Below, one piece after another: positions 1 through 64,000 of a DNA stretch of 64,000 bases. Numbering within the stretch: position 1 is the stretch's first letter; every line of letters begins with the position of its first letter. A program made the translations under genes and the position numbers. The notes beneath the pieces were generated by a model. That model was not told the DNA's origin. It saw nothing but the letters and a program-made list of their open reading frames with translations, and did no database searches. The DNA comes from Robiginitalea biformata HTCC2501 (lineage in GTDB: Bacteria; Bacteroidota; Bacteroidia; Flavobacteriales; Flavobacteriaceae): assembly GCF_000024125.1 (NCBI RefSeq), contig NC_013222.1:1652501-1716500 (forward strand), written 5' to 3'.

Positions 1-444
1 TACATTGGGAGCGCCCTATGGGTGGGCCTGCGCCAACGGTTCAACGGTTGGGCCTTACATCGCCTGTTGGTATTTGTCCTGGTACTATTCGGGGTAAAGC
101 TTCTGTTGCAGGCCCTTTCAGCCTTGCCGGCATTCGCCACCCTGATAGCCGGGAATATCGATTATATAATCGGGTACCTGCACCTGACTTTTTTAGGAAT
201 CCTCACCCCCGCGTTGTGGCTCTTGGGCAAATCGCAAAGGATCATCCGGCTGCCCGTCGGTGGAACAGGGGTCTTCCTGCTGGGGTTTGTACTGTCGGAG
301 TTGCTGATCTTCCTCAGGGGTTCCCAGGGCTGGCTAAATTTCTCTGTCCCCCTGGATTTTTCACAATGGATTTTTTACACGAGCCTGCTGATGGTCCTGG
401 GGATTTTATGGATCATTACCTGCCAATGGCCGCGTAGCCATTAA
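1..444 (+). CDS. Partial membrane protein (C-terminal part)
   Basis: The reading frame is open from the first base of the window, so this is the C-terminal 147 codons of a gene that begins upstream; a GTG at 22 is probably internal. Four hydrophobic stretches are visible (LLVFVLVLFG, LTFLGILTPALWLLG, VFLLGFVLSELLIFL, FYTSLLMVLGILWII), so the product is an integral membrane protein of the inner membrane. No catalytic motif is recognisable and I do not assign a family. Its stop overlaps by four bases the stop of the convergent gene at 441-845. Confidence 0.6.
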   Translation, partial: YIGSALWVGLRQRFNGWALHRLLVFVLVLFGVKLLLQALSALPAFATLIAGNIDYIIGYLHLTFLGILTPALWLLGKSQRIIRLPVGGTGVFLLGFVLSELLIFLRGSQGWLNFSVPLDFSQWIFYTSLLMVLGILWIITCQWPRSH

Positions 445-845
445 TCAGATGGGGCCCCGTTTGGATTCCCTCCCCCGCTTTGTTTAGCGACATCCTCTCC
501 CCAATCTACCAGCTCCCAAAAGGCCGCAGGGCCGTCGGGCACGACCATGCCCGCAAAATCCGCAGCGATGAATCGCCGGGGCGGGTGTCCCGCCGGGGCC
601 TTCATACAATAACCCAGGAGGAAGTGAAATAAATCTTCAGGGGAGTAGTGTAGCCGGTATTCCCGACGCACTTCGCTGCTCGCCTGTAGGCAGGTATCCG
701 GTTCAAAGGGGTGGTCAAGGCAGGAGAGGCCGGAGGCTTTGCTGATTTCCTGCACAACGCGGAGGCCTGCATCGGTCTGCCCGGTGATATGGGTTCCGAA
801 CCAGCGGGTCAGATCCCGGTATATCAATGATACTTCAGGCTTCAT
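441..845 (-). CDS. Hypothetical protein of the NO-defence operon
   Basis: This 134-residue soluble protein is not recognised. It has four Cys residues (in GLSCLDH, DTCLQ, LLGYCMK) and a C-terminal low-complexity tail (SGGGNPNG). No signal peptide or membrane segment is seen. The ATG at 845 overlaps the stop of the truncated globin gene by four bases, a typical translational coupling, so it is the last gene of the ric-globin operon. By context it may act in nitric oxide or iron-sulfur stress, but nothing in its own sequence proves that. Confidence 0.7.
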   Translation of the reverse strand: MKPEVSLIYRDLTRWFGTHITGQTDAGLRVVQEISKASGLSCLDHPFEPDTCLQASSEVRREYRLHYSPEDLFHFLLGYCMKAPAGHPPRRFIAADFAGMVVPDGPAAFWELVDWGEDVAKQSGGGNPNGAPSD

Positions 846-1231
846 CGTTTGCGGGCCTCGTAGATTTTAAGAAACAGCATCGTACTCATTTTCCGCGCCC
901 GGTTTTTGGCAATCCAGGCATTATCCCCCTCAAAGAGTTCGTCCAGGGTTTCCGTCCACAGGTTGATCCACTGGCCAAAGTGGTCCATGGTAATGGTGCC
1001 ACCACTTTGTACATCCACCTGCTGATGAGCCGTAACAGGGTTGCCCCAGTATTTTTTCACCGGGAAGAGCTGGCTTTCCCAAAAGTCCGTCAATACCTCA
1101 AAATGGCCTTCCCAGTCGGTGATGTTTTGCTCAAAAATGGGCCCGAGTACCGGGTGCTGCCTGATTTTACCGTAGAATGTGCGCACGAGCCGTGCTACAT
1201 CCTTCCGATTTGCAATATCGCCTTTTTCCAT
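842..1231 (-). CDS. Group III truncated hemoglobin
   Basis: The 129-residue protein has the length and pattern of group III (trHbP) globins: the N-terminal VRTFYGKIRQHPVLGPIF helix pair, the LTDFWESQLF helix, and a C-terminal DHFGQWINLW segment carrying a conserved His that is a candidate heme ligand. Such globins bind O2 or NO and are thought to dioxygenate or scavenge NO in the cytoplasm. I chose ATG 1231 because residues upstream in the longer frame are the antisense of ric and not globin-like. It starts 7 bases after the ric stop and is followed by an overlapping hypothetical gene. Co-transcription with ric supports NO detoxification. Confidence 0.9.
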   Translation of the reverse strand: MEKGDIANRKDVARLVRTFYGKIRQHPVLGPIFEQNITDWEGHFEVLTDFWESQLFPVKKYWGNPVTAHQQVDVQSGGTITMDHFGQWINLWTETLDELFEGDNAWIAKNRARKMSTMLFLKIYEARKR

Positions 1232-1238
1232 AGTCCGA

Positions 1239-1979
1239 TTAGCCGCGGTTGCCGGAAGGCGCTGTGAATACCCGTTCCAATTCCTGCGCTTTCGGGAACA
1301 GGATGTTGTTTTCCAAATGGATATGCCGGTGGAGGTCGGCTTCAAATTCCTGCAACAGGGCGTAGGCCACACGATAGGTGGCACAAGCGTCCGAAGGGGC
1401 CTGGTAGTCGTCGCTGAGCGCCGCGATTTTGCGGAAGCGTTCCCCTTCGTTGTCGTGTTCGTCCATCATGGCGGCAATCGGGTTTTTTACGGTCTTGAAT
1501 TTAGGTCGTCCGGGAGAAGTCCCGCTTTGCCGGGCGTTTTCCATCTTGCGAATCCAGGGGAACAGTACCAGTTCTTCTTTTTTCATGTGCATGGCGAGTT
1601 CCCCGGCAGATGCGTACAGATGCTCCCGGATCTCGTGGAGTTCCGGGTGGCGCTCACCGTGGACCTTACAGAGTTTGTCCAGGTATTGCTTTAGGGTGGG
1701 CAGCGTGGCCTCCACATACCGGTGGTGGATTTTTTCGATGTAATCAGCCAGGAGGTCCAGGGGCCAGGAGGTACAATCTTCCCGGGGCCCTTCGCTCCTG
1801 AGGACTGCTGTCAGTTCTTGCAGGAGGTTATCCGGGTCAAGTCCTTTTTTGAGGGCCACTTCTGCAACCGTCCGGTTGCCCTTGCAGCAAAAGTCGATCT
1901 TGTGTTTTTTGAATACCTGGGCCGTACGATAGTCGTCGGCTACCCATTGGCCGATTGGTTGTTGGAGTGTTTGTTCCAT
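1239..1979 (-). CDS. ric: Iron-sulfur cluster repair di-iron protein (RIC/ScdA/YtfE)
   Basis: The product (246 aa) repairs Fe-S clusters damaged by nitric oxide or oxidants and works in the cytoplasm through a hemerythrin-type di-iron site. The N-terminal DUF542 (ScdA_N) domain shows the adjacent cysteines C31-C32 in IDFCCKGNRT. The hemerythrin-like domain follows, with His/Glu ligand motifs KIHHRYVEA, MHMKKEELVLFPWI, DEHDNEGE and HIHLENNILFP. The length matches full-length ScdA-type proteins. It is the first gene of ric-globin-hypothetical. A palindrome at 2046-2069, shared with the Rrf2 gene promoter, lies 67 bases upstream, which predicts control by the neighbouring Rrf2 regulator. Confidence 0.95.
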   Translation of the reverse strand: MEQTLQQPIGQWVADDYRTAQVFKKHKIDFCCKGNRTVAEVALKKGLDPDNLLQELTAVLRSEGPREDCTSWPLDLLADYIEKIHHRYVEATLPTLKQYLDKLCKVHGERHPELHEIREHLYASAGELAMHMKKEELVLFPWIRKMENARQSGTSPGRPKFKTVKNPIAAMMDEHDNEGERFRKIAALSDDYQAPSDACATYRVAYALLQEFEADLHRHIHLENNILFPKAQELERVFTAPSGNRG

Positions 1980-2045
1980 GGCGTTGTACTTGGAGTTAAT
2001 GATATTTTAAGGGTTTTAAATTGGGAATCCGGACGGTTACCTGAT

Positions 2046-2069
2046 AATTAGGATAACATTATCCGAATT
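2046..2069. promoter_or_regulatory. Predicted Rrf2 operator upstream of ric
   Basis: A 24-bp imperfect palindrome reads AATTAGGA-N8-TCCGAATT, with an inner perfect GGATAA-CA-TTATCC. The same AATTAGGA-N8-TCCGA architecture occurs in front of the Rrf2 gene itself (2575-2598). It lies between the Rrf2 stop and the ric start, so it is well placed to control ric, the globin and the third gene. The assignment to Rrf2 is inference from location and sequence match. Confidence 0.7.
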
Positions 2070-2106
2070 CTTACCAAAAATTTTTTATTCATCGTCAGGC
2101 TCCAGC

Positions 2107-2541
2107 TCAGCGCTTCAGGTAGCTGATCCCACTCCCGACCCCCAGGGTCATATCGTGGATGCTGGTGGTTTCCAACAAGGCCTTGAGCCGGTCCCGCACT
2201 TCGACGAATTCCCAGTGCACCGGACAGGGCTTATGTTCGTTGCATTTTTTCAGCCCCAAACCGCAACCCTCATAGACGCGGTTGCCGTCTACGACGGAAA
2301 CGATATCTGCCAGCCTGACTTCTCGGATCCGTCCTTCGCTCATCTCAAAACCCCCTGAGGCACCTTTAACGGAATCGACAAGGCCATTTCGCGATAATTG
2401 CTGGAGTATCTTGGCCGTGAAGGCCACTGGTGAATCGATAGCATCCGCAATCTCCTTTAAGCTGACCCTTTGCCCTTCCAGGGATTTGTGGGCGATATAT
2501 ACCACCGCCCGAATTCCATATTCGCAGGCTTTTGAAAACAT
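2107..2541 (-). CDS. Rrf2-family transcriptional regulator (NO/redox sensor, NsrR/IscR-like)
   Basis: The 144-residue protein has the Rrf2 winged helix at the N-terminus (SKACEYGIRAVVYIA, then VSLKEIADAI...AFTAKILQQL). The central cysteines in YEGCGLGLKKCNEHKPCPVH follow the spacing that ligates an Fe-S cluster in NsrR/IscR-type sensors, which makes it a probable cytoplasmic NO or redox-responsive repressor. It sits directly upstream of ric and globin in the same direction. A palindrome at 2575-2598 lies in its own promoter and another of the same design in front of ric, so autoregulation plus control of the NO operon is expected. The family call is firm; the signal is inferred. Confidence 0.92.
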   Translation of the reverse strand: MFSKACEYGIRAVVYIAHKSLEGQRVSLKEIADAIDSPVAFTAKILQQLSRNGLVDSVKGASGGFEMSEGRIREVRLADIVSVVDGNRVYEGCGLGLKKCNEHKPCPVHWEFVEVRDRLKALLETTSIHDMTLGVGSGISYLKR

Positions 2542-2560
2542 AATTATCCTGTACCCAGGG

Positions 2561-2598
2561 CAAAGATAATTATTTAATCGGACAAAAATGTCCTAATT
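2561..2598 (-). promoter_or_regulatory. Promoter and predicted autoregulatory operator of the Rrf2 gene
   Basis: Read on the minus strand, AATTAGGA-N8-TCCGATTA (2575-2598) forms a palindrome with inner GGACA/TGTCC arms. Just downstream is TATCTTTG (2568-2561), an exact match to the Bacteroidota -7 consensus TAnnTTTG, 20 bases before the ATG. The operator would therefore cover the promoter, as expected for a repressor. Confidence 0.68.
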
Positions 2599-2634
2599 AA
2601 TTAATTTTTGGCGAGGCTTCTATCCGGGGGGGGC

Positions 2635-3477
2635 TCAGAGAAGCAAAACCGGATTCTTTGTATTCCTGAGGATACGGGCACTATCCGGGCTTTTGATCCC
2701 TATTCGCTGCCATATATTGGGTTTTTTTCGAAAATGGCCCAGGAGTTTGCCGTTTGTTCTCAGGACACCGGAGAAAGCGTTGAAATATCCGGAACGACCC
2801 AGGTCCTGAAAGGAATTGGTAACGCCGTTGAGCCGGCTGCGCCATGCCAGTTTCTGTTTCCTGTAGTCGGCCTCCGCGACATGACCGCGGCAAGCTGTCA
2901 GCACACGGACACTCGCATGGCAAAGTTGGGCAACCTCGCTCATCCGGGTTATCTGTTCCGGATCGGCCAGTCGGGAAAGATCGGCTAAAAGAAGGATCTC
3001 GCAACGTGTTTCAAACCGGGCCCCCACCGGCACGACCAGTAATGGAATATTGCGGATTTTCCTGGCGATTCGCAAAACTTTCCTGCTATAAGGTTTGTCG
3101 GAACAGATTGTCATTCCGCACATGCCCATGACCAGCAGGTCGATGTTGTTGGCTTTCATCACTTGTTCTATAGCCTGTTCCAGTCCTCCCGCATGACTGA
3201 TGGCATAATATTTATGGCCGTCCGCCGGCCTTTCTTCCATGATCCGGCTCAGGATCCTGCCAAGTCCCCGTTCGGAATGCTGCCGGTATTGGGTATTCAG
3301 TCCATCGTCCGGGTCGAGTGCGTGCATCCGGTTCGGTCCAAATCCCTCACGCCGATAGCAGTTGAGGAGATATATGTCGCAGCCTTCACCCTGGAAAAGC
3401 CTCCGGGCATATTCCAAAGCTTCCCAGGCATTTTTTGAAAAATCTGTAAGGACGAGAATATTCTGGATGCCCATCAC
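2635..3477 (-). CDS. Universal stress protein, tandem UspA domains
   Basis: At 280 residues this is a double-length Usp. The first domain opens with NILVLTDFSKNAWEALEYA and contains the DLLVMGMCGMT segment; the second, more diverged domain follows RNIPLLVVPVGARF and starts at EILLLADLSRLADPEQ. Tandem Usp proteins are cytoplasmic stress proteins, often nucleotide-binding; the classical G-2x-G-9x-G(S/T) ATP motif is not clear here. The start overlaps the preceding gene by four bases (either of two adjacent Met codons). It is the last gene of the seven-gene operon that begins at 6948 behind a sigma-54-like promoter, so it is probably induced with gdhA and the Rnk-like proteins. Confidence 0.85.
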   Translation of the reverse strand: MMGIQNILVLTDFSKNAWEALEYARRLFQGEGCDIYLLNCYRREGFGPNRMHALDPDDGLNTQYRQHSERGLGRILSRIMEERPADGHKYYAISHAGGLEQAIEQVMKANNIDLLVMGMCGMTICSDKPYSRKVLRIARKIRNIPLLVVPVGARFETRCEILLLADLSRLADPEQITRMSEVAQLCHASVRVLTACRGHVAEADYRKQKLAWRSRLNGVTNSFQDLGRSGYFNAFSGVLRTNGKLLGHFRKKPNIWQRIGIKSPDSARILRNTKNPVLLL

Positions 3478-3878
3478 GATGTTCTTTGGTGTTGATACCT
3501 GTTTCCAGTCAATTTCAGCAGTAATGCCCGACGGACTTCGCGGTAATTCAGCAGGTGCTCCCTAAAGGCCTGCCGATGTTTTTCAAAATTGTTTAAATAA
3601 AAGGAATCGCAGGCGATGCTGTCGCATTCCAGGGCATTCCGCATGTCGTGCTCGTATCTGTTCAAGGCGGACATTTTGAGCATGTTGTCTCGTTTGAGTT
3701 GCTGAAGCTGGCTGGCAATTGCCGGGTTTTTCAACAGGCGTTGTTCAATCGCTGCAAGGATCCTTAGTTCCTCGCTGATAACCTCCAGGTCGTAGGACCA
3801 GGATCGCACATCGCGCCGATCCTTTTTAAACATGATTTGGTGATCCGTTTCGTGTTCGTAGAATGTTCGCAAATTCAT
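3474..3878 (-). CDS. Hypothetical helical protein of the Usp operon
   Basis: This 134-residue charged protein is predicted to be almost fully helical, with coiled-coil-like stretches (EVISEELRILAAIEQRLL, SQLQQLKRDNMLKMSALNRY, NYREVRRALLLKLTGN). It has no signal peptide, no membrane segment and no domain I recognise. It overlaps the Rnk-like gene upstream and the Usp gene downstream by four bases each, so the three are translationally coupled. Position suggests a stress-related accessory role, which is inference only. Confidence 0.8.
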   Translation of the reverse strand: MNLRTFYEHETDHQIMFKKDRRDVRSWSYDLEVISEELRILAAIEQRLLKNPAIASQLQQLKRDNMLKMSALNRYEHDMRNALECDSIACDSFYLNNFEKHRQAFREHLLNYREVRRALLLKLTGNRYQHQRTS

Positions 3879-4294
3879 ATCAATAGATTTGTGTCAATAA
3901 AAACAGGTTCCTGTTCTACCTTTTCAATCCGTAGTCGCTTGGGACCCGAGGGAAACTCCCAGGAAACCGTATCGCCTTCGGCATACCCGAAGAGCGCGAT
4001 TCCCATGGGTGTGAGGATGGAAATCTTGTCTTTGCTGACGTCCCTCTCGGGGGGGAGCACCAGCTGTACACGACGGCTCCAGCCATTTTCCGATGTGACG
4101 GTTATAATTGAGTGGAAGCGCACTACGTCGTTTTGCATTTCCGCCTCGTCCACGATTTTGGCGGAATCGAGTTCGGTGAGCAACTTCTGAATGGATTGCC
4201 AAAGCGTGGCATCGTGGTAATGGGCACTCAGGTTTACGTACCGTTTCAGCAGGACGTATTCCTTTTTCTCAATAAGTAATTGTTTGTATTTCAT
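3875..4294 (-). CDS. Rnk/GreA-GreB C-terminal domain protein (first copy)
   Basis: The 139-residue protein ends in the FKBP-like C-terminal domain of GreA/GreB/Rnk factors: ISILTPMGIALFGYAEGDTVSWEFPSG is the typical pattern (..PLG.ALLG..GD.V..). The N-terminal half is a short helical segment and not the long coiled coil of a true GreA, so it resembles Rnk, which binds RNA polymerase in the cytoplasm. ATG 4294 was chosen because residues further upstream are the tail of gdhA in another frame. It follows gdhA by 10 bases and overlaps the next gene. A second copy (6499-6948) heads the operon. Confidence 0.85.
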   Translation of the reverse strand: MKYKQLLIEKKEYVLLKRYVNLSAHYHDATLWQSIQKLLTELDSAKIVDEAEMQNDVVRFHSIITVTSENGWSRRVQLVLPPERDVSKDKISILTPMGIALFGYAEGDTVSWEFPSGPKRLRIEKVEQEPVFIDTNLLI

Positions 4295-4304
4295 CTTGTT
4301 GTGA

Positions 4305-5597
4305 TTATGGGAAAATTCCGCGCTGCGTATAGGCATCCGCCAGCCGCTCAATCGCGATGATGAATGCAGCCGATCGCCAGTCTACCTGGCGCTCCTCAGC
4401 CTCCGCTGTCACCCGGTTGAAAGATTCGCGCATTTTCTTTTCCAGGCGGTCCATCACTTCTTCCATGGGCCAGATTTCACTGTTTTTGTTCTGGAGCCAT
4501 TCAAAATAACTGCCGATGACCCCACCGGAATTACAGAGGATATCCGGGATGATATCCACCTGTTTTTCCAAAAGGATGGCTTCGGCCGAAACGTCTGTGG
4601 GCCCGTTGGCACCTTCCGCAATCAGGGAAGCCTTGATGTCCGGGGCGTTTTTTGCCGTGATCTGGTTTCCAAGTGCAGCGGGGATAAGTATGTCACAGTC
4701 CAGGCCAAAGAAATCCCCGCTGTCTATCGGGCTGGCTTTTGAAAACCCGTGAATCCGGCCCCTGTTGGCACGGGCGTATTCGGCAAGTTCCCCTACGTCG
4801 ATACCTTCGGCCCGGTATAGGGTGCCGGAAGCATCCTGTACGCCAATCAGGACCCCGCCTTCTTCCTCCAGGAAGTGCGAAGCCCAGTAGCCCACGTTTC
4901 CAAATCCCTGAACGGCAAAAGTTTTGCCGTGAAGGGTATGGCCCCGGGTTTCTGCCCAGAATTTAATCGTCAGGTATACGCCATATCCGGTTGCCCGGTC
5001 CCTTCCGGCCGATCCCCCAGCACCTATCGGTTTGCCGGTAACCACGTGGAGGTTCGTGGAGCGTTCGGCAGGGGACTTGGTACTCATGTAGGTATCCAGT
5101 ATCCACGCCATGGTTTGGGCGGTGGTATTGACGTCCGGCGCGGGGATGTCCAGCTCCGGCCCGATGTTGTCCCCGAGGGCGAATGTAAAACGGCGCGTGA
5201 TCCTCTGGAGTTCTTCCTGGGAGTAGCGTGACGGATCGAGCTGGATTCCCCCTTTAGCCCCGCCAAAAGGCAGTCCGGCCAGGGATGTTTTCCAGGTCAT
5301 CCACATGGCCAGTGCCTTGGCGGCGTCTATATCCACGGTGGGGTGATAGCGCAACCCCCCTTTGTAGGGGCCGAGTGCATTGTTGTGCTGAACGCGGTAG
5401 CCAGTGAATATTTTCACTGTCCCATCATCCATACGCACGGGAAAATGAACCAGTAGCTCGTTGTTTGTGACTTCCAGTATCTTGCGGATATTCGGATTCA
5501 GTTCCAAAAGGTCCGCGGCATGATCGAATTGCCGCATGACATTATCCAGCATGCCCTGTTTTACAGGCTTTTTTGATTTCGGTTCTTTTATAACCAT
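4305..5597 (-). CDS. gdhA: Glutamate dehydrogenase (Glu/Leu/Phe/Val family)
   Basis: The enzyme interconverts glutamate and 2-oxoglutarate plus ammonium with NAD(P) in the cytoplasm. At 430 residues it has the hexameric GDH length. Substrate-domain motifs are present: GPYKGGLRYH, WKTSLAGLPFGGAKGG with the catalytic lysine near 115, and GPELDIPAPDVNT. The nucleotide-binding fold shows VQGFGNVGYWAS near residue 220, and the C-terminal half contains LIAEGANGPT and ILCNSGGVIGSYFEW. It starts 13 bases after the small Cys-rich gene and is followed after 10 bases by the Rnk-like gene. Placement inside a Usp/Rnk operon suggests use under stress or nutrient limitation. The coenzyme preference cannot be read with confidence. 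Confidence 0.95.
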   Translation of the reverse strand: MVIKEPKSKKPVKQGMLDNVMRQFDHAADLLELNPNIRKILEVTNNELLVHFPVRMDDGTVKIFTGYRVQHNNALGPYKGGLRYHPTVDIDAAKALAMWMTWKTSLAGLPFGGAKGGIQLDPSRYSQEELQRITRRFTFALGDNIGPELDIPAPDVNTTAQTMAWILDTYMSTKSPAERSTNLHVVTGKPIGAGGSAGRDRATGYGVYLTIKFWAETRGHTLHGKTFAVQGFGNVGYWASHFLEEEGGVLIGVQDASGTLYRAEGIDVGELAEYARANRGRIHGFSKASPIDSGDFFGLDCDILIPAALGNQITAKNAPDIKASLIAEGANGPTDVSAEAILLEKQVDIIPDILCNSGGVIGSYFEWLQNKNSEIWPMEEVMDRLEKKMRESFNRVTAEAEERQVDWRSAAFIIAIERLADAYTQRGIFP

Positions 5598-5609
5598 GAT
5601 TCAGATTAT

Positions 5610-5810
5610 TTATAAAATTGATTCTTCGATTGGAGCTCGGGTGTAGGCTTTTCTAATGGGTTGGGTTCGCCTACTTGCCTTGTGTGGCGCCAATCGGTCG
5701 GCCCGGTGCTCGTATTCGCTGCAGGAACTGATGCGGCCCTTATCCATTGTGAGCCGACACGATACCAGATAGGTACATGTCGAGCAGAGACTTCTTTTGT
5801 ATAGATCCAT
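5610..5810 (-). CDS. Small Cys-rich protein
   Basis: This 66-residue reading frame begins at ATG 5810, 10 bases after the membrane-sensor gene, and ends 12 bases before gdhA. It carries C9-x2-C12-x5-C18-x11-C30 in the first half (LCSTCTYLVSCRLT ... SSCSEYE), a spacing that suits a zinc or Fe-S site, followed by a basic tail. I recall similar short CxxC proteins ending in a CSEYE-like motif from Bacteroidota, but cannot name a family. The overlapping 77-codon frame on the same strand has no such pattern and I reject it. Role unknown. Confidence 0.62.
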   Translation of the reverse strand: MDLYKRSLCSTCTYLVSCRLTMDKGRISSCSEYEHRADRLAPHKASRRTQPIRKAYTRAPIEESIL

Positions 5811-5820
5811 TTTCGCAGTG

Positions 5821-6468
5821 TTAATTGAAATTCATCCATTCGCCTGCAGGCTGATTGTCTGGTCGTTTATTGGGATAGAACACCAGGACCAGGATGAGGA
5901 TGCCGATCAATACCATAAACGCAACCTCGAGTTTGGATAAGAGCTTGTTCATGCCGAGGGATTTCTTCGAAATTGCGGTCAGTTCTTCACTTTCTTTAAG
6001 CTGGACCTGCACCAGTCCATCCAGTTTGCGGTGGATGCCCCGGAGGATGGCCAGCCCCTCGGCTCGTTTTCCCATACGTTCGCCGTTGCCAGGCAATACG
6101 GTATCCGCCTCCCAATTGTGTAAATTCTCGAACTCGCGCACGAGTTCCCTGAAGAGTACGGTCTCTTCGGGGGTAAGGTAGGTCGCACCCAGTGACGTGA
6201 TGAGCTCTTCGGCCTTTTGTCGGTCGGCCTCTAAATCCGCCCCGTTTTCCATGCCGGCAAGCCGCAGTTCCCTTTGGTGGACCATGTTGTTGAGTTCGTA
6301 TAAGTACCCCTGGACAACCACGCGGTCCTTGTAAACGGAATTAACCGTATGCTGAACAGTTGTGAAGTGCTTTTGATCCAACCGATTGGAGCCGAGGACT
6401 AATAAAAAGGCCAGTGCCAGGATCAAACCTGCCTGGATGCGTTGGGCCATTGTGAGTCTGGTGAACAT
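5821..6468 (-). CDS. 4-helix-bundle MCP-like membrane sensor without output domain
   Basis: The 215-residue protein has two membrane helices, one at about residues 12-28 (GLILALAFLLVLGSN) and one near 178-200 (LEVAFMVLIGILILVLVF). They enclose a periplasmic all-helical domain of about 145 residues resembling the 4HB_MCP ligand-binding domain of chemoreceptors. Only about 15 residues remain on the cytoplasmic side, so the signalling helical hairpin, HAMP or kinase part of an MCP is absent. It lies between the second Rnk-like gene and the Cys-rich gene with small gaps. It may pass a signal to the nearby soluble kinase (8444-9535), which is inference. Confidence 0.75.
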   Translation of the reverse strand: MFTRLTMAQRIQAGLILALAFLLVLGSNRLDQKHFTTVQHTVNSVYKDRVVVQGYLYELNNMVHQRELRLAGMENGADLEADRQKAEELITSLGATYLTPEETVLFRELVREFENLHNWEADTVLPGNGERMGKRAEGLAILRGIHRKLDGLVQVQLKESEELTAISKKSLGMNKLLSKLEVAFMVLIGILILVLVFYPNKRPDNQPAGEWMNFN

Positions 6469-6498
6469 GATTTGAATTTTTTTTAAGGTGTTAGGTTG

Positions 6499-6948
6499 TT
6501 AAATGGCGGTGGAAGGTTCCGGACTGGTCCCGGGTGCCAGACTAATGGAAGTGGTGTGGTTACTACTGATTTTGGCAATTGTGAGGGACATCGTATTCCC
6601 CGGTTGGCCGAACAAAATGACATCTCCTTCAGATCGGCCGATAATCGAAGCTCCCAAAGCGCTGATAACTGATATATCGCCGGGGGTTGTAATGGGTTTC
6701 CCTGAGGAAGCTAACCGGACGGTTCGTCGATATGACGGGACGCCTTTCAGGGTCACCCAGACATCTGGACGTACCACGTCGTCGGGGCATTCACCCTGAT
6801 CCAGGATTAAGGCAGATGCCATGTTCCTCTTGAGTAGCCTCGCGGCGTGTTGGTGGGCGTAGTCATCGTATACCCGATTCGCCTCCAGGGACATCAGCAG
6901 GGCATCGTATTCCTGCCTTTCAAAAACGAGTTTTCCGTATTTCATCAT
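6499..6948 (-). CDS. Rnk/GreA-GreB C-terminal domain protein (second copy)
   Basis: This protein (about 149 aa) has the same layout as the one at 3875-4294: a short helical N-terminus (MKYGKLVFERQEYDALLMSL) and a C-terminal GreA/Rnk-like FKBP fold with DISVISALGASIIGRSEGDV. It probably binds RNA polymerase in the cytoplasm. Two adjacent Met codons (6948, 6945) are the best starts, because the sigma-54-like promoter at 6974-6990 would put the transcript start only slightly upstream. It is the first gene of the operon. Its C-terminus has an extra Ser/Thr/Pro-rich tail (SLAPGTSPEPST). Confidence 0.82.
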   Translation of the reverse strand: MMKYGKLVFERQEYDALLMSLEANRVYDDYAHQHAARLLKRNMASALILDQGECPDDVVRPDVWVTLKGVPSYRRTVRLASSGKPITTPGDISVISALGASIIGRSEGDVILFGQPGNTMSLTIAKISSNHTTSISLAPGTSPEPSTAI

Positions 6949-6973
6949 AGCTTGGGTTTCTGACCCAGTACAT

Positions 6974-6990
6974 TTCAATTGCCGTGCCCA
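6974..6990 (-). promoter_or_regulatory. Predicted sigma-54 (-24/-12) promoter
   Basis: On the minus strand the sequence TGGGCACGGCAATTGAA matches the sigma-54 consensus YTGGCACGRNNNTTGCW at all but two fixed positions: the GGCACG core and the TTG of the -12 element are kept, with GA in place of GC at -12. Spacing between the boxes is correct. It is 26-29 bases upstream of the first operon gene and downstream of the NtrC-type regulator gene. A GTTTT-N4-AAAAC palindrome at 7012-7025 could be an activator site. Computed by eye only. Confidence 0.6.
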
Positions 6991-7091
6991 AACAATAGAG
7001 ACAACTAGAATGTTTTGTCAAAAACCTGAAATAGAGATGGTTGGAAATAATTTATGAAGCACTGAAAAAGCAGGGACCGGGTATTTTCTCC

Positions 7092-7118
7092 CCAGTTGGG
7101 GAAAAACGCCCCAACTGG
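7092..7118 (-). terminator. Hairpin after the response regulator gene
   Basis: A 10-bp perfect stem (CCAGTTGGGG / CCCCAACTGG) with a 7-base loop sits immediately after the stop codon of the response regulator. No clear T-run follows on the minus strand, so it may be a weak intrinsic terminator or an mRNA 3-prime protecting hairpin that separates the regulator genes from the operon downstream. Confidence 0.55.
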
Positions 7119-8444
7119 CTATTTGAGTTTTTCCCGCAATGTCTTCCGGTCGATCTGCAGGATTTCGGCAGCCCGCGTTTTGTTTCCTCCCGTATGCGCC
7201 AATACGCGGCGGACGTAATCCCGCTCCATCTCCCGGAGGCTTGCGAAACCATCCTGGGGAAAATCAATCTGGAATTTCAGGTGGCCCGGGAGGTGTTCCG
7301 GCCCCACGGTACCATCGCTCATAATTACGGCGCGCTGGATGACATTCTCAAGTTCCCGGATATTGCCCGGCCAATGGTAGTCTTGCAGAATCTGCAGGGC
7401 CTCCGGGTCGATCTTCAATAACCGATCCCGGTATTCCACCCCGTATTTTTGAAGGAACCGGGTGGTCAACAATGGAATGTCCGATTTTCGGTCGCGCAAC
7501 GGGGGGACCTCGATCTCCACTACGGTGAGCCGATAGAATAAATCTTCTCGAAACTCCTTTTTGGCAATCGCTTCGCGGAGGTTGCTGTTGGTCGCAGCGA
7601 TAACACGCAAATCTACCTTCTCGGTTTTGCGGGAGCCCACTTTGGTGATTTCCTTTTCCTGCAAGGCACGCAGTAATTTTGCCTGGACAGCCTGGGAGGC
7701 CGACCCGATTTCATCGAGGAAAAGGGTTCCCCTTTCTGCTGCCTGAAAGAAACCTGTCCGTGTTTCCCGGGCATCCGTAAAGGCGCCCTTTACGTAACCG
7801 AACAGTTCGGCTTCCTGCAGGTTTTCAGGAATCGCAGCACAGTTGACCGCAACAAAAGGACCCCTGGCGAATTTGCCCGAATAATGCACCGCCCGGGCTA
7901 CGAGTTCTTTTCCTGTCCCGCTTTCCCCGTGGACGAGTAAGGTGGCCCGGTTGTCCCTGACACGTGAAATGATTTCCACCAGGTTCCGGAATGGTTGGGA
8001 ATCACCCACCATCTCGGCGTATCCCGCACCGGTGGAGAGGGTAGGGGCAGTGGGGGCATCTGGCTTCCTGCTGTCGGATGCAAGGGCCTTCCGGACAGCT
8101 TGTTTCAACTCCTCTCTGGTAAAGGGTTTGGTGAGGTAATCCGCGGCCCCGGACCGAAAGGTTTCCTGTGCTCCCGCCACGGAGGGGTATCCCGTAATGA
8201 CCAGTTTGGGCATGCCCGGGTAGTGCTCCTCCGCATATCGGACCAACTGCAGCCCGTCCACTTCCGGCATCTGTATATCGGTTATCAACAAATCAATCGG
8301 GGAGTCCTTCAGGATAAAAAGTGCCTCTTTGACGGACAGCGCTTTGAAAGTGTGGTAGCCCAGCGACTGGAGATGGCGCTGTAACAGCTCCAGGATGCCG
8401 ACGTCGTCGTCGACCATCAGGATGTTTTCTTTCCGCAGGCCCAT
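7119..8444 (-). CDS. Sigma-54-dependent response regulator (NtrC family)
   Basis: The 441-residue protein has three parts. The receiver (1-120) has acidic VDDD at 11-14, the phosphorylation site D56 in LLITDIQMP and K106 in LTKPF. The AAA+ sigma-54 activation domain (about 145-380) has Walker A GESGTGKE at 173-180, GAFTDA at 220-225 and Walker B LFLDEIG. A Fis-type helix-turn-helix ends the protein (GNKTRAAEILQIDRKTLREKL). The sigma-54 contact loop reads GAFTDA instead of GAFTGA. Its start overlaps the kinase stop (TAATG), so they form one two-component unit. The likely target is the adjacent operon behind the sigma-54-like promoter. Confidence 0.95.
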   Translation of the reverse strand: MGLRKENILMVDDDVGILELLQRHLQSLGYHTFKALSVKEALFILKDSPIDLLITDIQMPEVDGLQLVRYAEEHYPGMPKLVITGYPSVAGAQETFRSGAADYLTKPFTREELKQAVRKALASDSRKPDAPTAPTLSTGAGYAEMVGDSQPFRNLVEIISRVRDNRATLLVHGESGTGKELVARAVHYSGKFARGPFVAVNCAAIPENLQEAELFGYVKGAFTDARETRTGFFQAAERGTLFLDEIGSASQAVQAKLLRALQEKEITKVGSRKTEKVDLRVIAATNSNLREAIAKKEFREDLFYRLTVVEIEVPPLRDRKSDIPLLTTRFLQKYGVEYRDRLLKIDPEALQILQDYHWPGNIRELENVIQRAVIMSDGTVGPEHLPGHLKFQIDFPQDGFASLREMERDYVRRVLAHTGGNKTRAAEILQIDRKTLREKLK

Positions 8445-9535
8445 TAGTCCAATTTAGGAAAATCCACGGTAAACACCGTACCCTTTGGCCGGTTAGGCTT
8501 GTGGGTGATCGAACCTCCGTGGCTGCTTACAATGCCATGGACCACACTGAGTCCCAGGCCCGATCCCTCCCCCAGGGGCTTTGTCGTAAAAAATGGTTCG
8601 AAAACTTTCTCCGAAATAGCCGGATCAATTCCACTTCCCTCATCAGAAACCGAAATGAGAACACGGTTGTTCTTTTCGCGTACCGCTATGGTAATCCGGC
8701 TTTTTTCGGGTGAGGCGTAAATAGCATTCATTACCAGGTTAAAGAGGACCTGAGTTATCTGAATCCGGTCTACGTGCAACTGGATGTCCCGGTCGGGCAG
8801 GGTAGACGAGTAGGTTAATTGCTTGGAACGAAAGTTTGGGGTTAACAGGGAAACCACCTCTTCAATGGCCGTGTTCAAATGGATAGATTCCACTTTTTGG
8901 GGGATCTCGCAGGCAAAAAACATAAGCTTCTTTACCACTTCGCGTGAAAAAATGGCGTTCTCGATAATCCGGTCCAGGTCTTCGATTGTTTTTGGGTCGG
9001 TAGCCCGTTCCTGGATCAATTCGGCAAAACCCAGGATGTTGGCCAGTGGCGTATTGAGTTCGTGCGCAATCCCGGCCGTAATTTCACCCAGGATGTTCAG
9101 CCGGTCCGTTCGCTCCACTTGCCGCCGGATCAGGGCTTCCTGTTCCCGGATATTTTTACGCTCCATCAGGCTTCCAAGGGCCAGACTGACACTATGGAGA
9201 AGATCCCGTTCCTCTTCCAGAAAGTCTGAATGCCCGTATTTCTGTGTCGGATATCCCACGCGGATTTCCCCTTCGGGCTCGTTAAATACCCGGATGTCAG
9301 TGGACAACATGAGCAGGTCCTCCCGGAATGCCGGAGTGTTTGCCTCAAATTCCCCGCACCGGATGGATACCTCAGCATCTGAGGCGTATTGCCAGGCCCG
9401 CTGCAGGCATTGCGCGATGGCCGAAAACGAATCTTCCATCCGGTCGAAATTCGTGTTTACGATAATGGAAGTCACCTCGTAGAGGCAGGTCAGCTCCTTG
9501 ATGCGTTCCCTTAACTTGGCTTCAGTATTATTCAT
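8444..9535 (-). CDS. Soluble sensor histidine kinase
   Basis: The 363-residue kinase has no membrane segment. A GAF-like N-terminal region (about 10-125, beginning CLYEVTSIIV) is followed by a HisKA domain with the phospho-accepting H158 in GEITAGIAHELNTPLANILG. A HATPase_c domain completes it, with N box NLVMNAIYAS, G1 DEGSGID, F box FEPFFTTK and G2 GEGSGLGLSVV. Start codons at 9535 or 9538 fit best; the longer frame upstream is not kinase-like. It autophosphorylates and should transfer phosphate to the regulator whose gene overlaps its stop. The cytoplasmic input suggests an internal signal or a partner such as the 4HB membrane protein. Confidence 0.93.
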   Translation of the reverse strand: MNNTEAKLRERIKELTCLYEVTSIIVNTNFDRMEDSFSAIAQCLQRAWQYASDAEVSIRCGEFEANTPAFREDLLMLSTDIRVFNEPEGEIRVGYPTQKYGHSDFLEEERDLLHSVSLALGSLMERKNIREQEALIRRQVERTDRLNILGEITAGIAHELNTPLANILGFAELIQERATDPKTIEDLDRIIENAIFSREVVKKLMFFACEIPQKVESIHLNTAIEEVVSLLTPNFRSKQLTYSSTLPDRDIQLHVDRIQITQVLFNLVMNAIYASPEKSRITIAVREKNNRVLISVSDEGSGIDPAISEKVFEPFFTTKPLGEGSGLGLSVVHGIVSSHGGSITHKPNRPKGTVFTVDFPKLD

Positions 9536-9669
9536 CATTCCGCATTGGATTTGGCATTCGCCTGAGCTCGCTGGGTGCCGTTTCGCAGGGTTCGGGAAAT
9601 TAGTTAAATTTTGGATCATCCCCCAAAAAGCCGGCAAGATGGCGCCGAGCGAGGAGGGGCAACCCTGCT

Positions 9670-9714
9670 CAAAGTTATTACATTTGCACTGGCGATTTGC
9701 ATTGGCGATTTGCA
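9670..9714 (-). promoter_or_regulatory. Kinase promoter with 13-bp tandem repeats
   Basis: On the minus strand TAACTTTG (9677-9670) matches the -7 consensus TAnnTTTG upstream of the kinase gene. Directly behind it, where the -33 box would be, are two full and one partial copies of a 13-bp unit (plus-strand ATTTGCAYTGGCG, 9682-9714). These direct repeats could be binding sites for a regulator of the two-component genes. The region also lies in front of the divergent channel gene. Confidence 0.5.
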
Positions 9715-9787
9715 GGCAACGGGAGCTTCAATTTTTGTTTGGGGGGCTTCGGGTGCCTGGCTGGAGTTTTAAATCTATAATTGAAGT

Positions 9788-11041
9788 ATGCAAGAGAACC
9801 TACCGCACATCCTGCTCGATTTCCTGGTCGATTCAGGGGTCAGTGAGTCGGTGGCGCAGCAGATCAACCTGTGGCTTTTGTTGCTGGTGATCCTGCTGGT
9901 CGCCTGGCTGATGGACCTGCTGATCTGGAAGGTGTTGCGCCTGGTTTCCGTCCGGCTTTCCCGCCGAACGCGGACCCGGTTCGACGATTTCCTGGTGGCC
10001 AACCGGGTACCGAGGTATGTGGCCCATATCTTCCCGCTTCTCTTTTTGATGGAAGTTTTGCCGCTGGCCTTTGTGGATTTTGAGTACATGCAGCGACTGG
10101 TAGACCGTATCCTCATGGTGATGGGCGTTTTGCTGGGGCTGTTTGTGATCAAAAGCGTACTATCCAGTGCGCGGGATTACCTCAAGACGCTGCCCCACCT
10201 GCGCGACAAACCCCTGGACAGCTATATACAGGTAGTGATGATCTTTTCCTGGATCGGCGGTATCCTGACCATCCTGGCCATCCTCACCGATACGACCATC
10301 TGGAAATTTTTTACAGCCCTGGGGGCGGCGTCGGCCGTGGTGTTGCTGATCTTTAAGGACTCCATCCTGGGCCTAGTGGCGAGCATACAGGTGAGCATCA
10401 ACGATATGGTGCGTATCGGCGACTGGATTACCTTTGAGAAGTACGGGGCCGACGGGGACGTGATCGAGATCAGCCTGGCGACGGTGAAAGTGCAGAACTT
10501 CGACAAGACGATCACCACCATCCCCACCTATGCGCTGATTTCCGATTCGTTTAAAAACTGGAGGGGGATGCAGGCCTCCGGGGGCCGCCGCATCAAACGC
10601 GCCCTGCATATCAGCCAGCGGAGCATCCGTTTCCTGAGCCCGGAGGATGTGGAGTCCCTGAAGAAAATCCAGCTCATCGGGCCGTACCTCGCGGACCGGT
10701 CGGAGAAAATCGACGCCCACAACGCCCAGAACAATATCGACAAAAGCCTGGCCATCAACGGCCGGAACCTGACCAACATCGGGGTCTTCCGCAAGTATAT
10801 CCAGGAATACCTGGAGAACAACCCGGCCATCCACAAGAAGATGACCCTGATGGTGCGGCAACTGCCGCCAACGGCCCAGGGAGTACCCCTGGAAATTTAC
10901 GCCTTCAGCCGGGACAAGAAGTGGGAGAACTACGAGTATATCATGGCGGACATCTTCGACCACCTCCTGGTGGCCCTGCCGTATTTTGACCTGGAATTGT
11001 TTGAATTCCCGGTGCATTTTCCGGGGGTAGCGGATGCGTAG
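9788..11041 (+). CDS. MscS-family mechanosensitive channel (YbdG-like)
   Basis: The 417-residue inner-membrane protein has about five hydrophobic helices in the first 190 residues (WLLLLVILLVAWLMDLLIW, ILMVMGVLLGLFVIK, YIQVVMIFSWIGGILTILAIL). The pore helix and beta domain of MscS follow: FFTALGAASAVVLLIFKDSI, then LGLVASIQVSINDMVRIGDWI, with the beta-domain end TTIPTYALISDSFKNW. The long C-terminal cytoplasmic part with GGRRIKRALHI matches the YbdG/MscM branch, which opens on osmotic downshock. It is transcribed divergently from the kinase and is followed by a terminator at 11207-11240. Confidence 0.92.
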   Translation: MQENLPHILLDFLVDSGVSESVAQQINLWLLLLVILLVAWLMDLLIWKVLRLVSVRLSRRTRTRFDDFLVANRVPRYVAHIFPLLFLMEVLPLAFVDFEYMQRLVDRILMVMGVLLGLFVIKSVLSSARDYLKTLPHLRDKPLDSYIQVVMIFSWIGGILTILAILTDTTIWKFFTALGAASAVVLLIFKDSILGLVASIQVSINDMVRIGDWITFEKYGADGDVIEISLATVKVQNFDKTITTIPTYALISDSFKNWRGMQASGGRRIKRALHISQRSIRFLSPEDVESLKKIQLIGPYLADRSEKIDAHNAQNNIDKSLAINGRNLTNIGVFRKYIQEYLENNPAIHKKMTLMVRQLPPTAQGVPLEIYAFSRDKKWENYEYIMADIFDHLLVALPYFDLELFEFPVHFPGVADA

Positions 11042-11206
11042 GCGGGTTTGTAAGCGGGCTGGTTTTTAGGAGTACCTCGCTGCGCTCATGGTCCGGACCG
11101 GGTGGTATTGCGGGCGATTTGGGAACCCAATTATTGAAAACCTTGTGTTGATCAAACTTGGATATAATTAGGATTTTATCCGACTTTGTCTGGTTCGGTT
11201 ATTTGG

Positions 11207-11240
11207 GTGAGGTTTAAATTTGAACCTCCACTTTTTTGAA
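11207..11240 (+). terminator. Rho-independent terminator after the channel gene
   Basis: The inverted repeat GAGGTTTAAA / TTTGAACCTC (11209-11228, one mismatch) is followed by CCAC and a TTTTTT run on the plus strand. It lies about 165 bases after the channel stop. No gene is seen in the 279 bases between that stop and the convergent SDR gene. Confidence 0.65.
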
Positions 11241-11320
11241 TTTTTAGGTTAAACCGTATGCCAATATAAATTGTCCTGTACTTAAAAAGGACCGGCATCT
11301 ATTGAGATAGCCAGGTTCGA

Positions 11321-11992
11321 TTACCAGTCCCGGACGGTTCCCCGATGCCAGAAATGACCACTTGCGGCATCACTTTCTAGTAAATTCAATAGTTCCAAAG
11401 CTACTTCACCTGGGTTTCGCGTAGCCTGACTCCCGCCCATATCGGTTCGAATCCACCCCGGGTCAAAGGAAGAGACCCTTATATTTCTGTCGACGAGTCG
11501 TTCAGCCAGCACTTTCGTATACATGTTCAACGCTGCTTTTGACATTTTGTAATGCGGTTGGTAGGGGGAAGAGGAACCGCTAAAAGAACCCCAATCTGAG
11601 GCAACGTTTATAATATGGGCTTTCGGTCTTAAAAGAGGAAGCAGCCCCTCAGTAAGGGCCACCGTTCCAAAAAGGTTAACTTCGAAAGTTTGTCTGAGCA
11701 ATTCCTGAGTAATTTCCGTTGAATCCCATTCTTCCAGCAATATGCCAGCGTTGTTCACCAAAAAGTCGAGTTCAATACCCTCCATTTCAGAGACAAAAGA
11801 CCTGATGGAGTCCGGATCGGACAAATTAAGTGCAAAACCGCTAAATTGTGCATGTTCACAGGAATGAGCGCCAGTTGTGGAGGTGCCTATTATCTGGTAG
11901 TTTCGGATCTCCGCCAATAGCTTGGCTGTTGACAGGCCAAAGCCCCGGCTGGCTCCCGTGATGATACCGACTTTTTCATGAGAGTTTCTCAT
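11321..11992 (-). CDS. Short-chain dehydrogenase/reductase
   Basis: This 223-residue classical SDR shows the Rossmann glycine motif TGASRGFG near residue 12, NNAG near 85, a catalytic Ser in INVASDWGSFSGS and YKMSK (Tyr-x3-Lys) near 145. It should be a cytoplasmic NAD(P)-dependent oxidoreductase with an unknown substrate. The GWIRTDMGG segment after the active site is typical. It lies 71 bases downstream of a serine hydrolase gene on the same strand and may be the tail of that operon. Confidence 0.9.
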   Translation of the reverse strand: MRNSHEKVGIITGASRGFGLSTAKLLAEIRNYQIIGTSTTGAHSCEHAQFSGFALNLSDPDSIRSFVSEMEGIELDFLVNNAGILLEEWDSTEITQELLRQTFEVNLFGTVALTEGLLPLLRPKAHIINVASDWGSFSGSSSPYQPHYKMSKAALNMYTKVLAERLVDRNIRVSSFDPGWIRTDMGGSQATRNPGEVALELLNLLESDAASGHFWHRGTVRDW

Positions 11993-12063
11993 AAGGCGTT
12001 TTTGTTCATTAAAAAGAAACGCAAAACAGGGGTTTACATCTGGTCTTTCCCCGGTTCCTGGTG

Positions 12064-13155
12064 TTATTGCGTCTCTTGCTTATTACTCAGGGCAACTGTT
12101 GCAATTTCCCGTACCAGTTGGGTGGGCGATATACAATCGCAATTGGTGAGTCCTACTACATAGAGGTCTTTTTCGGGTAGGAACACCCCCATCGATTTAA
12201 AACCGAAAACGCTGCCGCCATGTTCGATGCTTTTGGCTCCTTCTATGGTCTTTATATGCCATCCATAACCGTATTCAACTGGGCTGCCGTCGGCCAGTTT
12301 TTTTGGGCTCAAGGCCAATTCCAAAGTCCTCCGTGTCACCAGCTTTTCGGTTTGGAGGGCCCGCTGCCATTTCAGGAGGTCATCCGATGATGCCATGAGT
12401 GCGCCGGAGGCGTAGGGTATATTCATGCTGATGTGCAATTTATTGGTGTAACCTTTCCTGTTGTGGTAGCCATACGCCCGATTGGGGACGATTTCCCTGT
12501 AATGCGCATAGCGGGAATCGGTCATTCCTGCCGGAGTAAACAATTCCGATTCGATATACTCTTCATAGGATTTCCCTGAGACCTTTTCAATGATGTAACC
12601 GAGCAGCACATACCCGGAATTATTGTATTTGAATTGAGTTCCCGGCTTAAAGTCCATTGGTTCGTTCTTGAAGAAATCGATCAGTTCTTGGGGTCTGAGG
12701 TCCTTCCGGGCAATTTCCATAATGGATCTCATGCTTGTGAAGTCCTTAATCCCTGAGGTGTGGTTGAGCAAGTGGTGGATGGTTACCGAACCTTCGGGTG
12801 TTGGATAATCTGGGATAAACCGGCGAACGTCGTCTTCCAGGTGCAGTCTTCCTTCTTCCATGAGTTTCAGAATGGCGATGGCCGTGAACTGTTTGGTCAT
12901 TGACCCAATCTGGAATACCTGATCGGGTTTCATCGGTACCTGCAATTCCAGGTTGGCCTGCCCGAATGCCTTACGGTAAAGGATTGAATCACCGCGGGCC
13001 ACGAGCACCACTGCTCCTGGTCCTTCTGAAGGTATTTTTTCGGTAATAAGCGAATCAATTTGACTATTCAGATTCTGAGCAACCGCTAAGCCGTGCCAGC
13101 AAAAAGCGCAGATATAAAAGAAAAAAACAAGAAAAGCGTTCGTTACCATTTTCAT
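12064..13155 (-). CDS. Secreted serine hydrolase (class C beta-lactamase family)
   Basis: The 363-residue protein starts with a signal peptide (about residues 1-26, ending in GLAVAQ). It has the serine beta-lactamase/DD-peptidase motifs: S-x-x-K in GSMTKQFTA, Y-x-N as YNNSGYVLLGY and HGG in IEHGGSVFGFKS. It is a periplasmic or exported hydrolase of the PBP4*/esterase/beta-lactamase group; the substrate cannot be told. It follows the amidohydrolase gene by 18 bases within a run of hydrolase genes (16744 to 12064). Confidence 0.9.
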   Translation of the reverse strand: MKMVTNAFLVFFFYICAFCWHGLAVAQNLNSQIDSLITEKIPSEGPGAVVLVARGDSILYRKAFGQANLELQVPMKPDQVFQIGSMTKQFTAIAILKLMEEGRLHLEDDVRRFIPDYPTPEGSVTIHHLLNHTSGIKDFTSMRSIMEIARKDLRPQELIDFFKNEPMDFKPGTQFKYNNSGYVLLGYIIEKVSGKSYEEYIESELFTPAGMTDSRYAHYREIVPNRAYGYHNRKGYTNKLHISMNIPYASGALMASSDDLLKWQRALQTEKLVTRRTLELALSPKKLADGSPVEYGYGWHIKTIEGAKSIEHGGSVFGFKSMGVFLPEKDLYVVGLTNCDCISPTQLVREIATVALSNKQETQ

Positions 13156-13173
13156 AAAATGAAATTTTTAAGA

Positions 13174-14532
13174 TTAATGAGATTGTGTACCACTGGCGAA
13201 TGGTCCCAGTTTTTGTACCTCTTCCAACATCCGGTTGATATGTGACCGATCTATCCACCTTCCCCGAAGGATAACCCCAGAGATCTTGCGGCTATTCCGG
13301 ATGTCTTCAAGCGGGTTGTCTTCCAGTAAAACCAGGTTAGCCTGTTTTCCTATTTCAACAGTCCCTTCCAGCTTTTCACGGCCCAGGTAGCGGGCCGGGA
13401 TAACCGTACTGGCCTTCAGGATTTGATAGGGGCTCATGCCGGCCTTGTTCAGTAATTCAAATTCGCGGTGCAGGGAAATACCTGGCACTGTAAAACCGAA
13501 TGTATCGCTTCCGGTCATCAGGGGGACTCCCTCCTTGTGCAGAAGTCTGGTGTATTCCATCATCCATTCAAAATATTCCCTCAGCACAGGAAGTGCCTCT
13601 CTGCCTTTTATATTTTTTCCCTTAAGGTCTTTTCGGTACGGATTATCTTCAGAAACCCAGTAATCGTAATCGCCGGCAAGCATGTATTTAGCCTCTGGTA
13701 CTCTTGGGAGATTTTTAAACACAGGATCGTCTAGATAGCGCAGGATGTCTTTAAACACCACCAGGGTAGGAGCAATGGTCACTCCGCTTTGGGCAATTTG
13801 ACGGAGTGAAGCCTGGAGAAATAAAGGATCGACCCGTTCTTTGTCGGAGTAGATATATACAAACTCTTCCACGTGCTCGATAGACCTCATTTTAACGGAA
13901 AATTTCAAAGGCATCTCCCGTTGGCCATGTCCGATAACCGGGATTCCTGCCTTGCCGGCCTCATCAATTAAGGCCAGGAATTGTTCCTGCGGCAGGTTGT
14001 CGGCCAATTTTATGAAATCGTAGCCTCGATTGAGGTGGTTCCGGACCGTTTCTGAAATGGTCCGGCTGTCAGCTAAGTTTTCTGCCTTCAGGTAAGGCCC
14101 TGTGGTATAATAATTCGGACCAAAAAGGTCTCCGCTCCGTACCTGGTCCCGGATGGTAATTTGGTCTTGCCAGTCATATTCGCCCATGTTGCGGGCAGTG
14201 GTAATCCCATGGGCCAGCATCAGGTTAAAATCGCGCTGGATACCCCCTTCCCGGTTGCGCCAATGGTAGTGCATCTCCGAAAAACCAGGCATCAAATATT
14301 TTCCACGACCATCGATTAATGTAGCCCCTTTATTACTCATCTCACTGTCGCTCGGCCCCAGTTCGATGATTTCATTTCCCTGTATAACGACCCGTTGGTT
14401 TTCCAGAATAACTTCCCCGGTCATGGGAATCACATTTACGCGGTCTATGACCAGTAAGGCTTTCTGATCGATCTGTGCCATTCCCACAGCCAGTGCCGCT
14501 TGGAATAGGATGGGTATAAACAGTTTTTTCAT
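13174..14532 (-). CDS. Secreted amidohydrolase family protein
   Basis: The 452-residue protein has a short signal peptide (ending near VGMAQ) and the imidazolonepropionase/prolidase-like amidohydrolase layout. The metal-site strand GKYLMPGFSEMHYHW has His-x-His, a later GIPVIGHGQRE supplies His and an MTGSDTFGF motif supplies the conserved Asp. The C-terminal LGREKLEGTVEIGKQANLVLLEDNP is the usual composite beta-sandwich return. It likely hydrolyses amide or peptide-like bonds outside the cytoplasm. It lies 4 bases after one serine hydrolase gene and 18 before another, so the three form one operon. Confidence 0.88.
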   Translation of the reverse strand: MKKLFIPILFQAALAVGMAQIDQKALLVIDRVNVIPMTGEVILENQRVVIQGNEIIELGPSDSEMSNKGATLIDGRGKYLMPGFSEMHYHWRNREGGIQRDFNLMLAHGITTARNMGEYDWQDQITIRDQVRSGDLFGPNYYTTGPYLKAENLADSRTISETVRNHLNRGYDFIKLADNLPQEQFLALIDEAGKAGIPVIGHGQREMPLKFSVKMRSIEHVEEFVYIYSDKERVDPLFLQASLRQIAQSGVTIAPTLVVFKDILRYLDDPVFKNLPRVPEAKYMLAGDYDYWVSEDNPYRKDLKGKNIKGREALPVLREYFEWMMEYTRLLHKEGVPLMTGSDTFGFTVPGISLHREFELLNKAGMSPYQILKASTVIPARYLGREKLEGTVEIGKQANLVLLEDNPLEDIRNSRKISGVILRGRWIDRSHINRMLEEVQKLGPFASGTQSH

Positions 14533-14536
14533 TCCT

Positions 14537-16009
14537 TCATTCTTTGAGATTAGACCTTTGATAAGGTGGTAAGGTTACGCGCCGGAACCATAGATTATGC
14601 ACCCGGCCATTGGAGATTCGCAGCCCCTCGGTTGAGTCGTTTTTTTGAACAAATCGAATGTGTTGAAAGGGCCAGTCTCCCTTAAATGTCTGGTTTTGTG
14701 TTGGTCTTAGCGGAATAGTACCGTGACGGGGATGATAGAGTGATATGCTACCATTTTGCATGCGGATGCTTACAAAAGTTTCCACTTCCGGACTGTAATA
14801 AGTCCCTGCAAGGGTTTCTATGGCCTGGAGACTCACTGTATCTTTTTCCCGTGCTTCAGGTCGCTTATTCCTTCGTGTTGTCCAGCGGACTTCCACACGA
14901 TCCGTTAGCAGGATGTGAGCAATGGCATCCGACAATTCCCCGACCCGGGTGTTGGAAAAATTAGACAGTATTACAATGTTGAGGTGATTTTTCGGATATA
15001 TAGCCACAAAGCTCCTATATCCGCCAATAACCCCCGCATGCTGAATCCGGTCGCGTCCTTTTTGGCGGTCTACGAAAACCCCGAATCCGTATAAATTCGG
15101 TTCTCCGTTAAGGAGAGGGTCCAGGCTTGTCAAAGCTTGGAATCGATGTGCCCACCCGTCTTGTGGATCATAGAAATTCCTGGTCCAGCTGAGCAGGTCT
15201 CCGACAGATGTGTACATATTCCCGGCTCCTGTATACCCCCAGTATGGAGAAGCTCTTTCATAAACGGTGTCATGACTGTGATAATATGAGGTAGCTCGCA
15301 TCGGAACAACATTCTGATAATTGGGCTCAATCGTGGTATTCTCCATTCCCAGCGGTTCAAAAATCCTGGATCTTACCCATTGGTCAAAGGCCTCGCCATT
15401 TATATTTTCAAGGATGCGTGCCAAAACAACATAGCCGGTGTTGGAGTATGAAAACTGGCTTCCCGGAGGAAAATTAAGCTCCCGCTGCAGATGTATAAAA
15501 CGCATCAGGTCATCATTAGTTCTGAAATCGTCCCCCCGCCATCCTGCCAGGGCAAGCAAGTCGTGGAGGCTGCGCAGGCCACTGGTATGGTGGAGGAGGT
15601 GTCGGATGGTAATAGGTTGGTCGAATCGGGGAAACTCAGGAAGATACTTTTGGACTTCCTCATCATAACTAAGTTTACCCTCTTCCTCGAGGATCACGAT
15701 GGCCATAGCGGTGACTTGTTTCGCCAGGGAACCCGTGTTAAATGTTGTTTCGATGGTATTGGGTATGTGGTACTCAAGGCTGGAATAACCGAAAGCTTTG
15801 GTATATATCGTATTTCCTTCACTCATAATACCCACCACTCCACCAGGGAGTTTGGTTTGAGGCCCAGAGGCAAACAAACTATCTATAGCTGCCAAATGAG
15901 TTGTTTGTTGTTGTCCTTGTAGCAGTGTAACCTGTAGTACGAGAAGACTTAACCTCATGGCACATCTCAATGGGTTTACTGTTTTTCTATAAAGGGTTGC
16001 TGTATACAT
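14537..16009 (-). CDS. Secreted serine hydrolase (class C beta-lactamase family) with C-terminal extension
   Basis: This 490-residue protein has an N-terminal hydrophobic signal region (about 17-34, ending near LLQGQQ). Its serine hydrolase motifs are GSLAKQVTA (S-x-x-K), YSNTGYVVLARI (Y-x-N) and QHAGVIGGYRS (the HGG position altered to HAG). About 120 extra residues after the catalytic domain resemble the small beta-rich domain often attached to such enzymes. Its start abuts the DUF4386 gene stop, and it is followed after 4 bases by the amidohydrolase. Substrate unknown. Confidence 0.88.
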   Translation of the reverse strand: MYTATLYRKTVNPLRCAMRLSLLVLQVTLLQGQQQTTHLAAIDSLFASGPQTKLPGGVVGIMSEGNTIYTKAFGYSSLEYHIPNTIETTFNTGSLAKQVTAMAIVILEEEGKLSYDEEVQKYLPEFPRFDQPITIRHLLHHTSGLRSLHDLLALAGWRGDDFRTNDDLMRFIHLQRELNFPPGSQFSYSNTGYVVLARILENINGEAFDQWVRSRIFEPLGMENTTIEPNYQNVVPMRATSYYHSHDTVYERASPYWGYTGAGNMYTSVGDLLSWTRNFYDPQDGWAHRFQALTSLDPLLNGEPNLYGFGVFVDRQKGRDRIQHAGVIGGYRSFVAIYPKNHLNIVILSNFSNTRVGELSDAIAHILLTDRVEVRWTTRRNKRPEAREKDTVSLQAIETLAGTYYSPEVETFVSIRMQNGSISLYHPRHGTIPLRPTQNQTFKGDWPFQHIRFVQKNDSTEGLRISNGRVHNLWFRRVTLPPYQRSNLKE

Positions 16010-16744
16010 TCAAGGGAGATTTAGGGTTCGTCCTCTACCCCTCAGGGTTCCTAACAGCCATATAAAAAGAAACCACAGACAGAAGAGCGATTCTGCAATC
16101 AGTGCAGCAAAAGTGACCATGGTTTCTGTGATAAGGGTATATTCTGGAAAAAGGAGGAAGATAAATCCATCGACCATATAGGAAAGCCCCGCCAATATCG
16201 TCAGAAGAGCCAAGATATCGGGTACAAAAACCGCGTCCAGGAAAAGTCGGCCTAAAAGGGTCAGGGAAATACCAAAAAAAATACCGCCGATGAGATAGAT
16301 GTAATCATGTATTTGGAGCACTGATCTCATCTGGTTCTGTCTTTCCGATATGTTTAAAGGGTCCAGTGCGTTTGCTGCAGAACCGGAAGGTAGTAGCAAT
16401 TGTAAGAGCCATATAATGCCCACAACCAATATTACGGATTGAACGAGGCGAAAGATGGCTGCTAACTTTGCAATGTCCCTGTTAATGGATATAAACAGTA
16501 CAAAGAGGAGGTAGGCAACCACAATATCGCAGAGCACCATCAACAAATCTGCCGCGAGACTGACCCGGAGAGGACCTTCTTCAATCATGATTCGCCCTGA
16601 GAAATCAAATCTCCGGCCTACCTCTATCCAGGAAGCTCGAACCCAGAAATGCGCATAAAGCCCACAGCTTATTATTAAGGCATATAACCATCCGATTAGA
16701 CCAATGATTCGGATAGATTTTGGGTTTTCTGGCAATGTAAACAT
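16010..16744 (-). CDS. DUF4386 family integral membrane protein
   Basis: The 244-residue protein has six or seven hydrophobic helices and the DUF4386 pattern: IRIIGLIGWLYALII at the start, LRVSLAADLLMVLCDI in the second third and a long hydrophobic C-terminus. The family has no established biochemical role and sits in the inner membrane. It is the first gene of the hydrolase operon, abutting the next start. A relative lies at 28717-29442. Confidence 0.82.
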   Translation of the reverse strand: MFTLPENPKSIRIIGLIGWLYALIISCGLYAHFWVRASWIEVGRRFDFSGRIMIEEGPLRVSLAADLLMVLCDIVVAYLLFVLFISINRDIAKLAAIFRLVQSVILVVGIIWLLQLLLPSGSAANALDPLNISERQNQMRSVLQIHDYIYLIGGIFFGISLTLLGRLFLDAVFVPDILALLTILAGLSYMVDGFIFLLFPEYTLITETMVTFAALIAESLFCLWFLFIWLLGTLRGRGRTLNLP

Positions 16745-16910
16745 CTGTGGCTAACCGTTTTATAAATTGAAAGTCAAAACTAAAGGACACAGGGGTGGAT
16801 TTCCTTAACATAGGTTAAGAAAACCGGATCAATAAGGACTGAGATCACGTATTATGGCGCAAAAGAGTAATGCGCGGATTGAATAGCTCTTAAGGGGAAC
16901 TTGCCAAGAC

Positions 16911-17519
16911 CTATTTATGAAAAAGTGTTTTTCGCACTTTACTAAGGTGTTCCGGGGTGGAACCCAGATAGGATGCTATCATGTATTGAGGGACTCTTTG
17001 TTCAATATCCCTGTAGGTTCGGATAAAACGTGCATATCGTTGCTCCAATGGTTCACTCATCGAACGCAGGGTGCGTTTTTGCAAAGCCACATAGGCAGAT
17101 TGCATTTTCAGGCGGAAAAAACGTTCGATTGGGGGTAAACCGTCAAAGTGAGACTCAAGGGCATCACGATGGATCTGCAGAACAACGGAAGGCAGTATCG
17201 CTTGTATAGTGTCCATGGCGGGGGTATTGGATAGGTAGCTATATAGATCGTTAACCCACCAGCCTGAAATACCGAACTGTATGGTATATTCACTTCCCTT
17301 TTCATCCATATAAAAGGCGCGCAGGCACCCGTCGGAAACAAACCGCATATGATGCGATCTCTCGCCTTTCTCCAACAGGATCTGCTTCTTTCCGAGACGA
17401 ACAACTTCAAAAGACCGGAGAAATTCTGACAAGTCGGTCTCTTCTATGGTCACAAGCTCCCGAATATTCGAGATCAAGGGCCGGTATAATGGATCGGTTA
17501 ATAGCTGTATTCCAGACAT
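16911..17519 (-). CDS. Crp/Fnr-family transcriptional regulator
   Basis: The protein has a cyclic-nucleotide-binding-like jelly roll (KKQILLEKGERSHHMRFVSDGCLRAFY) and a C-terminal helix-turn-helix (RVPQYMIASYLGSTPEHLSKVRKTL), as in the many small Crp-like regulators of Bacteroidota. I prefer ATG 17519 (202 aa) because residues before it in the longer frame (start 17651, 246 aa) do not look like the family; the longer start cannot be excluded. It precedes the DUF4386-hydrolase operon in the same direction and is divergent from the cyclase gene, so it may control either. Confidence 0.85.
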   Translation of the reverse strand: MSGIQLLTDPLYRPLISNIRELVTIEETDLSEFLRSFEVVRLGKKQILLEKGERSHHMRFVSDGCLRAFYMDEKGSEYTIQFGISGWWVNDLYSYLSNTPAMDTIQAILPSVVLQIHRDALESHFDGLPPIERFFRLKMQSAYVALQKRTLRSMSEPLEQRYARFIRTYRDIEQRVPQYMIASYLGSTPEHLSKVRKTLFHK

Positions 17520-17757
17520 AGTATCAACGAAAGCCAGAGAAAGGGTTAGCTCCCGGGAAGCTAATCCTGTAATAAGATAAGGAATATTTGCGGCGATGGG
17601 ATAGAAGTTGAAAGAATCCGAATTCTTTCCCCGGGGTTTCTGTGTGCTCATGAGGGTAATCTATTTTGAGAAGGCTGCTTTCTTAAGATAGATTATGAAT
17701 AATGAATATGCTGATTTTCAAATTTGTACCCAGAAGTAGAACTCAATACAGAAACCA

Positions 17758-18726
17758 ATGAAAATCATTAAAGTCTTAATTGCGTCATTAATAGCAGGTA
17801 TTGCCCAGGCACAAACCGATCAGGTTGGTAAAAGCCCCTGGGGGCCGGAAGATGAAATTGGCACCCTGAACCATATGACGGATACCAGTCGCTTAAAGGC
17901 CTTGTCGGGAATATCTTCAGGGCGTGTTTATGATCTGAGTTTTGATTACTTCGTGGGCATGCCCAGTTTTCATAGTCTGGGTGATCCAAACTACCAGTAC
18001 TGGCTAACCCATACCCCAAGGGGCACGGTGGTAGATAATCCGAATGGACTGGGCGAGGATATGAACCGGTTGGTAAGTTATACCGGGGATGCCATTTCCA
18101 TGTATACGCATATGGGTACACATATCGATGCGCTTAATCACTTTGGTTTGAATGGGAAAATCTGGAATGGCTTTTCGGCTGACCGGCACCTGGGAGATAA
18201 GGGATGGCAAAAAGCTGGCGCAGAAACCATTCCGCCCATAGTCGCCAGGGGGGTATTAATAGATATTGCGGCGAGTAAAGGGGTGGACCGTCTCACCGAA
18301 AATTATCGGATTACAGTGGAGGATTTAAAGCAAGCATTGACACGTCAGAGAATACAAATCGGATCGGGCGATGTGGTATTGATCCGCACAGGGCAGGGAA
18401 ACCTGTATCCCGATAGGGAATCCTACCTACACGACTACGCCGGCATTAGTCTTGAGGCCGTGAAATGGATGGTGGAAGATCAGGGAATCATGCTTCTGGG
18501 AGCCGATAACCTGAGCTTTGAGGCTTTTCCCCCAGAACGCGAGGACAATTGGGTGCCGGTTCATACCTATTTGTTAGCAGAACGAGGCGTCATGTTTATG
18601 GAACTCGTGAACCTGGAGGAGTTGGCGGCTGATCAGGTTTATGAGTTTGCCTTTATAGGTGCGCCCCTGAAACTCCGGGGAGCCAGTGGAGCACCTATGA
18701 GGCCACTGGCTATACCGATACGCTGA
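17758..18726 (+). CDS. Exported cyclase family protein (kynurenine formamidase-like)
   Basis: The 322-residue protein has a signal peptide (to about AQAQ, residue 19). Its metal-binding motif HMGTHIDALNHF matches the HxGTHxDAxxH signature of the cyclase/KynB superfamily of Mn/Zn hydrolases. The N-terminal WGPEDEIGTLNHMT is typical of the long secreted-type members. It probably hydrolyses a lactone or amide; the substrate is not clear. It is the first of five plus-strand genes (17758-21095) with short gaps. Confidence 0.88.
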   Translation: MKIIKVLIASLIAGIAQAQTDQVGKSPWGPEDEIGTLNHMTDTSRLKALSGISSGRVYDLSFDYFVGMPSFHSLGDPNYQYWLTHTPRGTVVDNPNGLGEDMNRLVSYTGDAISMYTHMGTHIDALNHFGLNGKIWNGFSADRHLGDKGWQKAGAETIPPIVARGVLIDIAASKGVDRLTENYRITVEDLKQALTRQRIQIGSGDVVLIRTGQGNLYPDRESYLHDYAGISLEAVKWMVEDQGIMLLGADNLSFEAFPPEREDNWVPVHTYLLAERGVMFMELVNLEELAADQVYEFAFIGAPLKLRGASGAPMRPLAIPIR

Positions 18727-18754
18727 ATTCATATTAAGCCTAAAATCGATTGGG

Positions 18755-19204
18755 ATGAAAACTGTAACGCTTTATTTACTGGCTTTTTCGGGCGGTGTGT
18801 TTCTGGCCATCCAGGCTGGGTTTAATTCAAGACTTAGTTCCATTTTAAAAGAGCCTGTGGTGGCATCTGTTTCCACCTCGGTTTTCAGTGTCCTGTTTGC
18901 CGGAGCATTCCTAATCCTGGCAGGAAAGGAATGGCCCACCCTGCACCAGGCAAGACAGATTCCCTGGTATTTATGGGGAATAGGCGGCCTGTTTAGTGTG
19001 CTCGGAATCTCACTTTATTTCTACACGATTCCCAGACTCGGGATTTCCCGGATGATTGCTCTGGGACTATGCGGGCAACTCCTATTTTCCTTATTCGCCG
19101 GTTACTTCGGTTGGTTGAACCTCCCGTATGAGCCTATCACCATGAAGCGATTCCTTGGCGCGGCTGCGATGATCGTAGGCATATTACTTATTAACGCTAA
19201 ATAA
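18755..19204 (+). CDS. DMT superfamily transporter, YdcZ/DUF606 type
   Basis: This 149-residue protein has about five membrane helices. It begins LLAFSGGVFLAIQAGFNSRLSS, the signature of the EamA-like DUF606 family, with the closing segment LGAAAMIVGILLINAK. It is a small inner-membrane transporter candidate with unknown substrate. It starts 28 bases after the cyclase gene and ends one base before the acetyltransferase gene. Confidence 0.88.
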   Translation: MKTVTLYLLAFSGGVFLAIQAGFNSRLSSILKEPVVASVSTSVFSVLFAGAFLILAGKEWPTLHQARQIPWYLWGIGGLFSVLGISLYFYTIPRLGISRMIALGLCGQLLFSLFAGYFGWLNLPYEPITMKRFLGAAAMIVGILLINAK

Positions 19205-19205
19205 C

Positions 19206-19922
19206 ATGGATGTAATTCACGAAAACATACAGAACCTGACATCGCTCTGGCGTTGTGCGGCAAGTCCCTTTAATGGTGTAGTGGAAGGAGAAGGATATGG
19301 CCTTGCCCGAATTCCGGATACGGAATGGCCCAATAAGGCCTGGATTGAAGACTCTTACCCTCTTGCAAGCCGTGCTCTTACCGAAATCCGGACCCAGATG
19401 GACCCCGATATGACATTCGTGGTCTTTGGCAAGCCTTCAGCGGCGCTGTCTGCCAATTTAGAACAAATGGATTTGCGATTGAAGTCACAACTTACGGCAA
19501 TGTCCATAGAACCACGGAAGGTACCAATTCGTGTTTCGAATGTCGTCATTCGAGAGGTAAAGACTCCTGAGGATATCAAATGGTGGAGCCGTGTCTTTGC
19601 TTCTGCTTTTGGTTATAGTATTGTTGAAGCCGTCCTTGCCTCAACCCTCAAAAAGGTGAATTATTTTCTGATTGAAGATGGAGGTATCCCTGTAGGGACG
19701 CTGGCTCTTTATCAGACTGGAGGAGTTACCGGCGTACACAGTATGGGGATATCTCCAAAGGCCAGAGGGCGGGGGCTGGCCACCCAGGTCATGTACCATG
19801 CCCTTGAATCTGCCCGTTCCTACCGGAGTTCCCTGGTTACCCTGCAAGCCTCCGAAATGGGACGAGGACTTTATGAAAAACTGGGATTCCGCCAAGACTT
19901 CATTCTTAATAATTATAATTAA
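19206..19922 (+). CDS. GNAT family N-acetyltransferase
   Basis: The 238-residue protein carries one GNAT domain in its C-terminal half. GVTGVHSMGISPKARGRGLA is the acetyl-CoA pyrophosphate loop (motif A), followed by the YEKLGFRQDF end motif. The N-terminal 110 residues are less conserved and may bind substrate. It starts one base after the transporter stop, so translation is probably coupled. Substrate unknown. Confidence 0.88.
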   Translation: MDVIHENIQNLTSLWRCAASPFNGVVEGEGYGLARIPDTEWPNKAWIEDSYPLASRALTEIRTQMDPDMTFVVFGKPSAALSANLEQMDLRLKSQLTAMSIEPRKVPIRVSNVVIREVKTPEDIKWWSRVFASAFGYSIVEAVLASTLKKVNYFLIEDGGIPVGTLALYQTGGVTGVHSMGISPKARGRGLATQVMYHALESARSYRSSLVTLQASEMGRGLYEKLGFRQDFILNNYN

Positions 19923-19933
19923 ATCCTTATATC

Positions 19934-20566
19934 ATGAAATTACTCGAGAACCTCAACTGGCGCTATGCCACCAAAAAATTTGATCCTTCCAAAAAGATAG
20001 AACAGGAAGATTTGGGACGATTGATGGAAGCGGTACGCTTATCCGTCTCCTCTTACGGGTTGCAATTCTACAACGTACTGGTAATCGAAAACCAGGAGTT
20101 GCGGGAGAAACTGCGGGAAGCTTCCTGGAACCAGGCTCAGATTACCGATGCCTCCCACCTCTTTGTATTTTGCAACTACACATCTCGCGATGGCCGGCAT
20201 ATCGATGAGTACATTCAAAACATCTCCCTAACCCAGGGGGTTCCCTTATCGGACATTTCCGGTTATGGAGATTTTATAAAGAAGAGCTTATCGGCGAAAA
20301 GCGATGCTCAATGGCATGCATGGTCTGAGCGTCAGACCTATTTGGCATTATCGAACCTGTTATTAGCCTGCGCAGACTTAAGGATTGATGCCTGCCCCAT
20401 GGAGGGTTTTGAACCGGAGAAGTACAATGCGATTCTTGGACTGGATAAACAAGAGTTGAATGCGGTAGTGATCGCTCCCGTGGGATATCGGTCTGAAGAG
20501 GATGAAACCCAGTTTCGGAAGAAAGTCCGAAAATCCAGAGAGTCTCTATTCCAATTACTAACATAA
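19934..20566 (+). CDS. Nitroreductase family NAD(P)H-dependent oxidoreductase
   Basis: The 210-residue FMN enzyme begins LLENLNWRYATKKFDPSKKI, the usual start of NfsB-like nitroreductases. SVSSYGLQFYNVLVI, DACPMEGFEPEKYN and NAVVIAPVGYRSEEDE match the FMN and dimer segments. It acts in the cytoplasm and would reduce nitro compounds, quinones or flavins. It lies 11 bases after the acetyltransferase and 10 before the VOC gene. Confidence 0.92.
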   Translation: MKLLENLNWRYATKKFDPSKKIEQEDLGRLMEAVRLSVSSYGLQFYNVLVIENQELREKLREASWNQAQITDASHLFVFCNYTSRDGRHIDEYIQNISLTQGVPLSDISGYGDFIKKSLSAKSDAQWHAWSERQTYLALSNLLLACADLRIDACPMEGFEPEKYNAILGLDKQELNAVVIAPVGYRSEEDETQFRKKVRKSRESLFQLLT

Positions 20567-20576
20567 ATTACAAAAG

Positions 20577-21095
20577 ATGTCTGATAATAAAATTTCTAGT
20601 AATATGGCTACTATGTTTAAATTGATAGTCTTTATTATAGTTTTTGGAGGGATTGCTGTAGGAGCTTCCCAATTTGATTTTGCCCGATTAAACTCTAATG
20701 AAGTAAATCATGAAAAAATGACGCTGAGATTGGAACTATTTACAACCAATATTGAAGCCACGGTTACATTTTATCGAGAAGTATTAGGATTTGAGATGCT
20801 GCCAACATCGAGTAGTACCTATCAACCGATCGGGAAAGGTAATGTAATACTGGGTATCGGATCTCTGGAAAGTTTAAGTGAGGATCATCATTTTAATCCC
20901 GACAGGTCGGACAATCCCTTTGGGTACGGTGTCGAAATAGTATTGGAGGTTGATGACGTCCACATGGCTTATAAAAGGGCTTTATCTGCGGGTGCTCCGC
21001 TTGAGGGGAAACTTGGTAAAAGGCCCTGGGGGTTGACTGATTTTCGGGTGACCGATCCCAACGGATATTATATCAGGATAACCTCTAAACCATGA
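20577..21095 (+). CDS. Membrane-anchored VOC (glyoxalase/bleomycin-resistance) protein
   Basis: The 172-residue protein has one hydrophobic N-terminal segment (FKLIVFIIVFGGIAVGA) and a single VOC domain: LRLELFTTNIEATVTFYREVLGF, and at the end FRVTDPNGYYIRITSK with the usual DPxG. The metal ligands are only partly conserved, so a binding role is as likely as catalysis. It is the last gene of the plus-strand run, and its base composition is lower in G+C than the genes before it. Confidence 0.85.
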   Translation: MSDNKISSNMATMFKLIVFIIVFGGIAVGASQFDFARLNSNEVNHEKMTLRLELFTTNIEATVTFYREVLGFEMLPTSSSTYQPIGKGNVILGIGSLESLSEDHHFNPDRSDNPFGYGVEIVLEVDDVHMAYKRALSAGAPLEGKLGKRPWGLTDFRVTDPNGYYIRITSKP

Positions 21096-21326
21096 AATAG
21101 CCGAGCGGGTTATTAAATTTATACGCTAATCGGAGAACAGCTCTGATTTGTTCGTCATGGTAATTAGGGTGGCTTTATAAATTAGATAAAAATTAAATAT
21201 AGCGATTTGTGAACCTGTCCATGATCACTTAATATATTGTTTGAAAGACAATAGACATACAATCATTAAACATAAGGAAAGGCATTTGGTACAGGAAATA
21301 TGGAGTTTAATATACAGTATTTTGTT

Positions 21327-24300
21327 TCATTTCATTTTAAACAGTTCGTCAATTTTAGATTTAGCACTTGCATCTGGTGCGACTTTATAGAACTCTGCAA
21401 GTAAATCCAATGACGTTGGCTTTTTTGGATATTGATTGTGTTCAAGAAAATTTTTTAGCGCTAAATTAACCTGGTCTTCACCCAGTACTTCAGCCAATTC
21501 AACCATCGCCAATGCTCCTTTTGAGTAAGCGATATGTGTTGCACCATAAGGCACCTCATAGAGTGGTGAATCTCCATATAACCCCTTTTCGTTCTCATAG
21601 ATTTGTTGATGAATATGAAGACGTTCCTCCATGCGCTCTTCGCCATACATCTTTTTATATATCATCATTTCTGTATACATGGCTAAGGTTTCTGTAAGCA
21701 TGGAAGCACCTACTCGTTTATCGGGGTTGATTTGACTATTTCCCCACCAAAGATGGGAAAGCTCGTGACCTGCTAATTCAGTGATCACATCTTTACCTGG
21801 ATCGCTATTTACGTTAGCATGGAAAATCATATTTTCAGTCATGAATATGGTGGCTGGATATGCTGTCGCAGCAAACCCACTTGAAAAAGATGATACTTCT
21901 ACAAAACTGATTTTTTCATATGGGTATGAACCAAAATTATCAATACAGTAATCTAAACTCAGTTTAGCATTATTCAATAACCGATCTACATTTTCAGGAT
22001 GCTTTTCATTATAAAATATTTCAATCTGAATGCCCCTATGTATTAAATTTTTCTTTTGGTATTTCGCAGAGGCAAGCGAAAATCTAAAGGGTATGTTTTC
22101 TGCCTCATATTGATAATACGTTTTCCCATTCTCGGTCCAGGACTTTTGAAAATCACCGATTCCTATTGGTGTTTGATCTGTTTCCGTTGAAATTATCATG
22201 GTTAAATCAATGAAATCAGCCTTAGAGACTTCAGGGGCATCTATTGTATGGATGTGCGATGCTTTTCCCAATTGAAATTCCAATCGATTTTGCTCGTCTT
22301 TAATCTCATGATCGGATTGATAACCAAGTGTTGGATAATAATTACTAATCCTCATAAATGAGCCATTACCGACAATAGCATTAAAGGAATGATGACCGTT
22401 TACGGCAAACCATTGATACGACAGATTAAATTCTAAAGTGGCAGACTCATTCGGGAGCAATGGTGTGCTTAATTCAATTTCCGAAACAGGTGTATCAATT
22501 GAAATAGCATTGCCGTGTATGTTGAAGTTGGCGTATTCTATTTTTAAATCCGGATGAAAATTAAACAACACCTTATGTACTGGTTTTTCTGATAGATTCC
22601 GCAACACGTATGTCCCTTCAATTTCATAAGCGTTTTCAGATGGAAATAAATCAATTTTAGTGTTGACATCTGTAATTGTTGGTTGCGGTAGATCCTGGAA
22701 CTGACGGTAGTTTTTTTCGTATTCAACGGCCTCCATAACCTTGGAATCCTCGTTTTTTGGCAAATAGCCTTCCATAAAGCCAATACCACTGAAAGCGCCT
22801 AATCCTGTAAAAAAAACCATAAGACCTACGTTCAACTTTGTCCATTGCTTCAATTTAAAATATGAAGTGATAATCCATAAAAACCCTACCAAACAAACCC
22901 CAAAAATTAAACGATAAGTGAATGCAGTTAGGTAAATACCATAGCCGTTAAAATCACTATAAAGCCCTTTAAATCCTGAAAAAAATTGCAATAATGGATA
23001 AGGCAACACCATTTTAACCAGAGGGGTTGTATAAACTATAACGGTAAGAATTGAAATACCTAAAGCAACGTATTTGTTATTTAGGACACTATTGATTAAT
23101 AGTAAAAAAGACGCAAGTAAAATAAGCGGTAGGGTGTTAAACACTATAACGCCCCGAAAGGCTATCCAATCAATATGTGTATATCCATAACTTATTTGAA
23201 ATAACAATGCCAAAACAAGGAGTAAGGCGGTAATAAAGACCAATAACGTACTTACAGAAATTAAGTGACCTTTTAATTTTGACCTGGACAAAAAAGTACT
23301 GTGCTCGATGAAGTGAAAATTAGTTGCACGACTTCTCCAGTATAAATCGTTAATAAAATAGACCAGGATGAAAGCTCCGAGCAATTGAAAACTTTGGGAA
23401 ATAGAGGTGGCTAAAAGTCCTGAACTGGCATATTGCTCGGGTAAGCGTATGCCTTTATCGATTTCTGCATACATTTCCATGCCTACAAAAAACACCAACA
23501 GAATAGAAACGGCTACAACGGTTACACTTTTAAACAGGTAAATTAAATCGACCTTCGCAAAAGAGAGAGCAGACTTAACAATAGAGGGGCCACTAAAATC
23601 TAAATTGGGCGTTTTATCTACTGTTGACTTTGAAATTACGTCTGAAAGTACAAGCCTTTCTCGCTTTAGTTCTTTTTTGCTTACCGTTTTTGTAAAAGCG
23701 AAAAAACGATAAGTCATCGCTAAAAAAACAAAGGATACTAGCACATAAATACTTCGGTTTAAAGCCAGAAATCCAGAAAATGGAATGACGAATTCGTTTT
23801 TTTGTTCAATGGTGAAGTGTTTGGCTTCAAGGAAGTATGCTGACACTCCAAAAGGGTCTATTATTGATGATAGTTGCTGCACCTCTATCGATTGTGGAAT
23901 ACTTCCTGCCATAAATGGTGAATTGGAAAAAACTAATAACACCATATACAGCACATATAGTAACAAGCCGCCAACAACAACCAATAGTTTATTACGGGTC
24001 GTGTAAGCGACCATAAATAAAAAACTACACACAAAGAAGCAGTTTAATACACCAAAAATCAGAATGGGATATAGGTATGACCAGAAATCAAATCCTGGTT
24101 GCATTTCATTGCCCGTTCGCAAAGTTTGACCAAAAACAAACCCTGCGATTAGGATGACAAAACTTAACAGTGTTTTTGAGGCAAAAAAGGAGAACTTACC
24201 TAATAAATAGCTTTTCAATGACAACGGATATGAGAACAGCATCATATCAAATTTGGTATCCCATTCCTTGTACAAAATCTCTAAGGCGAATAAAATGGCA

Positions 24301-24497
24301 AGGAATATAATTGAAAGACTCAGTAAAGCCGTCATGAAACCGATAGTGTAAGGTGAGTTAAGAAAAATTCCTTCACCTGCTGATAAGTTGAATTTGTATC
24401 CACAGAACCATCCTATCAATAGCAATATTGAAGCTGTTAAGCTCAATACCCATCGGTTAATGCTATGTTTTAACTGAAACTGAAGAATAGCATTCAC
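21327..24497 (-). CDS. ABC-2 type permease fused to M1 aminopeptidase domain
   Basis: This 1056-residue protein combines an ABC-2 permease of about 12 membrane helices (residues about 1-560) with an extracytoplasmic M1 gluzincin domain. The zinc site is HELSHLWWGN (911-920) with Glu936 in LTETLA as likely third ligand; this spacing is wider than the classical 18 residues but is seen in permease-fused members. The permease part contains a paired layout of two half-transporters. The gene overlaps the ABC ATPase gene by four bases. It is visibly AT-rich compared with flanking genes, which suggests horizontal acquisition. Its substrate is unknown; peptide cleavage coupled to export is a plausible inference. 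Confidence 0.9.
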   Translation of the reverse strand: MNAILQFQLKHSINRWVLSLTASILLLIGWFCGYKFNLSAGEGIFLNSPYTIGFMTALLSLSIIFLAILFALEILYKEWDTKFDMMLFSYPLSLKSYLLGKFSFFASKTLLSFVILIAGFVFGQTLRTGNEMQPGFDFWSYLYPILIFGVLNCFFVCSFLFMVAYTTRNKLLVVVGGLLLYVLYMVLLVFSNSPFMAGSIPQSIEVQQLSSIIDPFGVSAYFLEAKHFTIEQKNEFVIPFSGFLALNRSIYVLVSFVFLAMTYRFFAFTKTVSKKELKRERLVLSDVISKSTVDKTPNLDFSGPSIVKSALSFAKVDLIYLFKSVTVVAVSILLVFFVGMEMYAEIDKGIRLPEQYASSGLLATSISQSFQLLGAFILVYFINDLYWRSRATNFHFIEHSTFLSRSKLKGHLISVSTLLVFITALLLVLALLFQISYGYTHIDWIAFRGVIVFNTLPLILLASFLLLINSVLNNKYVALGISILTVIVYTTPLVKMVLPYPLLQFFSGFKGLYSDFNGYGIYLTAFTYRLIFGVCLVGFLWIITSYFKLKQWTKLNVGLMVFFTGLGAFSGIGFMEGYLPKNEDSKVMEAVEYEKNYRQFQDLPQPTITDVNTKIDLFPSENAYEIEGTYVLRNLSEKPVHKVLFNFHPDLKIEYANFNIHGNAISIDTPVSEIELSTPLLPNESATLEFNLSYQWFAVNGHHSFNAIVGNGSFMRISNYYPTLGYQSDHEIKDEQNRLEFQLGKASHIHTIDAPEVSKADFIDLTMIISTETDQTPIGIGDFQKSWTENGKTYYQYEAENIPFRFSLASAKYQKKNLIHRGIQIEIFYNEKHPENVDRLLNNAKLSLDYCIDNFGSYPYEKISFVEVSSFSSGFAATAYPATIFMTENMIFHANVNSDPGKDVITELAGHELSHLWWGNSQINPDKRVGASMLTETLAMYTEMMIYKKMYGEERMEERLHIHQQIYENEKGLYGDSPLYEVPYGATHIAYSKGALAMVELAEVLGEDQVNLALKNFLEHNQYPKKPTSLDLLAEFYKVAPDASAKSKIDELFKMK

Positions 24498-25372
24498 AAC
24501 GAATTGTTTTGGGAAAGAACACTAAAATAAACGTGTTCAAGCAGCGGTTCTACTGGGGCAAAACCCTCAGGATGTTCCAGTGAATACACCGTAATCTGCG
24601 GTTGTCGCTCTATGAGTTGCTGGCTTATAACATTTAAGTTGGTTTGATAGAATGCCAATTCGTCGTTATCAATAGACTTTGACCAGACCTTGCCATTCAA
24701 TTCCTGAATTAATTCTTTTGGCTTTCCTGATTTTAATATTTGACCTTTGTTTATAATGGTCATTTCTGAACACAGATTTTTTACATCCTCAACCAAATGT
24801 GTAGATAAAATCACAATAACTTCACTACTTATATTACTTAGAAGTGTGTTAAAACGATTGCGTTCTTCAGGATCAAGTCCTGCCGTAGGCTCATCGACAA
24901 TAATAATTTGAGGATTACCCAATAAGGCTTGTGCCACACCAAAACGCCGTTTCATGCCACCTGAAAAAGCATGCACTTCCCTATCTCTGAAATTCCAGAG
25001 ATTAACTTTTTCCAATAAAAATTGTATCTGGATATGACGCTCTGCTTTGTTGGTGATTCCTTTTAGTATGGCAATATGATTTAATAAGTCATAAGCATTC
25101 ACATGGGGATACACACCAAAATCTTGAGGTAAAAAGCCGAGATTCTTTTTAATATAATCCGTCTTTTCTACTATATCAAGATCATTAAATTCAATAGAGC
25201 CTGAAGTAGGTTTTTGTAAACCCACAATGGTTTTCATTAAGGAAGATTTTCCTGCTCCATTTGGACCTAACAGACCAAACATACCATTTTTAATATCCAG
25301 AGAAATTCCATTAAGTGCTTTGTAACCGTTTTTGTATGTGAGATTGAGGTTGTCAATTTTTAAACGATTCAT
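24494..25372 (-). CDS. ABC transporter ATP-binding protein
   Basis: The 292-residue ATPase shows Walker A LLGPNGAGKSSLMKT, Q loop LPQDFG, signature FSGGMKRRFG, Walker B IIIVDEPTAGLDPEERN and the switch His in LSTHLVED. A C-terminal regulatory tail of about 75 residues follows. The CcmA/YhaQ-like type pairs with ABC-2 permeases. Its stop overlaps the permease-peptidase gene, so the two form one transporter on the cytoplasmic side of the membrane. It shares the AT-rich composition. Confidence 0.95.
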   Translation of the reverse strand: MNRLKIDNLNLTYKNGYKALNGISLDIKNGMFGLLGPNGAGKSSLMKTIVGLQKPTSGSIEFNDLDIVEKTDYIKKNLGFLPQDFGVYPHVNAYDLLNHIAILKGITNKAERHIQIQFLLEKVNLWNFRDREVHAFSGGMKRRFGVAQALLGNPQIIIVDEPTAGLDPEERNRFNTLLSNISSEVIVILSTHLVEDVKNLCSEMTIINKGQILKSGKPKELIQELNGKVWSKSIDNDELAFYQTNLNVISQQLIERQPQITVYSLEHPEGFAPVEPLLEHVYFSVLSQNNSL

Positions 25373-25513
25373 GATTTATATTACTTGATTGGTGCGAATT
25401 GACCAGGTCGATCCTTGTTTTGTTGCAATATGGAGTCTTTTCAAAATCTCTGATACGGATGAAATCACAGGTATATCAGGCTTTGTTTGCAAGCTCCATA
25501 TCCATTCTTTGAT

Positions 25514-26590
25514 TCAATTCGCTAGGATCCAATTTGAAATTTCATCCAGAAAATTGTCCACAAATTTTTTCGCCAGCATCGGATATTCTTCGCTGTTCCC
25601 GGTTGTCGCCTCCTGGAAAAAGTGGTTGGCTTTGTCGAATGTTATGAGGTGATACGCAGCCCCTGATTTCAGGAGTGCGTTTTCCATCCGGTCTTTATTC
25701 TGGTATATGGGTACCTGAGAATCCAATCCTCCAAACAATCCCAGTACAGGCACTTTTAACCGCTCATAATCTTTGGAAGGGTCATGGTAAAGAAAGGATG
25801 CAAGTGAAGGTAACCCATATACTATTTGAAGTTGATCAGCCCGGGCGCCCGCTTGCTGCCGGATATTTTGAATATCCCTCTCATCTTCTCCCGAATCCAG
25901 TTTTAATAGAATGGATTCAGTTGTTTGACTTAACAAGAGATGGGCCTGATCAATATGCTGGTTGTCCGAGATAGCCCGCATCAATTTATTGTGTGCCGAC
26001 ACATGGGCTTCAATCAGCGACCCGGAAATTTTGGACTGTTCGTACTCGTGCCTGACCTGATATAGAACAACTTCTACCAGCGGTACGGCTGGCGCGCCCA
26101 TTAATATCACATTTTTAACAGCATCATTTCTCTCCGCAACGTGCGCGGCCAGGATTCCACCCTGGCTGTGTCCGAACAATATAAAATCCTGGAAAGAATG
26201 GATTTTTGCCGATTTAAAATGATCCATGATACCTTCCAGATCCCGTGAGAGATCCTCCATAGTGCTGTTTGCAAAATCGCCGGTACTACCTCCAACCCCT
26301 CTGTCATCATATCGAAAAGATGCGATTCCTTTTGATGCCAAATGCTCGGCTATAACTTTAAATATTTTAAAATCGTACAGGGTCTCATCACGGTCCTGGG
26401 GTCCACTACCGGAGCTCATAATGACCAGGGATTTCTCTTTGCGATTATCCGGAATCGTCAGGGTACCCCCAATGCGCTCCCCATTAATATGAATGACCAG
26501 GTCGATTGACTGTGATTCCAGTGGGGGCTTGGTTCCGGCCAAACAACCCAGCGTCATAAAGGAAAAAGCAAGAATTTTGAAAGGCTTCAA
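25514..26590 (-). CDS. Secreted alpha/beta hydrolase
   Basis: The 358-residue protein begins with a short signal, with LGCLAG as a possible lipobox. It has the alpha/beta-hydrolase nucleophile elbow FGHSQGGILAA, an oxyanion-type segment VIMSSGSGPQDRD, the Asp region GLFGGLDSQVP and a C-terminal His in FDKANHFF. Similar proteins are annotated as esterases or peptidase-like hydrolases; the substrate cannot be read. It follows the DJ-1 lipoprotein gene by 55 bases on the same strand and probably ends that operon. Confidence 0.87.
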   Translation of the reverse strand: MKPFKILAFSFMTLGCLAGTKPPLESQSIDLVIHINGERIGGTLTIPDNRKEKSLVIMSSGSGPQDRDETLYDFKIFKVIAEHLASKGIASFRYDDRGVGGSTGDFANSTMEDLSRDLEGIMDHFKSAKIHSFQDFILFGHSQGGILAAHVAERNDAVKNVILMGAPAVPLVEVVLYQVRHEYEQSKISGSLIEAHVSAHNKLMRAISDNQHIDQAHLLLSQTTESILLKLDSGEDERDIQNIRQQAGARADQLQIVYGLPSLASFLYHDPSKDYERLKVPVLGLFGGLDSQVPIYQNKDRMENALLKSGAAYHLITFDKANHFFQEATTGNSEEYPMLAKKFVDNFLDEISNWILAN

Positions 26591-26645
26591 TCTGATTATT
26601 TATCGGCAAAACAGCGGTACGTCAATTCCAGTGGGGAATCGTGGC

Positions 26646-27419
26646 TTACTTTCCGCCCAGGCCCTGGTTAATTTCAATTTCGCTTATCATTTCCTTTGCC
26701 ACTATTGCCGCAGAGGGAAGAAACATAGTCGTTACGATTCGCGCATCGATCACCACGTCGTGTTTATCATTCAAATCACTTTTAGTCTGAAATAGTGCCC
26801 CGTTTTTTCTCAACTGATCCTCCAGCATTGCGGGTAATAAGGTTCCCTCTTTGGCCCAACTTTTGGTAACCTCGGTAGAGTTTGGGAACCCTGTTACCAT
26901 TTTGCCTTTCACCATAAATTCACCATTGCCCAACTTAACATTAGCCAAGGCACCCGGGCCATGTCCGCACCCGCCAACGATTCCCCCATTTTCATAGATG
27001 TCAGCGATTATTTTTAAGAGGCCCTTATTATTGGCAACATCAAACAGGGGGCCGTATCCACCACCGATAAAAACGGCGTCGTAGTTTTTGGAATCCACGG
27101 ATTCGGGGGTTAACGAATTTTCAACATTGCCATAAAAATTCTCGTATTTGATGGCATAACTGCTTATCCCCACAGGATCCATGGAAAAAGGTACTTCTCC
27201 GCCTGTAGGCGAAACAAAATCCACTTTGTACCCGTGGGAAACGAAAACGTGATAGGGAGGGGCTACTTCCCAAAGATTGTTACCGGCGAAGTGTTTTTCC
27301 GGGTCTCCCATATGTTCGGTATTTGATACTATAATGAGGACCCTTCCCTTTTCTTCTTCAGCATTGTTGCACGCAAGGGTAATCAAGGCTATCAAAAACG
27401 GTAAGATTGCTTTTTTCAT
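26646..27419 (-). CDS. DJ-1/PfpI family lipoprotein
   Basis: ATG 27419 gives a 257-residue protein with a lipoprotein signal (LIALITLACNN, lipid on Cys). The DJ-1/PfpI glutamine-amidotransferase-like fold follows, with RVLIIVSN, DAVFIGGGYGPLFD and the nucleophile Cys in GGCGHGPGAL. Family members act as deglycases, chaperones or glyoxalase-III-like enzymes against reactive aldehydes. Here it should be on the periplasmic side of a membrane. It lies between the esterase and hydrolase genes. A second DJ-1 protein is at 30789-31907. Confidence 0.88.
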   Translation of the reverse strand: MKKAILPFLIALITLACNNAEEEKGRVLIIVSNTEHMGDPEKHFAGNNLWEVAPPYHVFVSHGYKVDFVSPTGGEVPFSMDPVGISSYAIKYENFYGNVENSLTPESVDSKNYDAVFIGGGYGPLFDVANNKGLLKIIADIYENGGIVGGCGHGPGALANVKLGNGEFMVKGKMVTGFPNSTEVTKSWAKEGTLLPAMLEDQLRKNGALFQTKSDLNDKHDVVIDARIVTTMFLPSAAIVAKEMISEIEINQGLGGK

Positions 27420-27493
27420 TTTTAATGTATCTAAGGTTTGAACGATTAACTTCTGACGTGATATATTGCCAAACACGATTTATGAACGGCTAT

Positions 27494-28720
27494 TTATTCT
27501 TTCGTTTTCCTCAACCTGCTGACCTCGAGTAACAGATCCTCTTCCTGCCCCTGCTTATACTTTTTTGACACTTCAACCCCCAGGAGGTAAGCATCAATAG
27601 CCTGCTCCTTTTGCCCTGTCTTTTCATATAATTTTGCCAGATGCGTTAGCAAACCAATGTAGGCAGGATAGGCTTCAGAAGCTCTTTCAAGTACTGTAAT
27701 GGCTCCCAGGTCATTGTCCTTATTGACCAGTTCTGAGACCAGATTAAAATAATCTTCAGCCGGCCTGCGCGCCATTTCGCCATATTTGTTTTTTAGGTGC
27801 TCCTCTGTGGATAAAAAAGCAACAGCATTAAAATCATCAATCAAGTCTTCGCGACCGCTTAAATCTGAGAATATAAATCGGAGCCCCCGGTAATTTAAGA
27901 TGAGCCTGGAAGCCATATGGCCTTCATCCCCAACTTCCTCATGAAGCCACCTGAAGTTTTCGGGGGCATGCTGTTTTATTACTTCAACGTACCGGGTCAG
28001 TTCCTGGCGCATCCCCCAGCCATCTCCACCGCCTATACCAAAGTATACGGTCTTATTCAGGTTTTCAATTGAAGGGAAAAATATTTTTGCTTGTGCGGTC
28101 ATTTCTTCCTTATTCCACCAGAGTGCGGGGGCCTCTATGATGAAAGCATCAAAAAGACCCGGGCTTTCCATAAGCGTATACGTACCGAAAAGACCCCCAA
28201 AAGAATGTCCTTCCAGGATGCGAAACGGATGTGTTCTGTAATTGGCATCCACAAAGGGAATCAATTCCTCGCTTAAAAACCTGAGAAACTCCGGGGCACC
28301 TCCACTTTGGGGGATGCCTGCATTTCCAGTACCCCCATGAACCTCCTGTCCTGCATTGGAAGGGGTTAAATCCCTATTTCTGTCCAAACTTTCGATCCCG
28401 ACCACAATTACAGGAGGGATCAACCCCGCTTCTGCCAAAAGCTCTACAGTCCCAACCGTATGCTTTATATTTTGTAAACCGTCCAGTACATATAGCACCG
28501 GGTACCTGGCATAGGTAGTATTGTAGCCAACGGGCAATGAAATGATAACCGGGCGATCCTCTGGTAAAATAGATGACTCTACAATGTGCTGCCTACCCAG
28601 GCCCAGAAGTTGTCCATCCCCGGTCAAGTCTATTTTTTGGGCTACCTGTGCACTGGCATGATGCAGGCAACATGCCATAGCGACAAAGAGTATGATGTGA
28701 TGGATTATCGTAGGTTTCAT
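27494..28720 (-). CDS. Secreted esterase (Enterochelin esterase/IroE-like) with TPR tail
   Basis: The 408-residue protein has a signal peptide ending near ASAQ. Its esterase-D-type alpha/beta hydrolase domain shows YPVLYVLDG, EGHSFGGLFGTYT (nucleophile Ser) and the His in GDEGHMASR. The last 90 residues form two tetratricopeptide-like repeats (AITVLERASEAYPAYIGLLTHLAKLYEKTG). Relatives hydrolyse siderophore esters or acyl esters. The start overlaps the DUF4386 stop by four bases, so the two are coupled. Confidence 0.9.
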   Translation of the reverse strand: MKPTIIHHIILFVAMACCLHHASAQVAQKIDLTGDGQLLGLGRQHIVESSILPEDRPVIISLPVGYNTTYARYPVLYVLDGLQNIKHTVGTVELLAEAGLIPPVIVVGIESLDRNRDLTPSNAGQEVHGGTGNAGIPQSGGAPEFLRFLSEELIPFVDANYRTHPFRILEGHSFGGLFGTYTLMESPGLFDAFIIEAPALWWNKEEMTAQAKIFFPSIENLNKTVYFGIGGGDGWGMRQELTRYVEVIKQHAPENFRWLHEEVGDEGHMASRLILNYRGLRFIFSDLSGREDLIDDFNAVAFLSTEEHLKNKYGEMARRPAEDYFNLVSELVNKDNDLGAITVLERASEAYPAYIGLLTHLAKLYEKTGQKEQAIDAYLLGVEVSKKYKQGQEEDLLLEVSRLRKTKE

Positions 28721-29442
28721 TTTTGAGACACCCTGACATTCTTATAAGATTCTGTAGCTCCTTTGACGAGCATGTACAAGGTCAATCCAACCTCTCCGAG
28801 GACCGCAGCAACACCGACAATTAACGCGGTGTAGTGCTCATAGCCCGGGACGTTAAAATTCCCAAAAGATTCAATGAGATAGCCCGCGGCGGCCCCCAGC
28901 ATAAACCCTCCAAAAATCTTTGGAAACACCCCGGTTCTGTAAATGAGAATCCCGAGTAATAAGCAGTGTACGCCAAAAAAACTACCGGCAAGCAGATAGC
29001 CATAATGGTGGGCGTCCAAAAAGGAGGCGCTTATTTGCTGCACCTGTGCTGTATCCAATGAACTTAACAGGCTGTCGGACTCCAGCACCTTCAGGGCCAT
29101 GTAGTGGTTTAATAAATTCAGACTTCCGATGGCCGGATGTGCAATAAGCCTGAAAGCCGATGAAACCATGGCAAGGGTCTTATCAAAGGGTTTGAAAATT
29201 TTGTACAGCATCACGGCTATCACGGTATCCAGCAGGAATGCAATCAAGTCTGTGGTTAAGCCCAATTGAAACAACCCCTTATTCTGGAGTAGGTTGTTGG
29301 CTGTTTCCACAGCATTTCCCGGTACGATGAGCGTTCCTCTCACGTACCCCTGGCTAAACCCTGCACAAATGATGACCAGTAGATAGAGCAACCCCGTAAA
29401 GCGGATTAGTTTTACACTTGCAAATGCTTTAACGATAGTCAT
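28717..29442 (-). CDS. DUF4386 family integral membrane protein
   Basis: The 241-residue protein has six or so membrane helices and the DUF4386 pattern (LIRFTGLLYLLVIICAGFSQ, LTTDLIAFLLDTVIAVMLY, FFGVHCLLLGILIY). ATG 29442 is preferred over a TTG at 29472 because a predicted -7 element lies across the longer start. A TTGAC-N7-GCCAA palindrome (29499-29515) sits 57 bases upstream, so the AraC regulator just upstream probably controls this gene and the esterase, DJ-1 and hydrolase genes behind it. Biochemical role unknown. Confidence 0.85.
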   Translation of the reverse strand: MTIVKAFASVKLIRFTGLLYLLVIICAGFSQGYVRGTLIVPGNAVETANNLLQNKGLFQLGLTTDLIAFLLDTVIAVMLYKIFKPFDKTLAMVSSAFRLIAHPAIGSLNLLNHYMALKVLESDSLLSSLDTAQVQQISASFLDAHHYGYLLAGSFFGVHCLLLGILIYRTGVFPKIFGGFMLGAAAGYLIESFGNFNVPGYEHYTALIVGVAAVLGEVGLTLYMLVKGATESYKNVRVSQK

Positions 29443-29498
29443 CACTTCCAAACAACTTTTGATCAGAAGCAAATTTCATTATAAGCCCCAACTTATTA

Positions 29499-29515
29499 TT
29501 GACTTTTTGTGCCAA
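29499..29515. promoter_or_regulatory. Predicted AraC-type operator before the DUF4386 operon
   Basis: TTGAC-N7-GCCAA forms a 17-bp palindrome with one mismatch, between the AraC gene stop (29545) and the DUF4386 start. It matches the two tandem TTGGC-N7-GCCAA sites at 35504-35541, which lie next to the paralogous AraC gene. Function is inferred. Confidence 0.55.
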
Positions 29516-29544
29516 TGGTTTGATATTTCGGGACAGGATTGAGT

Positions 29545-30522
29545 TTATGGACTTTTTCTATATGCGGTTGGAGAAGTTCCTGTCCATCTTTTAAATGCCC
29601 TGTTAAACGCACTTTGTTCGGAAAACCCGGTTAAAAAAGCTATTTCACCAACGGACTGGTTTGAGTTGGAAAGTAAATTCAGAGCAGTTTCTTTCTGTTT
29701 TTTTTGAATGAGTTTTCTAAAAGTAAGATTTCTTTCAGAAAGCCTTCTTTTCAGTGTTCTAGCACTCATATTAAGAAACTCACTAACTTGTTCTATACTT
29801 GGAATCCCACTGGATATGGATTGGTTAAGCAAATTGTCAATTTTTTTCATTAGAATATCTCCTTCAATCTTCAATTTGGATTTTTCCTCCTCCATTCTCT
29901 CAACAAGAAATTGGTGAATAAAGCTATCCGCCTTAATTGTAGAAACATCGAGGTCCCCGGATCTAAAGGTCAGAGCATTTTGGGAGGCTTCAAATACAAT
30001 CGGACAATCGAAGTATTCAGAAAAAGAAACTTTGCCAACATTCTTGTGTTTAAAACATACCTGGAGTGGTTTTATTGGCTTTCCACTAACCTCGCGCAAA
30101 ACCCCAATAAGCATAACAAATGTCGCTTCATTGGCTGTTTTTATACCAGGTCGGTACACCTCACGATTTAATATTAATTTTATCCGTGCCGAACCTTCTT
30201 CAATGGTGATACTGCCATCATTTGTAACCAACACCATATAGCGTTTTACGTTTCTGAGAACATCTGTCGCTTTCAAACAAGTCTTCCAGGACAGACCCAG
30301 TGTACCATAATCATTTGAATTAAGTTGCTTCCCCTGCCTGAGCCCGAAACCTGGAACAAGTTCTTGTTCAGCTCTTTCGTAAACCTCCAAGAGTAACTCC
30401 ATTGGGATATGTGCATCCTTCTTGAGATCGGGATCAACGGAGTCCGTAAAATCTATGCTTAGGCCTTCTTCCTGCCCTAGGGCAATAGCCTTTTTATAGA
30501 TGGTAGCAGAAACAAATGCCAT
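29545..30522 (-). CDS. AraC family regulator, OruR/ArgR-like (first paralog)
   Basis: The 325-residue protein has the N-terminal arabinose-binding-like AraC domain of the OruR/ToxT group (GFGLRQGKQLNSNDYGTLGLSWKTC) and a C-terminal double helix-turn-helix (SARTLKRRLSERNLTFRKLI ... VGEIAFLTGFSEQSAFNRAF). It should sense a small molecule and activate transcription. It is closely similar to the regulator at 34503-35492, including SGIPSI at the domain junction. The gene is AT-richer than its paralog. The operator-like palindrome immediately downstream points to the DUF4386-esterase operon as target. Confidence 0.92.
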   Translation of the reverse strand: MAFVSATIYKKAIALGQEEGLSIDFTDSVDPDLKKDAHIPMELLLEVYERAEQELVPGFGLRQGKQLNSNDYGTLGLSWKTCLKATDVLRNVKRYMVLVTNDGSITIEEGSARIKLILNREVYRPGIKTANEATFVMLIGVLREVSGKPIKPLQVCFKHKNVGKVSFSEYFDCPIVFEASQNALTFRSGDLDVSTIKADSFIHQFLVERMEEEKSKLKIEGDILMKKIDNLLNQSISSGIPSIEQVSEFLNMSARTLKRRLSERNLTFRKLIQKKQKETALNLLSNSNQSVGEIAFLTGFSEQSAFNRAFKRWTGTSPTAYRKSP

Positions 30523-30788
30523 AGGGAGTTATGAATTTAATTCTTCAACACTTTCTCCTGTGAGTACTTCTTCATCATAGACTATGGAATCTCCAATAAG
30601 AACATTATAGTTTTTGACTTTGATATTTAAAAAACACAGGATTTTATAATGTGCTAGAGGAAAAATGGTCTAGGGTAGGGTACTTCCATCCTTATATTGA
30701 TAAGGAACTTATTTTTGCTTCTGATAAATTAAGGTTTTCAGTTAAATATACGGGTTGACCAACACCTAAAAAATTGGAATTACCTGTT

Positions 30789-31907
30789 TCAGTCTATCTC
30801 TTTAAGCAGATTTTCAGCCTCCTTTTTTAATTGCTCCTTCGAAATCAATTCATTTGCGATTTGCCTTGCTTTCTCCCTGTTCTTCAATAATAAATGGGTT
30901 TTAGCAAGTAGCAGCTGCAAGTTTTCATTATAAAAATGTGGAGAGGTCAATTCCACTATTTCAACGCCTTTCAACAAAGCCTTTTGATCTTCTTTTGAGG
31001 CTAAAATTTTGTAGTATCCCCACATAGCGATCAATGGAATATCATAAGCTTCGGTGTTTTCTGCCAATTCCTGTTCTGCCCACGCAATGGATTTTGTTTC
31101 GTCCAAAAAATCTTGGATTAGGTAGATGCTCTTTTCATCCTTGTAAAGGGACCTTTCAGTGGGCTTTATTCCCAGGGCCTTCACTACCTCCTCAGCAGAC
31201 CGGGTGGTGGAAAACGGATTTTGACCGGTTATGAATTTGCCGGATACAGCTACATGGGAAAGCATGAAATCGGCCTGGCTGAAAACAGCGCCCCTGGATT
31301 TTAGTTTATCTTCCAGTTTAAAAGGGAATTCAGCAACCCATTTCTTGCCAAAGAGTTCTTCTTCGATATTACAGAATCCGGTGACCTCAATACCCTTGAT
31401 GATGTAATGGTCACCATCCTTCACATTGACAAAGGCCGCCGGACCGTGGCAAACCGATGAAATCACCGTGCTGTCCCTTCGATAGAGATCCAATATGATG
31501 TCCTGGAGGGAAGGGTCATAGGGCAGATCGAACATGGCGCCTTTTCCCCCGACCACATAGATGGCATCGTAACGGGTTGGGTCTACCTGGGAGGTTGCTG
31601 TCGTATTTTCCAATACCTCCAGAATTTTCTGGTCCTCGAGTGCCGCCATGTTGTAGGCCTTCTCCTTATTAAACTTATCCGCTTCCACCTTTCCTCCTTT
31701 AGGACTGGACACGTCGATATGAAGACCGTTTTGCTTAAAAATCTGGTAGGCTTGCGAAAACTCATCGAATTCAAATCCCGGCCGGGTCGCACCCAAATCT
31801 TTGCCATAACTGCTTACGACCATCAAGACTTTTTTCTGGTCGGGATGGGTTTGGGAAAGAAGCAGAATGGGTAAAAAAAAGGCAATGTATAAAATAGAGT
31901 TTTTCAT
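30789..31907 (-). CDS. Secreted DJ-1/PfpI protein with helical C-terminal domain
   Basis: The 372-residue protein has a signal peptide (ending near LLLSQ) and a DJ-1/PfpI domain: KKVLMVVSSYG, DAIYVVGGKGAMFDLP and nucleophile Cys in SSVCHGPAAF. About 120 further residues form a helical, TPR-like region (AIAWAEQ-type repeats, LLLAKTHLLLKNREKARQIA). It would be exported and could act on reactive carbonyls or as a peptidase-like enzyme. It lies 96 bases after the FMN reductase gene and is the likely end of the Crp-OMP-DoxX run. No gene is seen in the 266 bases downstream to the AraC start. Confidence 0.88.
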   Translation of the reverse strand: MKNSILYIAFFLPILLLSQTHPDQKKVLMVVSSYGKDLGATRPGFEFDEFSQAYQIFKQNGLHIDVSSPKGGKVEADKFNKEKAYNMAALEDQKILEVLENTTATSQVDPTRYDAIYVVGGKGAMFDLPYDPSLQDIILDLYRRDSTVISSVCHGPAAFVNVKDGDHYIIKGIEVTGFCNIEEELFGKKWVAEFPFKLEDKLKSRGAVFSQADFMLSHVAVSGKFITGQNPFSTTRSAEEVVKALGIKPTERSLYKDEKSIYLIQDFLDETKSIAWAEQELAENTEAYDIPLIAMWGYYKILASKEDQKALLKGVEIVELTSPHFYNENLQLLLAKTHLLLKNREKARQIANELISKEQLKKEAENLLKEID

Positions 31908-32003
31908 TTTTTTATTTTTTCGGATTGTATGGAGAACACGAATAAAGCACGTTTATGTTACTTCAAAGGATGAGTAATCCAAATCGCGTTTCAATTAATT
32001 TGT

Positions 32004-32540
32004 TTATGATATGAGGGTTGTTCGAAATTTATCGACCTTGGAATGCATGTCCTTTTTGATTCCTTCATTATTGATTTCTCCGTCCTTAAATTGATCGTAG
32101 AAGGAGGGCAATGAAAAGGTATCCGTAATGCTGGCGCCCATGTACGGGAAGTACGTGCTGGCCGCCTGGAGGACGGTGGCTCCCCCCCGGCCACCCGGGG
32201 AGGTAGCCATCAGGAGCATGGGTTTTTCCCTCCAGATTTTCGTGTTGATGCGCGATAACCAATCGATGGTGTTCTTGAATACCGCGGAGTACGACCCGTT
32301 GTGCTCTGCCAGGGACAGGATAAAACCATCCGCGCGGTCGAATACTTCATTCAGTCTTTTTACACTCGGGGGTATCCCATTTTCTGCTTCGTAGTCCACC
32401 CCGAATATGGGTAGCACGTAATCATTTAAGTCTATCGGGATTACTTCAACATCATCGAGCAACTTGCAGGTATAGTCAATAAGCATATTATTGATCGAGT
32501 TTTGACTGTTGCTCCCTGCGATGGTGATTATTTTTTTCAT
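32004..32540 (-). CDS. NADPH-dependent FMN reductase
   Basis: The 178-residue flavodoxin-like protein shows the phosphate-binding loop ITIAGSNSQNSINNMLI, the central LSLAEHNGSYSAVFKNTIDWLSR (FMN region) and MATSPGGRGGATVLQAA. It is a cytoplasmic NAD(P)H:quinone, FMN or azo reductase. It starts 5 bases after the DoxX stop, so the pair is co-transcribed, a combination fitting oxidative or electrophile stress. Confidence 0.92.
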   Translation of the reverse strand: MKKIITIAGSNSQNSINNMLIDYTCKLLDDVEVIPIDLNDYVLPIFGVDYEAENGIPPSVKRLNEVFDRADGFILSLAEHNGSYSAVFKNTIDWLSRINTKIWREKPMLLMATSPGGRGGATVLQAASTYFPYMGASITDTFSLPSFYDQFKDGEINNEGIKKDMHSKVDKFRTTLIS

Positions 32541-32545
32541 GATTA

Positions 32546-32998
32546 TTATTTTTTGGAGATGAGACGATCTACTGAGAATTGGCCGCTTCCGCTGACAAGG
32601 ATGCTCAATGCAAGCCCGATGACCAGCAACGAGTATTCATATCCCTCACCCGCCTGGTTGCCGAACCAATTCATGAAGAAACCGTGCTCGATCTGCGTGG
32701 TGAAAATGATGCCGGTAAACATGCCGGCCAGCGACAGAGCCCAGAACCTGCTCAGCAAACCGAGGATCAAAGACAGTGAGCCAAAGAATTCTATCAGGAT
32801 TACCGAAAAAGCTACGATTACGGGTAACTCCATTTGGGTGGTCAAAAGGTCCATGGTAGCCGAAAACCCGGATCCCCCAAAGAGTCCCAGCAGCTTTTGT
32901 GCGCCGTGTGGTAAGATGACCAGCCCCAGGGTCAGCCGGGCCGCGGTGGGCCCCAGGTTTGGTTTCGTTTTTGAAAGCATTTTTACATAATTTTTCAT
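32546..32998 (-). CDS. DoxX family membrane protein
   Basis: The 150-residue protein has four membrane helices and the DoxX pattern: ARLTLGLVILPHGAQKLLGLFGG near the start, then VIAFSVILIEFFGSLSLILG and LSLAGMFTGIIFTTQ. Family members are linked to thiosulfate/quinone chemistry and to thiol-stress complexes. It is followed after 5 bases by the FMN reductase, and preceded by an outer-membrane protein gene. Confidence 0.92.
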   Translation of the reverse strand: MKNYVKMLSKTKPNLGPTAARLTLGLVILPHGAQKLLGLFGGSGFSATMDLLTTQMELPVIVAFSVILIEFFGSLSLILGLLSRFWALSLAGMFTGIIFTTQIEHGFFMNWFGNQAGEGYEYSLLVIGLALSILVSGSGQFSVDRLISKK

Positions 32999-33019
32999 GA
33001 CTTAATTATTTACAATGGT

Positions 33020-33664
33020 TTATAGTATGGTGCGGTAATACACACCGAAAGAATGTTTTTCGACAGGGCTCGGGCCGTATTGGTCCAGGTCATACCCGAT
33101 ACCGAACTGATGCCCTTTGATGGACACCCCTCCCCGTAATTGTTGAAAACTGCGTGAATGCCGCTTCAAGTTGTCCCAGACAGTAAGGAACTGACCGTTG
33201 ATCCAAAGGGATACCTTCCCGCTCACCGGGGTATTGAACTGGATTTGGGCAAAGGTTTCTGCATACCCCCTTTTTGTCCGCTGGTAGTGACCCACCGTGG
33301 GGAGTACCACCACGAGAAGCCTGGGAGTCTTTACAGTGAATTTGGCCGTAAGGCGCTGTGCAAAACCCGATATACTGTTGTAATACAGGGACGGGCCGAT
33401 GGATACGCGTTTGTTGAGGTTCCAGAATACGGTGGGTTGGACGCCTACCTCATCGAACACCTCATTTTCTTCATCATTGAATTTTTGAAAAAAGGCAAGG
33501 GTTGCGCTGCTGAGGGTTTCTTTCTCATTGACGGGGTAACTGGCATAAAGGGTGAAATCCGTTTTGTCGAATCCTGAAAACAACTCTGCCTGAGTGAATT
33601 GCGCATTCAGATAATTGGCAAGCCCAAGGATGAAGGCGGATGAGATGGTTGCTATTTTTTTCAT
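33020..33664 (-). CDS. Predicted outer-membrane beta-barrel protein
   Basis: The 214-residue protein has a signal peptide (MKKIATISSAFILGLANYLNA). The rest shows alternating, aromatic-rich strands (FTLYASYPVNE, SIGPSLYYNS, FGIGYDLDQYG) and ends HSFGVYYRTIL, as in a small beta-barrel. No family was recognised. It lies between the Crp-like regulator and DoxX, and a hairpin covers its start codon (33662-33691). Confidence 0.75.
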   Translation of the reverse strand: MKKIATISSAFILGLANYLNAQFTQAELFSGFDKTDFTLYASYPVNEKETLSSATLAFFQKFNDEENEVFDEVGVQPTVFWNLNKRVSIGPSLYYNSISGFAQRLTAKFTVKTPRLLVVVLPTVGHYQRTKRGYAETFAQIQFNTPVSGKVSLWINGQFLTVWDNLKRHSRSFQQLRGGVSIKGHQFGIGYDLDQYGPSPVEKHSFGVYYRTIL

Positions 33665-33691
33665 GCTTCAAATCTCCCGCTGGGAGGCATG
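33662..33691 (-). promoter_or_regulatory. Hairpin covering the start of the barrel gene
   Basis: In the 44 bases between the Crp-like gene and the barrel gene, CTCCC/GGGAG (33674-33686) forms a short stem. An outer CATGC/GCATG pair includes the ATG of the barrel gene. It could limit translation initiation. The effect is speculative. Confidence 0.3.
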
Positions 33692-33708
33692 AAAAAAAAT
33701 AAAGTAGT

Positions 33709-34311
33709 TTAAGACTTGGGCTTTCTGTTGACTTTGGAGACGATCTGACTCATAAATTCAGGGGTTATTCCGATATAACCCGCCAAATCCTTTTGGGATA
33801 TACGCCTGACGATATGGGGGTATTTTTTCTTGAAATACACATATCGTTCCTCTGCTGTCAGGGATATTCCCTGGTTGCTGCGCTTGATGTAACTGATTAA
33901 CGACCGCTGATACAGGATGCGGTAAAACCGCTCAAATTTTGGGATTTCCTGGTACAACAAGTCGTGGTTCGTTTTGGAAATTGCCAGTATTTCAGAATCT
34001 TCTATCGCCTTGATATAGTAGTTGGTAGGCTCCCTGGTCATAAAACTGGCAATGTCTCCCGTCCAGTAATCCTCGACGGCAAACATGGAAACATGCGGTA
34101 CCCCGTCCAGATCCAGGGTATACACCTTGAGACAGCCCCTGGTGATAAAATACTCATAGGAAGTGATATCACCGGCCTGCATCAGAAATTCCCGTTTCCC
34201 GACCGTTATGGGGGTAAGCAGGGAGATGAACTTTTGCTTTTCAAGCCGGGTTAAATCGATAAACCGGCTCACATTATCTATAATCAGGTTGTATGGGTCG
34301 TCGCTATTCAA
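33709..34311 (-). CDS. Crp/Fnr-family transcriptional regulator
   Basis: The 200-residue protein has the cNMP-binding-like barrel (VGKREFLMQAGDITSYEYFITRG, with FAVEDYWTGD) and a C-terminal helix-turn-helix (RISQKDLAGYIGITPEFMSQIVSK). No Cys cluster for an Fe-S sensor is present. It is the first gene of the run to the barrel protein, DoxX, FMN reductase and DJ-1, and is the natural candidate to control it. An unassigned 191-base gap separates it from the divergent AraC gene. Confidence 0.9.
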   Translation of the reverse strand: MNSDDPYNLIIDNVSRFIDLTRLEKQKFISLLTPITVGKREFLMQAGDITSYEYFITRGCLKVYTLDLDGVPHVSMFAVEDYWTGDIASFMTREPTNYYIKAIEDSEILAISKTNHDLLYQEIPKFERFYRILYQRSLISYIKRSNQGISLTAEERYVYFKKKYPHIVRRISQKDLAGYIGITPEFMSQIVSKVNRKPKS

Positions 34312-34502
34312 GGTGGCATCGTTGATTCTTTAAAGTTAAGTAATTGACATTAGTATTTCCGGTTGCATATAAATCCATGAATTTCATCTGCAGGGATTTA
34401 ACCCGTCTTTTCGCGGGCCTTAAGTACGGCAGAACGGGTGTATTTTGTACCTTATGGAAATCATAGCAAACAGATGCTTAATCCAGTAAGTGCTCCCTGG
34501 CT

Positions 34503-35492
34503 TTGAAATATATCTCGATCAACCTGTACCGGAAAATGGTAGACTGTGCGCTTGCCGAGGGCGTGAGCGAAGGCGCGTTGAAACAGCTGCCGACGCCCCA
34601 CGATGCCCTGGAGGGGATCCAGGCCGTGCCCGCCGACCATTTTTTTGAGTTACATGAAATCCTGGACCGGGAGTTGGGGCCCGGGTTCGCCATCCGGGTT
34701 GGCCAGCAAATGAAAATAGCAGATTACGGGGTTCTGGGCCTCTCCTGGCGTACCTGTTCCTGGGCCGGGGAGATCTTTGAGCGCAGCGAACGCTATTTTA
34801 AATTGCTTTCGGATACCTATGTTTTTAAGGTGGAAAAAAAAGGAGTCACTTCCGTGATCCATTTGCTCCGGGAGCCCCACCGGAGGGGACTGGAGCTTTC
34901 CAACGAGGCGACCCTTTCGGCAACCGTAGTAGTTTTGAGGGCCATGACCGAAACGGATATTTCGCCCATACAGGTAGCTTTCAAACACAGCCCGCCCGCC
35001 GACATCAGTAGCTATACCGCGGCATTCAGTTGTTCGGTACGCTTCAACCAGGCGGGTTACTCCATAACGTACCACACATCTGATCTGGAGACCCGGACTG
35101 CCAAAGCGGACGCGAGCATCAACAGGTTTCTGGTGGAACGGGTGGAGGAGGAAACCCACGGCCTGGTGGTTTCGGCCAATAAGGTTGCGATGGATGTGGA
35201 GAACCTTATTCAGGATGCTTTGCCCAGCGGAATTCCCAGCATCCATGATGTGGGGGTCCATATGGGAATGAGCAACCGGACCCTGACGCGAAGACTCCGC
35301 GAGAACGGGATCTCCTTCCGGGATCTTATCCAACGAACCCAGGAGCGCGTGGCCCGGGAATTATTGCTGGATCCCCGGCGCAGCATTTCGGAAATCGCCT
35401 TCGAAACCGGTTTCTCTGAACAGAGTACCTTTAGCCGCGCCTTTAAGCGCTGGACCGGCCAGTCACCCCTCGAATTCCGAAACAGGAAATAG
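34503..35492 (+). CDS. AraC family regulator, OruR/ArgR-like (second paralog)
   Basis: The 329-residue protein has the same two-part layout as the regulator at 29545-30522: ligand domain with GFAIRVGQQMKIADYGVLGLSWRTC and HTH domain with GMSNRTLTRRLRENGISF and ISEIAFETGFSEQSTFSRAFKRWTG. No ATG precedes the conserved N-terminus in frame, so a TTG at 34503 is the likely start; an ATG at 34536 would remove the first eleven residues. It is followed by two tandem operator-like palindromes and by a DUF1772-NmrA-DUF5367 gene group on the same strand, the probable target. Confidence 0.92.
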   Translation: MKYISINLYRKMVDCALAEGVSEGALKQLPTPHDALEGIQAVPADHFFELHEILDRELGPGFAIRVGQQMKIADYGVLGLSWRTCSWAGEIFERSERYFKLLSDTYVFKVEKKGVTSVIHLLREPHRRGLELSNEATLSATVVVLRAMTETDISPIQVAFKHSPPADISSYTAAFSCSVRFNQAGYSITYHTSDLETRTAKADASINRFLVERVEEETHGLVVSANKVAMDVENLIQDALPSGIPSIHDVGVHMGMSNRTLTRRLRENGISFRDLIQRTQERVARELLLDPRRSISEIAFETGFSEQSTFSRAFKRWTGQSPLEFRNRK

Positions 35493-35503
35493 TTTTTCTT
35501 CTT

Positions 35504-35541
35504 TTGGCGGAATCTGCCAAAACATTGGCGTAAAGTGCCAA
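35504..35541. promoter_or_regulatory. Two tandem AraC-type operators
   Basis: Two copies of TTGGC-N7-GCCAA start at 35504 and 35525, exactly 21 bp apart (two helical turns). They lie just after the AraC gene and before a -7-like TAGTTTTA at 35563-35570 in front of the DUF1772 gene. The spacing fits a dimer-pair site of an AraC activator. A single related copy is at 29499-29515. Confidence 0.65.
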
Positions 35542-35592
35542 GCATGCCTGTTGGGTTGCCCGTAGTTTTACATCGTTAAAATTCAGGCAACC

Positions 35593-36084
35593 ATGGACAT
35601 CACACTCAAAACCATCCTACTCTTCGGTTCGGTCATCCTGACCGGCCTCTCCGCAGGCTTTTTCTATGCCTGGTCGGTATCGGTAATACCCGGGACCGGG
35701 AAGGTCCCGGACCTGACCTACCTGGAAACCATGCAATCCATCAACCGGGCTATTCTGAACCCGGCCTTTTTCCTCGTTTTCTTCGGAAGCCTGGTTCTGC
35801 TGAGCCTGGCGAGCATCTATGAGTTCCATACCAGCCGCCTGGTTTTCGGGTTGGTGCTGGGGGCTCCAATTACGTACCTCCTCGGAACATTCGGGGTGAC
35901 GGCAATGGGGAATGTCCCCCTGAACAACCAGTTGGACGTTTTGGATCTCGCCCAAATGAATGCGGAGCAAATCGGGGAATTCCGGGAGTACTACGAAACC
36001 CGCTGGAACCGCCTGCACGGGATACGGACCGTATTTGCGGTAGTCGCATTCCTGGGGGTTTCCCTGGCACTTTTTTTCAAATGA
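35593..36084 (+). CDS. DUF1772 family membrane protein
   Basis: The 163-residue protein has four membrane helices and the DUF1772 (anthrone oxygenase-like) pattern: LLFGSVILTGLSAGFFYAWS at the start, MQSINRAILNPAFFLVFFGS, GNVPLNNQLD and W-N-x-L-H as RWNRLHGIRT. It may be a membrane oxygenase-like protein; function in bacteria is not established. It is the first gene behind the double operator. Confidence 0.88.
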   Translation: MDITLKTILLFGSVILTGLSAGFFYAWSVSVIPGTGKVPDLTYLETMQSINRAILNPAFFLVFFGSLVLLSLASIYEFHTSRLVFGLVLGAPITYLLGTFGVTAMGNVPLNNQLDVLDLAQMNAEQIGEFREYYETRWNRLHGIRTVFAVVAFLGVSLALFFK

Positions 36085-36146
36085 ACTACTTGGCCGGGAA
36101 TCGATTGGCAATCACAAAGAAATAGTAACCAGAAATATTTATAAAG

Positions 36147-36989
36147 ATGAAACACAATGTATTAGTTATCGGAGGCACCGGTAAAACCGGGAGCCGGGTA
36201 GCCCAACGGCTTGAGGAAGCGGACCATCAGGTGCGAATCGGATCAAGAAACAGTCATCCCGCATTTGACTGGGACGACCCGGCCACCTTTGCCCCTGCAT
36301 TAAAGGGTATGGATCGGGCGTATATCGTTTATTATCCCGACCTGGCCGTGCCCGGGGCCAGGGAGGCTATTTCCGCCCTGACGGAGGCAGCCCTGAAAGA
36401 AGGCCTGGAAAAGGTGGTTTTGCTCTCGGGCAAAGGAGAAAAAGAAGCCGAGGCCTGCGAAGAGATCGTCGCTAATTCCGGTCTGAATTATACCCTGGTC
36501 CGCGCTTCCTGGTTCAACCAGAATTTCAGTGAAGGGGCGTTCCTTGAACCGGTACTGGCTGGACAGGTTGCCCTGCCCATGCCGGATGCCGAGATCCCTT
36601 TTGTGGATGCGGATGACATTGCCGATGTAGTTGCCAGGGTGCTCGTGGATGATACCTATAATGGGCAGACCATCACGGTTACCGGCCCCCGGAAAATGAC
36701 CTGGAGTGAAGTTGTTGCAGCCATGGCAAACGGAATTGGAAAGGAGATCCGGTACCAACCCATTTCCATTGAAGAGTTCAAAACCGGCATGAAAGCTGCC
36801 GGATTGCCGGATTCCTATGTGTGGTTGTTTGGCTACCTCTTTGAAGAAGTGTTGGGAAATCCTGATAACCAGGAAGTGTCCGACGATGTGGAAAGGGTCC
36901 TGGGGCGGAAGGCCACTGATTTTAAGGACTACGTGGAAAAAACGAAGGCGACAGGCGTTTGGGATCAACCGATACCCCAGGCCTTATAA
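36147..36989 (+). CDS. NmrA-like NAD(P)-binding protein (atypical SDR)
   Basis: The 280-residue protein begins with a Rossmann loop NVLVIGGTGKTGSRVAQRL and continues with atypical SDR segments (VVLLSGKGEKEAE, YTLVRASWFNQNFSEG, PFVDADDIADVVARVL). These proteins bind NAD(P)H and act as quinone reductases or redox sensors in the cytoplasm. It lies 62 bases after the DUF1772 gene and 10 before the next. Confidence 0.9.
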   Translation: MKHNVLVIGGTGKTGSRVAQRLEEADHQVRIGSRNSHPAFDWDDPATFAPALKGMDRAYIVYYPDLAVPGAREAISALTEAALKEGLEKVVLLSGKGEKEAEACEEIVANSGLNYTLVRASWFNQNFSEGAFLEPVLAGQVALPMPDAEIPFVDADDIADVVARVLVDDTYNGQTITVTGPRKMTWSEVVAAMANGIGKEIRYQPISIEEFKTGMKAAGLPDSYVWLFGYLFEEVLGNPDNQEVSDDVERVLGRKATDFKDYVEKTKATGVWDQPIPQAL

Positions 36990-36999
36990 AACAAACGGA

Positions 37000-37413
37000 A
37001 TGAAAAAAATGAAATTTCTCAGAGCGACGATCTCAGCCCTGATCGTCTGGGCGATAGGCGTTACGGCTTACGTCTGTTCGTATATGATCCCCTTGATGGA
37101 GAACCCCGATACACAGGCCAATTGGGTGCTGACCCTCGCACTGATCCCAGCCACCGCCCTTGGGGCCTCTTACTTTTATATGGGAGGTTTTCGTATAAAT
37201 GGCCTGATACTGGGTGCGTTTATGTTCGGGGTAACCATCCTGCTCGACGCCTGTATCACCGTCCCGGTATTGATCGTCCCGGCAGGCGGGGATCACCTTT
37301 CCTTTTTCTCGGATCCGGTATTCTGGCTGATTGGGTTGGAGTATGTCGGGTTGATTGTACTGTATGCGCAAACAATTGTGAAAATGAAGCATGCCCCAGG
37401 TACAGGCAGATGA
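37000..37413 (+). CDS. DUF5367 family membrane protein
   Basis: The 137-residue protein has four membrane helices (LRATISALIVWAIGVTAYV, WVLTLALIPATALGASYFY, LILGAFMFGVTILLDAC, FWLIGLEYVGLIVLYAQ), fitting the DUF5367 family. ATG 37000 is chosen because upstream residues of the longer frame are the NmrA gene read in another frame. It ends the operon behind the double AraC operator. No gene is seen in the 257 bases that follow. Confidence 0.82.
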   Translation: MKKMKFLRATISALIVWAIGVTAYVCSYMIPLMENPDTQANWVLTLALIPATALGASYFYMGGFRINGLILGAFMFGVTILLDACITVPVLIVPAGGDHLSFFSDPVFWLIGLEYVGLIVLYAQTIVKMKHAPGTGR

Positions 37414-37670
37414 TCTTCCAGCTGCTGCTTGGTGAGACCACGTTTCCTTCGATGCGCTCCGTTTTCCTTTGTGCTCCCGCCTGAAAATGCAAACCCTGGT
37501 TTGCGATTTGTGAACCTGCTAGAATTGATTTTTTAGAGATAGATATTGTGATTTTTATCAAAGACCGCATCCAATTTCCAATTTACACTGGCACTTTTTT
37601 TTGTGGTACCAGGCTGTTCACAGTAACATTTAGTAGTCTTCTTTATCTTTAATCTTGAAGCAATCAAAAA

Positions 37671-39134
37671 ATGAAAAGGACATTACTGATTTTACTGTTA
37701 CTCCTTGCAGCCTGCGGGGAAAAGGATCGCCCTAAAGCCACTTCGCAAGATTCACTAAATAATCAAATCGCTCAAATTGATCTTATCGAAAAAAACCTCG
37801 TCCCGGTGCACTACCTCAGGGACAGCGATCCCTACAAGTCCATACTGCAGCACATGCAGGAAGATGTTATTCCAGGGGTCAGCATGGCTTTTATAGACCA
37901 TGGTGCAGTTTCCTGGCAACGCACCTACGGGTATGCCAATCTGGAAGACTCCGTACGGGTAAACTCATCTACGGTGTTCAATGGGGCATCCCTGAGCAAA
38001 CCCGTAACCGCCATGGCAGCCCTAGACCTAGTAGAGGAGCGAGTATTGTCCGTGGATGAGGATGTCAATACTTATCTCCGGGGATGGCAGGTACCGGACA
38101 ACCCATTCACCAAAGAAGAAAAAGTAACCCTCAAGCGACTCATGGGGCATACGGCAGGTTTTGACCGGTATGTACAGTCTTCATTCTTTCCGCACGAAAC
38201 GTTGCCGACGATCACCCAGATGCTTGCGGGGGAAGCACCTTCGGTAGACCCACCGGTTTCGCTGGTATATGTCCCCGGACAGAAACAAATCTATTCGAAC
38301 CCCGGGTATTCCGTAATGGAAAAGCTCATCGAGGATGTGACCGGCAAGGATTTTAATGCGGTCCTCACCGAACGGATATTCGAACCCAGCGGCATGATCT
38401 ACAGTTCCTTTGAGCAGCCAGTTCCGGACCGCCTGTCCCAGCAGATGGCAACAGGATATTCCAACGACCTGGAGCCTTATCCTTATAAACTCTTCCCCTA
38501 TAAAGCGGCCGGCGGCATCTGGACGACCCCTACGGATTTGGCTAAGTTTTTAGGAACTCTATTGGAAGACCACCAAACCGGCAGGGATGCCATCCTGTCT
38601 CAGACAATGGCAGATAGTGTTTTTTCCAAATCGTCCACCAGATGGGGCTTTGCAAAGATATATAATGATGAAAGCCCGGATGTGCTGATCGAGCATTGGG
38701 GGAGCAATTCAGGGTTTACCTGCTATATGGTCGCATCCCCCGTACATCGTCAGGGACTGGTCATCATGACCAATAGCGACAACGGCATGTCGCTGATGAG
38801 TTATATCACCCGGGCGGTTGCCGCGGCATACGGCTGGGACTTTTTCCAGCCAAAGGTATTGGATCCCATGGTCATGGATAGCTCGCTAATTAAGGCGTTT
38901 GTTGGGAAATATAAAGGTGGGGATGAACTATTGGAGTTTGATTTGGTTGCGGGTTCCCTGAGTTTTTCGCGTCCGTCCGGTCTTCCTAAAAGGCTGGTTA
39001 CCGTGGCAGAAAACCAATTTGTTTCGCCGGATAATAACACGCTTTTCGAATTCCTGGAGAACCAAGCGGGTGAGGTGAAGTATGTGCGAATGACCTGGGC
39101 TGACGGGTATAACAGTGATTACATCAGGCAATAG
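37671..39134 (+). CDS. Serine hydrolase lipoprotein (class C beta-lactamase family)
   Basis: The 487-residue protein has a lipoprotein signal (LILLLLLAACGEKD). Its catalytic motifs are ASLSKPVTAMAAL (S-x-x-K), YSNPGYSVMEKL (Y-x-N) and EHWGSNSGF in the third-motif position. An extra C-terminal domain of about 85 residues follows. It is anchored in the outer or inner membrane and hydrolyses an ester, amide or peptide substrate not defined here. It stands alone on the plus strand. Confidence 0.88.
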   Translation: MKRTLLILLLLLAACGEKDRPKATSQDSLNNQIAQIDLIEKNLVPVHYLRDSDPYKSILQHMQEDVIPGVSMAFIDHGAVSWQRTYGYANLEDSVRVNSSTVFNGASLSKPVTAMAALDLVEERVLSVDEDVNTYLRGWQVPDNPFTKEEKVTLKRLMGHTAGFDRYVQSSFFPHETLPTITQMLAGEAPSVDPPVSLVYVPGQKQIYSNPGYSVMEKLIEDVTGKDFNAVLTERIFEPSGMIYSSFEQPVPDRLSQQMATGYSNDLEPYPYKLFPYKAAGGIWTTPTDLAKFLGTLLEDHQTGRDAILSQTMADSVFSKSSTRWGFAKIYNDESPDVLIEHWGSNSGFTCYMVASPVHRQGLVIMTNSDNGMSLMSYITRAVAAAYGWDFFQPKVLDPMVMDSSLIKAFVGKYKGGDELLEFDLVAGSLSFSRPSGLPKRLVTVAENQFVSPDNNTLFEFLENQAGEVKYVRMTWADGYNSDYIRQ

Positions 39135-39202
39135 GCGCTTATTGTCTGAGGGAACCGAACTGGTTTGATACCTCTTTCTTAGATTCGGCTTAACTTGACT
39201 GC

Positions 39203-39403
39203 CTAGCTCATCCCCGCCACAAAAAATAATACAAACCCGACCGTCATTACAATCAAAATCAGGACGATGATGGTGGTCCAAGGGAACCTGTTTTCCCTGG
39301 ATAATGTGGTCTGGTTCCTGAAATCAGCGTCTTTTCGGCCTTTGGTACCCATGGGGGCGCTATCCTTAGCTCTCCATTTTGACTTTTTTCCTTTCTTCTT
39401 CAT
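39203..39403 (-). CDS. Small single-pass membrane protein, hypothetical
   Basis: The 66-residue frame encodes a very basic N-terminus (KKKGKKSKWRAKD...KGRK) and one membrane helix near the end (TTIIVLILIVMTVGFVLFFV). Positively charged residues inside and a hydrophobic C-terminus make a sensible tail-anchored topology. I recognise no family. The gene stands alone between the serine hydrolase and the tRNA. Confidence 0.55.
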   Translation of the reverse strand: MKKKGKKSKWRAKDSAPMGTKGRKDADFRNQTTLSRENRFPWTTIIVLILIVMTVGFVLFFVAGMS

Positions 39404-39550
39404 GGTTCGTACGTTTGTCTTTCCTATAAGTTCTCAATTCTTTTCAGTATATCCGGACGCTAAACTCACAACTTTTAGGACATTTGCTGAAACGGCCGTG
39501 CGCTTTTGTTTCCCATGACCGCTTAATAACGCGAGCATCTGACGCGTACC

Positions 39551-39588
39551 TGAAAAACAAAACCCCGCAACATGTGTTGCGGGGTTTG
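39551..39588 (-). terminator. Rho-independent terminator of the tRNA-Arg gene
   Basis: A perfect stem of at least 10 bp (AACCCCGCAA / TTGCGGGGTT) is followed on the minus strand by TTTTGTTTTT, directly after the 3-prime end of the tRNA. This is a strong intrinsic terminator. Confidence 0.85.
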
Positions 39589-39597
39589 CGCTTTAAG

Positions 39598-39671
39598 TGA
39601 CCACGCCAGGATTCAAACCTGGAACCTTCTGAGCCGTAATCAGATGCGCTATTCAGTTGCGCCACGTGGCC
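39598..39671 (-). tRNA. tRNA-Arg (anticodon ACG)
   Basis: On the minus strand the sequence folds as a 74-nt tRNA. The acceptor stem is GGCCACG with CGTGGTC, the anticodon stem TCTGA/TCAGA surrounds the loop TTACGGC, and the T-arm includes GGTTTGAATCC. The anticodon ACG reads CGU/CGC/CGA arginine codons after deamination to inosine. The discriminator base is A and CCA is not encoded. Confidence 0.95.
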
Positions 39672-39747
39672 TTGGGATTTCCCTCAAAAAGGGATGCAAA
39701 TATATTTCTTTTTACATTTAGCGCAAAATAACCCAGCGGCTAAATAC

Positions 39748-40260
39748 ATGAATTTTAAGGACTACATCCGGGACATTCCCGATTTTCCCAAAAAGGGGGT
39801 GGTTTTCAAGGATATAACACCCTTGCTGGAAGACCCGAAGGCATTTCGGGAAACTGCGGCCGCCCTGTTGGCGTTTACCGATGGGCTCAAGGTGGATAAG
39901 GTGGTGGGTATCGAAAGCCGGGGGTTCTTCTTTGCGCCCCTGTTGGCCGATAGACTCGGGGCCGGGTTTATTCCCGCGCGCAAGCCGGGGAAGCTGCCGC
40001 ATCGCATCCACAGGAAGGAATACGACCTGGAATACGGCACGGATGCCCTTGAGTTGCACGCCGAGAGCATTTCGCCGGGCGATCGCATCCTGGTGCACGA
40101 CGACGTGCTGGCTACCGGGGGCACGGCCCGGGCCATCTGCGACCTGGTCACGGAGCTCGGGGGGGAGGTGGTGCAGTGCAACTTCCTCATTGAACTTTCT
40201 TTCCTGAAGGGCCGCACGCGTCTGGACGGCTTCCCGTTGAAAAGTCTGATAACCTATTGA
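39748..40260 (+). CDS. apt: Adenine phosphoribosyltransferase
   Basis: The enzyme salvages adenine to AMP using PRPP in the cytoplasm. The 170-residue protein begins MNFKDYIRDIPDFPKKGVVF, typical of Apt. It has the substrate segment GIESRGFFFAPLLA and the PRPP-binding motif ILVHDDVLATGGTA. ATG 39748 was chosen because the 18 codons before it in the longer frame lie over the tRNA promoter and are not Apt-like. It is a single gene. Confidence 0.97.
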   Translation: MNFKDYIRDIPDFPKKGVVFKDITPLLEDPKAFRETAAALLAFTDGLKVDKVVGIESRGFFFAPLLADRLGAGFIPARKPGKLPHRIHRKEYDLEYGTDALELHAESISPGDRILVHDDVLATGGTARAICDLVTELGGEVVQCNFLIELSFLKGRTRLDGFPLKSLITY

Positions 40261-40333
40261 ACGTGGCCGTGGCCATTGTGTAATCTCAAAAATTGAAGGA
40301 AGGTTTGCAACGGGGATCGCCCTGCTGAACCGG

Positions 40334-40486
40334 TTAATCCAGGGCGCGGGTGGTGACGTAGTACCGCCACCCGATGAGGGCCAGTTGCCATTTGGAGGCG
40401 TTGGCCAGGTCCAGTTGCCGCTTGCTGAAGGAGGGTAGCAACCACTTGTTTAGTTTGGCCAGGAACCGGAAAAAAGATTTGCGCAT
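40334..40486 (-). CDS. Small basic conserved protein, 50 aa
   Basis: This frame, too short for usual ORF cut-offs, encodes 50 residues beginning MRKSFFRFLAKLNKWLLPSF and ending WRYYVTTRALD. The pattern of Lys/Arg, Trp and Tyr residues and the phrase LDLANASKWQLALIGWRYYV look like a short protein that I recall as widespread but uncharacterised in Flavobacteriia. It may be membrane- or nucleic-acid-associated; function unknown. Confidence 0.7.
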   Translation of the reverse strand: MRKSFFRFLAKLNKWLLPSFSKRQLDLANASKWQLALIGWRYYVTTRALD

Positions 40487-40510
40487 ACTCCTAATATAGG
40501 AATCTTACAG

Positions 40511-40551
40511 AATAAAAAGACCGCTCCCCTCAGAGCGGCCCGGCTTTTTTT
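40511..40551. terminator. Bidirectional terminator
   Basis: An 8-bp stem (GACCGCTC / GAGCGGCC, with one G-T pair on the minus RNA) and a 6-base loop have T-runs on both sides: TTTTTATT on the minus strand and CTTTTTTT on the plus strand. It ends the tiny gene at 40569-40631 and separates it from the 50-residue gene. Confidence 0.75.
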
Positions 40552-40568
40552 GCCTCAGATGCAGCCAA

Positions 40569-40631
40569 TCAGAACAGGATCGAGATTAGCGCGATCATTA
40601 GGAATACGAGATACTTGACAAGTGCAATCAT
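40569..40631 (-). CDS. Tiny hydrophobic peptide (20 aa)
   Basis: An ATG at 40631 opens a 20-codon frame (MIALVKYLVF... ending SILF), which would form one membrane helix. It is preceded by an A-rich leader free of structure, common before well-expressed Bacteroidota genes, and is followed after about 30 bases by a strong terminator. This gives a compact transcription unit of about 150 bases. It could be a membrane peptide, or an sRNA in which the frame is accidental. Confidence 0.4.
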   Translation of the reverse strand: MIALVKYLVFLMIALISILF

Positions 40632-40936
40632 GGTCCTGTTTTTGGTTTTAAGAAGTTTTTTGTTTGAATGTGGCGTGAAAATAGCGGAAAGGTGACCGTC
40701 CCGCCAAGGGATTCTTCAAAAATTAATGAAATTAAATACGATATTGTAAGTAAAATGATGTTTTATGTTTACATATGAAACTACAATATCTTGGATAAAG
40801 TTATAATAAGTAATATATAAAGTGTCTAAAACGTAATTACTGTAAGATTTGTAGGCGCTTTTTTTCGATTTTTTCAGTTTCCTAGGGAAAAACAGGCCCA
40901 TTTTGGCCAATTTTTCGTCAAACCGTCTTTTTGGGG
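40632..40936. other. AT-rich intergenic stretch with palindrome
   Basis: No convincing gene is seen here. From 40740 to 40790 an imperfect long palindrome has outer arms GATATTGTA and TACAATATC and inner arms near GTAAGTAAAA and TTTTATGTTTAC. A 64-codon minus-strand frame (40716-40910) is low in complexity and looks accidental. The stretch contrasts with the G+C-rich neighbours. Confidence 0.45.
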
Positions 40937-40967
40937 CAAAAAAAGCCGGCCCGAATCCCGGGCCGGC
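40937..40967 (-). terminator. Rho-independent terminator of the hydrolase-BlaI-M56 operon
   Basis: GCCGGCCCG / CGGGCCGGC form a 9-bp G+C-only stem with a 5-base loop, followed on the minus strand by TTTTTTT. It lies 54 bases after the M56 gene stop. Confidence 0.9.
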
Positions 40968-41020
40968 AAGTTATTGAAATAGTGGTTTGGCCGGCGGATG
41001 TGCCGGGCCGGTTAAGCCTG

Positions 41021-42826
41021 TTAATCCTTGGTGGTGATGGACACCACCCCGTCTTTGGCCTTGCGGCCGTACTTTTCTGTCGCGTTATCCCCTTTGAGGA
41101 CTTCAACTTTCTCAATGTCCGACGGATCGAGTTCCCGTACCTGCTTCTCGGAGGCCTTCTTGCCGTCTATCAGGTAGAGGGGTTTTTCCCCTTTCCCGGA
41201 ATCGAGGAGGAAGAAACTGCCGGAATCCCCGTTGATGATCTCCATATCCGCCTCGTCGTCGGAATCCCGGAGGATCATGACGTTGGTGCCCGTTTCCGTA
41301 TTCTTCATCTTGTGGACGCGGACTTTGTGTTTCCCGCCTTCTGATTTGTGGAGTTTCCCGAACGCTTCCTCGTCCATTTCCTCCCCGTCGACAATGATCG
41401 TCTTCTCCCCGTCCACGATTTTGATTTCAATGTGCTCTGCATCATCTTCCCCTTCGGAATTCCAGTAGAACACATTTCCGTCTTCGTCGTCCATTTTACG
41501 GATCTCGATGATGGCGTCTTTATCGGAATCGTCGCCGTCGCCGAGGGAATGTACGCGGACGCGGTGCTTTTTGCCGTGGCCGAAATGGAGCTCGTCAGCA
41601 CTGCCAAAGGAGACGCTGTTGCGTGTGTCGTCAAATCGTATCAGGACGGGTTCTATGGGGCTGTCCGTTTCGGTGTGGAACGAGCCGCTGAAGCTCTTGC
41701 CGCTGCTGCTTTTGCCGCTCATGGAAACCTTCAGGTCGATGATTTCACCCGCGTCGTTGCGCACGGTCGTATAGGAGAAGTCGATCCCGTCCGATGCCAG
41801 GTTGTCCTTGATCTTCTGCAGCTCTTCGTCCGAGGTATCTTTGGAAATGGTGAGCTCCACCGTTTTATCGTCCCCTTCAAAGAGGTAGTCGGACGGGCTT
41901 TCCCGGTCCAGTACATAGCGGGTCTCCGTGTTGAAGGCCATCAGGAAAAGCCCCAGGACCGGGACGATCAGCAGGTGCTTCAGGATGTGGGTGGTTTTGG
42001 ATTGATTCTGGTGTAGCATAAGGATTCGTTTTTTGATGAGTGAACTGTAAAAAGCATTGACCAGGGAGGTCACCGGGGTATTGCCGGAAACCTTCAGCAG
42101 GGTGTATTGATAGTCTTTCAGGCTGGGAATTTTTTGGATGGCGCTGGCATCGGCCAGGTATTCCAGGTTTTGCTCGATGCTCCGTTGGTACCACCGGCCC
42201 ATCGGGTTGATCCACAAGATAGCCGAAACCACGCGCCCCAACAGGATATCCAGCGTATGGCACTGGGAGCCGTGCGCTTTTTCGTGTTCCAGGATCAGCG
42301 CCAGTTCGCGCTGGCTGTGCTGGTCCGGGTTGTAAAAGATGTAGCGGAAAAAAGAAAACGGGGCCTGGGTGCGGTGGGTGGGAACGTACAGGAAACCCTC
42401 CTCGCGCACGGTGTTCGACGTCTGCACCAGCCGGAAGATCCGCCAGAGCTGGAAAAGGATGAGGAGCAGGTGGGCCGCAACCCCGGCCAGGTAGGCGGCC
42501 AGCAGGAAATTCTCCCAGGGAAAGCCGGCCAATCCCGCATTTGCGGGCGATGGTACCGGGTCCAGGGTTACTGCCGGTTGCTGGGCGAGGGTTACCCGGA
42601 TGGTCCGGGTAAATGTCACCAGGGGCAGGGTAAGGGCGGCCAGCATCCCGCCTGCCAGAAACAGCCGGTTCACCGTAAAGAGCGTCTCCCGCCTCAGGAG
42701 CAGGTGGTAGGTACCCAGAAACAACGCGAGTATCGCGGATGCCTTCAGGAGGTACATGCCGAGTGCCTCGACGTTGCTGAATGCTTCCAGAATACCGAAT
42801 GCCCCCATATTGCTGAATGCTTCCAT
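41021..42826 (-). CDS. M56 (BlaR1-type) membrane metallopeptidase with TonB-plug-like C-terminus
   Basis: The 601-residue protein has about four membrane helices and a cytoplasmic M56 zinc site HEKAH at 181-185 with the Glu in NLEYLADASA as third ligand; it should cleave the BlaI-type repressor upstream. After the last helix (LLIVPVLGLFLMAFNTE) comes a long acidic extracytoplasmic region rich in Asp/Glu. It ends with LYLIDGKKASEKQ...VEVLKG...YGRKAKDGVVSITTK, the pattern of a TonB-receptor plug (as in SusC-like proteins). No penicillin-binding domain is present. Start 42826 is one base after the BlaI stop; an ATG at 42757 matches the usual family start. Confidence 0.88.
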   Translation of the reverse strand: MEAFSNMGAFGILEAFSNVEALGMYLLKASAILALFLGTYHLLLRRETLFTVNRLFLAGGMLAALTLPLVTFTRTIRVTLAQQPAVTLDPVPSPANAGLAGFPWENFLLAAYLAGVAAHLLLILFQLWRIFRLVQTSNTVREEGFLYVPTHRTQAPFSFFRYIFYNPDQHSQRELALILEHEKAHGSQCHTLDILLGRVVSAILWINPMGRWYQRSIEQNLEYLADASAIQKIPSLKDYQYTLLKVSGNTPVTSLVNAFYSSLIKKRILMLHQNQSKTTHILKHLLIVPVLGLFLMAFNTETRYVLDRESPSDYLFEGDDKTVELTISKDTSDEELQKIKDNLASDGIDFSYTTVRNDAGEIIDLKVSMSGKSSSGKSFSGSFHTETDSPIEPVLIRFDDTRNSVSFGSADELHFGHGKKHRVRVHSLGDGDDSDKDAIIEIRKMDDEDGNVFYWNSEGEDDAEHIEIKIVDGEKTIIVDGEEMDEEAFGKLHKSEGGKHKVRVHKMKNTETGTNVMILRDSDDEADMEIINGDSGSFFLLDSGKGEKPLYLIDGKKASEKQVRELDPSDIEKVEVLKGDNATEKYGRKAKDGVVSITTKD

Positions 42827-42827
42827 A

Positions 42828-43193
42828 TTATTGTTTCTTTTTTTCGATCAGGTCGATGATTTCCCGGAGTTCGTCCGCCGAGATTTTTTCTTCCCGTGCG
42901 AAGTAGGATACCAGGCTTTTGTAATTGTGGTCAAAGTAATCCGCTACCGTTTCGCCTATGAACTTGCGGCGGTACTGTTCCTTGCTCACCAGCGGGTAAT
43001 ACCGGTGCGTATTGCCGAAGGCCTCGTGGGAGACATAGCCTTTCTCCTCCAGGTTGCGCACCATGGTGGAGAGCGTGTTGTAATGCGGTTTGCGAGGCCC
43101 CGGGAAGGCGTCGAGCAATTCCCGGACAAAGGCTTTTTCCAGCTTCCAGAGTAGCTGCATGACTTCTTCTTCCTTGTTGGTGAGTTTTTGCAT
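42828..43193 (-). CDS. BlaI/MecI/CopY family transcriptional repressor
   Basis: The 121-residue protein has the winged helix of the BlaI family (LTNKEEEVMQLLWKLEKAFVRELLDAF, then HYNTLSTMVRNLEEKGYV) and a short dimerisation tail ending in ISADELREIIDLIEKK. Its partner M56 protease gene follows at once. Two palindromes with AACTA/TAGTT arms upstream of the first operon gene (44712-44748) are the predicted binding sites, so it represses its own operon. Confidence 0.95.
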   Translation of the reverse strand: MQKLTNKEEEVMQLLWKLEKAFVRELLDAFPGPRKPHYNTLSTMVRNLEEKGYVSHEAFGNTHRYYPLVSKEQYRRKFIGETVADYFDHNYKSLVSYFAREEKISADELREIIDLIEKKKQ

Positions 43194-43195
43194 GT

Positions 43196-44677
43196 TTATC
43201 GCTTCATTTCGTTAAGTGCCGTTTCGGCGGATTCCAGGCCGGGCCGGAGTTCCAGGGCTTTTTGGTACGCGGCCATGGCATCCTCCGTATTGCCAGCGGC
43301 CCGGAGGGCTTCCCCGTAGCTGTCCCAGCAATTGGCGACTTCGGGGAAGAGTTCCGTGTTGAGGCGGAACAGCTCCACGGCCCGATCGGGATCGTCTGCC
43401 CCGTAGAGGAAGGCGTATCCCAGCTGGTTCAGGATAAGGTCTTTCGGGTCGGTCGGGTGGAAATTGACCGTCAGGCTGTCGAAGTGGTTTTTCACATAAT
43501 CAACCCCGTGTTCCAGGTAATTTTGGCGCACTAGTTGGACTGCTGGAAGGACGGGTTTGGCCGGCTCTTCACCCCTGTAAAGGGCCAGGATATCCGACCC
43601 GATGCGTTCGGCTACGGGCTCGTCCATATTGGCCAGTACCAGGATGCTCAAATCGTCGCTGATAACCTGCAGGAACACCGAGTTGAAGCCTTCAAAGCCC
43701 CCGGCGGCTCCGGTTGCCCGGCCTTCGGGTAATTCGCGGATATATTGAAAAAAGGGATCGGTTTCCCGTGTTTTGGCGGAGAGGAGCAGTGTGTCGTAAT
43801 AATAGGAATGGTAAAAAGTCAGGATGTCCCGTGCCGTGGATAAAAATCCGCCATCCGGGTTGGGCAGGTCCTGTACGGCTTCGTTTTCCTCCAGGACGCC
43901 CAGGGGGGTATACAGGTAGCCTTTCGCCGCCCGGTCGGCCACCCGGTCCAGATTGGTGAGATACGTGTTTTCCATGCCCAGGGGCTCCACAATCCGCTCG
44001 CGGACTTCCTCAAAGTACGACCGTCCCGTCGCTTTTTCGATGACCCCGCCCAAAATCACATAGCCGAGGTTCGAATATTCGTCCCCCGTTCCCGGGTCGA
44101 ACAACAATTGCGTTGATTTGGCGCGTTCCACGATCGGCCCGAGCTTTCGCTCCTCCAGCGGCAGGTCAAAATACCCCCTGGAGTGGTAATCCCCGAAGCC
44201 CGATCGGTGCTCGAGCAGGTGCAGCAAAGTAATGTCCGAAGCCCGGGGGTCTTCCCAACCCGGGATATAGTCCACCAGCTTATCGCTGAGGTTAAGTTTC
44301 CCTTCTTCGGCCAGTTGCTTGACCACCACCGAAGTAAATGTTTTGTTCATCGACCCGATGTCGAAGAGGGTGGTCGGGGAATTCGGGATGTTGCGATCCC
44401 TGTCGGCCAGGCCGAATGCTTTTTCATAAAATGGGGTTCCTTCGCGGGCTACGAGGACAACGCCTGAAAAAATCTCCAGATCCCGGTAGTCGGCCACAAC
44501 CTGGTCGATTTTCGATTCAAACCCTTCGGGCAGACCGGTTGATGAGGCCAGGTCATTGGAGTTGCCGGTGGGACCGCCGCAGGCGCAGGCCATCAGGATT
44601 CCACAGGCCAGAGCTGGCAGGGACCCCGGGAAAGAAATCAGCCTGTTCCGGGAGGGAGAAGATGTGGCAGTTGGCAT
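43196..44677 (-). CDS. Serine hydrolase lipoprotein with TPR tail, BlaI-controlled
   Basis: ATG 44677 gives a 493-residue protein with a lipoprotein-like signal (LACGILMACACGG). It has class C beta-lactamase motifs GSMNKTFTSVVVKQL (S-x-x-K) and YSNLGYVILGGVIE (Y-x-N). A C-terminal TPR-like region ends it (CWDSYGEALRAAGNTEDAMAAYQKALELRP). The longer frame start would lie inside the operator. It is first in the operon with blaI and the M56 gene (gap 2 bases), so its expression should rise when the M56 protein senses its signal. Whether it gives beta-lactam resistance is unknown. Confidence 0.9.
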   Translation of the reverse strand: MPTATSSPSRNRLISFPGSLPALACGILMACACGGPTGNSNDLASSTGLPEGFESKIDQVVADYRDLEIFSGVVLVAREGTPFYEKAFGLADRDRNIPNSPTTLFDIGSMNKTFTSVVVKQLAEEGKLNLSDKLVDYIPGWEDPRASDITLLHLLEHRSGFGDYHSRGYFDLPLEERKLGPIVERAKSTQLLFDPGTGDEYSNLGYVILGGVIEKATGRSYFEEVRERIVEPLGMENTYLTNLDRVADRAAKGYLYTPLGVLEENEAVQDLPNPDGGFLSTARDILTFYHSYYYDTLLLSAKTRETDPFFQYIRELPEGRATGAAGGFEGFNSVFLQVISDDLSILVLANMDEPVAERIGSDILALYRGEEPAKPVLPAVQLVRQNYLEHGVDYVKNHFDSLTVNFHPTDPKDLILNQLGYAFLYGADDPDRAVELFRLNTELFPEVANCWDSYGEALRAAGNTEDAMAAYQKALELRPGLESAETALNEMKR

Positions 44678-44705
44678 GGCTGTTCGTTTTTTGATGATTG
44701 CGAAA

Positions 44706-44748
44706 CAAACATAACTAAAAAAATAGTTACCCAACTAAAAATATAGTT
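44706..44748 (-). promoter_or_regulatory. Promoter with two BlaI-type operators
   Basis: Two palindromes, TAACTA-N6-TAGTTA (44712-44729) and AACTA-N6-TAGTT (44733-44748), lie 21 bp apart directly upstream of and touching the -7 element TATGTTTG (44713-44706, minus strand). This arrangement blocks the promoter when the BlaI-type repressor binds. Confidence 0.85.
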
Positions 44749-44815
44749 AAAATATGCTAAAACCCTGGCGCTGCAGGCAGTCGGGCATCCCGGTAGGAGT
44801 ACTATCTTTGATTCC

Positions 44816-45763
44816 ATGGACGTACTGGTTGACGGAATACTGGTCCTTGCCGGGCTGGTAGTGTTGATTGCAGGGGGCCACTGGCTCCTGCGCGGGGCGG
44901 TGGAACTCTCCCTGCGACTGTCCATTCCCAAGATCGTGATTGGGATGACCGTGGTTTCCCTGGCCACCTCGGCCCCGGAACTCATCGTCAGCGCCCAGGC
45001 GGCCCTGGCGGGCTACCCGGACCTCGCCCTGGGCAACGTGGTTGGCTCCAATACGGCCAATTTGGGCCTGGTACTGGCGGTGACCCTGCTGATCGGGCAT
45101 GTAAATGTCCGCCCGGCATTTTATGTAACGGACTGGCCGGTGATGATGGCCGCCTCTTTGTTGTTTTATTTTTTCCTCGCCTCGGGTCCCGGGCTGAGCC
45201 GCAGTGAAGGCCTGATAATGGTAGGATGTTTGTTTGCTTTCCTGATTTACCTGCTCCGGTTCCAGAAACCCGCCGTGGTTGAAGAACTCCCCGTTGCCCG
45301 CAGGCCCCTGCCACTGTATAAGATGGCCCTGCTGTTACTGGTTGGGGGTGTCGCCCTCTGGGCCGGATCCGAACTCCTGGTACGGGGCGCCACGAGCCTG
45401 GCAGCGGACCTGGGCGTCAGCGATCGGGTGATTGGGATTACGGTAGTATCCGTGGGCACGAGCATCCCGGAACTGGCGGCCTCGGTCATCGCCATGGCCA
45501 AACGGGAGAAAGCCATGTCGGTGGGTAACCTGATCGGGTCGAACATCTTCAACCTCCTGGCGGTTCTCGGGCTCACGGCCATCCTGGCGCCTGTCCCGGT
45601 GCTGGACGACAGGTTGCTGACCCGGGATGTGTTCTGGATGCTGGGGATCAGCTTCCTGGTACTGCCCCTGGTCTTCTTCCCGAAGGGGTTGCGGCTCGGC
45701 TGGCGGGACGGAATCGTGCTGCTGGCATGCTACGGGGCCTTCCTCTGGTCTACGCTGCAGTAG
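44816..45763 (+). CDS. Calcium/sodium antiporter (CaCA family, YrbG-like)
   Basis: The 315-residue inner-membrane protein has about ten helices in two inverted halves. Each half carries the alpha-repeat: GMTVVSLATSAPELIVS with GNVVGSNTANLGL in the first half, and GITVVSVGTSIPELAASV with GNLIGSNIFNLLAVLG in the second. The acidic Glu of SAPEL and SIPEL binds the cation. It exchanges Ca2+ for Na+ (or H+). It is divergent from the BlaI-controlled operon. Confidence 0.96.
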   Translation: MDVLVDGILVLAGLVVLIAGGHWLLRGAVELSLRLSIPKIVIGMTVVSLATSAPELIVSAQAALAGYPDLALGNVVGSNTANLGLVLAVTLLIGHVNVRPAFYVTDWPVMMAASLLFYFFLASGPGLSRSEGLIMVGCLFAFLIYLLRFQKPAVVEELPVARRPLPLYKMALLLLVGGVALWAGSELLVRGATSLAADLGVSDRVIGITVVSVGTSIPELAASVIAMAKREKAMSVGNLIGSNIFNLLAVLGLTAILAPVPVLDDRLLTRDVFWMLGISFLVLPLVFFPKGLRLGWRDGIVLLACYGAFLWSTLQ

Positions 45764-45845
45764 CCTGTCCCGGGGCGGTAACGACCTTACCCGGGCCCTT
45801 GACTCCGGCTGGGGAAGCACCCGGGGAACAGCCGTCCCAAACAAA

Positions 45846-45870
45846 CAATCCCGGCCAGGGGCCGGGATTG
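45846..45870. terminator. Hairpin between convergent genes
   Basis: An 11-bp perfect stem (CAATCCCGGCC / GGCCGGGATTG) with a 3-base loop lies between the antiporter and the convergent glutamine synthetase. No long T-run is present on either side, so its efficiency as a terminator is uncertain. Confidence 0.5.
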
Positions 45871-45917
45871 CGATCGTACGTATATGAACAGTTTAAAGTC
45901 CTGGTAACGGAACTTTA

Positions 45918-46931
45918 CTAGACGTCGGCGCTTTCCACTGTTTTGATGATGCGGGCCGCAATCTTGTAAGGGTCGCCGTTAGATGCCGGGCGACGGTCTT
46001 CCAACCAGCCTTTCCAGCCTTTTTCAACCGTCATGATCGGGATCCGGATGGATGCTCCCCGGTCGGAGACGCCGTAGCTGAATTCGTCGATGGATTGGGT
46101 TTCGTGCTGGCCGGTGAGGCGCAGGTCGTTTTCATCTCCGTAAACGGCGATGTGCTCTTTGGTTACCGGGCGGAAAGCCTCGCATACCTTCTCGTAGATT
46201 TCTTTGGATCCGCAGGTACGCAGGAGCGTGTTCGAGAAATTGGCGTGCATCCCGCTTCCGTTCCAGTCTCCCCGGACCGGTTTCGGGTGGTATTCGATGT
46301 ACCAGCCGTATTCTTCGGTCAGGCGGTCCAGGAGGTACCGGGCAACCCAGATCTGGTCGCCGGCGGTTTTGGCGCCTTTGGCGAATATCTGGAATTCCCA
46401 CTGGCCGCAGGCCACTTCCTGGTTGATGCCTTCAAAGTTCAGGCCGGCCTCCAGGCAGTAATCTGCATGGCGCTCCACGAGTTCGCGTCCGTGCGTGTTC
46501 TTTCCGCCAACGGAGCAGTAATACAGGCCCTGCGGCCCCGGGTAGCCCCCGTGCGGGAAGCCAAGCGGCAGGTCTGTATGGGAATCCATGATAAAGTATT
46601 CCTGTTCAAAACCGAACCAGAAATCGTCGTTTGCGTCGGAATCGATGGTGGCGCGTGAGTTGGTCTCATGAGGCGAGCCGTCAGGGTTGAGGACCTCGCA
46701 CATAACCAGATAGCCATTCTTGCGGGCCGGGTCCGGGTAGATAGCGACCGGTTTCAGCAGGCAATCGGACGATCCGCCTTCGGCTTGTTTGGTAGAACTC
46801 CCGTCGAACGCCCAGATCGGGCAGTCCTCGAGTTTTCCGCTGAAGTCGGATTCAATCTTGGTCTTGCTTCTGAGGTTGGCCGTGGGGGTGTATCCGTCCA
46901 GCCAGATATACTCTAATTTTGCTTTGCTCAT
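45918..46931 (-). CDS. glnA: Glutamine synthetase, type II (GSII)
   Basis: The enzyme makes glutamine from glutamate, ammonium and ATP in the cytoplasm. At 337 residues it is the short, eukaryote-like GSII form. The beta-grasp start is EYIWLDGYTPTANLRSKTK, followed by WAFDGSSTKQAEG, FGFEQEYFIMD (metal-binding Glu), NFEGINQEVACGQWEFQI, NGSGMHANFS and DNDLRLTGQHET-like ENDLRLTGQHETQ. ATG 46931 was chosen as the family start; upstream codons cover the promoter. The larger GSIII gene is divergent next to it. Confidence 0.96.
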   Translation of the reverse strand: MSKAKLEYIWLDGYTPTANLRSKTKIESDFSGKLEDCPIWAFDGSSTKQAEGGSSDCLLKPVAIYPDPARKNGYLVMCEVLNPDGSPHETNSRATIDSDANDDFWFGFEQEYFIMDSHTDLPLGFPHGGYPGPQGLYYCSVGGKNTHGRELVERHADYCLEAGLNFEGINQEVACGQWEFQIFAKGAKTAGDQIWVARYLLDRLTEEYGWYIEYHPKPVRGDWNGSGMHANFSNTLLRTCGSKEIYEKVCEAFRPVTKEHIAVYGDENDLRLTGQHETQSIDEFSYGVSDRGASIRIPIMTVEKGWKGWLEDRRPASNGDPYKIAARIIKTVESADV

Positions 46932-46969
46932 GATTCCAAATAGTTTTATTGATACTTTTTTTCGACCGT

Positions 46970-47001
46970 CAAAAATATAATAATTCACTTGCCCTCCACA
47001 A
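46970..47001 (-). promoter_or_regulatory. Promoter of the GSII gene
   Basis: On the minus strand TATTTTTG (46977-46970) is an exact TAnnTTTG -7 element, with a TTG (-33) 21 bases upstream at 47001-46999 and the ATG 38 bases downstream. Next to it is CCCTCC (46992-46997) facing GGGGGG (47007-47012), and further away CCCCC/GGGGG (47047-47065), two possible hairpins or protein sites in the divergent GSII-GSIII control region. Confidence 0.65.
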
Positions 47002-47142
47002 TCCAAGGGGGGTAATTTATCAAGATAACATGCATTATTATGAACACCCCCTTTTTTGATGGGGGATATTGAAAAAAATGGAATATTTAATGAAAATTAT
47101 ACGAATTGCGTAATTTTACCGGCTACACAGAAACCACGCGCC

Positions 47143-49317
47143 ATGAACCATAAGAATACAGGGCCCCGGGAGACCGGATACCACCAGGAATACCGGGCGG
47201 AACGGCGTTCCGAGACGTTTGCCAAACACGTTTTTAACGAGGACCGGATGCTCCAGTACCTCACCCGGGAGGCATTTGCCAGCGTTAAAGGCGCCATTTT
47301 TTCCGGCTCAAAAATCGACCGGAAAATTGCCGATCAGGTGGCCGAGGCCATGAAGGCCTGGGCGATTGCCGCAGGGGCCACCCATTACACCCACTGGTTT
47401 CAGCCCCTCACCGGGGCCACGGCAGAAAAGCACGACGCTTTTTTTGACCTGCTGCCGGACGGGCGCGCCATCGAAAAATTCGGCGGCGGGCAACTCGTCC
47501 AGCAGGAACCGGATGCCTCGAGCTTCCCCAGCGGGGGAATCCGCAATACGTTCGAGGCCCGGGGATATACGGCCTGGGACCCGACTTCCCCGGCCTTTAT
47601 TTACGGCAGCACACTCTGTATCCCTACGATTTTTGTCTCCTATACAGGCGAAGCCCTGGACAACAAAGCGCCCCTTCTTCGGGCCCTGCATGCCGTTGAC
47701 GAGGCGGCCACCGGGGTGGCCCGTTATTTTGACAAAAACGTGTCCAAGGTGAACGCCACCCTGGGCTGGGAACAGGAATACTTCCTGATCGATGCGGAAC
47801 TGGCCCGTTCCCGCCCCGACATCATCCTGGCGGGCCGGACGCTCATCGGCCAGGCGGCCGCCAAGGGCCAGCAGCTCGACGACCATTATTTCGGGGTGAT
47901 CCCGGACCGGGCTTTCCGGTTTATGCGGGACCTGGAGGCCGAGTGCATGGTGCTGGGCATCCCGGTCAAAACACGGCACAATGAGGTAGCCCCGAACCAG
48001 TACGAGCTCGCCCCCGTTTTTGAGGAGGCCAACCTGGCGGTAGACCACAACCTGCTCCTGATGGACGTCATGGACAAGGTGGCCGTTCGCCATGGCCTGC
48101 GCGTGCTGTTTCACGAAAAACCTTTTGCGGGCATCAACGGCTCGGGAAAACACAACAACTGGTCCTTGAGCACCGATACGGGAACCAATTTGCTGAGCCC
48201 GGGTTCCACCCCGATGAAGAACCTGCAATTCCTCACCTTCTTCGTCAATACGATCAAGGCAGTAGACCGCTATGAAGAGCTGCTGCGCGCCTCCATCGCC
48301 TCGGCCAGCAACGACCACCGGCTGGGGGCCAATGAAGCCCCTCCGGCCATCATGTCGATATTTGTAGGGAAGCAGCTCACCGACGTACTGGACGAACTCG
48401 AAGGCGTATCCAAGGGAAAATTGTCCCCGGAGGAGAAAACCGAGCTCAAGCTGAATGTGGTCGGGAAGATCCCGGAAATTCTGCTCGACAATACGGACCG
48501 GAACCGCACGTCGCCCTTTGCCTTTACCGGGAATAAATTCGAAATGCGCGGGGTGGGGGCCAAGACGAATTGCGCCAAGCCAATGACCGTGCTCAACACG
48601 ATCGTCGCCCACCAGCTCCGGGAGTTTAAATCCGAGGTGGACAAACTGATCACCAAAAAGAAACTGAAAAAGGACGAGGCCATTTTCAACGTGCTCCGGG
48701 AGTACATCAAGAGCAGCAAGCGGATCCGGTTTGACGGGGACGGATACAGCGAGCAGTGGCAGAAGGAGGCGGAGCGACGCAAACTCAGCAATAACCGCAA
48801 CACCCCGGAGGCCCTGCAGGTGCTTACGGCCCCGGAATCCCTGGAGCTTTTCCGGACCATGGGCGTATTCACCGAAAAGGAAGTCCGGGCGCGGAAGGAA
48901 GTGGAACTGGAAACCTATATCCTGCAGACCCAGATTGAGGGACGGGTACTCAGCGAACTGGTGTACAACAAGGTGATTCCGGCCACGGTGGCCTACCAGA
49001 ACAGCCTGCTCCGGAACATCGCCGGGCTCAAAGATGTCTACGGGGCGGCCCACAAAACGATGGCGGAGGCCCAGCTGGGGATCCTGGAACACCTGGCGGA
49101 ACACCTGCAGGCTATCCGGAAAAAGACCGATGCGATGAACGAGGCGCGCAAACGGGCCAACGGGATGAAGGATATCGAAAAAAAGGCCAGGGCCTACTGC
49201 GAGTCCGTCCTGCCGTATTTTGACGAGATTCGCTACCACGCCGACAGGCTGGAGCGGATGGTTTCCGATACCGAGTGGCCCCTGGCCAAGTACCGGGACC
49301 TGTTGTTCATCAAATAA
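47143..49317 (+). CDS. glnN: Glutamine synthetase, type III (GSIII)
   Basis: The 724-residue length and the motifs are those of GSIII: FPSGGIRNTFEARGYTAWDP, LGWEQEYFLID (metal-binding Glu), VKTRHNEVAPNQYELAP, NGSGKHNNWSLSTDTG and NDHRLGANEAPP. It makes glutamine in the cytoplasm as a large oligomer. ATG 47143 was chosen over 47056 because the conserved protein begins about there and a -7-like TAATTTTA (47111-47118) lies between the two. Two unrelated glutamine synthetases side by side and divergent probably respond differently to ammonium. Confidence 0.96.
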   Translation: MNHKNTGPRETGYHQEYRAERRSETFAKHVFNEDRMLQYLTREAFASVKGAIFSGSKIDRKIADQVAEAMKAWAIAAGATHYTHWFQPLTGATAEKHDAFFDLLPDGRAIEKFGGGQLVQQEPDASSFPSGGIRNTFEARGYTAWDPTSPAFIYGSTLCIPTIFVSYTGEALDNKAPLLRALHAVDEAATGVARYFDKNVSKVNATLGWEQEYFLIDAELARSRPDIILAGRTLIGQAAAKGQQLDDHYFGVIPDRAFRFMRDLEAECMVLGIPVKTRHNEVAPNQYELAPVFEEANLAVDHNLLLMDVMDKVAVRHGLRVLFHEKPFAGINGSGKHNNWSLSTDTGTNLLSPGSTPMKNLQFLTFFVNTIKAVDRYEELLRASIASASNDHRLGANEAPPAIMSIFVGKQLTDVLDELEGVSKGKLSPEEKTELKLNVVGKIPEILLDNTDRNRTSPFAFTGNKFEMRGVGAKTNCAKPMTVLNTIVAHQLREFKSEVDKLITKKKLKKDEAIFNVLREYIKSSKRIRFDGDGYSEQWQKEAERRKLSNNRNTPEALQVLTAPESLELFRTMGVFTEKEVRARKEVELETYILQTQIEGRVLSELVYNKVIPATVAYQNSLLRNIAGLKDVYGAAHKTMAEAQLGILEHLAEHLQAIRKKTDAMNEARKRANGMKDIEKKARAYCESVLPYFDEIRYHADRLERMVSDTEWPLAKYRDLLFIK

Positions 49318-49368
49318 ACAGGCCGGGTATTCCCGCCTGCCGGATGGCGGGGTTCTGCAGTATTCTCG

Positions 49369-49376
49369 TATTTTTG
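49369..49376 (+). promoter_or_regulatory. -7 promoter element of purM
   Basis: TATTTTTG is an exact match to TAnnTTTG, 34 bases before the purM ATG. A weak inverted repeat CCCGCC/GGCGGG (49333-49352) lies upstream and may end the GSIII transcript. Confidence 0.55.
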
Positions 49377-49409
49377 CCGCAAACCGAATTGAGAACCAAA
49401 CGCCAACAC

Positions 49410-50588
49410 ATGGGGTCGAACGCATCGGAGCGCTACAGCCAGCGCGGGGTATCAGCCACCAAGGACGACGTCCACAAAGCAATTGCCAACGTGGATAAGG
49501 GATTGTTCCCCAAGGCATTCTGCAAGGTCGTGCCGGACTATCTGGGGGGCGACCCGGAGTATTGTATCGTGATGCATGCGGACGGGGCCGGGACCAAGTC
49601 CTCCCTGGCGTACATGTACTGGAAACGCACCGGCGACCTTTCCGTCTGGAAAGGGATTGCCCAGGATGCCCTGGTGATGAACCTGGACGACCTGCTATGC
49701 GTGGGCATTACCGATTCCATCCTGTTGAGCTCCACCATCGGCCGCAACGCCAACAAGATCCCCGGGGAGGTTATTGCCGCGATTATCCAGGGCACCGAGG
49801 AGCTGATTGCCGACCTCCGGGAATGGGGGGTGCACATCCACAGCACGGGGGGGGAAACCGCAGATGTGGGCGATTTGGTCCGGACGATCATCGTGGATTC
49901 CACCGTGACCGCCCGCGTGCGCCGCGACCGGATTATCGACAATGCCCGGATCTGCCCGGGGGATGTTATTGTCGCCCTGGCCTCCTTCGGGCAGGCCACC
50001 TATGAAAAAACCTATAACGGCGGGATGGGCAGCAATGGCCTTACTTCGGCCCGCCACGACGTTTTCCACCGCGACCTCGCCGGGGAATTTCCCGAGAGCT
50101 TTGACCCCGAAGTGCCTGAAGACCTGGTGTACAGCGGCAGTGTCGGGCTGCAGGACCCGGTGGAAGGGGTGCCCCTGGACGCCGGAAAACTCGTGCTGTC
50201 TCCCACCCGCACCTATGCCCCTGTAGTTGCGAAAATCCTGGAGAAATACGGCCCGGAGGAACTCCACGGAATGGTGCACTGCAGTGGCGGTGCCCAGACT
50301 AAAATCCTGCATTTCATCGACGGGCTGCATGTTGTCAAAGACAACCTTTTTCCGGTCCCCCCCTTGTTTGATCTCATCCAACGGGAATCCGGTACGGGGT
50401 GGCGGGAAATGTACCAGGTGTTCAACTGCGGCCACCGGCTGGAATTCTATGTGCCGGAAACCTGTGCACAGGACCTGATCGATATCGCCTCGACCTTTGG
50501 GATCGAAGGCCGTATCATCGGCCGTGTGGAAGAATACGACCGCCCGAAACTCACCATCCGCAGCGATAAGGGACACTTCGAATATTAG
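49410..50588 (+). CDS. purM: Phosphoribosylformylglycinamidine cyclo-ligase (AIR synthetase)
   Basis: The enzyme closes the imidazole ring (FGAM to AIR, using ATP) in purine synthesis. The 392-residue protein begins SERYSQRGVSATKDDVHKAI. It contains HADGAGTKSSLAYMYW, ALVMNLDDLLCVG, STGGETADVGDLV and NGGMGSNGLTSARH, all typical of the AIRS/PurM fold; the C-terminus includes MVHCSGGAQTK. The length is greater than that of E. coli PurM, as usual for the Bacteroidota form. It stands apart from other purine genes here (purU is at the far end). Confidence 0.9.
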   Translation: MGSNASERYSQRGVSATKDDVHKAIANVDKGLFPKAFCKVVPDYLGGDPEYCIVMHADGAGTKSSLAYMYWKRTGDLSVWKGIAQDALVMNLDDLLCVGITDSILLSSTIGRNANKIPGEVIAAIIQGTEELIADLREWGVHIHSTGGETADVGDLVRTIIVDSTVTARVRRDRIIDNARICPGDVIVALASFGQATYEKTYNGGMGSNGLTSARHDVFHRDLAGEFPESFDPEVPEDLVYSGSVGLQDPVEGVPLDAGKLVLSPTRTYAPVVAKILEKYGPEELHGMVHCSGGAQTKILHFIDGLHVVKDNLFPVPPLFDLIQRESGTGWREMYQVFNCGHRLEFYVPETCAQDLIDIASTFGIEGRIIGRVEEYDRPKLTIRSDKGHFEY

Positions 50589-50648
50589 GCATACGAATTT
50601 TCTGATAAAACCGTTCTGGTAGGAGGGGATTGCCTAATTGCTAATTAC

Positions 50649-51077
50649 ATGGAGAGAAAAGAATTTTTAAGGACGCTGGGAGCCGGTGCCGCCTTTGCCG
50701 TGGCGTTTCCCTGCGTACAGGGATGTACCAAGGGGCCCGGCCTGGAAACCGAGCCGGTACCCACCGGGGTGGATTTCACCATCGACCTGAGCGGCCCGGA
50801 CGGGGATGCGCTCTCGGGCAACGGCGATTTCATCATACGTAACTATGTGGTGATTGCCCGAAACCTTGCCGGAGATTTTGTCGCCGCCAGCCAGGTTTGC
50901 AGCCACCAGCAGACCCCCGAAGTCCGCTTTGTCGAAAGCCAGGGCGGTATTTTCCAGTGTGCAACCCACGGCTCGCAATTTGCCCAGGACGGGACGCCTC
51001 TGAACAGCGTAACCAGCAACCCGCTGAAGATTTTCCAGACTGCGTTAAACGGGGACCAGTTGCGGGTCTTTGAATAA
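50649..51077 (+). CDS. Small exported Rieske [2Fe-2S] protein
   Basis: The 142-residue protein starts MERKEFLRTLGAGAAFAVAF, a Tat-like or lipoprotein export signal with a possible lipobox VQGC. The Rieske ligands are C84-x-H86 and C104-x2-H107 (QVCSHQQ, QCATHGSQF), followed by the NPLKIF segment that closes the fold. It should carry electrons at the periplasmic face. It lies 113 bases before apbE on the same strand. No cytochrome b partner is present, so its redox partner is unknown. Confidence 0.9.
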   Translation: MERKEFLRTLGAGAAFAVAFPCVQGCTKGPGLETEPVPTGVDFTIDLSGPDGDALSGNGDFIIRNYVVIARNLAGDFVAASQVCSHQQTPEVRFVESQGGIFQCATHGSQFAQDGTPLNSVTSNPLKIFQTALNGDQLRVFE

Positions 51078-51190
51078 CCCGGCCAATCAGACCGGCCCCG
51101 GGGAGCGTATACCCCCCGGCCCACTGAGCCACCCCGTCTCCGGGGGTTTATCGGGCTCCGGGCTGCGGGACGGACTTCACCGCCTTTGAA

Positions 51191-52201
51191 TTGCTTAAAC
51201 CGAGATATGTGAGATCAGCTGCCTTGTTGCTCTATTTATTCGCCCTCCCGGGGGTATGGGGGCAACAGGACCCTTTGGTGACCGTCCGCAGGACGGAGCG
51301 CCTTTTGGGGACCGAGGTAACCGTAACGGTTACAGCGGAAAACGAGGAAATCGGGTTTATCCATATCGAAGAGGCGCTTTCCGAAATGCGGCAGGTGGCG
51401 GGCTGGATATCCAGCCGGGATCCCGTATCCGTAACCCATGCGATCAATGCCAATGCGGGCCTGCAGCCTGTAAGCGTGCCCCGCGAGATTTATAGTTTGC
51501 TGGAGCGGGCGATACAGATCTCCGAGCTGACTTCCGGCGCCTTCGATATCACCGATGCTGCCCTGGATACCCTTTGGCGTTTTGACGGGTCCATGGCGCA
51601 AATCCCGGGTGCGGAAGATGTGGCCGGGGTTTTGCCGTTGGTGGGGTATCGGAACCTCGTATTGGATGCCGGGAACCGGACCGCCTACCTGCCGGAAAAA
51701 GGGATGAAGATCAACCTGGACGCCATTGGCCGGGGGTATGCCGTAGACCGGGCCAAGGACCGGATGCTCGATAAACAGGTGCCCGGGGGCACCATCCAGG
51801 CGGGAGGCGACCTGTCGGCGTGGGGTACCCGGGGGTCGGGCGATAAATGGTTGCTCGGAATATCGGACCCGATCAATATCGGCCAAATCCTCCGGTGGGT
51901 GCCGCTTATTGAATCCTCCGTATCCATCGTCCGTACGGATGCCCAGTTTGTACGGAGCGGCGATCGCACCTACGGGTACATCATGGATCCGCACACCGGC
52001 TTTCCGGCAGAAGGGGTGGCGCAGGCTACGGTGTTGGCTCGAAACGCAGAACTGAGCAGTGCCCTTGCCCACGCGCTTTGCGTCCTGGGGCCGGAAAACG
52101 GGATCCGCCTGATCGAATACCTGGGGGATACCGAGGCCGTGATCGTGGACGATGCGGGGATCATGTACTGGACCAGCGGCCTGTCGCTGAGCCGCGAGTA
52201 G
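51191..52201 (+). CDS. apbE: FAD:protein FMN transferase
   Basis: The exported enzyme attaches FMN covalently to Thr or Ser in proteins such as Rnf/Nqr subunits. The 336-residue protein has a signal peptide (LLYLFALPGVWGQ) and ApbE motifs: FDITDAALDTLWRF, INLDAIGRGYAVDRA, IQAGGDLSAWG and the metal/FAD site YIMDPHTGFPAEG. No ATG fits; TTG 51191 or GTG 51209 is the start. It follows the Rieske gene and precedes prfA by 84 bases. Confidence 0.92.
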   Translation: MLKPRYVRSAALLLYLFALPGVWGQQDPLVTVRRTERLLGTEVTVTVTAENEEIGFIHIEEALSEMRQVAGWISSRDPVSVTHAINANAGLQPVSVPREIYSLLERAIQISELTSGAFDITDAALDTLWRFDGSMAQIPGAEDVAGVLPLVGYRNLVLDAGNRTAYLPEKGMKINLDAIGRGYAVDRAKDRMLDKQVPGGTIQAGGDLSAWGTRGSGDKWLLGISDPINIGQILRWVPLIESSVSIVRTDAQFVRSGDRTYGYIMDPHTGFPAEGVAQATVLARNAELSSALAHALCVLGPENGIRLIEYLGDTEAVIVDDAGIMYWTSGLSLSRE

Positions 52202-52285
52202 CCTGGCCGGGGGCGGTGAGGGCACTGCAGATCCCCCCGAAAATCTCCCTAAAAATCGTAACTTCGCAGGGAATCCCAACAGCCC

Positions 52286-53362
52286 ATGCTCGATAAACTG
52301 AATATTGTAAAGCAACGCTTTGACGAGGTCTCCGACCTGATCATCCAACCGGACATTATCGCCGACCAAAAGCGGTACATCCAGTTGAACAAGGAATACA
52401 AGGATTTAAAGGAGATCGTGGATATGCGAGAGAAGTATATCCAATTGCAAAATCGCATCTCGGAAGCTGAGGAGATCCTCTCCGACGGGAGCGACCCGGA
52501 AATGGCCGAGATGGCCAAACTCCAGCTCGAGGAGGCCCGGGAGGCGATACCCCCGCTGGAGGACGCCATCAAGATGAAGCTGATCCCCAAAGACCCTGAG
52601 GATGCCAAGGACGTTGTTATGGAAATTCGCGCCGGTACCGGGGGGGACGAGGCGAGCATTTTTGCCGGAGACCTCTTCCGGATGTACACGAAATACTGCG
52701 AGTCCAGGGGTTGGAAAACCAACGTTATCGACCTGAGTGAGGGGACCAGCGGCGGATTCAAGGAAATCCATTTTGAAGTGAGCGGGGAGGATGTTTACGG
52801 CACGCTGAAATTCGAAGCCGGCGTCCACCGGGTACAGCGCGTCCCCCAGACCGAGACCCAGGGCCGGGTGCACACGAGTGCGGCCACGGTAATGGTCCTG
52901 CCCGAAGCCGAGGATTTTGACGTGCAGATCGACCCGAAGGACGTCCGCATCGATTACTTCTGTTCCTCTGGCCCCGGGGGGCAATCCGTGAACACCACCT
53001 ATTCCGCCGTACGGCTGACACACGTCCCCACGGGGATCGTGGCCCAGTGCCAGGACGAAAAATCCCAGCATAAAAACAAGGACAAGGCTTTTAAGGTATT
53101 GCGCTCCAGGCTCTACGACATGGAACTGGCCAAGAAACAGGAAGAGGACGCCGCTAAGCGGAATTCCCAGGTGAGCAGCGGGGACCGGTCGGCAAAGATC
53201 CGTACCTATAACTACCCCCAGGGGCGCGTAACGGATCACCGAATCGGCCTCACGCTCTACGACCTGCAGAATATCATCAACGGGGACATCCAGAAAATAA
53301 TCGACGAGCTCATGCTGGTGGAGAACACCGAAAAGCTCCGGGAGGCCTCCGAAATTCTGTAG
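52286..53362 (+). CDS. prfA: Peptide chain release factor 1
   Basis: RF1 reads UAA and UAG in the ribosomal A site and triggers peptide release. The 358-residue protein has the usual length. The catalytic GGQ is in [19 protein letters not shown], whose Gln is normally methylated by PrmC. The codon-recognition region is intact ([22 protein letters not shown]), and the final segments [14 protein letters not shown] are canonical. A -7-like TAACTTCG lies just upstream. pyrF follows after 71 bases. Confidence 0.97.
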
Positions 53363-53433
53363 GGCGGCAACCCCCACAGACAAACCGGCCAACTCCCCCC
53401 GATGAGTAAAGACCAATCGACCAAATTCCAACG

Positions 53434-54252
53434 ATGACCACAGAACAGCTAACCAGCCACATCCGGGAGAAACAGTCCTTTCTCTGTGTGGGCCTGGACA
53501 CCGATTTGGACAAGATCCCGCGGCACCTCCTCCAGGAAGAAGACCCGATCTTTGCCTTCAACAAAGCCATTATCGACGCCACCCGCGATTACTGCGTTGC
53601 CTATAAGCCGAATACTGCCTTTTACGAGGCCTATGGGGCCCGCGGATGGCAGTCGCTGGAGCGGACCATCGGGTACCTGAATGCCACCTGTCCGGAGCAT
53701 TTTACCATTGCGGATGCCAAGCGAGGGGATATCGGGAATACCTCCACGCGGTATGCGAAGGCGTTTTACGAAGAAATGGATTTTGACGCCCTCACCGTGG
53801 CCCCGTATATGGGCCGGGATTCGGTGGAGCCCTTCCTGGCATTCGAGGATAAATTTGTGATTTTGCTGGCCCTTACGTCCAACCCGGGTGCCTTTGACTT
53901 CCAGACGGGGACATTCGGCGGCGAAGCCCTGTATGAAAAGGTGTTATCTGCCAGCCTCGAATATGCGGGTTCCGAACGCCTGATGTTTGTGGTAGGTGCT
54001 ACCAAAGCCGAGTACCTGGCAGCCATCCGCAAGCGGGTGCCGGATCATTTCCTGCTGATACCGGGGGTGGGCGCCCAGGGCGGGAGCCTTGAAGATGTCT
54101 GCAAATATGGGATGAACGGGCAGGTGGGCCTGCTGGTGAATTCCTCCAGGGGGATTATCTATGCGGGGAACGGGCCGGATTTTGCGGAACGCGCTGCGGA
54201 GCAGGCTGCGTCCATAAGGGAGCAGATGGCAAAAATTCTCGCCGGGGACTGA
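53434..54252 (+). CDS. pyrF: Orotidine 5-phosphate decarboxylase, type 2
   Basis: The enzyme converts OMP to UMP in pyrimidine synthesis. The 272-residue length marks the long type-2 group. Catalytic residues are in [15 protein letters not shown] (Asp-x-Lys-x2-Asp). Substrate binding is supported by [12 protein letters not shown] at the start, [12 protein letters not shown] and [12 protein letters not shown]. It is in the same orientation as prfA, probably in one transcript. Confidence 0.96.
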
Positions 54253-54286
54253 CCCCTGCGGATTGCCGGTATGAGAAGCGGGAAGC

Positions 54287-54487
54287 TCAGATAAGGCTCT
54301 GCAGCATCCGCTGGATCTTCTTCGCTTTCAGTTCAAAGAATTCCCGGAGGTTCGCATCCGACTGGGCCGCTTCGGCCGCCTTGCGGACAAAATTATTGTA
54401 CTGGTATTCCAACATGTGGATGCCCTGGTGGTCTTCTGCCACAGGGGTGATTGCGCCTACTTTGCAATATTGATTTTCCATAGCCAT
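54287..54487 (-). CDS. Conserved hypothetical small protein, 66 aa
   Basis: This frame encodes a charged, helical protein with a start ENQYCKVGAITPVAEDHQG and a C-terminal helix ELKAKKIQRMLQSLI. It has no signal peptide or membrane segment. Codon use is like the neighbours and a start codon is well placed. The phrase GAITPVAEDHQG looks conserved, but I cannot name the family. Function unknown. No gene is seen in the 231 bases between its start and the next gene. Confidence 0.7.
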   Translation of the reverse strand: MAMENQYCKVGAITPVAEDHQGIHMLEYQYNNFVRKAAEAAQSDANLREFFELKAKKIQRMLQSLI

Positions 54488-54718
54488 CAGTTTCTTTCAA
54501 ATATACGGTGAAATCCGGCGCATGGATTTCGGGCTTAGGAGGTATTTAACTATTAATCAGGTCATTTGTCTATTTTTTAACGTTCACCTATCGATTTATT
54601 CACAAAACGGGGCCGTTCCGGCCGATTTCGGGAATCGCCCGTACGGAATGGGCCCTGCCGGTTGGACTTCACCGGGGGCTCTGCGGGTTTTGTATCTTTA
54701 GGGAAAGCGCGATATATT

Positions 54719-55249
54719 ATGAAAGGAATCCGAATAACTGTTGGATGTTTTTTAATGGCCCTGATGCCCCTGGTAACCGCCCGGGGACAGGAGAACCCAC
54801 CTGACTCTTCCTGCAATTGCTGCACCGAGATGCACCGTGCCTTCGATTTCTGGATCGGGGAGTGGGAGGTAACCGGACCGGACGGATCCGTTTTGGGGAC
54901 CAACCGGATCGAGAGAATACAGGGGGGGTGCGTATTGCAGGAGCACTGGGAAACCGCCGGGAATGGCACAACCGGAACCAGCCTGAATTACTACAACTCC
55001 GGGGATGAGGCCTGGGAACAGCTTTGGGTCGATAATTCCGGGTATGTGCTCAAACTGCGCGGCGGGCCGGAGGATGGCGCCATGGTGCTGGCTTCCGAAC
55101 CCGTCCGGCTCTCTTCCGGCAAAGACCGGGTCAACCGGATTACCTGGACGCCCCGGGAGGACGGAACCGTCCGGCAGCACTGGCAAGTGTTGGAAGGCGG
55201 GGAGGTCGTGCAGACGCTTTTTGACGGGATTTACCGTCGAGCAGAATAA
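54719..55249 (+). CDS. Secreted DUF1579-like protein
   Basis: The 176-residue protein has a signal peptide (VGCFLMALMPLVTARGQ) and a calycin-like beta-strand pattern beginning FDFWIGEWEVTGPDGS, as in DUF1579-type proteins; repeated W and R/Q-W strands end at LFDGIYRR. The Cys cluster CNCCTEM lies just after the signal. A -7-like TATCTTTA sits about 20 bases before the ATG. Function unknown; possibly ligand binding outside the cytoplasm. Confidence 0.8.
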   Translation: MKGIRITVGCFLMALMPLVTARGQENPPDSSCNCCTEMHRAFDFWIGEWEVTGPDGSVLGTNRIERIQGGCVLQEHWETAGNGTTGTSLNYYNSGDEAWEQLWVDNSGYVLKLRGGPEDGAMVLASEPVRLSSGKDRVNRITWTPREDGTVRQHWQVLEGGEVVQTLFDGIYRRAE

Positions 55250-55530
55250 GCAGGGCTGCCGTTTAAGGGGGGTGCAGTTTAAGGATGGCAGTTCCAATAA
55301 TAAAATGGCGGCCCCGAGTGTCAGATAGCTAATTCAAATACTACACTAAAAAATGAGACAGAAATGTTTTTAGGGAGTATGGACCTCGGAGCCGCCAGGC
55401 TTTATATGTTTTAAACTACTTCAAAGAAAGCCCGGATCTTTCTGTTTCCGGGTAATACTTATAAACCTTTACCCATCCGACCTATTTTTACGCCGGGTTT
55501 ACAATGGCCCGGATATACAATGGCCGGGAT
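55250..55530. other. Intergenic region with copy A of the Sus-region element
   Basis: No gene is supported between the DUF1579-like gene and the terminator of the SusCD operon. From 55451 to 55494 lies an element that matches the one in front of the SusC gene: GGTAAT-n-CTTATAAAC-n-TTTAC followed 14 bases later by TTTACGCC (20 of 22 fixed positions match in the first part). Two short direct repeats with ACAATGGCC lie at about 55501-55525. Confidence 0.55.
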
Positions 55531-55561
55531 AAAAGAAATCCGCGCAAAAAAGCGCGGATTT
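55531..55561 (-). terminator. Rho-independent terminator of the SusC-SusD operon
   Basis: AAATCCGCGC / GCGCGGATTT form a 10-bp perfect stem with an A6 loop, followed on the minus strand by CTTTTAT. It is 42 bases after the SusD gene stop. Confidence 0.8.
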
Positions 55562-55602
55562 CCCGGTTGACGCAACGGACAACCGCGTTGGAATAACCAG
55601 AA

Positions 55603-57012
55603 TCAGAAATTACCTGGGTTTTGGGTGATATTCGGATTGTTTGTGGTTTCATCCTCAACAATCGGGAAAATCACCTTATTTGCCCCGGGCTCGGACTCGG
55701 GGCCTCCCCCGGGACGCAGATTCCGGTTATTGCGCAACAGATCCATCCGACGATGCCCTTCAAAGCACAGTTCCTTCCGCCGCTCGTTCAGGATGGCGTC
55801 CAGGTCTACGGTCCCCAGCGGCCCGAGGCCCGCCCGGTCGCGCAACAGGTTGATATCCTCCAGGGGGGTTGCCCCGATGGAGGTCCCGCCCCGCAGGTTC
55901 GCTTCGGCCCGGATCAGGTACATCTCCGTGATGCGCAGGACCATGCCGTCCGAGGCGTTGTTAACCACGTCCGGATATTTCAGCGTAAAAAAGGTGTCAT
56001 TGCCCCCGGCATCGGTAGCCGCCTGCGACAGCGTGGTAAACCGGAGATCCCCGGGCTCCGCTGCAAAGGCGTCCAGCAAATCCTGGCTGAAGGGGGCGTC
56101 ACCCCGCCCGCCGGGAGCCGGGTTGTAAAAGTTCACGTACACTTCGTCCGACCCGGCGGCCTCCTGCGGCCCGTCCGTCGGGGTGTTTACCACCACAAAA
56201 ATATGCTCCGAAGATCCCGGGTTGTCGTCGTAGAAGTCATAGGTGCCTGCCAGGGCGTAGTTCCCCGAGCCGATCACCTGGTTGGCCATCTCGGCCGCCT
56301 GGGACCATTGTTCCCGGTAGAGATAGAGCCGCGCCAGCAGCGCCATGGCGGCTCCGGATTCCGCCCGCACCCCGTTTTCGGCCGGGAGGTCCGGGATGGC
56401 CTCTAGCAGGTCCTGTTCAATCTGGGCGTGGACTTCATTCACCGAAGACCGCTCCAGCTGGAAGGCTGAAATATCCCCGCCTTCGAACGGCTGGAGTACC
56501 AGGGGGACCCCCAGGTTGCTTCCCTGTGCAAACTGGTAGGGCTGGGCAAACAGGTTCACCAGTTTCAGATAGGTTACCGCCCGCAGGAATTTGGCTTCGG
56601 CCACAAACTGCGCTTTTGTGGCCTCGTCAAGCCCGGTAATATCCGTCACGGGCGGCAGGTTTTGAATCACGTTGTTGGCGGCCCCGATCAGTTCATACCC
56701 GTCCAGCCAGATATTGTCGATAGAGGTGTTGGTGGCCAGGGTCTGGAACTCGTCGATTTCCTGTAGAGAGGGGAAACTTCCGACGAAGTTGACGTCGTCC
56801 GCCATAAAATCCCCCATCAACTGGGCCATCCCGTTGAGGTCCCCGCTCTGGTTTTTGCTGTAGATCCCTACAACCGTTCCGTTGATAGTGGCCAGGCTGT
56901 TGAATACGGTATTGGAGGCTACCTGGTCCTCAGGCACCACATCCAGCCGGTCTTCACAACTGAAGAGCAGGCCGATTCCGAGTAGTAATGCGAGTATCTT
57001 GATAGATTTCAT
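55603..57012 (-). CDS. SusD/RagB family nutrient-binding outer-membrane lipoprotein
   Basis: The 469-residue protein has a lipoprotein signal with lipid Cys at 19 (GLLFSCEDRLD). The SusD pattern of TPR helices is seen (AKAQFVAEAKFLRAVTYLKL, AAMALLARLYLYREQWSQAAE). The C-terminal signature reads MYLIRAEANLR ... NLLRDRAGL ... ILNERRKELCFEGHRRMDLLR. It sits on the cell surface as the lid of the SusC-like transporter and binds a glycan or other polymer. It follows the SusC gene by 11 bases. Confidence 0.95.
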   Translation of the reverse strand: MKSIKILALLLGIGLLFSCEDRLDVVPEDQVASNTVFNSLATINGTVVGIYSKNQSGDLNGMAQLMGDFMADDVNFVGSFPSLQEIDEFQTLATNTSIDNIWLDGYELIGAANNVIQNLPPVTDITGLDEATKAQFVAEAKFLRAVTYLKLVNLFAQPYQFAQGSNLGVPLVLQPFEGGDISAFQLERSSVNEVHAQIEQDLLEAIPDLPAENGVRAESGAAMALLARLYLYREQWSQAAEMANQVIGSGNYALAGTYDFYDDNPGSSEHIFVVVNTPTDGPQEAAGSDEVYVNFYNPAPGGRGDAPFSQDLLDAFAAEPGDLRFTTLSQAATDAGGNDTFFTLKYPDVVNNASDGMVLRITEMYLIRAEANLRGGTSIGATPLEDINLLRDRAGLGPLGTVDLDAILNERRKELCFEGHRRMDLLRNNRNLRPGGGPESEPGANKVIFPIVEDETTNNPNITQNPGNF

Positions 57013-57023
57013 AGTATGTTTTT

Positions 57024-60000
57024 TTAGAATTGAAGTCTTGCGCCGAACAAATAGGATTTGGACTGGGGCGCTGTAAAGAAGGATTCTCCCTGGAAAAGCG
57101 GGTCGATATCGTCCGTCACCTCCGGGTCAATCCCTTCGAGTTCGTCTCCCTTGATGGTGAACAGGTTGGTGCCCGTGAAGTAGAACCGGACCCCGCTGAA
57201 GATATTTCCGATCTGGTCCAGCGCCCGTTGCGGCAGGTTGTACCCCAGGGTAATGTTCTTGAGCCGCAGGTAGGAGCCGTCCAGTTGCTGCTGGGACGAC
57301 CGCTGGTTGAACAGGTTGAATGTCGGGCTTGTCGGGCTCGGCAGGTAGGCGTTGTCGCCGGGTTCCCGCCAGAAATTCAGGTTTTGCCGCCGGATGTTTA
57401 CAATCCCCCCGATGGCGTCGTTCCCATCTGCAAACCGCAGGCCGTCGATGACGATGTCGTTTCCGTAGGAATAGTTCATCAGTACAGACAGGTCGAAGTC
57501 AAAGAACCGGAAGGTATTCGTAATACCGCCCGAGAAGTCCGGTAGCGGGCTGCCTGTTACCACCCGGTCGTCCGTGCCCGGGGTGGTGGTGATATTGCCG
57601 TCGGCGTCCAGCCATTCGGCGTCCCCCGTCTGGGGGTTGACCCCCACATAGCGAATCAGGTAGAAATTGTTGAGGGATTCCCCTTCGATGGCGCGTTGGA
57701 TCGGGCCGTCGATGATCCGCCGGCCCTGGGGGTCGGTGGCGGCGTCTTCGTTCAACCTGAGTACCTGGTTGTCGATGGTAGCCAGGTTCAGGTTGGTCCG
57801 CCATTCAAAATCCTCCGTCCGCACATTGACCGTACTCAGTTCAAATTCCCACCCGCTGTTTTCCATTTCGCCGATATTCCGGCTGATGGTGGCAAACCCG
57901 GTCTGGGGAGGCAGCACCTGGTTCAACAGCAGGTCGCTGGTGGTTTTCTTGAAATAGGACACATTCAGGTTCAGGCGGCCGCCGAAAAGGGCGGATTTAA
58001 AACCGACGTCGATGGTCTCGCTCTCCTCCCATTTCAGGTCCGGGTTTTCGGGTTGGTTCGGGATGACTCCGGACTCGCCGTTGTAGTCGGCGATGGCCCC
58101 GGCGTTGAAGAGGCCCAGCGACGGGAAGGAGCCCAGCCGGTCGTTCCCCACCGTACCGATACTGGCCCGGAGGGAGAGGTAGTCGAGCCAGGTGGCGTCT
58201 TCCATGAAGTTTTCTGAGGAAAGGACCCAGCCGGCAGCGGCCGACCAGAAATACCCGTACCGGTTGTTTGCCCCGAATCGGGAGGACCCGTCCCGGCGGA
58301 TGGAACCTTCCACCAGGTATTTTCCGGCGTAGTCATAGGAGACGCGCGAAAAGAGCCCGTAAAGGCGGTTTGGGTTCCGGTCCCCGTTCAGGACGGTGGG
58401 GGTAGATCCGGACCCGAGGTTGCGCAGGTCGTCCGAGAGGAACCCGGTGGCTGAAACATTCGTCCGCGTGTTCAGGGTTTCCTCGTAATTGAGGCCCACC
58501 AGTGCGGTGAGGTTGTGCGATTCCCCGAAGGTATTCGCATAGGTCAGCGTCTGGTTGGTGAGCCAGCGGTCTTCGGCCACATTAATCTGCTGGGCCACGC
58601 CCCCGGGTGTATTGAATTCCGCGCTGCGGAGGAATTCTTCCAGTTCCAGTTTGTCGACTCCGAATTCCGCCCGGTAGGTCAGGTTCCTGAAGGGGGTGAT
58701 TTCCGCATAAAAATTCCCAATGGTCCGGAAGGTTTTCAGCTCGTCCGTATCCAATGCCACAATCGCGAAGATGTTCGGTATGAAGGACCCGGACTGGGCA
58801 AAATTCCCCTCGCTGTCATAGGCCTCCACCACCGGGCTTTGCAGGAAAGCCGTGGTAAAGGGGGCGAAGGTGTTGTTCTCAACCCCAACCCGGTTCAGCC
58901 GGTTATTCGTAATCCCGAGGTTCATCCCGGCAGTCAGCCACTCGGATACCTCGGTTTCCAGGTTGATCCGGGCACCAGCCCGCTGCTGGTCGTTCCCGAT
59001 GATAAACCCCTCGGCATCCTGGAAATCCAGGCCGATAAAATAAGTGGTGTTTTCCGTGCCGCCCCGGATGCCCAGGTTGTACCGCTGGGAAATGCCGGTC
59101 CGCTGTACCCCGGCGAGCCAGTCCGTGCCCCCGGACCCGATGGCCCCGAGGCCCAAATCCTCCGGTGTTACCTCAGTGCCCTGCTGGATGCTGGCCACCT
59201 CCGATTTAAACCGGCGGAATTCGTCGGCCGAGAGGATTTCCGGCACGTCTGTAGCCCGGGTGTATTGCGTGCTGATATCCAGGGTAACGGTTGCCTGCTG
59301 GTTTTTGCGGCCCTTCTTGGTGGTAATCAGGATGACGCCATTTGCACCCCGCGACCCGTAGATAGAGGTTGCCCCGGCATCCTTCAGGACGGTCAGGGAG
59401 GCGATGTCATTCGGGTTTACGTAAGAAAGCGGGTTAACGCCCGTATTCCCGCCGCGCTGCAGCGTGTTGGTCTCGGTGTCTGTAATGGGTACCCCGTCGA
59501 TCACAATGAGCGGCTGGCTCCCCGAGTTAATGGAATTGACCCCACGCACGCGGATGACCGAGGCCGACCCGAGCACCCCGGAGGAGTTGACGATCTGCGT
59601 ACCCGCCGATTGCCCCTGCAACAGCTGGTCGGCCGAGGTGACCTGCAGGTTCTCGATGGCTTCTTCCTTGACAATGCCGACATTCTGGATAATTTTCCGC
59701 TCTTCCTGGTTTCCGTAACCGATTACGACTACCTCCTCCAGGGCCTGGGCGTCCTCCTGCATGGTCACATTCATGACGCCGGATGCGCCAACCGTGCGGC
59801 GGACGGTCTGCTGACCCAGGTAGGAAAATACCAATACGTCGCCTTCCGCTGCGGCGATCTGGTAATTCCCGTCAAAGTCCGATTGGGTACCCCGGTCCGT
59901 GCCGTCCACCAGGATGTTGACCCCCGGGAGGGGGATGTTGTCCTGGTCCGTAATGGTACCGCTGATTGTTTTCTGGTCTTGTGCCTGCAGCTGGAAAAGG

Positions 60001-60044
60001 GTCAGAAGGGCCGCCAGGCAACACAAATGGTTCTTGTATTTCAT
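57024..60044 (-). CDS. SusC/RagA family TonB-dependent outer-membrane transporter
   Basis: ATG 60044 gives 1006 residues. A signal peptide (ending LFQLQAQ) is followed by a carboxypeptidase-regulatory-like domain at about 25-100 (ISGTITDQDNIPLPGVNILV). Next come the plug domain (SADQLLQGQSAGTQIVN, then VLKDAGATSIYGSRGANGVILI) and a large beta-barrel to the C-terminus. It imports oligomers bound by the SusD partner using TonB energy. It is transcribed with the SusD gene. An AraC-type regulator gene lies 207 bases upstream in the same direction, and copy B of a repeated element lies in that gap. No glycoside hydrolase is in the window, so the substrate is unknown. Confidence 0.96.
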   Translation of the reverse strand: MKYKNHLCCLAALLTLFQLQAQDQKTISGTITDQDNIPLPGVNILVDGTDRGTQSDFDGNYQIAAAEGDVLVFSYLGQQTVRRTVGASGVMNVTMQEDAQALEEVVVIGYGNQEERKIIQNVGIVKEEAIENLQVTSADQLLQGQSAGTQIVNSSGVLGSASVIRVRGVNSINSGSQPLIVIDGVPITDTETNTLQRGGNTGVNPLSYVNPNDIASLTVLKDAGATSIYGSRGANGVILITTKKGRKNQQATVTLDISTQYTRATDVPEILSADEFRRFKSEVASIQQGTEVTPEDLGLGAIGSGGTDWLAGVQRTGISQRYNLGIRGGTENTTYFIGLDFQDAEGFIIGNDQQRAGARINLETEVSEWLTAGMNLGITNNRLNRVGVENNTFAPFTTAFLQSPVVEAYDSEGNFAQSGSFIPNIFAIVALDTDELKTFRTIGNFYAEITPFRNLTYRAEFGVDKLELEEFLRSAEFNTPGGVAQQINVAEDRWLTNQTLTYANTFGESHNLTALVGLNYEETLNTRTNVSATGFLSDDLRNLGSGSTPTVLNGDRNPNRLYGLFSRVSYDYAGKYLVEGSIRRDGSSRFGANNRYGYFWSAAAGWVLSSENFMEDATWLDYLSLRASIGTVGNDRLGSFPSLGLFNAGAIADYNGESGVIPNQPENPDLKWEESETIDVGFKSALFGGRLNLNVSYFKKTTSDLLLNQVLPPQTGFATISRNIGEMENSGWEFELSTVNVRTEDFEWRTNLNLATIDNQVLRLNEDAATDPQGRRIIDGPIQRAIEGESLNNFYLIRYVGVNPQTGDAEWLDADGNITTTPGTDDRVVTGSPLPDFSGGITNTFRFFDFDLSVLMNYSYGNDIVIDGLRFADGNDAIGGIVNIRRQNLNFWREPGDNAYLPSPTSPTFNLFNQRSSQQQLDGSYLRLKNITLGYNLPQRALDQIGNIFSGVRFYFTGTNLFTIKGDELEGIDPEVTDDIDPLFQGESFFTAPQSKSYLFGARLQF

Positions 60045-60213
60045 AGTTGCGCTTTTAAGAAGTACGCGCGGCTGCCTCCTGAGGAAAATTGACTGACGTA
60101 ATCCAAAATGTGCCCAATACGAAAAGGTCCGAGTAAAGGCTTCAAAAGTTCCCAGGGATGGCAGCCTTACGTACACATTTCCGGCCAAAGTAGCCGGAAG
60201 CGCGATAAACAGG

Positions 60214-60258
60214 GGTAATCCTTATAAACGTTTACGGAAGCCGAAGAAAGTTTACGCC
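60214..60258 (-). promoter_or_regulatory. Copy B of the Sus-region element, upstream of the SusC gene
   Basis: In minus-strand orientation it reads GGCGTAAA, 15 bases, then GTAAACGTTTATAAG-n-ATTACC; the repeat of the GTAAA half is 20 bp long, close to two helical turns. TAAACGTTTA inside is a perfect 10-bp palindrome. It lies 170 bases upstream of the SusC start and touches the stop of the regulator gene. AraC-type direct-repeat binding is inferred. Confidence 0.55.
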
Positions 60259-61787
60259 TCCTTTACATGGAGTTCCCGGCGTTGGGCCTGGTACTGGCTG
60301 GGCGTGAGTTGCGTATCCTTTTTAAACGCCTTGTTGAAAGTGACCTTGTTGTTGTAGCCCACCTCGTAGGCAATGTCGATGATATTCAGGTTGCCCTGGT
60401 AGTCGGTGAGGAGGAGTTGCTTGGCCTGTTCAATCCGGTATTTGTTGACCAGTTCGTGGAAACTCAGCCGGAAGTGCTCATTGATTACCTGCGAAGCATT
60501 GTGGCGGGTGGTTTCCATTCGCTCGGCCAGCGTCTCCAGGTTCAGGTCGTTTTCTCGATAGATTTCATCCCGGTCAAAGAGTATCAGGAGTTTGTCCCGG
60601 AGCTCGCAGGAAAGGCTTTCGGTGAGCCCGGATTTCTTGTATTTGCCGAAGATCGGCTTGTCCAGGGAAAGGCCCAGGCTGAATACCTGGGGTCGGAGGC
60701 TGGCAAAATACCCCACATAGAGCACCATCAGCGACATGGCCAGGACCTGGGCGTGGTAGAGCAGGCCGCCAGGGGTTTCCTGGTAAATGATCAGTGTACC
60801 GTAGATGGCATAACATACAATATAGGCGACGTGGATCCGGTAGATATTGCGCATCCAGCGGGTCTTCAGGCCGGGTTCGGCCTCCCGCCGGAGTTTTCGA
60901 ATGAATTCCCGCCGGATCAGCCAGCCGTATAACATCAGGGAACCGAGTTTGGCCGATACGATCAGGACCAGGTTGGCAGAGTCTGAGGGGTTGATCCCGT
61001 TGCGGACCCGATCCAGCATCAGACCGAGTTTCTCGCCGCCGGACTGGTTGTAAATGGGGATCAGCAGGAGCAGGAGGAGCACGGTGGGAAGCAGGTGCAA
61101 CAGGTCGGCGGGCCGGAAACGGTAATTCTGGGTGGTCCTTTTGAAGTACATGTAGAGCAGGGGGCCGTACAGGAAGGAAAACCCTGTGGACATCAGGTAG
61201 CTGTGGGGGAATTCAAATTGGTAGTTGGATATGACCAGGCAGATGTGCAGGATAAATACCGAATGAATGAAGACAAAACTGCCGACCAGCAACCGGGCCG
61301 TTTGGTCGATGCGCCTGTGCAGGAACAGGATGGCGGCGATATAAAAGCCAATCAGCCCCACGTACAGGTAGATAAATGTCCAGGCACTCAGCCGGGGGGT
61401 ATACGTTTCCTGTACCCGCCGAAACTCGGGACTTTCCCGAACCGGGTCAAAAAATACGCTTCCCAGGACGGCCGGCCGGAACTCGCTGTGGAGGTATTTC
61501 CGCAGGTATTCCGCAGCCTTACCGGCCTCTTCCAACTGGGCATAGCTGAACGCGAGGTGCCGCAACGCCCGGGTGCTGTCTGCTGCAGCATTGCCGGCAA
61601 GGGCCGTTTCGTAGAAACGCACGGTTTCCCGTAGGGTGCGTTCCTGTTCCGCCCCGGATAAGACGGTGTCTGACTGTTGGAGGAATAGCGTTTCGGGTAT
61701 CGAATAGGCGTTTAAGTCGATAGGGTCGGTAGGATAACCTTGAAACCCGCAAACAGCAAGGATGATCATTAAAACGATTCGCCTCAT
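60252..61787 (-). CDS. Membrane-anchored AraC-type regulator with TPR-like sensor part
   Basis: The 511-residue protein begins with a signal-like helix and a short TPR-like periplasmic part (about 30-110, TRALRHLAFSYAQLEEAGKAAEYL). About seven membrane helices follow (about 135-370: TFIYLYVGLIGFYIAAILF, LLLLLLIPIYN, SLMVLYVGYFASL). The last 120 residues are a cytoplasmic AraC HTH domain (LETLAERMETTRHNASQVINEHF and IIDIAYEVGYNNKVTFNKAF). Such proteins link an envelope signal to transcription. It precedes the SusC/SusD operon in the same direction and probably activates it; elements A, B and C could be its sites. Confidence 0.92.
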   Translation of the reverse strand: MRRIVLMIILAVCGFQGYPTDPIDLNAYSIPETLFLQQSDTVLSGAEQERTLRETVRFYETALAGNAAADSTRALRHLAFSYAQLEEAGKAAEYLRKYLHSEFRPAVLGSVFFDPVRESPEFRRVQETYTPRLSAWTFIYLYVGLIGFYIAAILFLHRRIDQTARLLVGSFVFIHSVFILHICLVISNYQFEFPHSYLMSTGFSFLYGPLLYMYFKRTTQNYRFRPADLLHLLPTVLLLLLLIPIYNQSGGEKLGLMLDRVRNGINPSDSANLVLIVSAKLGSLMLYGWLIRREFIRKLRREAEPGLKTRWMRNIYRIHVAYIVCYAIYGTLIIYQETPGGLLYHAQVLAMSLMVLYVGYFASLRPQVFSLGLSLDKPIFGKYKKSGLTESLSCELRDKLLILFDRDEIYRENDLNLETLAERMETTRHNASQVINEHFRLSFHELVNKYRIEQAKQLLLTDYQGNLNIIDIAYEVGYNNKVTFNKAFKKDTQLTPSQYQAQRRELHVKEA

Positions 61788-61861
61788 TTGATTGATTGAT
61801 GAATTAGCACTTTGAAGTTAGTATTTATTAACAGGCGAATTCTTAAAATTTTATTAAAAGA

Positions 61862-61908
61862 GGTAAGCCCCGATCAACTTTTACCCCTGTACTTGAGCAA
61901 TTTATAAC
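61862..61908 (-). promoter_or_regulatory. Weaker copy C of the Sus-region element, upstream of the regulator gene
   Basis: On the minus strand GTTATAAA, 16 bases, then GTAAAAGTTGAT-n-GGGGCTTACC aligns with copies A and B (about 17 of 22 positions with one gap). It lies 75 bases upstream of the regulator ATG, as expected for autoregulation. The match is weaker and could be fortuitous. Confidence 0.4.
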
Positions 61909-61947
61909 GGGGTAGGTGAGGTGTGCCGCACGCTGGAAGCGGGCATT

Positions 61948-62071
61948 AAAAAACCCCGGGGCTGCGTAACCCCGGGGCTTTCTAAACTAACTAACTCAAA
62001 AATACTAACTCAAAAAATGTTGTTGCGCAAGACTCGTTGTCAATTCTTACTATACCCGGAGGAATCGTAAA
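61948..62071 (+). other. Orphan leader-like sequence with hairpin
   Basis: A strong hairpin (CCCCGGGG, 8-base loop, CCCCGGGG, 61954-61977) has a TTTTTT tail on the minus strand, so it may end the DUF4197 transcript. On the plus strand it is followed by two direct copies of ACTAACTCAAAAA (61990-62002 and 62004-62016) and an ATG at 62017 that opens only a 17-codon frame. The A-rich, structure-free repeat before ATG looks like leaders seen in front of outer-membrane protein genes in this phylum, but no such gene follows. Confidence 0.4.
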
Positions 62072-62181
62072 AAGCTGTTAAAGAATTGCACTCCCTCTAT
62101 ATAAACTAACGGGTGCGTGCAAGGATTTAGTATACAGGTTGTTAAAATTTTTCGGGACTGCACCGGCAATACTTCGGATCA

Positions 62182-62250
62182 TGTATAACCCGGGCCAAAG
62201 CTATTGTATAACCCGGACCAAAGCTCTTGTATAACCCGGGCCAAAGCTAT
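62182..62250. repeat. Three tandem copies of a 23-bp repeat
   Basis: Three 23-bp units (62182, 62205, 62228) share TGTATAACCCGG-n-CCAAAGCT, differing at two positions. The third copy overlaps the last codons of the DUF4197 gene. In the rest of the 459-base gap between the regulator gene and this gene I see only the leader-like sequence and element C. Confidence 0.85.
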
Positions 62251-62969
62251 TGCCCGGTACCGAAACCGTCCTGCAGGGCAAATACCCTTTTCATCAGGAC
62301 CGTGGTCCTGGAGGAGATGCTGGACCGGATCTCGGATTCTTCTTGCTCGATCATCAGGAACACGCCTTCAAGGGCCTGCTGTGTTACATAATCGGACAGG
62401 TCGGGATTGACGCGGTCTACCAGGGGGATGTTGTTGTAGCGGGTTATCAGCTGTTCCCAGACCCTGTCGGCACCTACCCGCTCAAACGATTCGCGGATCA
62501 CCGGGTTAAAGGAATTATACAGGGAGGTTGCCGTCCGCCCCTCGAGGTATCGGGTGGCTGCGTCATCATCGCCCAGGAGGATTTGCCGGGCATCCGCAAA
62601 GGATATCCCGGAAACGGCATCCACAAAAATGGGGGTGGCCCGTCCTACGGCATCCTCCGCGGCCCGGTTGAGCAGTAAGAGGCCCTCGTCCGCCAGGTTC
62701 CCCAGGCCGATGCTGCGCAGGGTCCGGTCTACCTTCTGCAGTTGTTCCGGCAGGAGGATGCGGACCGCCTCATTCCCGTAAAACCCGTTTTCCCGGGCCA
62801 GGCGGGTAACCTGGTTCTCAATTCCCTGGTTCAGGGCCTGCCGCAGGCCCTGGCCTATTTCGGCCTCGGAAATCCCCTCCCCGTCCGGCAACTGGTCGAT
62901 GACCTGCTGGAGTTCCCCGCAGGAAACCGACGCAATCAGGATTAGGGAAAGCAGCGTTTTTTTTATCAT
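62247..62969 (-). CDS. DUF4197 family lipoprotein
   Basis: The 240-residue protein has a lipoprotein signal (LLSLILIASVSCGELQ). The DUF4197 pattern is present: ISEAEIGQGLRQALNQGIENQVTRLA, LLLLNRAAEDAV, ISFADARQILLGDDDAATRYL and a C-terminal ALEGVFLMIEQEE segment. It is anchored in the envelope on the periplasmic side; the family has no established function. It stands alone, after purU on the same strand. Confidence 0.9.
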   Translation of the reverse strand: MIKKTLLSLILIASVSCGELQQVIDQLPDGEGISEAEIGQGLRQALNQGIENQVTRLARENGFYGNEAVRILLPEQLQKVDRTLRSIGLGNLADEGLLLLNRAAEDAVGRATPIFVDAVSGISFADARQILLGDDDAATRYLEGRTATSLYNSFNPVIRESFERVGADRVWEQLITRYNNIPLVDRVNPDLSDYVTQQALEGVFLMIEQEESEIRSSISSRTTVLMKRVFALQDGFGTGQ

Positions 62970-63068
62970 GGTGAACTCTATTGATGATACCGCCGGTTAG
63001 GGGGTATCTTGTTAAACGCTTGCGGAGGTGAATTATTGGGCTGGTCCGGGCAGGAATTCCCGATGGCA

Positions 63069-63917
63069 TCAGGCAAAGATCACCGTTTTATTGTTGTAGA
63101 CGAGCGTTTTGCGATGCAGGTGGAGCTGAACGGCCCGTGCCAGTACGATTTTTTCCAGATCCCGCCCTTTGGCGATAAAATCAGAAACCGTGTGCATGTG
63201 GGAAACCGGCGTGACGTCCTGGGCAATGATGGGGCCTTCGTCCAGTTCCTCCGTAACGTAATGACTGGTGGCACCGATGATTTTTACCCCCCTGGCAAAG
63301 GCGGCGTGGTAGGGTTTGGCACCTGCAAAGGCGGGGAGGAAGGAATGGTGGATGTTCAGGATCCGGTTCGGGTAGGCCGCGATCAGGGACGGCCCGATAA
63401 TCTGCATGTAGCGCGCCAGTACAATGCAGTCTACCTGGTGCTCCCGGAGCAGTTCCAATTGCCTGGCTTCGGCCTTTTCCCGGGATTCCGGGGTTACGGG
63501 GACGCAGTAGTAGGGAATATCGAATTGCCGCGCAATCGGTTCGCAATCCGGGTGGTTGCTCAGAATAAAGGGGATGGTGGCATTCAGTTCGCCGGCCTCG
63601 TACCGGCTGAGCAGGTCGTAGAGGCAGTGGTTGTATTTGGAAACGAACAGGGCCATCCGGCTCCGGTCTTCCAGGTACAGCCTCCACTCCATTGCGTAGG
63701 TAGTGGCCGGGCCCTTGCCGAATGCTTCCCGGAAAGACGGCTCCTCCCAGGTGTCCTGGCGGAAATCCGCCTGCAGCCTCATAAAGAATACCCGGTCTTC
63801 CTTTTCCACATGCTGGTCCAGGTACACGACATTCCCCCCGCGCTTGTGGATAAACCCGGTGACTGAATGTATAATGCCCGGCTGGTCCGGGCAGTGGATA
63901 AGGATCGTGGCGATCAT
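63069..63917 (-). CDS. purU: Formyltetrahydrofolate deformylase
   Basis: The enzyme releases formate from 10-formyl-THF and so balances one-carbon units and purine synthesis. The 282-residue protein has an N-terminal ACT domain (ILIHCPDQPGIIHSVTGFI). The formyltransferase fold follows, with LSNHPDCEPIARQF, the catalytic HHSFLPAFAGAKPYHAAF and ATSHYVTEELDEGPII. No operon partner is seen; DUF4197 follows after 99 bases. Confidence 0.95.
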   Translation of the reverse strand: MIATILIHCPDQPGIIHSVTGFIHKRGGNVVYLDQHVEKEDRVFFMRLQADFRQDTWEEPSFREAFGKGPATTYAMEWRLYLEDRSRMALFVSKYNHCLYDLLSRYEAGELNATIPFILSNHPDCEPIARQFDIPYYCVPVTPESREKAEARQLELLREHQVDCIVLARYMQIIGPSLIAAYPNRILNIHHSFLPAFAGAKPYHAAFARGVKIIGATSHYVTEELDEGPIIAQDVTPVSHMHTVSDFIAKGRDLEKIVLARAVQLHLHRKTLVYNNKTVIFA

Positions 63918-63975
63918 GCCATTTGGAATTTGGGTAAAAATAAAAGATTATTAACAGGGTTGGGAATTCCCTTCT

Positions 63976-63983
63976 TATTTTTG
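63976..63983 (+). promoter_or_regulatory. Possible -7 element for a gene beyond the window
   Basis: TATTTTTG matches TAnnTTTG on the plus strand, divergent from purU and 17 bases before the window end. The gene it would serve is not in view. Confidence 0.35.
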
Positions 63984-64000
63984 TAAAATCCGAAACCGAA

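Follow-up and report, generated by a model that had tools for sequence, protein, structure and literature searches.

The locus studied here raises the question of whether a two-component system and the closely packed genes beside it form one regulatory unit, and to what signal such a unit would respond. The window, a stretch of 64,000 nucleotides from Robiginitalea biformata HTCC2501 (contig NC_013222.1, positions 1,652,501 to 1,716,500), contains the features listed below. From comparison with related genomes, we consider it probable that they include a complete two-component sigma-54 circuit together with its target operon, and that these constitute a stress regulon of the Flavobacteriaceae. 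The recurrence of both the gene order and a two-part DNA switch in dozens of relatives points to a dedicated control circuit.

9788..11041, plus strand: MscS-type channel, divergent from the kinase (Pfam)
8444..9535, minus strand: soluble sensor histidine kinase, HisKA and HATPase_c (Pfam)
7119..8444, minus strand: NtrC-type response regulator; REC, AAA+ Sigma54_activat and HTH_8 (Pfam)
7075..7116, minus strand: predicted conserved enhancer (UAS), 42 bases, two tandem dyads, GGG-N9-CCC-N4-GGG-N9-CCC (matrix)
7012..7025, no strand: GTTTT-N4-AAAAC palindrome, not conserved
6974..6989 (reads 6989 to 6974), minus strand: predicted -24/-12 promoter, GGGCACGGCAATTGAA (matrix from relatives)
6499..6948, minus strand: first Rnk-like protein, GreA_GreB C-terminal domain (Pfam, E 2.6e-7)
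5821..6468, minus strand: putative 4HB membrane protein with two TM segments on visual inspection and without an output domain (weak Pfam match to 4HB_MCP_1)
5610..5810, minus strand: Cys-rich peptide, 66 aa (alignment of 30)
4305..5597, minus strand: gdh, glutamate dehydrogenase of a second type, distinct from the NADP-specific one (Pfam ELFV dehydrogenase)
3875..4294, minus strand: second Rnk-like protein (Pfam GreA_GreB)
3474..3878, minus strand: helical protein, 134 aa, three-helix (alignment of 37)
2635..3477, minus strand: tandem universal stress protein (usp), 280 aa (Pfam Usp, first half)
2107..2541, minus strand: Rrf2 family regulator, first of a trio of neighbours possibly linked to NO
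1239..1979, minus strand: RIC/ScdA di-iron repair protein (Pfam ScdA_N and Hemerythrin)
842..1231, minus strand: globin-like protein beside RIC (65% identity to the RIC neighbour in locus L102 of Maribacter)

Gene order and its conservation

A first-pass annotation had described the kinase, the NtrC-type regulator and a run of seven tightly packed genes, and a check of the open reading frames recovers all nine, with their gaps and overlaps; the Pfam domains listed above agree with the identities given to the kinase and regulator. Within the seven-gene run the gaps are 30, 10, 12 and 10 bases, followed by two 4-base overlaps, and 170 bases separate the regulator from the first rnk-like gene.

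Related loci were picked by their match to rnk (the 80 best of 306, together with 20 from a set of 46 genomes), so that the counts given here describe operon-type loci and not a random sample. Removal of 8 duplicates from these 100 loci left 92 distinct loci, 15 of which are without a full-length regulator and lie outside the set of 77 relatives used below. The kinase-regulator pair is followed by rnk in 78 of the 92, and in 69 same-strand gdh and rnk genes come after it in that order, a conservation of gene order that the first-pass annotation had named as a test of its own proposal; the kinase is nonetheless present in just one of ten genomes of the genus. The gdh and rnk genes are adjacent in 83 loci, the operon gdh family is likewise found in 83, the helical protein in 81 and the Cys-rich peptide in 80, with usp (36), 4HB (34) and MscS (19) families being more sporadic; the MscS gene stands at the end of the operon in other loci and is divergent from the kinase in the window. 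Because the profiles of the two rnk genes merged on iteration, a single rnk class was counted and the two names are unreliable in architecture tables; at least two rnk genes lie downstream of the regulator in 39/77 loci. Across the phylum the kinase is rare (9/395 genomes), and four of the nine come from one genus, in which both examined loci are without the stress set. A plasmid search gave nothing useful.

The kinase, the regulator and the predicted switch

No domain is named by Pfam in the N-terminal region of the kinase, and the order of elements in its AlphaFold model (pLDDT 82) reads as a small, possibly GAF-like domain; the best PDB match of the model is the cytoplasmic domain of ZraS. 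Two cysteines, Cys13 and Cys205, are invariant in 38 aligned sequences. The regulator scores below the NCBIfam equivalog cut-offs for AtoC (408 bits against 714), NtrC (385 against 558.6) and ZraR (375 against 760), and indeed below those of all 25 families among the matches listed, from 121 matching. Its sigma-54 contact loop is GAFTDA in place of the GAFTGA present in 76 of the 77 relatives with duplicates dropped, the remaining one (L101) having GAYTGA. The genome encodes one sigma-54 (rpoN, E 5.5e-52).

The gap between regulator and operon had been noted in the first-pass annotation for a -24/-12-like sequence and for the GTTTT-N4-AAAAC palindrome. The presence of a sigma-54-type promoter in this gap is borne out by the relatives, with the strict form GG[CT]A[CT]N5TTGC occurring no more than 450 bases past the regulator stop in 65/77, compared to 122/7700 random windows from the same loci; the window itself departs from the strict form, having the GG at -24 but GA at -12, where the canonical promoter has GC 10 bases from the GG. 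A matrix trained on relatives only nevertheless places the window element second among about 128,000 window positions. The -12 dinucleotide in 91 sequences is GC in 83, GT in six, GG in one and GA in the window only, in a census whose sites were chosen by a matrix trained on GC sites and which therefore favours GC. A loose -24/-12 pattern, with 142 matches in the genome and 76 in the control, is not informative by itself. An initial promoter scan used the sigma-54 consensus.

The enhancer at 7075-7116 had been overlooked in the first-pass annotation. It is a candidate site for the regulator, scoring 39.1 (37.6 on the minus strand) with a matrix built from 65 relatives with the window left out; the runners-up in the window score 4.8 (an overlapping, shifted register) and 4.4 (the next separate site). 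Its start lies at -128 from the -24 GG, on the upstream side, and in 63 of the 65 relatives the corresponding start is at -126 to -130. Predicted upstream activator sites at about -100, as expected of a sigma-54 promoter, are found in the window. In six loci the promoter is 172-341 bases from the regulator stop, and in five of these the enhancer stays within -124 to -132. With matrices trained on the 65 relatives, and with thresholds of our own choice, enhancer and promoter are found together in 25 of 30 held-out sequences (window included) and never in 1.78 Mb of reversed sequence. The pair is present in 87/92 loci, plus the window and L181, a count (89/95) that largely overlaps the training sequences; in four of the five loci without it, the contig breaks off where the operon begins.

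The exact pattern has 7 matches in 199 genomes and 0 in the control. Six are upstream of an operon-type rnk (by 0.03-1.9 kb) and the seventh is upstream of a displaced usp, which in that genome retains the enhancer-promoter pair with the regulator gene absent nearby. Similarly, a second gene set in L129 (the same strain as L080) is without its own kinase or regulator and still carries the pair, L125 has three pairs within one 20-kb stretch, and an enhancer-type site precedes pntAB, a possible extra target.

In the proposed circuit the cytoplasmic kinase would phosphorylate the NtrC-type regulator, as their families suggest, and the regulator would bind the two conserved GGG-N9-CCC dyads directly past its own stop codon and activate RNA polymerase-sigma-54 at the conserved -24/-12 promoter some 128 bases downstream. 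A single transcript is predicted to encode the two Rnk-like, putatively RNA-polymerase-binding factors, a four-Cys mini-protein, the second GDH, the three-helix protein and the tandem Usp, with the MscS channel joining it in some relatives. The role would probably be a protective, growth-slowing response, in which the Rnk-like factors may vie with Gre factors for RNA polymerase and metabolism may be adjusted through GDH and Usp.

Other readings of the gap and its surroundings need to be weighed against this circuit. The palindrome does exist at 7012-7025, but none of the 77 relatives has it, and we reject it as an operator. It overlaps the TTGACA of a possible sigma-70-type promoter (TTGACA-18-TATTGT, 7021-6992), and it is conceivable, if rather unlikely, that this strain has drifted from strict sigma-54 control and transcribes the operon mainly from sigma-70-like hexamers in the gap. 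The unique GA at -12, the GAFTDA loop, the hexamers themselves and the absence of the operon from nine of ten genomes of the genus, as judged by the kinase, all fit such drift; yet the enhancer scores highly, neither the -24 box nor the spacing is disturbed, six relatives have GT at -12, and sigma-70-like sites are no commoner in the region than in shuffles (5 found, 6.6 expected). Also against drift, another activator encoded by this genome has GAFTDA, and the variant is listed among those that would retain activity in Desulfovibrio (PMC4641369). With both the -12 GA and the GAFTDA loop unusual, strict dependence on sigma-54 is no more than likely for this strain.

That the inverted repeat past the regulator is an RNA hairpin, either a terminator or an attenuator, is very improbable, and we reject this reading. 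The window sequence does form a 10-bp stem directly after the regulator stop, and folding of the full 186 nt is somewhat better than that of shuffled sequences (z -1.9); however, the position of the repeat tracks the promoter and not the stop codon, the repeat recurs upstream of the displaced usp and before pntAB, and inspection of the matrix finds key letters fixed, e.g. C in 65/65, rather than varying in pairs. Neither the terminator scan nor Rfam reports it. Chance or purely local clustering of the genes without shared regulation can for practical purposes be set aside, with gene order, promoter, enhancer and their pairing conserved across many genera and nothing found in its support.

Proteins of the operon

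Both Rnk-like proteins are short (139 and 149 aa) and have the GreA_GreB C-terminal domain that places them in the superfamily. A search with the profile of the second rnk family finds 2pn0 (E 2.7e-18) as well as E. coli Rnk (3bmb, E 3e-16), but the second and first proteins score 87 and 30 bits against the Rnk equivalog NF004396, whose cut-off is 109, and we therefore call them Rnk-like rather than Rnk. Unlike E. coli Rnk, which they resemble as short GreA/GreB-type proteins, they are often duplicated and lie within a predicted sigma-54 operon. E. coli Rnk is described as without an assigned role, its deletion giving no phenotype in normal growth (PMC4598747).

The operon GDH scores 272 bits against the NADP-specific family NF006929 (cut-off 536), which another GDH of the genome matches with 771, and it falls under every NCBIfam cut-off among the matches listed. 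The link to nitrogen metabolism made in the first-pass annotation is qualified accordingly: a GDH is present, but of a second type, the NADP-specific enzyme being encoded by another gene. The Usp matches Pfam Usp in its first half only (E 5.3e-11); the second half is without a Pfam match and appears to be a repeat from its length and from alignment with L181. The 4HB assignment is below the Pfam cut-off (E 0.002).

The Cys-rich peptide, with nothing over the Pfam cut-off and no NCBIfam match, has four invariant cysteines (C-x2-C-x5-C-x11-C, then SEY) and is likely, by this pattern, to be a metal-binding mini-protein. The helical protein has 371 relatives in a protein database and conserved residues W27, E84-C85, C90-D91 and H98-E99; it is modelled as three helices (pLDDT 89). 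Pfam gives nothing over cut-off for it or for its 37 aligned members, which place it in no known family, and neither structure search nor PDB sequence search yields a confident PDB match.

The inducing signal and relationships to known systems

Genes for RIC, Rrf2, the globin-like protein and a 399-aa membrane protein adjoin the operon in the window. The product of 842..1231 gives nothing above the Pfam cut-off, and we take it to be truncated-haemoglobin-like. In Maribacter, loci L106 and L114 have all four of these neighbours, and L102 and L104 have three; of the 92 distinct loci, 13 have Rrf2 and 7 have RIC close to the operon. Genomes that carry the operon have RIC more often (26/38) than those without (54/161; p 0.0002, a statistic that ignores phylogeny, or 0.005 once the 43 genomes under 2.5 Mb, picked out by hand, are left out). 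Here the operon was scored as present in the 38 of 46 genomes with an rnk match at E <= ~3e-25, the eight weaker ones being counted as without. Co-occurrence of NosZ with the operon is not significant (22/38 and 68/161, p 0.10).

These neighbours hint, if weakly, at an inducing signal most likely linked to redox or nitric oxide. The prospect that the regulon is real and instead answers to nitrogen or carbon starvation or to osmotic downshift comes close to even, since GDH, and in some loci the MscS channel, belong to the set and pntAB may be an extra target; NO-repair neighbours in the window and in five Maribacter loci, the RIC association and the two invariant cysteines of the kinase argue against it. 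More speculatively, and improbable as a whole, the system might act as a sigma-54 'transcription brake', in which a soluble redox/NO-sensing kinase would induce twin Rnk-like factors that displace Gre from RNA polymerase, while metabolism is rebalanced by the second GDH, by Usp and, in one genome, by transhydrogenase; the window GAFTDA loop and -12 GA would have changed together, giving an altered or signal-independent activator output like that of NorR G266D in the laboratory.

The AtoSC, ZraSR and NtrBC systems combine a HisKA kinase and a REC-AAA-HTH_8 regulator with paired upstream dyads and a -24/-12 promoter, and the window system shares this kinase and regulator architecture and, as predicted, the paired dyads and the promoter class. 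It differs in its soluble kinase with a small, putatively GAF-like sensor, in its GGG-N9-CCC enhancer consensus and in its stress, Rnk, GDH and Usp targets. DosR and Anr govern Usp-rich hypoxia or dormancy regulons in which Usp and metabolic enzymes are under a dedicated regulator, whereas the present system has another type of regulator, another class of promoter and other genes. The E. coli NorR-norVW system is similar in having a sigma-54 activator with several enhancer sites, and in a possible connection with NO, but NorR senses NO by its own GAF domain, without a kinase, and the targets differ. In its GAFTDA mutant form NorR is constitutive (PMC2941729).

None of the open papers listed by our searches describes this gene set, and the probable sigma-54 regulon of the window is apparently unreported. 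Dozens of genomes allow its regulator, enhancer, promoter and targets to be read as a set, which makes a whole Bacteroidota sigma-54 regulon testable in cultivated strains. The Rnk-like proteins gain a dedicated stress context, and three uncharacterised families, the four-Cys peptide, the three-helix protein and the 4HB protein, travel with the regulon.

Gene set and its relatives

The gene set occupies 2635..9535 of the window, which is bases 1652501-1716500 of a single-contig, 3.53-Mb genome, and has the following parts:

8444-9535, minus strand, soluble histidine kinase
7119-8444, minus strand, NtrC-type regulator
7075-7116, 42-base enhancer
7021-6992, sigma-70-like site, TTGACA-18-TATTGT
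6948-2635, minus strand, seven packed genes: rnk-like, 4HB membrane protein, four-Cys peptide, gdh, rnk-like, helical protein, tandem usp

As read from the ORFs, the regulator overlaps the kinase by one base and is separated from the seven genes by a 170-base gap. The first-pass annotation had described a kinase, an NtrC-type regulator and seven tightly packed same-strand genes, and this is borne out by the ORFs, with Pfam supporting the main families. The best PDB match of the kinase model is ZraS, covering the catalytic part; we read the N-terminal domain as probably GAF-like from the secondary structure of the model, and all 38 sequences compared keep Cys13 and Cys205. The regulator falls below the cut-offs of all 25 NCBIfam families listed among the 121 matching (the top one, AtoC, at 408 versus 714 bits), and is therefore none of those equivalogs. 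The second rnk profile matches 2pn0 and E. coli Rnk (3bmb), and the GDH is not of the NADP-specific type, which is encoded elsewhere in the genome. C9, C12, C18 and C30 of the four-Cys peptide are kept across 30 aligned sequences. The 134-residue helical protein is predicted with confidence to form three helices, with no confident structural match and no Pfam family.

Relatives were gathered in two samples. With the second rnk as query (E up to 1e-10), 46 of 199 Flavobacteriaceae genomes contain relatives, part of them weak matches, and regions from 20 of these were compared; from the 306 relatives that turned up when named genomes were scanned, the 80 best were taken. These 80 mostly carry names of Flavobacteriaceae genera (e.g. 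Maribacter, Zobellia, Muricauda/Flagellimonas, Cellulophaga, Gillisia and Sinomicrobium), while a few are named more broadly or otherwise (two 'Bacteroidia bacterium', one 'Bacteroidetes bacterium' and one 'Cytophaga sp.'). Pooling gave 100 loci, and 92 distinct ones after eight duplicates were dropped. Profile searches place gdh in 83 of the 92, the helical protein in 81, the four-Cys peptide in 80, the regulator and kinase families in 80 and 79, and usp, 4HB and MscS in 36, 34 and 19. The gene order proposed for comparison is indeed found in related genomes: in 69/92 loci gdh and then rnk come after the kinase-regulator pair on the same strand, in 78/92 rnk does, and gdh adjoins rnk in 83/92. 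The 14 loci lacking an adjacent kinase-regulator pair include early-ending contigs and second gene sets. The genes commonly run kinase, regulator, (rnk), (small secreted protein), (4HB), Cys4, gdh, rnk, helical, (usp), (mscS), and 39 of 77 loci have at least two rnk genes downstream of the regulator. The small, probably secreted protein (family f0, about 120 residues, e.g. L057:7868-8230) is encoded near the front of the operon in 34 loci; it is absent from the window and has no Pfam or NCBIfam match.

Across the phylum the kinase profile matches nine of 395 genomes (E up to 1e-70), all in Flavobacteriaceae, and one of ten genomes in the window's own genus. Four of the nine, with lower scores, belong to one genus (g128), in which the two loci examined (L191 and L192) have a diverged kinase-regulator pair followed not by the stress set but by other genes; L192 retains a weaker enhancer-promoter pair downstream of the regulator. 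One additional genome, G154, has a reduced set of kinase, regulator, promoter pair, small secreted protein and 4HB. The first-pass statement that no described system of this make-up is known holds for the open-literature matches listed for sigma-54, Rnk, Usp and GDH in Flavobacteria or Bacteroidetes. One broad in-silico sigma-54 survey takes in Flavobacteriia, and the passages of it listed for these subjects make no mention of the gene set (PMC12316311).

Enhancer and promoter

A 42-base element, GGG-N9-CCC-N4-GGG-N9-CCC with A/T-rich centres, is common to these loci upstream of a -24/-12 promoter. Of 77 relatives, 65 have the promoter form GG[CT]A[CT]N5TTGC in the 450 bases that follow the regulator stop, compared to 122 of 7700 windows of this length taken at random from these loci, and in 63 of the 65 the enhancer starts 126–130 bases ahead of the -24 GG. 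Where the promoter lies 172–341 bases from the regulator stop (six loci), the distance is still 124–132 in five and 140 in the sixth (L051); the element thus goes with the promoter. The pair is present in 87/92 distinct loci, plus the window and the compared locus L181; of the five others, L050 has a weak -12 and the remaining four are contigs whose ends lie close to the start of the operon. It was found in 25 of 30 sequences outside the training set, and not once in 1.78 Mb of reversed sequence.

The window enhancer scores 39.1 with a matrix trained without it, the runners-up on both strands being an overlapping shifted register (4.8) and another site (4.4). The -24/-12-like promoter noted earlier in the regulator-operon gap sits at the conserved place and ranks second of about 128,000 window positions with a matrix trained on the 65 relatives, but with GA as its -12 box it does not fit the strict form; its score of 10.8 is at the low end of the relatives' range (training minimum 10.7, median 19.8). 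Among 91 enhancer-anchored sequences the -12 dinucleotide is GC in 83, GT in six, GG in one and GA only in the window. The regulator's contact loop is likewise unusual, GAFTDA compared to GAFTGA in 76/77 relatives and GAYTGA in one. A second activator in the genome also has the GAFTDA loop; for Desulfovibrio it is listed as one of the natural variants that would remain active (PMC4641369), and the same change makes NorR constitutive (PMC2941729). Loop and -12 box could represent a joint change or decay, this being a single case (n=1). The sigma-70-like site in the gap speaks for a less likely alternative, that the window operon has drifted from strict sigma-54 control to a mainly sigma-70-type start.

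Copies of the pair beyond the operon

Searching 199 genomes for the exact form of the pair gave seven matches, and none in the control. Six lie 0.03–1.9 kb upstream of an operon-type rnk, and the seventh belongs to Kriegella, where it precedes a lone 280-residue usp gene (29% identity to the window usp over 279 residues); the Kriegella operon locus has no usp. A Flagellimonas amoyensis strain with the full operon (L080) has a second gene set (L129) that lacks its own kinase and regulator and carries the pair. Locus L125 has three pairs within one 20-kb stretch: one 81 bases ahead of pntAB (scores 10.4 and 23.0), one preceding the operon, and one 643 bases ahead of a second rnk-usp group. The pntAB transhydrogenase genes (L125:2755-5563), having their own copy, are a possible further regulon member. 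In two other loci, L101 and L107, a pair with a spacing of 115 bases precedes the kinase itself. As read from the sequences, such displaced and extra pairs are the behaviour of a putative regulon, not of one frozen operon.

Neighbouring genes and a possible signal

The window operon is followed by genes for RIC (a ScdA-type di-iron repair protein), an Rrf2 regulator and a globin-like protein, and a 399-residue membrane protein without known family starts just left of the window. We note that these four form one block (window 842-2541 and L173:18245-19444). Maribacter loci L106 and L114 have all four next to the operon, L102 and L104 have all except Rrf2, and L092 has RIC and the membrane protein; between the window genome and L102, identity is 50% for the membrane proteins and 65% for the globins. 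These five Maribacter loci also hold nosL- and nosD-type genes (Pfam), with further neighbours that we take to be nosFY. Of 38 genomes with the operon 26 contain RIC, compared to 54 of 161 without it (p 0.0002, or p 0.005 when limited to genomes of 2.5 Mb or more, neither value being corrected for phylogeny), and NosZ has no significant link to the operon in the same comparison. Given these neighbours and the RIC association, together with the NosZ result, a nitric oxide or redox signal is a lead and not a result.

Elsewhere in the window, four beta-lactamase-like serine hydrolases were seen by eye (12064-13155, 14537-16009, 37671-39134 and 43196-44734), and 45918-49317 presumably contains two different glutamine-synthetase-like genes, head to head. 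Just left of the window, sulfatase-like and SusC/SusD-like genes were similarly recognized by eye (L173:4878-8120 and 10237-18197).
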